DNA of 29,327 nt from positions 1 through 29,327 of IMG/VR virus record IMGVR_UViG_3300045009_000918. One strand, 5' to 3'. The position numbers and the translations under genes were made by a program. This document shows positions 1-29,327 of this stretch, in pieces; position 1 is the first letter of the stretch, and each line of letters opens with the position of its first letter. The stretch comes from a virus. Under the pieces are notes generated by a model. It was not told the DNA's origin, searched no databases, and was given only the letters and a program-made list of their open reading frames with translations.

Positions 1-937
1 TGCTTCCAGCGGCATGGCCGAAGGCTTTTGATTTCACTTGCCACCGTTGGAAATCAAAGTTGTCCAAGTCGTAAATTGGCGACTCGCCAAGGTAAATATT
101 CCTCGCAAGTCGCGTCCCGACAAGCATGGCCGCCCACTCAAGATACTCTGGAAGCATGAGATCCGGATCGGTCAGCTCGCTGCGCGTCAGAATGTTGTAG
201 GGGTGATCCCGCGAGGAGACGCTTGCATGCCCGACTTCTTCGTGCTCAAGATTTGACAATTGTATGTACCTGTCTATTATCTGCGACATGTCGGCAGTCA
301 GCGAGTGGTAAATCTTGCCCAGCGGGCGCGTCGGATTCTGGCTCTCTGCATCCATGTCCCTGACAATGTCGGGAAAGTATGGGATGCTGTTTTGCGACAA
401 CTGATTGAACTTTTCTGGTTGTGCCAGCGTGAGACATGGTGTCGTGAAGTACATTGAATCCGTATCTCGTGTTCCGAACACAACGGTTATTGACACATCG
501 TCGTAGGGGTGTTCGTCGCTTCCGAAGGTGTATTCGTTTGAGAAAATCGCACTCCAAACCCCGGCCTCGATATCTTGCACGTTCGGTTCGACCGTCGTAT
601 ATGCTTCTGTCGGAGGGTGGATGTATGTGGAAACCTGAATACCCGAGTCATTCAGGACCATTGCGCTGAAAATCAGGGGCTCGCGTATGTGCGGCCACGG
701 CACTTGGGTCTGGGTGGCCCGAATGGTGGTGTTCTGGGAAGTTGAATTGGTCAGTTTTAGCGAATATCGATCCGAGCGATAAAAGACATCGGTGACGACG
801 GTGTAGGAGGACGGAGAATCGGCAACCCATGTGGTTGTTTGTATCGTCTCGGGAGATATTTCACGACCATCTTTGTCGATCTGCCGCAATGACAAAGCAT
901 CGGACAGGAGGTTCCTCTGGGCAATTTTGAGTCTCAC
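1..937 (-). CDS. Baseplate protein, P2 gpI-like, with N-terminal beta domain (partial, runs off left edge)
   Basis: An open frame of 312 codons starts at a GTG that overlaps the stop of the upstream gpJ-like gene (GTGA) and continues past base 1 without a stop. The C-terminal part seen here contains LPEYLEWAAMLVGTRL, then an aromatic/basic stretch (FQRWQVKSKAFGHAAG). This resembles the gpI-type pattern in which a Leu-Pro-x-x-Leu-x-W segment precedes the region that attaches fibres to the baseplate wedge. Residues of about 25-165 are Thr/Ser/Val-rich with alternating hydrophobics and look like a beta-sandwich or carbohydrate-binding-like insertion, which small gpI proteins lack. Its place directly after gpJ fits a wedge-to-fibre adaptor. 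The start has only a weak ribosome site, so translation is probably coupled to gpJ. Family assignment is by weak motif plus position. Confidence 0.6.
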   Translation of the reverse strand, partial: MRLKIAQRNLLSDALSLRQIDKDGREISPETIQTTTWVADSPSSYTVVTDVFYRSDRYSLKLTNSTSQNTTIRATQTQVPWPHIREPLIFSAMVLNDSGIQVSTYIHPPTEAYTTVEPNVQDIEAGVWSAIFSNEYTFGSDEHPYDDVSITVVFGTRDTDSMYFTTPCLTLAQPEKFNQLSQNSIPYFPDIVRDMDAESQNPTRPLGKIYHSLTADMSQIIDRYIQLSNLEHEEVGHASVSSRDHPYNILTRSELTDPDLMLPEYLEWAAMLVGTRLARNIYLGESPIYDLDNFDFQRWQVKSKAFGHAAGS

Positions 938-2142
938 GCGTATCTCAATGCAACTGTTATGTCGCCAGCATCAAGTATCGGCAGACAACCTTTCCTGTTG
1001 AACAGGGCATCGCCGCTCGCGTTCGTCGTCGAGTCGGCGCACGTCAACGACAGGCTTTCGACATACACCACGCTCGGAATGGAGTTGACTTTTCCAATCA
1101 GGGCATTTTTTCGGATGGCGGGATCCGTGCAGGGGAAATTCAGCGGCGAAAGGTAGCTCGTCAGGATTGCTTTTACTGCGCTCATGGTCGATGAGAAATC
1201 GGCTGTTTCCTCAAGTATCGCCTCGACACTGACTGTCACGTCCAGCAGGTCAATGTCCTCGACAATCACCGACAGGCCGGCGAGCACCCGCTCCGAGATG
1301 TCCTCATAAAGGCGGATTTTCTCAAATTCGGACAATGATCGGCCGTTGCCGTAGACGAAAAGGGAAAGATAACCCGGAACATCCGCGGCCCCAATTGACC
1401 TGTTTGAGAGGGCATTGGTCAGGTCGTACGCCTTGACCCGCGATGCGAAGGAATAATTCGTCAGTGCATATGCCTCGATTTGTCTTGCCGTGCTTGAAGT
1501 TGTTGTCATTGACTGGAGATACGTGGCAAAACGAGACAGAAATTCAGCATCCCCCTCTTGTGTGCTCCCCTGGCTGAATCCGGATCGGGCTACGGCGCGG
1601 TCACTGACAAATTGAGAATTGAGAATTGTCAGAACAGCGCCCGCTGGAATCGTTCTGCGCTCCCCAATCTCGAGTGCGGACAGGGTCGTGCTGATGGATG
1701 GAAGTGGTGTCGGGGGATTGGCGACGAGGTCGGGGTCAACCGAATCAATGGTGGCGGCCAACGGCAACTCGTAGTACTCGCGGAGTGTCTCCGAACCGGA
1801 TACATAGACAAATTCAAAGACCGTTCCGGCCTCAAGGGTTCCGCCCGAATAGTCGAGCGCCTGTATTGTTACTGGAACGGTTGCGTACGTGCCATTGGTC
1901 CGAGTTGCGCCCATCAGGCTGGCAATTCCCTCGACTAGACGATTCGGAATCACATTGATGTGGTTGATGGCAATCGTGCTGATGAACGAGAATGCCTGAA
2001 TCATTCCATCCTCAATCGTCCCCGGCCGAATTGTCAGTTGCGGAACATTTTGCTGAAGTATGTCAAGTGCGGTCAGGTACAGCTCGGCGGGATCCTTGTC
2101 ATAAATGCGCAAATTGATGTACGGGCTGTAATCTACGGCCAT
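934..2142 (-). CDS. Baseplate J-like protein (gpJ / T4 gp6 type wedge)
   Basis: This 402-aa protein is typical in length for the baseplate J-like family, whose members dimerise to form the ring of the baseplate wedge in contractile tails. The N-terminus (PYINLRIYDKDPAELY) is followed by the helical segment expected at the start of J proteins. The middle contains an acidic loop and the stretch GSTQEGDAEFLSRFATYLQ, which resembles the GxDxEsdeelRxR region of the family. The C-terminal third (LAGLSVIVEDIDLLDVTVSVEA, then an AVKAILTSYLSPLNFP segment) matches the alternating beta/alpha end of J proteins. AAGG lies six bases before the ATG. It sits between a gp25-like and a gpI-like gene, the classical order of P2-type and Mu-type baseplate operons. 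Confidence 0.85.
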   Translation of the reverse strand: MAVDYSPYINLRIYDKDPAELYLTALDILQQNVPQLTIRPGTIEDGMIQAFSFISTIAINHINVIPNRLVEGIASLMGATRTNGTYATVPVTIQALDYSGGTLEAGTVFEFVYVSGSETLREYYELPLAATIDSVDPDLVANPPTPLPSISTTLSALEIGERRTIPAGAVLTILNSQFVSDRAVARSGFSQGSTQEGDAEFLSRFATYLQSMTTTSSTARQIEAYALTNYSFASRVKAYDLTNALSNRSIGAADVPGYLSLFVYGNGRSLSEFEKIRLYEDISERVLAGLSVIVEDIDLLDVTVSVEAILEETADFSSTMSAVKAILTSYLSPLNFPCTDPAIRKNALIGKVNSIPSVVYVESLSLTCADSTTNASGDALFNRKGCLPILDAGDITVALRYA

Positions 2143-2143
2143 G

Positions 2144-2443
2144 TCACACCTTCTTGAATTTGACTCTCAGGGCGATGGCGCCGGTTCGCTCATTCTGCTC
2201 ACCCTCTGCCTCCAGTATTTGTATTTCGGGCACGAAACGCGATGCCTGAAGTATGAACATGCCGCGGCTAATTGATCTGAACGATGGGTCAAGTACCCCG
2301 AATGTCGGAGTGTAGGGATGTGTCCCCGGCTCCGTGAGGGCGGCCATGCTCAAAATTTGGGAGTAAAACTCATCCGTCCCATCCGCAATTGTGGTCAAAG
2401 AGCCGTTTTTGTCAAATGAAACGGGAAACTTTATCGTTGCCAT
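2144..2443 (-). CDS. Baseplate wedge protein, gp25/gpW lysozyme-like fold family
   Basis: This 99-aa protein has the length and order of motifs of the GPW/gp25 family: a short beta start (IKFPVSFDKNGS), an Ile/Leu-rich helix, a loop with PYTPTFGVLDPSFRSI and a C-terminal beta strand (GAIALRVKFKKV). T4 gp25 is the nucleator of sheath polymerisation at the baseplate and P2 gpW is its counterpart. The frame opens nine bases earlier at another ATG, but GAGGG lies about ten bases before the ATG at 2443 and directly abuts the upstream one, so MATIKF is preferred. It is flanked by the spike gene and gpJ, as in other contractile injection systems. Confidence 0.8.
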   Translation of the reverse strand: MATIKFPVSFDKNGSLTTIADGTDEFYSQILSMAALTEPGTHPYTPTFGVLDPSFRSISRGMFILQASRFVPEIQILEAEGEQNERTGAIALRVKFKKV

Positions 2444-2459
2444 GTTGAGCATTCCCTCA

Positions 2460-2840
2460 TTAATGATCGTGGGTCTCTAGTGCTGCCACTCTTGCATTGA
2501 GCGCCGAAATGGCCGCATTGAGCGTGCTTATCGCTTCCGTCAATTCTACCTTTGTAGCAAAAACATCAGAAGCAATATTCATTCTACCAATAATCACCAG
2601 TTCCTGGTTGTCGTTGGCAAGAAAGGCGCAGATGACCGAGTCCCCCTTCAGGAATCGCTTTGCTTTGGTCGTGTCAAGAGCAATCACATTCGCCACATTC
2701 ACGCCGAGCCCCGGTATGCTAACCGTGACGGTGTTGCCCTTGCCAACGGCCACAATCTTCCCCATGTGCAACCCTCCGCCTCGGAACGGCATGGATGAAC
2801 CGTTGCTCCTGTTGACAAAATCCGGGTGTTGCTGTCTCAT
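2460..2840 (-). CDS. OB-fold baseplate spike / gpV-like protein with short C-terminal coiled coil
   Basis: This 126-aa protein has a basic N-terminus (residues 1-25), a beta-rich centre (KIVAVGKGNTVTVSIPG, then VICAFLANDNQELVIIGRM) that looks like a single OB fold, and a heptad-like C-terminus (LNAAISALNARVAALE) ending in HDH. The OB fold is shared by P2 gpV, T4 gp5 and related membrane-piercing spikes that cap the hub. The usual long beta-helix is missing, so either this is a minimal spike or the piercing tip is a separate protein. The start overlaps the stop of the hub gene as ATGA, indicating translational coupling. The histidine pair at the tip is considered in the findings. The role is an inference from fold-like pattern and position between the gp27-like hub and gp25. 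Confidence 0.65.
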   Translation of the reverse strand: MRQQHPDFVNRSNGSSMPFRGGGLHMGKIVAVGKGNTVTVSIPGLGVNVANVIALDTTKAKRFLKGDSVICAFLANDNQELVIIGRMNIASDVFATKVELTEAISTLNAAISALNARVAALETHDH

Positions 2841-4045
2841 GGTATGATCGGCCTTCTTCTCTTGCCCGTGTCGACCGGCAATGTTTGACCACGAGAAATG
2901 AACGGAACGAGCACATCCGGACCCACGGGATCGTCGGTGTTCGGGTACATTGGCCCGACCGGCAGATAGATTTTTTCTTTCGGTTTGCGTTCCGGCGTCT
3001 GGAATTGAATGCCGACTGGGTTGGGGGAACGCTCCTCGAACTCAACGGAAGTGACGAGGTAATAGCCGACGAATGTGGGTATGCCCCCGACGAAAACCGT
3101 CATGCCCGGTCGAATACCGACACCATTCGTCCTCTCGACCATCGCAGAACCCTGGGCTTCCATTATCGAATTGTCCGAGCGACTCATGGCCGGAAGTTTC
3201 TGCGTTTGGTAGTCCCTACCGACCTCTCCGGGAACCAATGGTATGTAGCGGCGGGTTACTCGTCGGTCCGTGGAATTCCCGGTTTCCTTGTCCTTGACAC
3301 TTGCTATGTACGTCAATGCATCCGGTCCCCACTTGTACATCAACCACTTCATTGAGGCGAAATACAAGACATTGTCGACCTCAAAGCACTTGAATTTCGC
3401 CTGCTGGGCCAGGTTCTGAATTACGTCCCACACCGAATCTGCCTCGTTTTCCCCGCTTGCTTTCGTGATTTTCTTGCTCTTTGATGTCTGCTCGGCGACC
3501 AACTTGAGGCCGTATTTCTTGCAGGCCGCCGCAACGTACGCGGTTCCGTTCCCTTCAATTACTTCTGGCTTTTTGTCGCGCTTCATTTGTTGGACCCGCT
3601 TGGGGCGGCACTTGATGGTCCAGATCGGAGAAATGCCCTGTTCGGCATCGCAGGATGTTTCGGCGACCTCCATCAATAGGTGGGTCAAATTGATTCCGGC
3701 GACCTTGGATTGGTCGTCAAACTCCGACTTCGCAATTGTTCTTGACAGGTACGTCACGTCGCGTCCAATGTTGAAATAGTTCCCGGCCGCGAATGATTCG
3801 ACGTCTTGTTTTTTGCCGAGAGAAGCCCGGTAATCTCGATCAATTACTTTCACGGTTATTTCCGTGACCAAATCCATGCCGTAGTTGACGGTGCACGAAA
3901 TTATCGAATCGTTGAGTTGCTCCTTGATCCTCGTCGGTATGTCGCCGAAAGTGACATTGAACATCTCTGTGCCACGAATCGGGAGTTCCCCTTGTGTGAA
4001 TGCCGTTGGCTGGCCGCCGTAGTATCGTGTTGCGTCGCTCATCAT
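2837..4045 (-). CDS. Baseplate hub protein, gp27/gpD-like
   Basis: This roughly 402-aa protein lies between the large hub-associated protein and the OB-fold spike gene, the usual place of the trimeric hub that joins tube and spike. Recognisable gpD/gp27-type features are an early segment of alternating strands (IISCTVNYGMDLVTEITVKV), a middle LysM-like linker region (YVAAACKKYGLKLVAEQ) followed by a helix with DSVWDVIQNLAQQAKFKCF, which is the stretch typical of gpD-like proteins, and a C-terminal beta section (GIRPGMTVFVGGIPTFVGYY) that ends in a proline-rich tail. Two ATGs (4045 and 4042) follow GAGG; the first overlaps the upstream stop as TGATG, the second has the better spacing. Family-level confidence is good, exact start uncertain by one codon. 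Confidence 0.75.
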   Translation of the reverse strand: MMSDATRYYGGQPTAFTQGELPIRGTEMFNVTFGDIPTRIKEQLNDSIISCTVNYGMDLVTEITVKVIDRDYRASLGKKQDVESFAAGNYFNIGRDVTYLSRTIAKSEFDDQSKVAGINLTHLLMEVAETSCDAEQGISPIWTIKCRPKRVQQMKRDKKPEVIEGNGTAYVAAACKKYGLKLVAEQTSKSKKITKASGENEADSVWDVIQNLAQQAKFKCFEVDNVLYFASMKWLMYKWGPDALTYIASVKDKETGNSTDRRVTRRYIPLVPGEVGRDYQTQKLPAMSRSDNSIMEAQGSAMVERTNGVGIRPGMTVFVGGIPTFVGYYLVTSVEFEERSPNPVGIQFQTPERKPKEKIYLPVGPMYPNTDDPVGPDVLVPFISRGQTLPVDTGKRRRPIIP

Positions 4046-6981
4046 CAACCTCGGCTGACTTTGACCCCGGTCGTCAAGAGCAGGTACTCCTTGAATTTTT
4101 CTTCCGTTATTTTCGGTATGTCATCGCATTTTTTCTTGCATGGCTTGATTGGCGGCATCTGGACAATGCTCACGGTCTCAATCGGTATTTCTTGGAGCGT
4201 CATGCTGCATGTCGCCCGCGAAATTTGGTTCGGTACGACGCCCGCTGCTCTCTTTGCGTCGCTGGAAGTCCTTTGAACTGCCGTGACGGAGAACTCCGCT
4301 ATGACGAACTCAATGCCGCGTCCCTGGGAAAGGGTCGGCCAACGAACCTCTTCGCGCATGAATTTGTCCATGTTGAGGAATGTGACCGGATAGGGGGTCT
4401 GGGCCATTTCTCTCAATTTCCTCAGTTGTTCCTCACAGCTGTAATACAGGCCGAACCCAGACTGGCTCTCAAAAGTTCGGTCCACGACATCAAAGTTGAA
4501 GCTGATTTTGAGCAACTGGAATCCCGTCCAGTCAACTATCGGATAGTTCCCCGTCCTGGCAATTTCTGTCCACTGCGTTCCGATTCCCGTGTAGTTGACC
4601 TCTCGGGGAACGAATGGGAATACGAATCTTCTGGGTTTCGGTAGTACTGCGCTCCCGGCAGGGCCATTGCTGAACACGTCGTACGTCTGGACAAGTTCTG
4701 GCTGGTCGGCAATCGTCGCACCCGACTCCCTGATGCCCTGTCTGTAACCGGGCAACCCGCGTATCACGTCTATTTTTATCGTCGTGTTTTGATTCTGGTC
4801 ACGCGCAGAATTCGTTGAGTTGCTCGCGGTTCCGCCATCATCCCTTGTTCTCGGCTTCGGGGTGAGACTCGCGGCGAATTTCGTGAGAGAGATGTAGAGC
4901 GGATCCTGCTTCACCGCCGTGACGGCGGCAGTCCTGGACAGGCCGCTGGTCTGCATGAGCGCGACAACTTTCGCCTCGAGCAATTGCTGGAAAAATATTT
5001 CTTGTAGCGTTTGTAGGGGTGCGCCGAGATTCACCTGTTGCCGGAGGAATTGCTCCAGTTGTTGCGAGGTGAGCGATTGGACCGATGCTCCCGAAACGAG
5101 CTTTGATGTTGCATCGGTAATCAGTTTGCGCCAGTCCTTTGGTGGGCCGGTGTACGTTCCGGTACCGGCCCCCGGTGTCGGGGTGCTCGGGTTGCTTGGG
5201 TTCGTTCCCGCCCCAATCCAAGGGGAGTAATAATAATTACCCGAATTAACTTGACTCTCCGTCCACCCAGTGTAGGAACTCGCAACGGAAACACCCTCGA
5301 CATTCCGCAGGCTTATATCAATCGTTCTGGTGATTGTCGATGGAATGTATTGCTTTGGGCCAGCAGAGTAACTCCCAATCGTAAAAGCCGTGAACCTCGA
5401 GGTATCGAGCCTTCTGTTGACGGCATTGGTTGCCTCAATCTCAAGGTTCGTTTGATAATCTTCGAGATCGCCGCTCGAGAAACCGATATCCGAATTCTCC
5501 GTGGACTTGAGAAATTTCCCGAAGTGAAGCGATCCCACAAATGGGGCGGCGGACGTGAATTCGCTCTGATAGCTGCTGGTAGCTCCGGTGAATATAAACC
5601 CCGCGCCCTGACTCCGGCGTTGTTGCACGGGCAACACGTACCAATACTTTGCCCTGGCCGCATTCAGGTCGTTGGTACTCGTAGAGGCTGGTGCATATCC
5701 ACTGACCCATGACTCCTGATTCGGTGGCGGAATATTTGCGGCTTGCGGCAAATTAAAGCCGTCAACGACAGCAGTTCGCAAAAACCCCGATCCTCTGTTC
5801 AATGGTTGCGGTGTCCATGTGTACGCGTGCTGCGGCTGGGTGCCAAATTTGTAGGATGGTTTTACGACATTCGTGCCTACGACGATTTTTTTCCCGTTGG
5901 TCTCGGAGAATTGGGCCTTTCCGAAGGTCTCTGCGGCATTTTCAATGTGGGTCATAATTGTTTCGCCATCTTCCTCCGAAAAGTACAGGGCTTCATACGT
6001 TGACCCAATTTTTCCGACGATTCCGGTGTACACAAGTTTTGTTGCGCCGCTGCCGCCCTGAACACCAGAGACAGAAATCAACTTGCCGATTTCCACTTTT
6101 GGAGCAGTACCGATGGGGAGTGCGCTTGCGAGTTTGAGACTTCCCTGACCCGAGAGGGTTACTGGTTCTTGGTCAATCTTCGGTGCACTTTGGGCATCTT
6201 TCGGAATGGACGATTGCAGTTTTGGCACTGGTTCGGAAGAATCATCTTGCAGGTAATAAATGGTGTTCGGATCGTCCTTTATCGACCCAAGATTCACACC
6301 CCTGATACCATTGCTTGCGTACGAGTTGATTGCCGTGGTAGCGAAGGCCGCGCTTTTTGATTTGGAATATGTGTCTTTCGGTTTTGCGTCAAGATCGACC
6401 CCTACATGGGCAAGTTTGAAAGGTTCGTCAGTCGGAACACGATACCAATCGAACAGCACTCCGTAGTCCGTGTTCTCACCGGACTTCCACCTGAGCCACA
6501 ACATCTGATATGGTCCCATACCGGCGGCAGAAGTAACGTTTCCCAGCGTTGACCCAGCACCCTCGAAAGCTTTACCGCTTATGGAAGCGGCGCCCAAGAA
6601 CGGACAACACGGATCATCGGGGGTATAACCTTTCTTTTCTGTGACATAGTCCTTGAAACGTTTGTCGCCGCACGGGGCATACACCTCTCGGTACACGCGC
6701 ATCCATGTGCTCGCCCTGAATGTTTCCGTAAATCCGACATAGCCGACGAGGTTTACTTTTTTCATGTAATTGGTCGCCTGAACCGGCAGGCTGACCCCTA
6801 CCGTGGGTGCATTCTTCACATTGTCGTCCCGGAAACCATACGCCACAACGCGTTGTTCGCTATTGCCGGTAAACGAACCGAACATCGTGGCGGACGGAGA
6901 ACCTGGGAGGGTTTCACCCGCTGTCTTTGACTGATTCGGGGCACCGAGTTTCGCCTTGATGATTTCTTGGGACGTGCTCAT
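4045..6981 (-). CDS. Large tail/baseplate protein with XkdP/gp53-like C-terminal domain
   Basis: This 978-aa protein is coupled to the tape measure gene by an ATGA overlap. Residues about 784-940 (FVFPFVPREVNYTGIG, then WTEIARTGNYPIVDW and LLKISFNFDV, followed by a helix and TPYPVTFL) look like the domain of XkdP and related tail proteins that binds the tube end just above the hub. Those proteins normally carry a C-terminal LysM domain; none is evident here. Residues about 620-720 are Gln/Leu-rich and helical (LTSQQLEQFLRQQVN), and the N-terminal 600 residues are rich in Gly, Ser, Thr and aromatic residues, probably beta structure, with a cysteine cluster (DDPCCPF) near residue 125. The N-terminal region is unrecognised. 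Position between tape measure and hub supports a distal tail / baseplate hub role. Confidence 0.6.
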   Translation of the reverse strand: MSTSQEIIKAKLGAPNQSKTAGETLPGSPSATMFGSFTGNSEQRVVAYGFRDDNVKNAPTVGVSLPVQATNYMKKVNLVGYVGFTETFRASTWMRVYREVYAPCGDKRFKDYVTEKKGYTPDDPCCPFLGAASISGKAFEGAGSTLGNVTSAAGMGPYQMLWLRWKSGENTDYGVLFDWYRVPTDEPFKLAHVGVDLDAKPKDTYSKSKSAAFATTAINSYASNGIRGVNLGSIKDDPNTIYYLQDDSSEPVPKLQSSIPKDAQSAPKIDQEPVTLSGQGSLKLASALPIGTAPKVEIGKLISVSGVQGGSGATKLVYTGIVGKIGSTYEALYFSEEDGETIMTHIENAAETFGKAQFSETNGKKIVVGTNVVKPSYKFGTQPQHAYTWTPQPLNRGSGFLRTAVVDGFNLPQAANIPPPNQESWVSGYAPASTSTNDLNAARAKYWYVLPVQQRRSQGAGFIFTGATSSYQSEFTSAAPFVGSLHFGKFLKSTENSDIGFSSGDLEDYQTNLEIEATNAVNRRLDTSRFTAFTIGSYSAGPKQYIPSTITRTIDISLRNVEGVSVASSYTGWTESQVNSGNYYYSPWIGAGTNPSNPSTPTPGAGTGTYTGPPKDWRKLITDATSKLVSGASVQSLTSQQLEQFLRQQVNLGAPLQTLQEIFFQQLLEAKVVALMQTSGLSRTAAVTAVKQDPLYISLTKFAASLTPKPRTRDDGGTASNSTNSARDQNQNTTIKIDVIRGLPGYRQGIRESGATIADQPELVQTYDVFSNGPAGSAVLPKPRRFVFPFVPREVNYTGIGTQWTEIARTGNYPIVDWTGFQLLKISFNFDVVDRTFESQSGFGLYYSCEEQLRKLREMAQTPYPVTFLNMDKFMREEVRWPTLSQGRGIEFVIAEFSVTAVQRTSSDAKRAAGVVPNQISRATCSMTLQEIPIETVSIVQMPPIKPCKKKCDDIPKITEEKFKEYLLLTTGVKVSRG

Positions 6982-9900
6982 CGACGTTGCCTCTCGTTCT
7001 CGAGTGCGAGTTTCATCTTGCGGACGGCCTGATCGGCAACCTCGGATGCGTTCGTGTTTCCGTAAATCACTTGGGATATTGTAATACCGTTGCCGCCGCC
7101 CGATTCGCCGCTCGGTGTCGCAACCGGCGCCATTATTCTGGGCGATACGGCATCGCCGTAGGGCCCCGGTCCCGGAACGACATGAAGGTGGCGGCCGGCA
7201 TTGCGGCCGTGGAATTCGGCGAAGCCGCCGCTGTTGCGGACGAGTCTTTGGTAACTCCCGAGGTTTTGGCCGACGAGGTCGTACGCCCGACCCGTCACAT
7301 GATCCGAGTTGATCGACCCCAATCCGTAGGTTCTGTAGGCAGAGGTGACCGTGCGATTGCCGGTCAGTGCTCCGTCCAGTGCGGCGTGCCTGCTCATTGT
7401 CTGGCTGAGCCGAGAAGCCGTCGTGTCACCGATTCCCTTGCCTCTCGGGCTCGATGTGTCCGAGTTCGCTGCCACGAATTTTATGAATTCGTCCGTCATC
7501 CATTCGGGCTTCGTGCTGTCGCGAGTGTCGAAGAACGTGCCGAACATGTCGATGATCGTCGTGTATGTCGTCTTGAGTTCATCGGGCAGGGAGTCCAGTG
7601 ATATGGTCAGCTCATCATTGTCTTGGACGGCACGAATACCCAACTGGCTCTCGCGGATGCCGTACTTGCCCAGCATGGAGACAAACTGATCCCTGGTCAG
7701 TGTGTCAATGTCCACTTGGTTGAACAACGTCCCAGCTTCGATGTCGCTTATCAATTGTTTCGCCGCGTCCGCGTCAAGCCCAGAAATGGCAGTGCCCAAC
7801 TTGTTCGCATCAATTTGGAAACGATCGGCGGATTTTGATTGAAAGAGTTGGGCATTGACCTGACTGGCGAGCCGTCTGGTGCCCTCGTCAATTTGCTTGT
7901 CCACCATATCCTGATATGCGACACCAACCGGGGACGACTGGAACAGTTTCTCCATTCCGAAGAATGGACTCGTAATATCGCCCTCTTTCCTGCCGAATTC
8001 CGAGCCATTCATGCCGAACATTCGTTGTATTTCAATCAAACCCTGAAGCGCGCCACCCACGTAGTTGAACATGTTGGGGGTGAAACTGTAGAGAAACTCA
8101 GAGAAGTCGCTGTCGCTAATATTTCCATCCACGGAATCGTACAAATCCCTGAACGACCGTGCCTGTTCGTCAATTATCTCTGGGTCTGCAATCAGGTTCA
8201 TCTTCTTCTTGAAATCCTCGAGGCCCTTGAGGGCGATATCCATCTGCATGCCCTTGAGTTGCTCGCGTGTTTGGACGACGCTCACGCCGAGCTTCTGCAC
8301 TATGTCATTGAAGTCGGCCGTTGCATCGTAGAGATTCACGCCGAGTTCCATCGCCAGCAACTCGACTTCTTGTTCGGATTTGCCGGTCATCATGGTCAGT
8401 TCTTTGAGGCGCTTCGAGTAGATGTCGGTCAGGGCATTCATTGCAGTCTGCCGTTCTTCGACTTTCTTGATTACCTTGACGGTCTCTTCCGGTCGTTTCT
8501 TCATCTTTTTAACATCGTCAGGGGTCAGGCCGTACAGTTGGCTGTTTTTCGTCAAGTAATCGGTCATTTCCGTGCCCGATGCACCGCTCCTGAACATGTC
8601 AAGAATGACATCCTGTTGCTGGGCTATGCGCCCGCCCTTTGATGCGGCCTTGGCAATTTGGGACTTGCCGACACCGCCGCTTGCCATCATTTCTCGCTGA
8701 ATTGTGGTCAGGTTGTCGGTGATAATCCTGTCAAAGACTGCCTCAAATGCCTCTTTGGCCTGTTTCTTTTCCTCCTTGATTTTGTTCACTCTCCCCATGA
8801 TTCCCCCAACGGCGGCGCCGATGATTGCGCCGGCGGCCGTTCCGAATCCCGGGGCAATCATTGATCCGATGGCCGCGCCCGCGCCGGCACCAGCGACTGC
8901 CCCACCCGCCACGGTCTTCGCCGTCAGGGCGGTGCCGCCGAGGCCGATTGCGAGACCCGCAAGGGGGTTCATCATTCCGACCATCGCACCGGCGCTCAGG
9001 AATCCCTTTGCTTCTTCCGACACCATTCCCGACTCGGCGAGCAACCCGAGCCCGAGCATCGTTCCCATTGTTCCCGTTGCAGAACCCTGGAACCCTTTGC
9101 GATTTTCGTTGCCCAAAAACATTGCTCCGAGGCGACTCTTTCTTGATTCGCCGGCGAACAAACGCATGTTCTGAATGTGCCTAGCAACATTCAATTTGCT
9201 CATCCCGCGCTGCATCGGACCGGCCAAAGCCGTGTTCGGAGCAAGGAAGTTGTTGTAGAATTTGCTGTTTTTGAAGCGACCTAGGAGAGAATTGGGATCG
9301 TATGTCCCGGGGCCGTACGCGGCCGTCGAGGTCAACTGCCATGCCTTGTATGCTTTTGTTCCTCTCCCGTACGGTTTGCCCGTCTTGGGATTGATTGGCG
9401 GGCCTTCTGGTCCGAGATATTTGCTTTTGCGAATCAACCGGTCCCTGTACCTGTCCGCCGCGCGACCAATGAAACCCCCGACTCCTCGGTTTCCTCCGAA
9501 AATCCTGTCCATTATGTTCTTGGGTCTGCCGTCGGTGGCGTAACCAGTTGCGCCGTGTCGCTGCCCCTCGCCGATTGCCCGGGCCAGTTGCTCGCGTCTC
9601 GTTATTATTCGTCCGGTCGCATCGACGGTCTTGTATCTTCCCCTCCCCACTCGCTGCGATGGATCGACTCTCACGCCGCTTCTCTTTTCGATGCCGACCC
9701 TCCGTGCGGACGTGTTGGCCGGGCCCGTCCCCCTTCCGCCGAACATGTACTCGACGTTCCTGCCACGGACCCTTTGGGTGAGAATTTCCTGTCCTCTGTT
9801 CGGTCCGGAGGTAATAAGGTGACCACCGTTCGGTCCCGCATTTTGACGAACATTCCCTCCGTACGTTTGCCGCAGCCTTCTTCTTTCATCGGGAGTAAGT

Positions 9901-11840
9901 CGCGTGCCGCCCCCCCTGGATGCCACGCCGGCACCCGACCCCCTCGATGCCAGGCCGGCACCGGCACCGGCACCAGCACCGCGACCGGGCGGGACCATGT
10001 ACGGACCTCTGTGGGCGGTGCTTGGTCCGGTCCTAATTTGATTTGATCCTCTGACGAGACCAGAACTGCCACCGACCCCCTTCGGGCCGTATTGTGCAAT
10101 GGGTTTGCCGTTTATGTAGATGACACCGGCCCTGATGTTCATGTTGGCGACTTCGCGAATGCCGGACATGCTTTGAGTACGAGTGAAATACCCCTTGGTG
10201 TTTTTCATTCCCTTTGCGAGACCCATAAGCATCATGAAGGACCCCACACCGCCGAGACCGGTCCCACCGGTCAGCTTCATGAAGCCCCCCAGGAAGCTCG
10301 TGAACAGTTCGACGAGCTGAGTGAAACCCTTAATCACCTGGTTGATGAAGGGGAGTGCCTCAAAGAACAGCTTTCTTGCCTCGCTGAAATACTCCATCAC
10401 CTTCGCCAGAAGTTCGCCTATGTTCCTGCCGAACTCAAGCAGCGCCGGCTCGTTGGCCAACAACTCATTGTTGAATGAGTACATCTTTTCTTGTATTTGG
10501 TCAAACACGGGCAGCCACGCCTGCTTGAAAATTCCCTCGACGACACGAGCACCTTCGATAAATGGTTCAAGGGCTTTCGTCATTCTCTCCCATCCCTTGG
10601 TGAAGTTTTCCCACCACTCGGCGATGCGAGTGAATATGCCGACCGAGCCGGGGAGGAAATCTCGAAGCGTCCTGGTGACGAAATCCGCAATTTTGTCGAC
10701 AGTATCGGAAATCTTGTCAATGAAGCCGCTATTCCCGTACTCAGCAATTAGCCCAGACAGTCTCTTGACTGCCGTGGTGATTATGCCGAAGACTTCATGG
10801 GCTTCTTTTTTGATCGGTCTGATGAACTGCTGGCCGAAGTCGGCGAACATTCCCCTCAGCATGTTCAGTTGACCCTTGAGGGTGCTAATCAGCGTCCCGG
10901 AAACCGCGGCGAACTGGCCGTCGACGCCGCCGAGCTTCGCCAACTCCCCGGACCTGATTGCCGCAGTGAGCGCCTCCTTGGTCTTGCCCTCCTTGCCGGC
11001 ATCTTTCTCGTATGCTTCGAGTGCTGTCTTCATTTGCGGGCTGAATTTTTTGCCGGCATCAACCACTTCGGAGTAGCTCTTCTTGGTGTCCTGAAGCGTC
11101 GCAATTAGCTGGCCCGCCTGCTCCGTTCCCTTTTTGATGTCCATTCCGGCACTTGCGAAGTCCATGAGACCCTTGAGGGTTTGCTTCGATGCGGCGGTGA
11201 ACTTGCTGTTCTTTGAGACCTCCCCGTACACTGCGACGAGATTTTCCACGCCGACAGCGGCGAGATCCGCATCCGTCGTCAGGGCACGCATTTGCACCCT
11301 TGTTTGGTTGAGCGAAGAGCCGAATTCCTTGGCTTGCCCACGGCCCGTAAACGCGTACATCGCCGCCTGTTGTTCCCTGATGGCCGCCGCCACCGTCGCG
11401 GCGGCAATGGCGACGCCCGCCATGCCGCTTGCGACCATTTTCATCATGCCTCGGTATGCCTTCATGAGGAGAGTACCTGCGGCGAAAAGGAGGTGAATCG
11501 CCACCATTGCCGCGCCCATTGCGGCCATCTCAAGAATGACGCCCTTGAAGGACAGGGTAAGGAACTTCTGAAGTCCCATGCCCATGCCTTTGATCATTTT
11601 GTCAAAGGAGTCAAAGCGCTTCTTGTATCCGCGACTCACCTTGTTGAATTCATCCGTCCCGCGACGGAGCGCCCTGCTGCTCGCGCGAGAGGCGAGACCC
11701 TCTTCTCTGTCCGCCCTCCTTCTTGCCCTGCTGTCTCTGGAACGCGCCCCGGCGAGGCGCTCCAACCTGCGTCGCGTGCGGTCAATGGCTCTGTCGTCGG
11801 AATTGACCTCTATATGTATTACGACGCGCTCGTCGGGCAT
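6978..11840 (-). CDS. Tape measure protein with C-terminal M15-type peptidase domain
   Basis: At 1620 aa this is the longest gene and lies directly after the frameshifted chaperone pair, the canonical place of the tape measure protein, which sets tail length and is ejected with the DNA. It starts with a basic helical region (1-90) and has two hydrophobic segments (about 99-125 and 131-155), a Gly/Arg-rich low-complexity part (about 600-660), a glycine-zipper stretch (about 965-1015) and a long helical region. Near the end, residues 1512-1521 (SDHVTGRAYD) followed by E1542 and H1551/H1553 reproduce the zinc-binding and catalytic pattern of M15 D-Ala-D-Ala peptidases (His, Asp, Glu, His). That suggests peptidoglycan cleavage during DNA entry. 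CGGAG precedes the ATG by five bases. Role by position and size is strong; activity is inferred. Confidence 0.9.
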   Translation of the reverse strand: MPDERVVIHIEVNSDDRAIDRTRRRLERLAGARSRDSRARRRADREEGLASRASSRALRRGTDEFNKVSRGYKKRFDSFDKMIKGMGMGLQKFLTLSFKGVILEMAAMGAAMVAIHLLFAAGTLLMKAYRGMMKMVASGMAGVAIAAATVAAAIREQQAAMYAFTGRGQAKEFGSSLNQTRVQMRALTTDADLAAVGVENLVAVYGEVSKNSKFTAASKQTLKGLMDFASAGMDIKKGTEQAGQLIATLQDTKKSYSEVVDAGKKFSPQMKTALEAYEKDAGKEGKTKEALTAAIRSGELAKLGGVDGQFAAVSGTLISTLKGQLNMLRGMFADFGQQFIRPIKKEAHEVFGIITTAVKRLSGLIAEYGNSGFIDKISDTVDKIADFVTRTLRDFLPGSVGIFTRIAEWWENFTKGWERMTKALEPFIEGARVVEGIFKQAWLPVFDQIQEKMYSFNNELLANEPALLEFGRNIGELLAKVMEYFSEARKLFFEALPFINQVIKGFTQLVELFTSFLGGFMKLTGGTGLGGVGSFMMLMGLAKGMKNTKGYFTRTQSMSGIREVANMNIRAGVIYINGKPIAQYGPKGVGGSSGLVRGSNQIRTGPSTAHRGPYMVPPGRGAGAGAGAGLASRGSGAGVASRGGGTRLTPDERRRLRQTYGGNVRQNAGPNGGHLITSGPNRGQEILTQRVRGRNVEYMFGGRGTGPANTSARRVGIEKRSGVRVDPSQRVGRGRYKTVDATGRIITRREQLARAIGEGQRHGATGYATDGRPKNIMDRIFGGNRGVGGFIGRAADRYRDRLIRKSKYLGPEGPPINPKTGKPYGRGTKAYKAWQLTSTAAYGPGTYDPNSLLGRFKNSKFYNNFLAPNTALAGPMQRGMSKLNVARHIQNMRLFAGESRKSRLGAMFLGNENRKGFQGSATGTMGTMLGLGLLAESGMVSEEAKGFLSAGAMVGMMNPLAGLAIGLGGTALTAKTVAGGAVAGAGAGAAIGSMIAPGFGTAAGAIIGAAVGGIMGRVNKIKEEKKQAKEAFEAVFDRIITDNLTTIQREMMASGGVGKSQIAKAASKGGRIAQQQDVILDMFRSGASGTEMTDYLTKNSQLYGLTPDDVKKMKKRPEETVKVIKKVEERQTAMNALTDIYSKRLKELTMMTGKSEQEVELLAMELGVNLYDATADFNDIVQKLGVSVVQTREQLKGMQMDIALKGLEDFKKKMNLIADPEIIDEQARSFRDLYDSVDGNISDSDFSEFLYSFTPNMFNYVGGALQGLIEIQRMFGMNGSEFGRKEGDITSPFFGMEKLFQSSPVGVAYQDMVDKQIDEGTRRLASQVNAQLFQSKSADRFQIDANKLGTAISGLDADAAKQLISDIEAGTLFNQVDIDTLTRDQFVSMLGKYGIRESQLGIRAVQDNDELTISLDSLPDELKTTYTTIIDMFGTFFDTRDSTKPEWMTDEFIKFVAANSDTSSPRGKGIGDTTASRLSQTMSRHAALDGALTGNRTVTSAYRTYGLGSINSDHVTGRAYDLVGQNLGSYQRLVRNSGGFAEFHGRNAGRHLHVVPGPGPYGDAVSPRIMAPVATPSGESGGGNGITISQVIYGNTNASEVADQAVRKMKLALENERQRR
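9913..9980. repeat. Low-complexity direct repeats inside the tape measure gene
   Basis: Two imperfect copies of a roughly 25-base unit (around 9913-9936 and 9938-9962, each ending GCCGGCACC) run into three tandem GGCACC hexamers (9957-9974) and one AGCACC variant. On the minus strand they encode Gly-Ala and Ala-Ser-Arg-Gly repeats near residue 630. Such tracts can expand or contract by slippage and probably form a flexible linker between tape measure segments. Confidence 0.6.
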
Positions 11841-11879
11841 GATTACTCCGGGTGGTGCATGGGCCGGATCAGAAAGCCA

Positions 11880-12592
11880 TTACTTGCGCATTTCCTTCTC
11901 GGCGGCAGCTCGATCCTGCTCTATTACTTTAGCACATGCCATACGGATGACCCACTCTTCATCCGTGCAGTCGAGCAGGCGAATGGGGTCGGTGCCCCAC
12001 AATTCGCCGAGTCTTGCGACCGATTTGATTATTGGTTCTTCGATTAGTTCGTCGAAGACTTCTTCGTAGGGTCCTCGGCAGGCTCAATCGTGTCGCCGAA
12101 CCCAGCCGCATCAAGGATTGCCAGAGCCGCTGCCTCCACGTGCGGATCGAGTCCGAAGAAGGCGCGAACAGCATCCGGAACCGGTCGTGTCGTTTTGGTC
12201 ATGTTGAGAATTTGGTCGTGGGCGAAGTTGAGTGCGAAGCCGTTGTCATCGAAGACTTCTTCATCGCTGAACACGATGCCCTGCGTGGTGTGACCAATCA
12301 CGAAAGTGGCAAACTTGGTCGCATCCATGCCGTTCTTGGTGTCCTCGCCCGCCTCTTTGCGCCACTTGCGCACCTGCGCCTGCGTGATGTTGGGGCTGAT
12401 TCTGAGCGTCACGCGCGGACGTTCCGGGACATTGATGAAGATATCCTTTCGGCTTACCTTCTCTGCGATGGTCGCAGACAGTTTCTCGAGAAGTGTTTCC
12501 TGCTTCTCTGGCTGTGGCGCCCGAGCGACTGCCCTGTTTTCCTTTGACTTTGCTTCGTCGGCGAGCTCGCCAGAATATAGTTGTTCGGCCAT
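11880..12592 (-). CDS. Tail assembly chaperone, -1 frameshift fusion (gpGT-type)
   Basis: The frame -1 to the upstream chaperone stays open from just after a TGA at 12084-12086 to TAA at 11880-11882. It has no ATG or GTG near its beginning, so it must be entered by ribosomal slippage. The slip window is 12083-12047. The best single site is the CCC-T at 12071-12068, where the Pro codon CCT can re-pair with CCC. Read this way the fusion has about 237 aa: 175 from the upstream frame, then 62 beginning YEEVFDELIEEP and including a DPIRLLDCTDEEWVIRMACAKVIEQ-type helix. Tail assembly chaperones of long-tailed phages conserve exactly this two-frame arrangement ahead of the tape measure gene. The fusion is inferred; the open -1 frame and its acidic/helical character are seen directly. 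The TAA lies 39 bases before the tape measure start. Confidence 0.75.
12044..12592 (-). CDS. Tail assembly chaperone, upstream frame (gpG-type)
   Basis: This 182-aa acidic protein begins with a charged, probably flexible N-terminus and contains ERPRVTLRISPNITQAQVRKWRKEA near the middle, then a section with FATFVIGHTTQGIVF and a helical C-terminus (VPDAVRAFFGLDPHVEAAALAILDAAG). Its position between tube and tape measure, plus the overlapping -1 frame, matches the gpG product of the lambda-like G/GT pair, which binds the tape measure during tail assembly and is absent from the virion. AAGGA lies about six bases before the ATG. The stop TAA at 12044 ends the unshifted product. Confidence 0.8.
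   Translation of the reverse strand: MAEQLYSGELADEAKSKENRAVARAPQPEKQETLLEKLSATIAEKVSRKDIFINVPERPRVTLRISPNITQAQVRKWRKEAGEDTKNGMDATKFATFVIGHTTQGIVFSDEEVFDDNGFALNFAHDQILNMTKTTRPVPDAVRAFFGLDPHVEAAALAILDAAGFGDTIEPAEDPTKKSSTN
12047..12083 (-). promoter_or_regulatory. Probable programmed -1 frameshift window
   Basis: The window is bounded upstream by TGA in the -1 frame (12084-12086) and downstream by TAA in the zero frame (12044-12046). No canonical X-XXY-YYZ heptamer is present. The only reasonable tRNA re-pairing is CCT to CCC at 12071-12068. No strong downstream stem was recognised by eye. Confidence 0.55.
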
Positions 12593-12714
12593 GGTATTCC
12601 TTTCGGGGAATTTGGTGACGAGGGAAAATTAGCAGCAATGTAATCGCCGTAGTGCAACTACACCAGATTCGACTTGGTCGGCAATCCCGATGGGTCTCCC
12701 CGCCCCGGGGTTGG

Positions 12715-13251
12715 TTACGCTCGCGTCGTGGACGTGGTGGCAGTCTGGTTCGACGGCGGGTTCACATCGCTCACCGAGAAGGTGAGGGCGAATGTGCTTG
12801 GAGCCCCGGAAGACGAATCGCCATCCGGCTCGGTGAGTCCGACGAGGAGGGCTCTCGGGTACTGGCGGTCGTTGGAGGCACTGGTGAGACCGCAATTGTA
12901 TGTTTGAATCGTGATGTCGTAGAAACCAACACCGACGAACTGCCTTGCCTTGCGAATGGCGGCGCCGATGCCATTGGTGGTAAGGTCGTCATCGTAGTGG
13001 GCCGTGAGGGTGATGTCGCCGATTTCGGAGGGGGCGCACAGCACCGTCGGCTTGGACTTGCCACCCTCGTAAATCTTCTCCACGGAGGCAGTAATTTCCC
13101 CTCCCGAGACCTGGGCGAACTGGAAATTGACCTGACCACCGACAGTGAATGCCGGCGGTGTCTCAGTTTTGCCGCCAATCGTGAAGCTTGTGTTGCCGTC
13201 CTTGGTGGGCGTGATATAGGCCAGTACTTGGCGTTGCGCTATCTTTGCCAT
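12715..13251 (-). CDS. Tail tube protein
   Basis: This 178-aa protein immediately follows the sheath gene and precedes the tail assembly chaperone, the conserved place of the tube protein of contractile tails. The sequence is beta-rich with many Thr/Gly residues and no long hydrophobic stretch. It has a central acidic loop (HYDDDLTTNGIG) and a C-terminal segment FALTFSVSDVNPPSN followed by a Thr-rich tail, typical of tube/major tail proteins. A strong GGAGGA lies five bases before the ATG, in keeping with high expression of a structural subunit. The assignment rests on order, size and composition rather than a signature motif. Confidence 0.75.
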   Translation of the reverse strand: MAKIAQRQVLAYITPTKDGNTSFTIGGKTETPPAFTVGGQVNFQFAQVSGGEITASVEKIYEGGKSKPTVLCAPSEIGDITLTAHYDDDLTTNGIGAAIRKARQFVGVGFYDITIQTYNCGLTSASNDRQYPRALLVGLTEPDGDSSSGAPSTFALTFSVSDVNPPSNQTATTSTTRA

Positions 13252-13261
13252 TTTTCCTCCG

Positions 13262-14731
13262 TTATGCGGTTACCGATGCTGTCAGGCTGGACTTAATTAT
13301 CTCAACCTCTATTCGATCGCCGATGCTCGAGACTCTCACGCCCACCTTGGCTTTCACCCTGCCGTCGGCGAGATCATCCGATGGATTCAGTCTAGCATCA
13401 CAACGCACGGTGTATCCGTAATCAATTCTTTCCCCGTTGTTGGCGAACGCCTCAAAAAGTGCTCCCGAGAGCCTGTATGCCTCAAGGACCGAGATGAGTC
13501 TCGCTTCTACGGCCGCGAACACCATGCCGCGACCATCAATCGCCGTGAACACGAGCGGTTCGATGGCTCGGTATGAATCCGTGACGATTGAGTTGACGGT
13601 GTCCTGCGAGGTGATGTACCTGAAGTTCGTGGTGTCCTGAGACAGCGATCTTGCACCGTAGATTCGGACGGTGTTGCTGATGATCCGAATTGCATTGATG
13701 CACTCGTCATCGAGCGCATTCCCGTTCGCTCGGTCAATGTCCGTGACGACGCCATTGACGAAGGATGCCTGCGAATTCGTGCCAGCGTACGGGATGTGCG
13801 AGCCGTTGCTGTTCACAATTGCGGATCGCTTCGCCGCAACGTAGCCGTCCGGCGGGAGCATGCGGTTGACGCCGTTGACCGCGGTCGGTGCAAACACCCA
13901 TGGGTAGTACAGCGCCGCATGCTCAAGGTTTTGCCCGTCGGCAATCGCAGTCTGGGCAAAGGACTTTATTGAGGATATGGTCGCGTTTGATTCGCCGTGC
14001 AGAATGGCGATCCTGTTGTACTCATTCGCATGGGCAATCAGGGCAGAGTAAACCGTCGCAGAGGACGACTCTGGGCACGAAACTGCGCCAGTACCGAGTG
14101 CATCATTGAACAGTTCTAGTGCCGTGGCGTAGTCGGCATCCACAACCGCCGCGCGATCGTCGTCTCCGGCACTGAGATTGGAGGGGTTTGCCATCACGGC
14201 CGGGTTGCTGGTGTCTGCTCCGAGCTCCGCGGTGATGTACTTGCTTGCTTCGGCATGGAGGTTTATCTTGCCGACCGCAATCTCGCGCGAAGTGCAATTG
14301 CCGGTCGTGGCAATTTGTTCGCCATCGAAGAAAATTTTGATGGCGAAAGTTCCGGCAATCGTGCCAGACACGACCTGAGCGGAAACATCCGTGCTCCAAT
14401 CACCGGGACCGTTGGCCGTCAGAACGATTGTCGCATTGCCATCGGCATCGTCAAGTTCGAGCGAACCAACATCTGCGGCTCCGCCGACGACCCTGCCGAC
14501 GTAACACTGAGTGCCGCCTTCCTCAAAGAAGCACTCAATCGTCGGGTGGAGAAGGCTGTACGAGGCGAATCCGCCGTAGGTGTTTTCAAATTCCTCGAGG
14601 CTGGAGACGCGAATTGCCTCGCCTGTCGGGCCACGTTCGGCCAAGCCGACGAAAAATGCCTGTGAGGCTTCGTTGAACAGGGGCACCGAAGGACCGGTGC
14701 GAACAGAAGTAGAAATGATTACGCCTGGCAT
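13262..14731 (-). CDS. Tail sheath protein
   Basis: This 489-aa protein has the sheath signature at its N-terminus (PGVIISTSVRTGPSV, then FFVGLAERGPTGEAI and the SSLEEFENTYGG segment), the strand that begins domain-swapped sheath packing. The middle holds more variable insertion domains, including the ADYATALELFNDALG helix and the NEYNRIAILHGES nucleotide-binding-like strand. The C-terminal region (YGYTVRCDARLNPSDD, then VKAKVGVRVSSIGDRIEVEI) is the conserved core that interlocks neighbouring subunits in T4 gp18-like sheaths. GAGG lies four bases upstream of the ATG. It is followed ten bases later by the tube gene, the standard sheath-tube pair. Contraction of this sheath makes the phage a myovirus. 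Confidence 0.92.
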   Translation of the reverse strand: MPGVIISTSVRTGPSVPLFNEASQAFFVGLAERGPTGEAIRVSSLEEFENTYGGFASYSLLHPTIECFFEEGGTQCYVGRVVGGAADVGSLELDDADGNATIVLTANGPGDWSTDVSAQVVSGTIAGTFAIKIFFDGEQIATTGNCTSREIAVGKINLHAEASKYITAELGADTSNPAVMANPSNLSAGDDDRAAVVDADYATALELFNDALGTGAVSCPESSSATVYSALIAHANEYNRIAILHGESNATISSIKSFAQTAIADGQNLEHAALYYPWVFAPTAVNGVNRMLPPDGYVAAKRSAIVNSNGSHIPYAGTNSQASFVNGVVTDIDRANGNALDDECINAIRIISNTVRIYGARSLSQDTTNFRYITSQDTVNSIVTDSYRAIEPLVFTAIDGRGMVFAAVEARLISVLEAYRLSGALFEAFANNGERIDYGYTVRCDARLNPSDDLADGRVKAKVGVRVSSIGDRIEVEIIKSSLTASVTA

Positions 14732-14740
14732 GGTACCTCG

Positions 14741-15154
14741 CTAAAATTCATCCGTCGTCGGAAGCCCGACTATGCTCTCATTAGATGATACCCAATTTTC
14801 TGGTTCTGCTTGGGCAACTAAAATATCATTTAATGCCTCAATCGTCTCGGGGGTGGTCGCCGATTCATCCGTGATATCCCCCACCATCTCTGAAATGTCC
14901 TGTTTCTTCTTCTTTCTTGACCTTGGGCGCGGGGGGGTGTCCGACAAGCTGGTCACAATCAGGTTCCCGTCCCGGACGTGTTTATCAATCAAGTTTGAGG
15001 CATTCACGGAGGCAGAATCCATGGCGACATGGCTCAACGGGGGTGCTCGATGGCCTGCTTCGGTGAGGCACAGCCAATGTTGGGATTTGTTCGTCAGCAG
15101 GACGGCATCGGCAAAGCCGGGGTTTTCATCTCGTCGTGACAAGAACTTAAACAT
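14741..15154 (-). CDS. Unknown protein between tail terminator and sheath
   Basis: This 137-aa protein was not recognised. It has a mixed N-terminal half with a short hydrophobic stretch (ADAVLLTNKSQHWLCL), a strongly basic patch (PRPRSRKKKKQ) near residue 75-85 and an acidic C-terminus (about 90-137). It may be a minor neck or tail-associated protein given its place, but that is inference. Its ATG has no purine-rich ribosome site; instead the leader is two tandem TTTAGTAT copies (15153-15168) running into the start codon. The gene ends nine bases before the sheath start codon. Confidence 0.6.
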   Translation of the reverse strand: MFKFLSRRDENPGFADAVLLTNKSQHWLCLTEAGHRAPPLSHVAMDSASVNASNLIDKHVRDGNLIVTSLSDTPPRPRSRKKKKQDISEMVGDITDESATTPETIEALNDILVAQAEPENWVSSNESIVGLPTTDEF

Positions 15155-15168
15155 ACTAAAATACTAAA
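15153..15168 (-). repeat. Tandem 8-base repeat at the start of the 137-aa gene
   Basis: On the minus strand TTTAGTAT occurs twice without a gap, and the second copy supplies the AT of the ATG start codon at 15154. The 16-base AT-rich tract stands out in an otherwise GC-richer region and replaces the ribosome-binding site expected there. Confidence 0.7.
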
Positions 15169-15801
15169 CTATGGGACAACGATTTCATTGGTATAGCCAT
15201 CCTCGCTGAAGTTCTGGCTCAGGGTGGCGCTTTGGTATGCAATGGTTATTTCTTCCACCGTGCCTATGTCCTCCCTGTGGACTATCTCGTCAATTTGTAG
15301 GTTGTACGAGACATACGAACCGGCAAGCACCCTGTCGCCTTTCAGGAGGGTTAGGTCGGAAAACTCCTCCCTGATGCTCGTCTGATCAATCTGGACCCTG
15401 AATGTTTTCCGAGGATCCGTCGCCTCAAGGCATGGTCCATCAAGGAGTGCCGATCTCACAACGACGGTCATTCGATCCCGCATGGTCGTCGTCTCCTCGG
15501 AACCCTCGGTCCTCGCCCAGACGTATGTTCTCATGGAGTAGGTAACTCGGTAGAGAGGGTGCGACCCGTCCCAGCCGATTTGCTCGAATGAGTTCGTGGA
15601 TATGACGACGGTGATAATCGTCGGCCAGTGATCCATGGCGAGCGGTTCGTAGGTGAAGTAGTCCTCGGGATCGGGCATTTCCGTGCTGCTCACTCGCCAG
15701 CCATTCCGATAACGAATGAGTCGCTTGGGGAGTTCCGTTTTCAGGTATGCATTGACGTACTCCTTGGCGAACTGCGGCCCATGCATCAAGTAGTCGGTCA
15801 C
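15169..15801 (-). CDS. Probable tail terminator / tail completion protein
   Basis: The preferred start is the GTG at 15801, which overlaps the stop of the gpG-like gene as GTGA and has AGAGAGG seven bases upstream. A longer reading from an ATG at 15840 would overlap its neighbour by 43 bases. The product is about 210 aa. It shows a central beta-rich part (WPTIITVVISTNSFEQI, then YRVTYSMRTYVWARTEG) and a helix with RDRMTVVVRSALLDG, the alternating pattern of tail terminator or neck proteins such as gpU or gp15 that cap the tube below the connector. It lies between the gpG-like protein and the sheath, where terminators are usual. No specific signature was seen, so the family is tentative. Confidence 0.55.
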   Translation of the reverse strand: MTDYLMHGPQFAKEYVNAYLKTELPKRLIRYRNGWRVSSTEMPDPEDYFTYEPLAMDHWPTIITVVISTNSFEQIGWDGSHPLYRVTYSMRTYVWARTEGSEETTTMRDRMTVVVRSALLDGPCLEATDPRKTFRVQIDQTSIREEFSDLTLLKGDRVLAGSYVSYNLQIDEIVHREDIGTVEEITIAYQSATLSQNFSEDGYTNEIVVP

Positions 15802-16274
15802 GGCAACGCCTCTCTGACGGCGGCGGTGTTTCCATGGCAAACATAAACGGCGGCCACCTGACCCAATCGGTGTGCGAAGCCGACGGGCTCGTACACGATT
15901 TTGCGTTTTGGCATCCTGGATGTTCCGTACTGATGGAATTTCGCATACTCAACTTTCGTTCCAAAGACAGCATCCATGAGATCTATCCGATTGGGATAAC
16001 CTGCGAGCGTTGTCAGACTTGTGAACAAGCGACCAGTCATCACCATCTGCGGTGCGCGCGGATTGTGAATTCTTTTCCAGTTTTTGTACTCTCGGTCAAG
16101 TGGCAACCAACCCCCAGAGGGCAGGCCGGATCGCCGAAAATTCTCCTCGTTGGCAAGACGAAGCCACTGTTTTGATTTCCACAGAACCGGGCGCATGTCG
16201 TTCGCCCGCTTTTTCATCATTCTTAGGCAGAGAATCGCCTTTTGGGCATCGACCTTGGTACGCAGTTCGCTCAT
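15798..16274 (-). CDS. Mu gpG-like virion morphogenesis / tail completion protein
   Basis: This 158-aa protein has the layout of the phage virion morphogenesis family: a basic helical N-terminus; SGLPSGGWLPLDREYKNWK, close to the family's P-x-G-x-x-W-x-x-L box; a MTGRLFTSLTT segment matching T-G-x-L-x-x-S; and a late AKFHQYGTSRMPKRKI region matching H-Q-x-G followed by R. Mu gpG and P2 gpS act in tail or head completion. Its start overlaps the connector stop as ATGA. The terminal HGNTAAVREALP extends past the conserved block. Assignment is by these motifs plus neighbours. Confidence 0.75.
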   Translation of the reverse strand: MSELRTKVDAQKAILCLRMMKKRANDMRPVLWKSKQWLRLANEENFRRSGLPSGGWLPLDREYKNWKRIHNPRAPQMVMTGRLFTSLTTLAGYPNRIDLMDAVFGTKVEYAKFHQYGTSRMPKRKIVYEPVGFAHRLGQVAAVYVCHGNTAAVREALP

Positions 16275-16918
16275 CCTGCTATCCGATTCTTTCGGTAACG
16301 CTTGAGCGCCATCAGTTCAGATTCCAAGAATCCAGTTTCCAGCGGGGCAACATTCCTTGTCTCCAAATCCTTCACGCCGACGACATCGTCGTGCATGTTC
16401 TGCATCTCCCGGGTTGCCGCCCTCAGAATCATCAGTTTGAACACGGAAATGTTCTGGCCGTCAAGGCCGCCGACGTAGGTGACCGTCACCGTGTCGTCGG
16501 CGTACGCACTGAACACATCGACACCGAAGCCCCTCTTGATGTAATCAATATCGGCGACCAGCGTCACCTCTGTTCCGTTCAGTGGCTTGTGCTTGACCTG
16601 AGAAATGCTGATCACGGGGGTGTTGAGCAGATAGATGCTGGTCGGCGGATTGAGGTACGTTGAATTGTTCACGGGGTTTCCGTAAAAGGATTCCCCGGTG
16701 GGATTTGCATTCACGAAGAATGACGACATGGGTATCCCGGTGTGCGTGCTCGGAATTCGATAGATCTCCGTGCGACTCTGCGCCTCGACTGGACGACGAA
16801 GGAACATCTCCAATTCGCTCTGCAAACCAGCAAGCACCAGGTCGGCCGCGTCCATCTGCCTGTTGGTCAGGCTGATGTCCATGTAGGTCTTCAGCTCCGC
16901 CGCCGTAACGAGTGCCAT
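16271..16918 (-). CDS. Head-tail connector (gp6/gp15-like adaptor)
   Basis: This 215-aa protein starts with the short helical motif of head-tail adaptors (MALVTAAELKTYMDI, then a second helix QMDAADLVLAGLQSELEMFL) and continues with a beta part (YLLNTPVISISQVKH, then DDTVTVTYVGG) and a final helix (KLMILRAATREMQNM). HK97 gp6 and SPP1 gp15 form a ring under the portal this way. AGGTG precedes the ATG by about eight bases. It follows the 67-aa basic protein with only six bases between and overlaps the gpG-like gene, forming a neck cluster. Confidence 0.75.
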   Translation of the reverse strand: MALVTAAELKTYMDISLTNRQMDAADLVLAGLQSELEMFLRRPVEAQSRTEIYRIPSTHTGIPMSSFFVNANPTGESFYGNPVNNSTYLNPPTSIYLLNTPVISISQVKHKPLNGTEVTLVADIDYIKRGFGVDVFSAYADDTVTVTYVGGLDGQNISVFKLMILRAATREMQNMHDDVVGVKDLETRNVAPLETGFLESELMALKRYRKNRIAG

Positions 16919-16924
16919 TGGCGG

Positions 16925-17128
16925 TCACCTGCCGAGAGCCGCGGCCCTACGTGCCCTTGCCCTTCTTCGTTGGTTTATTGCCTCGCGTGTTTGTCTGCGG
17001 GCATACTCAAGCACCCGACCGGGGTTGCGCTCTCTGGTTCTGCCGAGGGCATACCCGAGAACGCGACCTATCCTCCTCGGTATGCTGATGTCCTCGTCGC
17101 CTACATTTGGCACTAATGCTTGGGGCAT
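16925..17128 (-). CDS. Small Arg-rich protein of the neck cluster, unknown function
   Basis: This 67-aa protein is not recognised. Its N-terminal 18 residues are neutral to acidic and the rest is very Arg-rich (RVLEYARRQTREA, then NQRRRARARRAA), probably helical. GGAGG lies five bases before the ATG, and the gene is followed within seven bases by the head-tail connector, so it is likely real. The charge suggests contact with DNA or with an acidic partner in the head or neck; that is speculation. Confidence 0.6.
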   Translation of the reverse strand: MPQALVPNVGDEDISIPRRIGRVLGYALGRTRERNPGRVLEYARRQTREAINQRRRARARRAAALGR

Positions 17129-17178
17129 GAATCCTCCGAATGAAAAGATATAGCAAGTTTAATGTTATCACTTGTCTG
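17129..17178 (-). promoter_or_regulatory. Intergenic AT-rich stretch, possible promoter
   Basis: The 50 bases between the second ParB-like gene and the Arg-rich gene are the widest gap in this part of the minus-strand operon and are AT-rich. On the minus strand a TATATC-like -10 element lies within them, but no clear -35 was found. It also includes the GGAGG ribosome site of the Arg-rich gene. A promoter for the neck and tail genes is possible but not shown. Confidence 0.25.
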
Positions 17179-17724
17179 CTATCTGTCGTCGTTCGGTGGC
17201 ATTTCTATGGCAGGCTCATTGACCTTCGTGGCCGACTCAACGGGCACCCATGCTCGCGAATAGAGATGTTCCCTGATTGCACGATGCTTGACAATCGTCC
17301 CATCAAGCAGGAGCTCAAACTCGTCCATCGTCAGGTTGAGGGCTTCGCAAAGGAAATCTTCTGTTGTCGCACCCGAAAGTAGGAGCCTTCTGACAAGGGA
17401 GGAAAGTTTCTTGGATACGACAGAACCCCTGCCCCTGTTGAGTTGGACATGGAGAATCATTGCCTCCGCCTCGGTGCACTGGACAACAATGATGGGAACG
17501 GTCTCCCCAATTGCCTCGCGTACTGCCTGGTTGTTCATTGCCAACAGGCATCGTTCGTGACCATCAATAATCGTCAGTCCTGCTTCTCTCACAATTATCG
17601 GCGACAGTATTCCGTGCCTGTTCATTGAGCGCGCCAGCACCGCCAAGTCTGGCGAGAGCATGTAGGTCGTTCGCCACGGTGCGAATGACAGACTGCTCGG
17701 TTTTGCGTGCGTTGTGTCATTCAT
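17179..17724 (-). CDS. ParB/Srx-fold protein, second of the cassette
   Basis: This 181-aa protein contains a ParB-like nuclease fold: a helix followed by GILSPIIVREAG (about 38-49), the IIDGHERCLLAM strand-loop-helix (52-63) matching the G-x-x-R-x-x-A box of ParB/IbrB proteins, then VPIIVVQCTEAEAMILHVQLNRGR (77-100), which resembles the E-x-Q-R / A-x-N-x-x-R block. The C-terminal half has a short helix-turn-helix-like part (TTEDFLCEALNLTMDEFELL) and an acidic tail. ParB-like proteins bind CTP and DNA; IbrB-type versions occur beside PAPS-reductase-like IbrA. Its start overlaps the stop of the PAPS-reductase-like gene by eight bases. Fold assignment is good; biochemical role unknown. Confidence 0.75.
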   Translation of the reverse strand: MNDTTHAKPSSLSFAPWRTTYMLSPDLAVLARSMNRHGILSPIIVREAGLTIIDGHERCLLAMNNQAVREAIGETVPIIVVQCTEAEAMILHVQLNRGRGSVVSKKLSSLVRRLLLSGATTEDFLCEALNLTMDEFELLLDGTIVKHRAIREHLYSRAWVPVESATKVNEPAIEMPPNDDR

Positions 17725-18841
17725 TGGTTACTCCTGCATCCTTGATGATTCTCCCCGTCTTGGTGCCTGGACCCGCTGGGTTTGCAGAGGTGACATGTAT
17801 CGAGTTGAGCAGAAGCGTTCGCACCAGCCAATGTATCGGGTACGAAACCGGATCCAGAGCCATTTTCTTTTTGAACGTGGACACGTATCGGCGAGCGGCG
17901 GATTGCATTGTTGTCCCAATCATGAAGTCCGATATGAATTGGCTGACCCCATTGAGTCCATCATGGGAGTATGTCTCGACGATTGCATCTGAATCAAAGT
18001 CCTTGCCGAGCCTCCTTTGGGCATCAATTCTCGGGAATACTCGCACCAATTGATCGTAGAACTCTGGCTCGGTTGCCACCACATCGCCAAGTCTGCGTAT
18101 CGCTATTGAGTGGAGCGGAATGCCGACCCTCGTGTTTGAGCCAGTCATTTCGGCGGCATCGTAATACTCCGAGTATTCCCCCCCGGAGTCGGTGATGAAC
18201 TTGAACACATCGTTCGTCTGCCAGTCGTAAATGACTTTTGCGAACTTGAGTGGGAGACCACGCTTGACGCCGAACGGGGTGACGATGTAATTCTCGTGGA
18301 TTTTTTGCACGCAGGATCGGTAGCGAATCATTGACTCGTTCGCCCTCACCCCCGTAATGAATGCCGTACGACCCCTCTTCCCCTGCATCGTGTAGTAATC
18401 GATTGTTTCTCTCAGTGGCCTGTCGTGATCCAGTCCGAAGTGCATTGCGTTGATTGCGAAGTTCGGCATCGGCCTGACGAGACGACCTTCTCGTTGTCTT
18501 TTCCCACTCCACAGCAGGGCCGTCTCGCGGCGCCCGAGAATCCATATTTCTGCCCCGTACGGCAAGCAGTACCACTCCATGTCAACCCACGGGTAGTTGC
18601 GAACTTTCATTACATAGTCCACCACCATCGGGCTGACCATTTCCTCGTCGCGGAAAATCACCTTTACTGGTCCAAGCCCACGCTCCTCGTGGACTTCCTT
18701 CGCCAGGTGCAGAATCGCCGTCGAGTCTTTTCCGCCAGAGAACTGGACGCACACGGTGTCAAATGTGTCGTACACATGGCGAATCCGTGCCCTGGCGGCA
18801 TCAACGCAGGAGACATCAAGGAACAACCGTTGGCGCGGCAT
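17717..18841 (-). CDS. PAPS-reductase-like (IbrA/DUF3440 type) ATP-pyrophosphatase-fold protein
   Basis: This 374-aa protein has the nucleotide-binding P-loop of PP-loop ATPases, SGGKDS at residues 35-40, then VKVIFRDEE (about 59-67), a WYCLPYG stretch (90-96) and TGVRANES (163-170) followed by R/Y residues, and IYDWQTNDVFKFI (204-216). This order resembles IbrA/DUF3440 proteins more than assimilatory PAPS reductases, which are shorter and end with an ECGIH motif that is not seen here. DndC of the phosphorothioation system shares the fold but is accompanied by other Dnd genes, which are absent. The gene is flanked on both sides by ParB-like genes with stop/start overlaps (TAATG upstream), so the three probably work together. 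The chemistry is unknown. Confidence 0.8.
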   Translation of the reverse strand: MPRQRLFLDVSCVDAARARIRHVYDTFDTVCVQFSGGKDSTAILHLAKEVHEERGLGPVKVIFRDEEMVSPMVVDYVMKVRNYPWVDMEWYCLPYGAEIWILGRRETALLWSGKRQREGRLVRPMPNFAINAMHFGLDHDRPLRETIDYYTMQGKRGRTAFITGVRANESMIRYRSCVQKIHENYIVTPFGVKRGLPLKFAKVIYDWQTNDVFKFITDSGGEYSEYYDAAEMTGSNTRVGIPLHSIAIRRLGDVVATEPEFYDQLVRVFPRIDAQRRLGKDFDSDAIVETYSHDGLNGVSQFISDFMIGTTMQSAARRYVSTFKKKMALDPVSYPIHWLVRTLLLNSIHVTSANPAGPGTKTGRIIKDAGVTNE

Positions 18842-19575
18842 TAGAAGTCAATGTTCTTTTCCAGGTAGCACATCAATTTTTCTGCAGTCGTGTTGCCCCC
18901 AATTTCCGGGTTTGAGCGAAGCCACTTTATGAAGTCGTACCACCTGCTCTGCTGTTCCACTCTGTCAAAAACAATCGTGTACTGCACGACCGCCTGAGGT
19001 TTCTTCGTGCCCGGTATCGCCGTGCTTCCGAGCGCCGCCACGTTCATTTCGTCGCCTTTGGGCACGACCAGCGGAGTCGACTGATCCTGCGTCTCAACGA
19101 GCACCGGGGGGAGGAATTCGTTTGATGTGAGTATTTCGCTTTCGGCATTTGAGACCGAGTTCTCGATGGTGGCCATGTCGAACTCATCTATTCCGAGATT
19201 GTTCATGAGTTCGGAGTACTCGCTACCAACCTCGCCGATCATTTGTACGAGCAAATCTTCGTCGTACCCGCCGAGGTCCGCCGTCCGGTTGTCGGCGTAC
19301 GCAAAGGCAGTCGCTTTCTTTTTGTCTGCATCGAGCACCGTACAGGCGATGGAATCCCACCCGAGACGCTTCGCCGCCTCGTACTGGTGATTCCCCGCAA
19401 TAATTAGGTACCTCCCATCGCCATTTTCTGTGACAACGATTGGTTTGACTTGGCCGAATTCTCTGTACGAGGCGGCGATTGCATCCACGTCGCCGCGCCT
19501 CGGATTGTCCTTGAGGGGCACGAGACTTCCAATGGGCATTGCCAGCGATGCCAAGGATTCGTGGATTCCGTTCAC
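18841..19575 (-). CDS. ParB-like protein with unusual C-terminal domain, first of the cassette
   Basis: The likely start is the GTG at 19575, which overlaps the preceding stop as GTGA and has AGGG seven bases upstream; reading farther upstream would overlap a neighbour by about 100 bases. The 244-aa product has the ParB domain: LKDNPRRGDVDAIAASYREFG (about 21-41), KPIVVTENGDGRYLIIAGNHQYEAAKRLG (44-72) and AFAYADNRTADLGGYDEDLL (90-109). The last is also found in ParB domains linked to DNA methylases. A Glu/Thr-rich linker follows, then residues 195-244 (VVQYTIVFDRVEQQ, then WYDFIKWLR) form a separate small domain that was not recognised. It is coupled by TAATG to the PAPS-reductase-like gene. 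No nuclease activity can be inferred. Confidence 0.8.
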   Translation of the reverse strand: MNGIHESLASLAMPIGSLVPLKDNPRRGDVDAIAASYREFGQVKPIVVTENGDGRYLIIAGNHQYEAAKRLGWDSIACTVLDADKKKATAFAYADNRTADLGGYDEDLLVQMIGEVGSEYSELMNNLGIDEFDMATIENSVSNAESEILTSNEFLPPVLVETQDQSTPLVVPKGDEMNVAALGSTAIPGTKKPQAVVQYTIVFDRVEQQSRWYDFIKWLRSNPEIGGNTTAEKLMCYLEKNIDF

Positions 19576-19928
19576 ACCTGAGCCCTGACGTTCGCATTGA
19601 GCGTCCGGAGGGCATCCACCTCTGTCCTGAGGGTCAGGAGTTTCTCTCTCTTTGCCTTCACGAGTGCCTCGGCACACTTGTAATCAAAATCCATGTCGGC
19701 GAGCTTGTAGTCTGCCCATGCTTCTCGTTCACGGATTGAACCCTTTGCCGACAGGTACTCCTTTGCCCACTCTCCCTTGAGTCTGGATTCCTTCTTGGCA
19801 CAGTCTTCTGCGAGACTCTCGAATGCCTCGGTGTGGTGCTCGAGTTCGTCAAGCAGCATCAGTATTCGCCCCTCAATTTCCACCTGACTGATTGGCGAAG
19901 TCCTCGCAACAATTCCCACCGTCGTCAC
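19572..19928 (-). CDS. Small helical/coiled-coil protein, unknown
   Basis: The preferred start is GTG at 19928, which overlaps the RuvC-like stop as GTGA and has AAGGA eight bases upstream. The product is 118 aa and almost wholly helical with alternating Lys/Glu (about 20-118), including REREAWADYKLADMDFDYK and a final heptad-rich stretch (LRTEVDALRTLNANVRA). Short phage coiled-coil proteins of this look often lie among recombination genes, but no specific family was recognised. A longer reading from 19967 overlaps its neighbour by 43 bases and lacks a ribosome site. Confidence 0.6.
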   Translation of the reverse strand: MTTVGIVARTSPISQVEIEGRILMLLDELEHHTEAFESLAEDCAKKESRLKGEWAKEYLSAKGSIREREAWADYKLADMDFDYKCAEALVKAKREKLLTLRTEVDALRTLNANVRAQV

Positions 19929-20473
19929 CCAGAATTTCCTTTCGTAAGTCTCTCTAGTGGTGACCAATCTACCTTTTCCAATGCCACTGCATGGGATTTC
20001 GGCCAGTCAATCAATGACTGTCCGAGCCTGTACCGAAGCATTTCCTCAAGAACCCACGCATCGCACCTGTCTGGGCCATCGCCACCGCTCCAAATCGTGC
20101 CCGTCCTCGCCGAGACCGCAGAAACGACCTCTGGCTTGGCGGCATTGCCCTTTCCTGTGGCGAATTTGGCTCGGCAGGCCGGGGCAATCTCCACGGTCGG
20201 AATACCAGCCTCGTAAAGGGCGACCCTAAGCACCCCGCCCAATTCGCCGATGGAATGCGCTTGGGAGTTTCGGGAGGCGTACGAATAATGCTCAATGGAT
20301 ACGCAGTCAATTTTGTACGTGATGACCGCATGCATAATTCGGTCTCTGATTTCCATGAGTCGCCGCGGTCCGGACAGGTTGCTGCGAATGCTCGTGGTTT
20401 CGCCAATCACGGAAATTCCCGTTGATGAGAGCGAAGGATCGACCCCCATCGTCATCCAGTCCGACCGACTCAT
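19925..20473 (-). CDS. RuvC-like Holliday junction resolvase
   Basis: This 182-aa protein has the RNase H-like fold signature of RuvC nucleases: GVDPSLSSTGISVI (about 10-23) with the first acidic residue D12, then a beta strand and CVSIEHYSYASRNSQ with E61, and late GPDRCDAWVLEEM with D135 and D138. These fit the four acidic metal ligands of RuvC. Resolvases of this kind cut branched DNA before packaging or during recombination. The gene is coupled to the HNH gene (stop and start overlap) and lies in a module with Rad52-like and Cas4-like proteins, which supports a recombination or replication-repair role. Confidence 0.85.
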   Translation of the reverse strand: MSRSDWMTMGVDPSLSSTGISVIGETTSIRSNLSGPRRLMEIRDRIMHAVITYKIDCVSIEHYSYASRNSQAHSIGELGGVLRVALYEAGIPTVEIAPACRAKFATGKGNAAKPEVVSAVSARTGTIWSGGDGPDRCDAWVLEEMLRYRLGQSLIDWPKSHAVALEKVDWSPLERLTKGNSG

Positions 20474-20826
20474 TTCTCGGAACCTCGTTTGGCGAGACCA
20501 AGGTCAAATGCCAATGCTGGCTCCCTGCCTATGCGGTTGTGGCAACCTCGGCATACGGCTAGGACATTTTTCTCGTCAAGTATTGACCCGCCCTGCGAGC
20601 GTCTCACTATCTCGTGGACATCCTGCGAGACCGACCGGTGATACAACTTCTTCTTGTCGTGCGCGGCAAACACCGGGCAAGCCTCGCAATACGGACGAGC
20701 CGCAAGAATTCGCTTGACGAATTTCCGGCGCCCGACGTATTTCAATTCCATCTTTTTGCTTCTCGATGCGATTCGACCGCCGCGCTTGCGGGGTGTTTTT
20801 TGCTTCGGGATTTGATTCCGTTTCAT
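20470..20826 (-). CDS. HNH endonuclease
   Basis: This 118-aa basic protein has an HNH domain: C47-x-x-C50, then VHEIVRRSQGG (70-80) with H71, then NVLAVCRGCHNRIG (87-100) with C92, C95 and H96 as the second zinc pair and catalytic/ligand histidine. The Arg/Lys-rich N-terminal 35 residues are likely DNA binding. HNH proteins near large terminases sometimes aid DNA packaging, but this one sits among recombination genes, eight genes away from any small-terminase candidate. A homing or repair role is equally possible. It is translationally coupled to the upstream coiled-coil gene by ATGA, without its own clear ribosome site. Confidence 0.85.
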   Translation of the reverse strand: MKRNQIPKQKTPRKRGGRIASRSKKMELKYVGRRKFVKRILAARPYCEACPVFAAHDKKKLYHRSVSQDVHEIVRRSQGGSILDEKNVLAVCRGCHNRIGREPALAFDLGLAKRGSEK

Positions 20827-21338
20827 ACGATGTCAACGGATTTGATGCCGTCAAACTCCCACCGATCATCCAGCAACGACCAGAGTGCTCGGTCAATGAC
20901 GGTTTCCTCAAGGTCGTACTCCTTCAGCAGGGCGCGGTGCCTGGCTATCCCGCGCTTCAGGAATTCGACATTCTGCCAACCGTTGTTTTCCGAAATCTCG
21001 CCCGTGTCAATCATTGTGGCAATTTCGTTCAATCGTCGCTCGACATGGAACCTGAACCGCGCAATCTTTTGGACCCGCGAATCGTACGAGGCATTGGCCT
21101 GTTCCAGCAATGAGAGCCCCTCATTCCCGAACGACTCGTATCGCTTGATGTCGGCGATTCGCGACCTCTCGGCCGCCGCCGTCTGAGCATCGAGGTTCTC
21201 CAAGAGTGCGACGAGGTTGAGTCGCCATCGCTCCCAGTTCTCTTTTTCCAAAAGCACGCGCCGCTGATTGGGTGAGAGTTTGTTCTTCACCTCTTCGGCG
21301 ACCATTTTTGCGAATGTCTGATTGTCTATGTTGGACAC
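20823..21338 (-). CDS. Coiled-coil protein of the recombination module, unknown
   Basis: The best start is the GTG at 21338, because GGAGGA ends about nine bases upstream; the frame stays open to 21398, where it would overlap the nuclease gene by 58 bases. The 171-aa product is mostly helical and charged (KMVAEEVKNKLSPNQRRVLLE near the start, then RWRLNLVALLENLDAQTAAAE and a long run to the end), with an acidic C-terminus. No family was recognised. Being downstream of the Cas4-like gene and just ahead of the HNH gene suggests an accessory role, but that is position only. Confidence 0.6.
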   Translation of the reverse strand: MSNIDNQTFAKMVAEEVKNKLSPNQRRVLLEKENWERWRLNLVALLENLDAQTAAAERSRIADIKRYESFGNEGLSLLEQANASYDSRVQKIARFRFHVERRLNEIATMIDTGEISENNGWQNVEFLKRGIARHRALLKEYDLEETVIDRALWSLLDDRWEFDGIKSVDIV

Positions 21339-21340
21339 GC

Positions 21341-22132
21341 CTATTTCCTCCGTGCACCCCATGCTGGGCAGATTTTCTTGTAATGACACCAGTCGCACAA
21401 CCGAGACACCTTCGTCTCGAATTCCCCCGTGCGAAGCGCGACCTGTATCTCGGAATGGGTCTTTGCCACTCGGGCGAGCGTTGCGACATCATCTTCCGGC
21501 GTGGTCGTCCTACCCAGGGCTTTTCCATCCTTCAGGTAGATGAGTTGAACTTCATTCACCGATTTCCCAATGGTCCGCTCAACCACCAACTTGTAGAGGA
21601 GTAGCTGGAACCACTTCTGATCCATGTATGCTGGTTTCGGGAATTTGCCGGTTTTGTAATCGGTTATCTTTGCCCCATCCCCGACTTCGCTGATTCGGTC
21701 GACAAAACCCTTGATATTTATGCCCGGTATGACCTCCGTGTTGTATTCGGATTCCAATCCAATCGGGAGAACTTTGGTTGGATCCTCGACCGTCCAGAGG
21801 TTCTCGATGCACCACCAAGATTTCCACCTGAACTCGCGCATCTCTGCTTCCGTCATGTTCATTCCTGCGAGTCTTTCCACCCAACCCCGAGCCCATGCGA
21901 CGCGAGATACTTGCTGGGCGTTGCCCACCGTGCGTTGCTCGGCGGGAAGCGTGTAAACCTGCTCCAAAACCTCGTGGACGAATGTACCCATGAGTTGGCT
22001 TTGATTCTCGGGTTCCGGGAGCTGGTCTATGCGACTGTACTTGTACCTCTGGGGGCACTGCTCCCAGGTCAATATTGATGATGCCGAAAGGTATTGTGGC
22101 ATCCTAGGATCCGATGGCTGTTCAGTGGTCAC
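21341..22132 (-). CDS. Cas4/RecB-like PD-(D/E)XK exonuclease with predicted Fe-S cluster
   Basis: This 263-aa protein starts at GTG (22132), seven bases after AAGG. It has LSASSILTWEQCPQRYKY with C26, GTFVHEVLEQ with H53, KGFVDRISEV with D145, ITDYKTGK with D158 and K160, and a Q-rich motif (WFQLLLYKL, Q176). Three C-terminal cysteines (C246, C249, C255 in LCDWCHYKKICP) complete the four-cysteine cluster typical of Cas4 and AddB. The family cuts single-stranded DNA with 5'-to-3' polarity in several members. There is no CRISPR array or other cas gene, so this is a phage recombination nuclease rather than a CRISPR adaptation protein. It likely partners the adjacent Rad52-like annealing protein. 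Confidence 0.88.
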   Translation of the reverse strand: MTTEQPSDPRMPQYLSASSILTWEQCPQRYKYSRIDQLPEPENQSQLMGTFVHEVLEQVYTLPAEQRTVGNAQQVSRVAWARGWVERLAGMNMTEAEMREFRWKSWWCIENLWTVEDPTKVLPIGLESEYNTEVIPGINIKGFVDRISEVGDGAKITDYKTGKFPKPAYMDQKWFQLLLYKLVVERTIGKSVNEVQLIYLKDGKALGRTTTPEDDVATLARVAKTHSEIQVALRTGEFETKVSRLCDWCHYKKICPAWGARRK

Positions 22133-22149
22133 TGAGCAACCTTACTATA

Positions 22150-22809
22150 CTACTTCAGGAAGCTCAGCCTTACTGCCTCTGCCTGCAGTTCCTGAAGTTG
22201 ATCAAGGCTCACATCGCTCGGCTTGCGCGGCTTTGGCGCATTGTTGGAGAGGTTCGCCCAGAACTCGTTGAGCAGTGCTCGTTTGGATTCGTCCAGACCC
22301 TTGCTCACGCTGACGAAGCTCTCCCATGCTTGGACGGACTCATCGACGGGGGCGGCCATTGCCTGCTCGACCTCGATGGCTTCATCGCTTCGGGCGAGGT
22401 AGAGGCCGACGCCAAGCGTCTGGGCGGCCTTCTTGAGGGCATCGGAAATGGCGCCCTTGAACTCATCGCCGAGATCCACGATGCCCCCCTGCTTGGTGCG
22501 CTTGATTTTTTGACCACCGATTCCATCGCGGGCAATTGAGCGGAAATCGTTGACGAAGTACTCGAGCCGAACGTGGGCGACGACGAAATCTGGGTCAATC
22601 GCGTCTCGCTCGCAACGAGTGACGGTGAATGACCAGTTCTCGACGCCCAGGACCTTGTTCAGTCTGTTGATGACTTCGCTGACCGGAATGTAGGTGAGGT
22701 TGGTCCCGCCCTTGTTTATCGTCCGTTCCATTTCCTGCGGGAAGGGTTCGGAAAGAGGGCCGTAGGGGTCTCTCCATTCAGTTTTCTCGGTCTTGTCCAC
22801 TTCACTCAT
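22150..22809 (-). CDS. Rad52-like single-strand annealing protein
   Basis: This 219-aa protein has the Rad52/Rad22 family core: LTYIPVSEVINRLNKVLG (about 38-55), WSFTVTRCERDAIDPDFVVAHVRLEYFVND (58-88), a loop with GIGGQKIKRTKQGGIVDLGDEFKGAISDALKKAAQTLGVGLYL (around 96-139). The last segment, DEFKGAISDALKKAA, is the most diagnostic part of these DNA-binding folds. The C-terminal tail is helical and more variable, with a Lys/Pro-rich stretch. Such proteins anneal complementary strands and are the phage counterpart of Red beta. GGAGG stands eight bases before the ATG. It overlaps the preceding gene and lies beside the exonuclease, a common synaptase-nuclease pairing. Confidence 0.85.
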   Translation of the reverse strand: MSEVDKTEKTEWRDPYGPLSEPFPQEMERTINKGGTNLTYIPVSEVINRLNKVLGVENWSFTVTRCERDAIDPDFVVAHVRLEYFVNDFRSIARDGIGGQKIKRTKQGGIVDLGDEFKGAISDALKKAAQTLGVGLYLARSDEAIEVEQAMAAPVDESVQAWESFVSVSKGLDESKRALLNEFWANLSNNAPKPRKPSDVSLDQLQELQAEAVRLSFLK

Positions 22810-23326
22810 CGCTCGTGCCTCCGTTTGATTGTCTTACTATTACGCTCATGCGCGAGTCGCCGGACTCGCAGTAATTGTCGGGATTGATGCCGATTTTCTC
22901 GAGTTGGGTGACCTTCCAGTACGACGGCTGGACGTAGTTCAGCATCGCTTTCGCCATCTCCTCTGGGTCGACCTTCACCTCGCCGGTGTCCATGTCAATT
23001 GACATTTTGTGGAGCTTCTGGGCGACCACGCTCGCCAAATCCTTGTGTTGCCACTTCGTTCGCTTGGTGGAGTAGTTGCGCTCAACCTCGCCGCCGCCAG
23101 AGAGGAGTACCTTGTCATCTTTCATCATCGCGCCGATTCTGAGGGCGAAAGAGTCGTAGGTCAGTTTTACTTCGGCTTTTGCGCGATTGAATGCCGCAAG
23201 CACTTCGCAGGCCTCCTCTTGTGGCGGCTGACCTGCCAGGTAATCCTGAAGTTGTCCCTCAAGATTGGCGAGACGTTCGGAAAAGTCGCCGAACAGCAGG
23301 TCGGCGATGCGTGGTGTTGTGTTCAT
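22802..23326 (-). CDS. Conserved-looking phage protein upstream of the Rad52-like gene, unknown
   Basis: This 174-aa protein was not recognised. It is acidic, with helices in the first 70 residues (FSERLANLEGQLQDYL, then CEVLAAFNRAKAEVKLTYDSFALRIG), a central loop with VERNYSTKRTKWQHKDLASVVAQKL and a C-terminal part with PSYWKVTQLEKIGINPDNY. Its end overlaps the Rad52-like start by eight bases (ATGAGTGA) and the start has GAGG close by, which suggests a partner of the annealing protein. That role is inferred from position alone. Confidence 0.6.
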   Translation of the reverse strand: MNTTPRIADLLFGDFSERLANLEGQLQDYLAGQPPQEEACEVLAAFNRAKAEVKLTYDSFALRIGAMMKDDKVLLSGGGEVERNYSTKRTKWQHKDLASVVAQKLHKMSIDMDTGEVKVDPEEMAKAMLNYVQPSYWKVTQLEKIGINPDNYCESGDSRMSVIVRQSNGGTSDE

Positions 23327-23363
23327 GATCCTCGTAGTATTTGGCGTATTAATAGAACTTGCG

Positions 23364-24668
23364 TCAGATGATGATAGTGGCTCTTTTGCGCTGTGGCAAC
23401 CCCAATCCGGTCAGGTAGCCAAAGGCACCAGTAGCCGAGTCAACCTGGTCATCGTGGCTTGCGGCCTCGGGGAAGGCGGACATTTCGTCCAACCATTCGG
23501 TCAGCCAGGCACTGCGAAGCAACCTGATGTTTCCGTTGGCCGCCGCCGCGGCGAACGGGCGGGCCCTGGTCACCTTGTCGCCGGTGGATCGAATGCCGAT
23601 GAAGTCGCGCCCCGGGACCACGTATCTGGCGTATTGGTCAATCAGGGCCTTCCCAGACGAGCCTGGCTCTTGCTCCATTCTGATTGCCACGCTCGGCCCA
23701 TCCTCGTTGGCAGTCTGTTGAACCAATTGTTCGACCTTCTCCCCCTTGACCCTTGCTCGCTTCACGTCCAAGATGTAGGCAATTCCCTTGTCGAACAGCA
23801 TGAGCGTGCCGACCGTCCAGTCGGGATCCGGGTTGTTTGAGTTGGGCTCGGTGGCGGCCAAATCCCAGAACCTTACTGCCCTGGCAGAACTGCTCACCAT
23901 TGGTATCTCGCTCTGATCAACGACCACGAATGAGGTGCGGTCAAACATTGACCCGAGAGTGGTCGCCCACCAGTCACCCTCCTCCAATCTGCGTCGCTCG
24001 AGGGGGTCGAGCGCTTGGAGTGAGCGCCGATACGAGACCGCATCAATGCCGGGGTTGTCAGTCAGTCGGGAAGGAACGAATATTCGTTTTTCGCTCTTTC
24101 CCTCGACTATGAATCGTTGCCTGACCCAATTGGGTGCCGGGTTTGATGCCGCCCTCATGCGAAGGGGAACCTCGGACAGGGGCCCGCTCACGGGGCGACG
24201 AAGTCGGGAGAACAGATAGCGATAATCCGATTCCCTGATTTCCGTCACCTCGTCCATCCCGATGAACTGAAACTCGGAACCCTTGTACCTCAGGTAATCG
24301 CCGGCATTGTTGAGATAACCGAACGACACTCTCGCCCCGGACGGGAAGGTGGCAATGAAGCTGTTGTTGTTCCAGTGGACATCTTCGTGGGTGGCAATCC
24401 ATGTTTTGAAGCGGTCCATGAGTGCGCCCGGGAGAGACAGGTCGGCAAATGTGCGCCTGAACAGGATTGCCGAGTATTGGGGTATGTCGACGTACTGAAG
24501 TGCGGCCATCAGCAATGCCGAACTTTTGCCACCGCCGGCGGCCCCCCCGAACAGGGCTTCCAGCGAATAACACCTCAGAAAGACCTTCTGCGTGAACGAT
24601 GCTCTCTCGGGGCAGTACAGAGGAGATTTCGGCTCCAGATAATCAATGATTTTTTGCCAGTCTGCCAT
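23364..24668 (-). CDS. terL: Terminase large subunit (ATPase and nuclease)
   Basis: This 434-aa protein drives DNA packaging. The N-terminal ATPase has GGAAGGGKS (41-49) as Walker A and FQFIGMDE (133-140) as Walker B with the catalytic Glu in DE. The C-terminal RNase H-like nuclease shows FWDLAATE with D269, the MEQEPGSSGK segment (331-340) with its acidic residue and HDDQVDS (405-411) with late acidic ligands. The preferred start is ATG at 24668 with AGGA seven bases upstream; an in-frame TTG lies at 24686. The gene begins at a divergent region that also serves the portal operon. No small terminase was recognised in the window. Confidence 0.93.
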   Translation of the reverse strand: MADWQKIIDYLEPKSPLYCPERASFTQKVFLRCYSLEALFGGAAGGGKSSALLMAALQYVDIPQYSAILFRRTFADLSLPGALMDRFKTWIATHEDVHWNNNSFIATFPSGARVSFGYLNNAGDYLRYKGSEFQFIGMDEVTEIRESDYRYLFSRLRRPVSGPLSEVPLRMRAASNPAPNWVRQRFIVEGKSEKRIFVPSRLTDNPGIDAVSYRRSLQALDPLERRRLEEGDWWATTLGSMFDRTSFVVVDQSEIPMVSSSARAVRFWDLAATEPNSNNPDPDWTVGTLMLFDKGIAYILDVKRARVKGEKVEQLVQQTANEDGPSVAIRMEQEPGSSGKALIDQYARYVVPGRDFIGIRSTGDKVTRARPFAAAAANGNIRLLRSAWLTEWLDEMSAFPEAASHDDQVDSATGAFGYLTGLGLPQRKRATIII

Positions 24669-24736
24669 TCGCAATTCCTGTATCAACTATGCTTGCTCGT
24701 GTCGTAAAATAAGTATAAAAGCAAACAGGGGTGGGC
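24669..24736. promoter_or_regulatory. Divergent intergenic region, possible promoters in both directions
   Basis: This 68-base spacer lies between the oppositely oriented terminase and membrane-protein genes and is AT-rich at 24700-24722. On the minus strand TATACT (reverse complement of 24712-24717) resembles a sigma-70 -10 box, without a convincing -35. On the plus strand TATAAA (24714-24719) and TAAAAT (24705-24710) are candidate -10 elements with TTGCTC (24693-24698) upstream at short spacing. AGGGG (24727-24731) is the ribosome site of the plus-strand gene. Promoters are expected here from the gene layout; the exact elements are uncertain. Confidence 0.35.
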
Positions 24737-24907
24737 ATGAACAAACTTCGAGTGTTTCTTACCGACCGTTCAAATGTTGCTAACATTCTAATGGCTTCAT
24801 TCGTACTTCTGACTGCAGTCGGTGCTGGGTTGATTTTTCTTCCGGCTGGCCTAATTGTCGCCGGCATCGGTTGTGGTGCGGTCGGACTGTTGCTTGGACT
24901 CGAGTAG
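24737..24907 (+). CDS. Small two-helix membrane protein upstream of portal
   Basis: This 56-aa frame runs from ATG to TAG. AGGGG lies five bases before the ATG. After a polar start (MNKLRVFLTDRSNVANI) come two hydrophobic stretches (about 18-35 and 37-54, with LPAG between them), giving a short helical hairpin with a GAVGLLLGLE end. The TAG is three bases before the portal ATG, so the two are probably co-translated. A holin-like function is possible from size and topology, but no lysis gene is nearby and no charged tail typical of holins is present. Function unknown. Confidence 0.65.
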   Translation: MNKLRVFLTDRSNVANILMASFVLLTAVGAGLIFLPAGLIVAGIGCGAVGLLLGLE

Positions 24908-24910
24908 TAA

Positions 24911-26917
24911 ATGGCCTGGAACTCATCAAAGAACAAAGCGGCATCCGCCCAATCGGCCAAGGCCGCGATAGGTCCGGGCGCCCCCATTGCCCAGACAATG
25001 GGAATGGCCGGACGGTCGTACAAGGATTCATGGGACATTGAGCGTGCATATCGAGAGGGCATGCAGAGAGTCACCTGGGTTTCGAGGTGTATCGATGTCA
25101 TTGCCGGAAATCAGGCTCGTCTCCCGATAATCCTGCGCAAGGACAATTCGCCCACGGGCGAAATTGTGTCGTCCAAGAAGATGGCAAAGTCCCCGCTCGT
25201 GGAGGTCTTGAACACCAAATCGAACATTGGCGAGAACGCATTTATTTTCAGGTACAGACTCTCCGCTCAGTTGCTTCTCGGCACGAGGGGTGCGTTCATG
25301 GAGAAGGTGAGGGGGCGAGACGGGAGCATTATCGGGTTGAATCTTCTCCCGCCGCAGGCGACTGCCCCGATACCGGATCCGAAGAAATTTGTTTCCGGCT
25401 TTGAGGTGTCGCTTCCGCACGGGCAGACAACGATCCTCAAGCCGGAAGATGTCGTGTGGATTCGCAGGCCACACCCACTTGACCCGTATCTTTCGCTGAC
25501 GCCGATGGAAGCCGCTGGCATAGCAATTGAGATAGAGAATTTTGCCAAGCTCTACAACAGAAATTTCCTGATGAACGACGGCAGGCCAGGCGGCCTGCTT
25601 GTCGTGCGCGGAATGCTTGACGACGAGGACAAAGAAGAACTCAAGAGTCGCTTCAGGGGCAACCTGTCGCGCGCGGGACAGACAACCGTCCTCGCCTCGG
25701 ACGATGGCGCCGAGTACGTCGATGTCGGCGCATCCCCGAGAGATGCCGCCTACATACAGATGAGACAGATAACCAAAGAAGAAATTCTGGCATCTTTCGG
25801 CGTCCCAGAATCCGTCATCGGCAATGCTTCTGGTCGTACTTTCTCCAATGCCGCGGAAGAAATACGAGTGTTCTGGACGGAGACAATGCTCCCGCACCTG
25901 GAGCCAATTGCGCGCGCACTCGACGAGCTGGATGAAATCAACTACGTCGACTTTGACACGAGCGAGGTCCCCGTCCTCATGCTCTACAAACAAGAACGAG
26001 AGCGCTATTTGAGTGATGAGTTCTCTCGCGGTCTCATAAGTCTCAACGAGTACAGGACGGGAAGCGGACGCAAGGTGATTGAGTCCGATCTCGCCGACTC
26101 GTTGCTAATGAACCCGAACCTCACGCCCATTGGCAACACGAAGAAAAAGATGGAATCGCCGCCAATGATGATGCCGGGCGGGCCGCCTCAGGGTGCCGTT
26201 CCGGGGATGGAGACTGGTGCCCCACCGCCAGGAATGCCGGGCATGCCCGGAGGCGAAGCACCTGCGCCGCAAGCACCTGCCGGCCCAGAACCCGACACGA
26301 TGGCCGGCGCGATTGCGGCGGCCATGCAGGCGGCCAATCCGGCTGGCGCCCCAGACGTCCCACTCGCAACCACGGAAGCCGCCCCCGCCGGCCAAAGCCC
26401 GGTGGAATCGAAGGCCGCCGACACCGAACGAGCAATCGAGCGATGGGCAGAAATACTCGGTCGTTCACTTGAGCGCGTCATTGAGCGCCAGCAACGAGTG
26501 GTCATGGAGAAGTCGTTCGGGGCAAAATCTCGCAAAGCTCTGTTTTCTGGGACACTCGAGGTCTCGTCAATATTCAACAAGGATGTGTGGGTCAAGCAAC
26601 TTGAGGACGATGTTCGTCCCGTCCTTTTTGCCATAATTCAGGATGCGGCAACGTCAAATGATCTCCCGAAACCGACAAAGCAAGACATGGCAAGGGCGGC
26701 CGATGCCAGCCTCGTCCAACTACAGGATTTGAACGAACAAATCGGAAGGGACATAGGCACGGCAATCAAGTCTGCCGTCGCAACGACTGGCGAGAATGCC
26801 CGCTCTGCCGTGTTCAGGGAGTCGCTCATTGAGGGGTATGCCCAACTCGATGCCAAAGATCGCTTCGTCTTGTCCCAACACGTCGCATCATCGCTATGGA
26901 ATCAATTTAGCAATTAG
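24911..26917 (+). CDS. Portal protein (HK97-type) with long C-terminal extension
   Basis: This 668-aa protein forms the dodecameric portal at the head vertex. The HK97-portal pattern covers about residues 40-410: VTWVSRCIDVIAGNQARLPI, then LVEVLNTKSN, an LLGTRGAFMEKVRG strand, a LLPPQATAPIPDP loop, the PLDPYLSLTPMEAAGIAIEI helix and late EILASFGVPESVIGNA followed by an acidic AAEEIRVFWTETMLPHLEPI helix. A Pro/Gly/Met-rich linker (about 413-497) separates it from a charged helical domain (about 498-668) that is unusual for this family. The gene follows the small membrane protein after three bases and is the first large gene of the plus-strand head operon. Confidence 0.9.
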   Translation: MAWNSSKNKAASAQSAKAAIGPGAPIAQTMGMAGRSYKDSWDIERAYREGMQRVTWVSRCIDVIAGNQARLPIILRKDNSPTGEIVSSKKMAKSPLVEVLNTKSNIGENAFIFRYRLSAQLLLGTRGAFMEKVRGRDGSIIGLNLLPPQATAPIPDPKKFVSGFEVSLPHGQTTILKPEDVVWIRRPHPLDPYLSLTPMEAAGIAIEIENFAKLYNRNFLMNDGRPGGLLVVRGMLDDEDKEELKSRFRGNLSRAGQTTVLASDDGAEYVDVGASPRDAAYIQMRQITKEEILASFGVPESVIGNASGRTFSNAAEEIRVFWTETMLPHLEPIARALDELDEINYVDFDTSEVPVLMLYKQERERYLSDEFSRGLISLNEYRTGSGRKVIESDLADSLLMNPNLTPIGNTKKKMESPPMMMPGGPPQGAVPGMETGAPPPGMPGMPGGEAPAPQAPAGPEPDTMAGAIAAAMQAANPAGAPDVPLATTEAAPAGQSPVESKAADTERAIERWAEILGRSLERVIERQQRVVMEKSFGAKSRKALFSGTLEVSSIFNKDVWVKQLEDDVRPVLFAIIQDAATSNDLPKPTKQDMARAADASLVQLQDLNEQIGRDIGTAIKSAVATTGENARSAVFRESLIEGYAQLDAKDRFVLSQHVASSLWNQFSN

Positions 26918-26939
26918 ACATTCAATTGCTAAATTGATT
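26900..26939. repeat. Perfect 16-bp inverted repeat overlapping the portal stop codon
   Basis: The arms 26900-26915 (AATCAATTTAGCAATT) and 26924-26939 are perfectly complementary, with an 8-base loop (AGACATTC). The left arm begins within the portal coding sequence and includes the T of its TAG (26915-26917). The arms are AT-rich compared with the surroundings. No T-run follows, so it is not a standard intrinsic terminator; an RNA stem protecting or processing the transcript, a weak terminator or a protein-binding palindrome are alternatives. Confidence 0.8.
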
Positions 26940-27006
26940 GTAGTAGTTGCGTTGGGCCATACAAACGTTGGTTTATCATTGCTTGGCGCAACACCGACAA
27001 GGCAGG
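26918..27006 (+). other. Short intergenic region between portal and prohead protease
   Basis: These 89 bases hold the right half of the inverted repeat and then about 65 bases without a gene. AAGG and CAGG just before 27007 are the likely ribosome site of the protease. TTGGGC (26952-26957) and TATCAT (26974-26979) are 16 bases apart and could be a weak promoter, which is not strongly supported. Confidence 0.4.
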
Positions 27007-29327
27007 ATGATGGACGACCTTCTCTTCAAGTCAGGCAACAGCGGACAAATCAACATTGACGAAGCCAAGGGGATAGTCGAGTGCTTCGTTGCCGGCATAG
27101 GCAACAAGGATTCGGTTGGCGATGTCGTCATCAGTGGGGCATTCGCCAAAAGTCTCACCAAGAGGAAGCCGCGTGTCGTCTGGGGTCATTCGTGGAATGA
27201 CCCGATTGGCAAAGTCTTGGAGATGTACGAAGTCCCAGTCGGCGATTCGCGCCTTCCTGCAAAGATGCGCAATGCCGGAATCGGCGGCCTGTATGCGAAG
27301 GTGCAGTTCAACCTGAACTCAGAGAAGGGCAAGGAGGCCTTCGCCAATGTCGCTTTTTTCGGCGAGGAGCAAGAGTGGTCAATCGGCTACAAGACAATTG
27401 ATTCGGTGTTTGACCAAAATCTGCAGGCAAACATCCTCAAGGAAGTCGAACTCTACGAAGTGTCGCCGGTGTTGCATGGTGCCAACCAATTGACGGGGAC
27501 CATTTCCATCAAGGGTGAGGGGAAGGCACACATACCGATGGTGCCCGTGTCGGGCACGGGGATGCCGATGATGTCCGAGATGCCACGCATAGTCGTCATT
27601 GCCGCCCCACGGGAAGAGGATGACAATGGGAGCGAAGGCAATCCATTCGACGAGGGCATGGCGCGAGAACTCAGTCAGCCGGAAAAAATGTCGCTCCAAG
27701 CAGAACTCGCCGCGCGCACCGAATCCACGATTGAGATCATGAGTGCCACGGAAAACAGCACCGTGTTCAGGCGAACTACTGCCGATGGCAAAGTATCGAT
27801 GTACAGGCTTCCGTACCACAGAGAGGGTACTGCCTACATGTTCGGCAAGCCCGAACCATACGCAGCCACCAATCCTGCACTTGGGCCGATGCAGAACGTG
27901 CAGCAAAAGCCGGACACGCCGGTGGTCGTTCCAAATGGTGGCATTGCATACCGCACCGATGATCAGGTCGAAATGGCAATGTTGTTTGCCGGAGAAGAAG
28001 TCGGTCGACCGTCGTGGGGCAAATCGGATGTGTCGCACCTCATTGAGTTGCCCCAGTCATACTTGGCGTATGCGAGGGATTTCATTGCCCCAGTGGTCAG
28101 GCACCACAAACTTGTCGCCAGACCCAGCACGAAGGGAATCATCATCGATGGGTTGATGACTGCAAGCGCACTCGGCGCCCTGCAAAATGCCGTAAAAGCA
28201 CTCGGCTCGACAATCGGCCAGTTTGGCGGAAACATCGGACAGGCAATCGGCAGGATTCGTGACCTTGCCCAAACATTCAACCCGTACGCCCTTGACGGTG
28301 ACGGTGACGGCTTCGTCCAGGACGGCAGTGCGTTCATGCGCCCGTACATACCCATCAAGAAGCCGGGTTTCAATCTCCCCGATGTTCGGGGCAACAAACG
28401 CAACGGCGATGCCCTGCTTGACAAGCCTCGCAGCGCTCCGAAGCTCCCGAAGGACAAGAATTCTTGGACGAAGGCACAGCGCCAAGAAGCACTGCTTGCG
28501 TCGGTCATAGAGCCAGAGACGCGAGATGATGTCGCATTTCTCGCCAACAGGCGCCCCGACAACCCGGGTCTCGCCAAGTACTGGGACATGTCCGAGGCCG
28601 ACCTCACCAAAGAGGGAAACAGGCTCGTCAATGCCCGCAGGCAGGCGACCGGCGCCGAGAAGCAGAGGGTCGACGAGGAGCTTCTGAAGGTTTCGCACGA
28701 GTTCCAGCGACGCGCCTCGTATGCAGAGACATTCGGACAGGACTTCACCCCGCCCGCAAAGCGAGAAGCACCGAACCGTGATTTGGTGCCCGAGGACGTA
28801 ACGGAAAGTGCTCCTGCCAGGCCGAAAAGAACGGAGTCAGAAGGTCTGAGATCCGTCGGCGAGGTGTTTGACCGCCTGAACCAGAACACCGACGAGTATC
28901 GAGACTGGAACGACCTCTCGGACGATGAGAAACAGGAAATGTTCGAGGAGGTCGAATACGACTACATGTACGACAGGTTCTCTGACCGAGGAGACGATGG
29001 AATCGTCGATCTCATGGAAGGCGGCGATTACGCCGATGAGGTCATGGAGCATGCCGAGGAGATGTACGACAAGGTCAAGGCAAGGCGCATCAAGGATCGC
29101 GATGCCGAACGACAAAAAGAACGCGCCCTTGACGATCAGGCAGATGCGGCGCTCGACCGGGCACTAGAGGGCTACATCGAGAAGTACGGTGATGTAGGAG
29201 ATGGATTTGCATCTGCCGGAGAGAGGCCGTTCAGCAACACCGAGATAATGCTGGAGGTTGCTCGCCGCGATGGTTGGCGAGGCGGACGCGAGCCGTCCAA
29301 TTCATCCAAGGAAAAGGCCCGGAACGC
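27007..29327 (+). CDS. Prohead protease (HK97 / S78 type) with very long C-terminal region (partial at right edge)
   Basis: The frame opens at one of two adjacent ATGs (27007 or 27010) and is still open at the last base, giving more than 770 codons. The first 160 residues are the protease: VVWGHSWNDPIGKV with the likely catalytic H61, and EVELYEVSPVLHGAN with S153, in the order of the HK97 prohead proteases that process the capsid and scaffold. Beyond it lie low-complexity Pro/Gly and hydrophobic segments, a loop LDGDGDGFVQDGS at about 429-441 that matches an EF-hand-like calcium loop, then a long, highly charged helical region. HK97-type proteases are usually near 200-250 aa, so most of this protein is extra and may be scaffold or decoration-like. 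The end of the gene is outside the window. Confidence 0.85.
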   Translation, partial: MMDDLLFKSGNSGQINIDEAKGIVECFVAGIGNKDSVGDVVISGAFAKSLTKRKPRVVWGHSWNDPIGKVLEMYEVPVGDSRLPAKMRNAGIGGLYAKVQFNLNSEKGKEAFANVAFFGEEQEWSIGYKTIDSVFDQNLQANILKEVELYEVSPVLHGANQLTGTISIKGEGKAHIPMVPVSGTGMPMMSEMPRIVVIAAPREEDDNGSEGNPFDEGMARELSQPEKMSLQAELAARTESTIEIMSATENSTVFRRTTADGKVSMYRLPYHREGTAYMFGKPEPYAATNPALGPMQNVQQKPDTPVVVPNGGIAYRTDDQVEMAMLFAGEEVGRPSWGKSDVSHLIELPQSYLAYARDFIAPVVRHHKLVARPSTKGIIIDGLMTASALGALQNAVKALGSTIGQFGGNIGQAIGRIRDLAQTFNPYALDGDGDGFVQDGSAFMRPYIPIKKPGFNLPDVRGNKRNGDALLDKPRSAPKLPKDKNSWTKAQRQEALLASVIEPETRDDVAFLANRRPDNPGLAKYWDMSEADLTKEGNRLVNARRQATGAEKQRVDEELLKVSHEFQRRASYAETFGQDFTPPAKREAPNRDLVPEDVTESAPARPKRTESEGLRSVGEVFDRLNQNTDEYRDWNDLSDDEKQEMFEEVEYDYMYDRFSDRGDDGIVDLMEGGDYADEVMEHAEEMYDKVKARRIKDRDAERQKERALDDQADAALDRALEGYIEKYGDVGDGFASAGERPFSNTEIMLEVARRDGWRGGREPSNSSKEKARN

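Follow-up and report, generated by a model that had tools for sequence, protein, structure and literature searches.

A predicted M15/Hedgehog-fold domain, probably a peptidoglycan peptidase, near the C-terminus of the tape measure protein in a myophage lineage of Actinobacteria

The tape measure protein (TMP) encoded in the window, i.e., the whole stretch of 29,327 nucleotides of viral DNA that was analyzed, carries near its C-terminus a domain with a predicted M15/Hedgehog fold (residues 1461–1565). Based on the identity of the gene, the predicted fold, the conserved residues, the constant C-terminal place of the domain, and the actinobacterial lineage of the virus, we consider it probable that this domain is a zinc peptidase that cuts the stem peptide of the host peptidoglycan at entry. 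A likely entry enzyme is named in this way for a well-populated actinobacterial myophage lineage whose TMP has no relative in the phage records searched, and the domain offers an ordinary, testable example of an M15-fold site that lacks the usual acid.

The tape measure gene and its tail module

The tail genes are located on the minus strand of the window and comprise the following features, including the relevant segments of the TMP:

13262–14731, minus strand: tail sheath protein of a contractile tail (phrog_23)
12715–13251, minus strand: tail tube protein (phrog_5102)
12044–12592, minus strand: tail assembly chaperone, adjoining the TMP gene upstream (phrog_5088)
6978–11840, minus strand: TMP, 1620 aa (open reading frame; PHROG family phrog_167, tape measure, E = 5.5e-08)
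8787–8906, minus strand: glycine-zipper-like stretch of the TMP, residues 979–1018 (sub-threshold PF13488, 23.3 bits against a cut-off of 25)
7146–7460, minus strand: predicted M15/Hedgehog-fold domain, TMP residues 1461–1565 (AlphaFold2 model, fold matches, sub-threshold PF08291)
6981–7145, minus strand: C-terminal tail of the TMP, residues 1566–1620 (predicted helix)
934–2142, minus strand: baseplate J-like protein (PF04865, 35.8 bits; phrog_6)

The 1620-residue protein is a TMP, as a preliminary description of the sequence had proposed: it is encoded by a long gene with chaperone, tail tube, and contractile sheath genes upstream and baseplate genes downstream, and it matches a tape measure profile. 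Searches against 50,697 phage records returned no match for the TMP (E limit 1e-3) and none for the domain (E limit 1). The preliminary description had placed the domain at 6978–7420, a range that covers residues from about 1474 to the stop codon; the domain starts slightly earlier, at about residue 1461 (window position 7460). H1553 is followed by 67 residues. Within the C-terminal tail, a helix was predicted at positions 158–179 of the 180-residue model.

Several other genes of the window are worth recording. A gene for a 978-aa protein (4045–6981, minus strand) shows a 4-base overlap with the TMP stop codon, and this protein was without relative in Pfam (E up to 1), PHROG (E up to 0.01), and the phage records. 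A PAPS-reductase-like gene is flanked by two ParB-like genes (17179–19677, minus strand), and genes for RuvC-like, PD-(D/E)XK nuclease, and Rad52-like proteins are clustered (19925–22809, minus strand). The portal and prohead protease genes are located on the plus strand (24911–29325); genes for the tail, terminase, and recombination lie on the other strand.

Conservation of the domain and lineage of the virus

Profile searches pointed to the M15 type weakly. PF08291 (Peptidase_M15_3) was matched in the window with 15.2–16.5 bits, under the curated cut-off of 23.2, over profile positions 25–93 of 108; it was absent from a Pfam search with the full-length TMP and appeared only when the C-terminal piece, or the family over the window, was used. 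At E-values up to 1, the profile was found in 32 of 45 family members including the window (best 0.0011), and among 19 large related records it reached an E-value of 0.001 or better in seven and the cut-off in none. The PHROG endolysin family phrog_894 gave weak matches (best E = 0.028) to 26 of the 45 members and none to the window. In total, these members matched 22 PHROG families at E-values up to 1, with none for the window, and the two best, phrog_36520 (five members, 6.6e-05) and phrog_32669 (nine members, 7e-05), are unnamed. No M15 family of NCBIfam was found in 80 domain members. When a profile of 80 domain rows was compared to the PDB, the sole chain at E-values up to 10 was the M15 enzyme 1lbu, whose E-value of 0.18 is not significant by itself. 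A phmmer search of the PDB with the TMP C-terminus yielded no match, and hmmsearch of the PDB with alignment A1 yielded only 2cbz, which is unrelated and weak (E = 1.5). A fragment of 1lbu matched 308 phage records, ten of these covering at least 80% of the fragment.

The motif S-x-H-x2-G-x-A-x-D was contained in none of 5000 shuffles of the TMP, and the looser pattern H-x6-D...HxH alone in six of 5000. Conservation among relatives carries more weight as evidence than the motif does. We aligned 100 rows, i.e., 99 unique relatives and the window, in which R1503, H1514, D1521, E1542, H1544, R1550, H1551, and H1553 are all invariant. As the loci were mostly recruited by peptide patterns such as GGFAEFH, AYDL, and RHLHVVP, these columns are biased in the 100-row set, and we therefore complemented it by a second recruitment that used the TMP N-terminus alone (best 80 of 241 and best 80 of 364 confirmed relatives in two scans). 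This recovered 139 open reading frames with the TMP N-terminus, 85 of them with their own stop codon inside the locus, of which 52 are unique. The domain was present in all 52 unique complete proteins, as were H1514, D1521, E1542, H1544, R1550, H1551, and H1553, and R1503 was in register in 51 of them; among the 54 frames cut at the 3' end, the domain was visible in two. Neither loss nor swap of the domain was seen among the relatives recruited by the N-terminus: it is intact in L323, L253 ends at a contig edge, and the divergent L337 still holds the residues H, D, E, H, R, H, and H. In 54 unique TMPs of this set with the domain, median identity to the window was 73% for the domain and 35–47% for four other TMP segments, making the domain the best conserved of the five segments tested. 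Its place is constant as well, with 49–70 residues behind it in 178 of 178 complete open reading frames. The family is large; 380 stretches passed confirmation in a single scan, and 80 of them were retained.

We assign the virus to a lineage of actinobacterial myophages. The best-ranked relatives of its sheath and portal proteins are from Brevibacterium phage Cantare and Gordonia phages, followed at lower ranks by relatives from other hosts (Salinibacter and Vibrio for the portal, cyanophages for the sheath). Furthermore, all 19 large related virus records (G001–G019, the window left out) carry one to three WhiB-like genes each, and among 14 control genomes a match was obtained in Corynebacterium only. 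The domain also occurs on two bacterial contigs (8.5 and 4.5 kb) from bins named Bacteroidetes and proteobacterium, which at face value speak against an actinobacterial host; we read these short contigs as mis-binned phage contigs.

Predicted fold, active site, and proposed role

An AlphaFold2 model of the domain reached a pLDDT of 83.2 and a pTM of 0.76. Foldseek comparison of two models with the PDB placed Hedgehog N-domains on top in both cases (probability up to 0.99, E-value never below 0.015); these domains keep the same fold, and we know of no peptidase activity for them. In VIA-align, 1lbu ranked first for the first model (Z 7.0, 90 aligned, 3.8 Å), followed by Hedgehog N-domains at ranks 2–31 and, below these, VldE, PLY500, LysECD7, ChiX, and LysB4. 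For the second model, ranks 1–30 were all Hedgehog (Z 5.9–7.4), followed by PLY500, VanY, LysECD7, LysB4, ChiX, LdcB, VanXY, VldE, and VanX; 1lbu was not among the best 50 rows, which excludes nothing. All Z-scores of the two models were under 8 (top 7.4), the first unrelated rows had 5.9 and 5.7, and the M15 enzymes except 1lbu had 4.8–5.8, at or under these unrelated rows. The fold match therefore rests on 1lbu and Hedgehog with a modest margin; it supports the fold well and the family weakly, and the choice between peptidase and Hedgehog falls to the motif. In BFVD, just two matches reached an E-value of 0.001, both close phage proteins, one of which carries the name tape measure protein (56% identity); ranks 7 and 8 are named M15A peptidases (E = 0.03–0.05). 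The models thus point to the M15/Hedgehog (LAS) fold of clan MD, and they suggest the M15 type more clearly than the profile searches do.

The candidate active-site residues are the following:

7332–7334, minus strand: R1503, Arg of TSxxR, candidate transition-state Arg (100/100 rows; 51/52 complete proteins recruited by the N-terminus)
7278–7307, minus strand: SDHVTGRAYD, residues 1512–1521, with candidate zinc ligands H1514 and D1521 (alignment with S-x-H-x2-G-x-A-x-D of 1lbu)
7209–7217, minus strand: E1542-F-H1544, invariant Glu and His, E1542 being a candidate catalytic acid (conservation; aligned with a Glu of 1lbu)
7182–7193, minus strand: R1550-H1551-L1552-H1553, HxH, with H1553 as candidate third zinc ligand (conservation and alignment)

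The positions given before for SDHVTGRAYD, E1542, and H1553 were verified, and those of H1544 and H1551 as well. The HMMER alignment with 1lbu brings H-x6-D, GFxE, and HxH into register, with E1542 opposite a Glu of 1lbu; R1503 is invariant, yet the Arg of 1lbu is placed four positions off. Judged by these residues, the zinc ligands of clan MD (His-x6-Asp ... His) are predicted to be present as H1514, D1521, and H1553. To our knowledge, an Asp or Glu three residues ahead of the last zinc His is general in M15. Asp occupies this position in 1lbu as well as in 11 of 11 motif 3 sequences (see below), and the domain lacks such an acid there, with Arg (R1550) in 100 of 100 family rows. By register, E1542 is consequently not the canonical M15 acid. 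The preliminary description had read these residues as the His-Asp-Glu-His set of M15 peptidases, which is borne out with respect to their conservation and has to be revised with respect to the Glu, as E1542 is off the acid position held by R1550. In the DSSP assignment of the model, E1542 is located on the strand directly preceding that of H1553; together with its alignment to the 1lbu Glu, this makes it a candidate replacement, and it could act as catalytic acid in place of the usual one. We tentatively suggest, at somewhat less than even confidence, that the family forms a separate branch of clan MD which has become fixed in the TMPs of actinobacterial myophages from a large, uncultured lineage. 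In this branch, an invariant Arg would have taken the place of the usual acid, whose role would have passed to E1542 one strand earlier, giving a fixed E-x-H-G-x4-R-H-L-H site. Two findings on which the preliminary description had let its claim depend were both in its favor: M15/Hedgehog structures were matched, at modest scores, and the ligands are kept by close relatives (100 of 100 rows, and 52 of 52 proteins recruited by the N-terminus).

The Arg at the acid position also bears on whether the domain is catalytic at all. The D372A exchange at this position is reported to abolish the activity of VldE (PMC11667670), and Hedgehog N-domains occupy most of the top structural ranks, as would be expected of a zinc-binding, non-catalytic domain of the same fold that binds peptidoglycan, plugs the tail tip, or acts there as a folding unit. 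We regard such a domain as unlikely, since the remaining polar candidates of the active site, including HxH and R1503, are invariant, the domain is better conserved than the other TMP segments, and the invariant E1542 could act as acid.

Most likely, then, the TMP carries a peptidoglycan peptidase at its leading end. According to a review, phages of Gram-positive bacteria account for nearly all virion endopeptidases (PMC6116005). In a description of phage JBD30, opening of the tip releases the TMP with its C-terminal end ahead (PMC11445458), and by analogy the C-terminus most likely leaves first here. H1514, D1521, and H1553 would coordinate zinc, and R1503, H1551, and possibly E1542 would assist catalysis. 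In the virion, the TMP would lie within the tail tube, its C-terminus being close to the baseplate. Once the sheath contracts and the tip opens, the C-terminal end would come out first, and the emerging domain would cut a stem-peptide bond in the peptidoglycan of the actinobacterial host, which could ease the passage of the tube or the TMP to the membrane.

To judge from their entry titles, the M15 enzymes matched by structure have peptidoglycan or its D-Ala precursors as substrates, and the C-terminal region of the Cantare TMP holds another peptidase family, M23, which a shared target in the wall explains more easily. Both points argue against a peptidase that would mature the TMP or another tail protein during assembly and leave the cell wall alone; the position of the domain near the protein end would suit such a function, and proteolytic processing of TMPs is said to be quite common (PMC4205034), but we consider it highly improbable. 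A chance motif within a coiled-coil protein that has no such domain, for which the sub-threshold Pfam score might be cited, is ruled out by the shuffles, the conservation in relatives, and the confident domain model.

Comparison with known tape measure peptidases

A clan MD domain within a TMP is already known as a kind. The preliminary description had stated that lytic domains embedded in TMPs are known and are usually lysozyme or M23; the first part holds, with TM4 motif 3, T5, and the M23 domain of Cantare as precedents, and to the second it has to be added that the M15 type (clan MD) is not new. VldE is reported as an L-Ala/D-Glu endopeptidase of clan MD and a motif 3 enzyme, its domain being named after motif 3 of the TMP of mycobacteriophage TM4 (PMC11667670). 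The TM4 motif 3 proteins are reported to hydrolyse peptidoglycan, an activity described as dispensable for viability and as an aid to the infection of stationary cells (PMC1796659). We found relatives of TM4 motif 3 in 755 phage records; among 60 of them drawn from all parts of the ranking, the annotation reads tape measure in 38, hypothetical in 16, and endolysin in five, and one is unannotated. The TM4 tape measure gene gp17 itself (L214, 1185–4874) is labelled 'endolysin' in its RefSeq record. The domain in the window resembles motif 3 in H-x2-G-x-A-x-D and H-x-H and in its occurrence within an actinophage TMP. However, the signature N-H-x-D-H-x-H of 11 of 11 motif 3 sequences contrasts with R-H-L-H plus E-x-H-G in the window family, and more than 300 residues follow motif 3 in TM4, compared to 49–70 here. 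As the signature is absent and the profile comparison by hhalign was not significant (16 columns aligned, probability 4.8), we rejected a filing under motif 3.

With 1LBU, the zinc DD-peptidase of Streptomyces albus G (M15), the family shares H-x6-D, GFxE, and HxH, and this enzyme ranks first for the first model; the two differ at the position of R1550, which is Asp in 1LBU. PF08291 is matched in part of the profile, but below the family cut-off. We file the family as a variant that has a predicted M15/Hedgehog fold and Arg for the usual acid and that falls outside the present definitions of PF08291 and motif 3. No description that we recognised as that of the window's domain family was found in the literature covered, which takes in only a minority of subscription journals. 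The TMP of T5 (pb2) is likened by its published description, in which a zinc carboxypeptidase is reported in its C-terminal part (PMC11445458); T5 differs in being a siphophage of a Gram-negative host.

A further comparison is offered by Brevibacterium phage Cantare, a related isolate whose sheath (37.5%) and portal (42.9%) resemble those of the window and whose TMP also carries a peptidase in its C-terminal region. This peptidase is of the M23 type, at residues 1165–1262 of 1366 and with about 100 residues behind it; a Pfam search of the TMPs of the related isolates GMA6 and ChisanaKitsune revealed no peptidase. The gene after the TMP matches LysM in Cantare, GMA6, and ChisanaKitsune (just below the cut-off in both Gordonia phages). 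An M23 domain in Cantare and a domain of probable M15 type here, both in the TMP C-terminal region, fit the idea of wall enzymes as exchangeable modules of TMPs.
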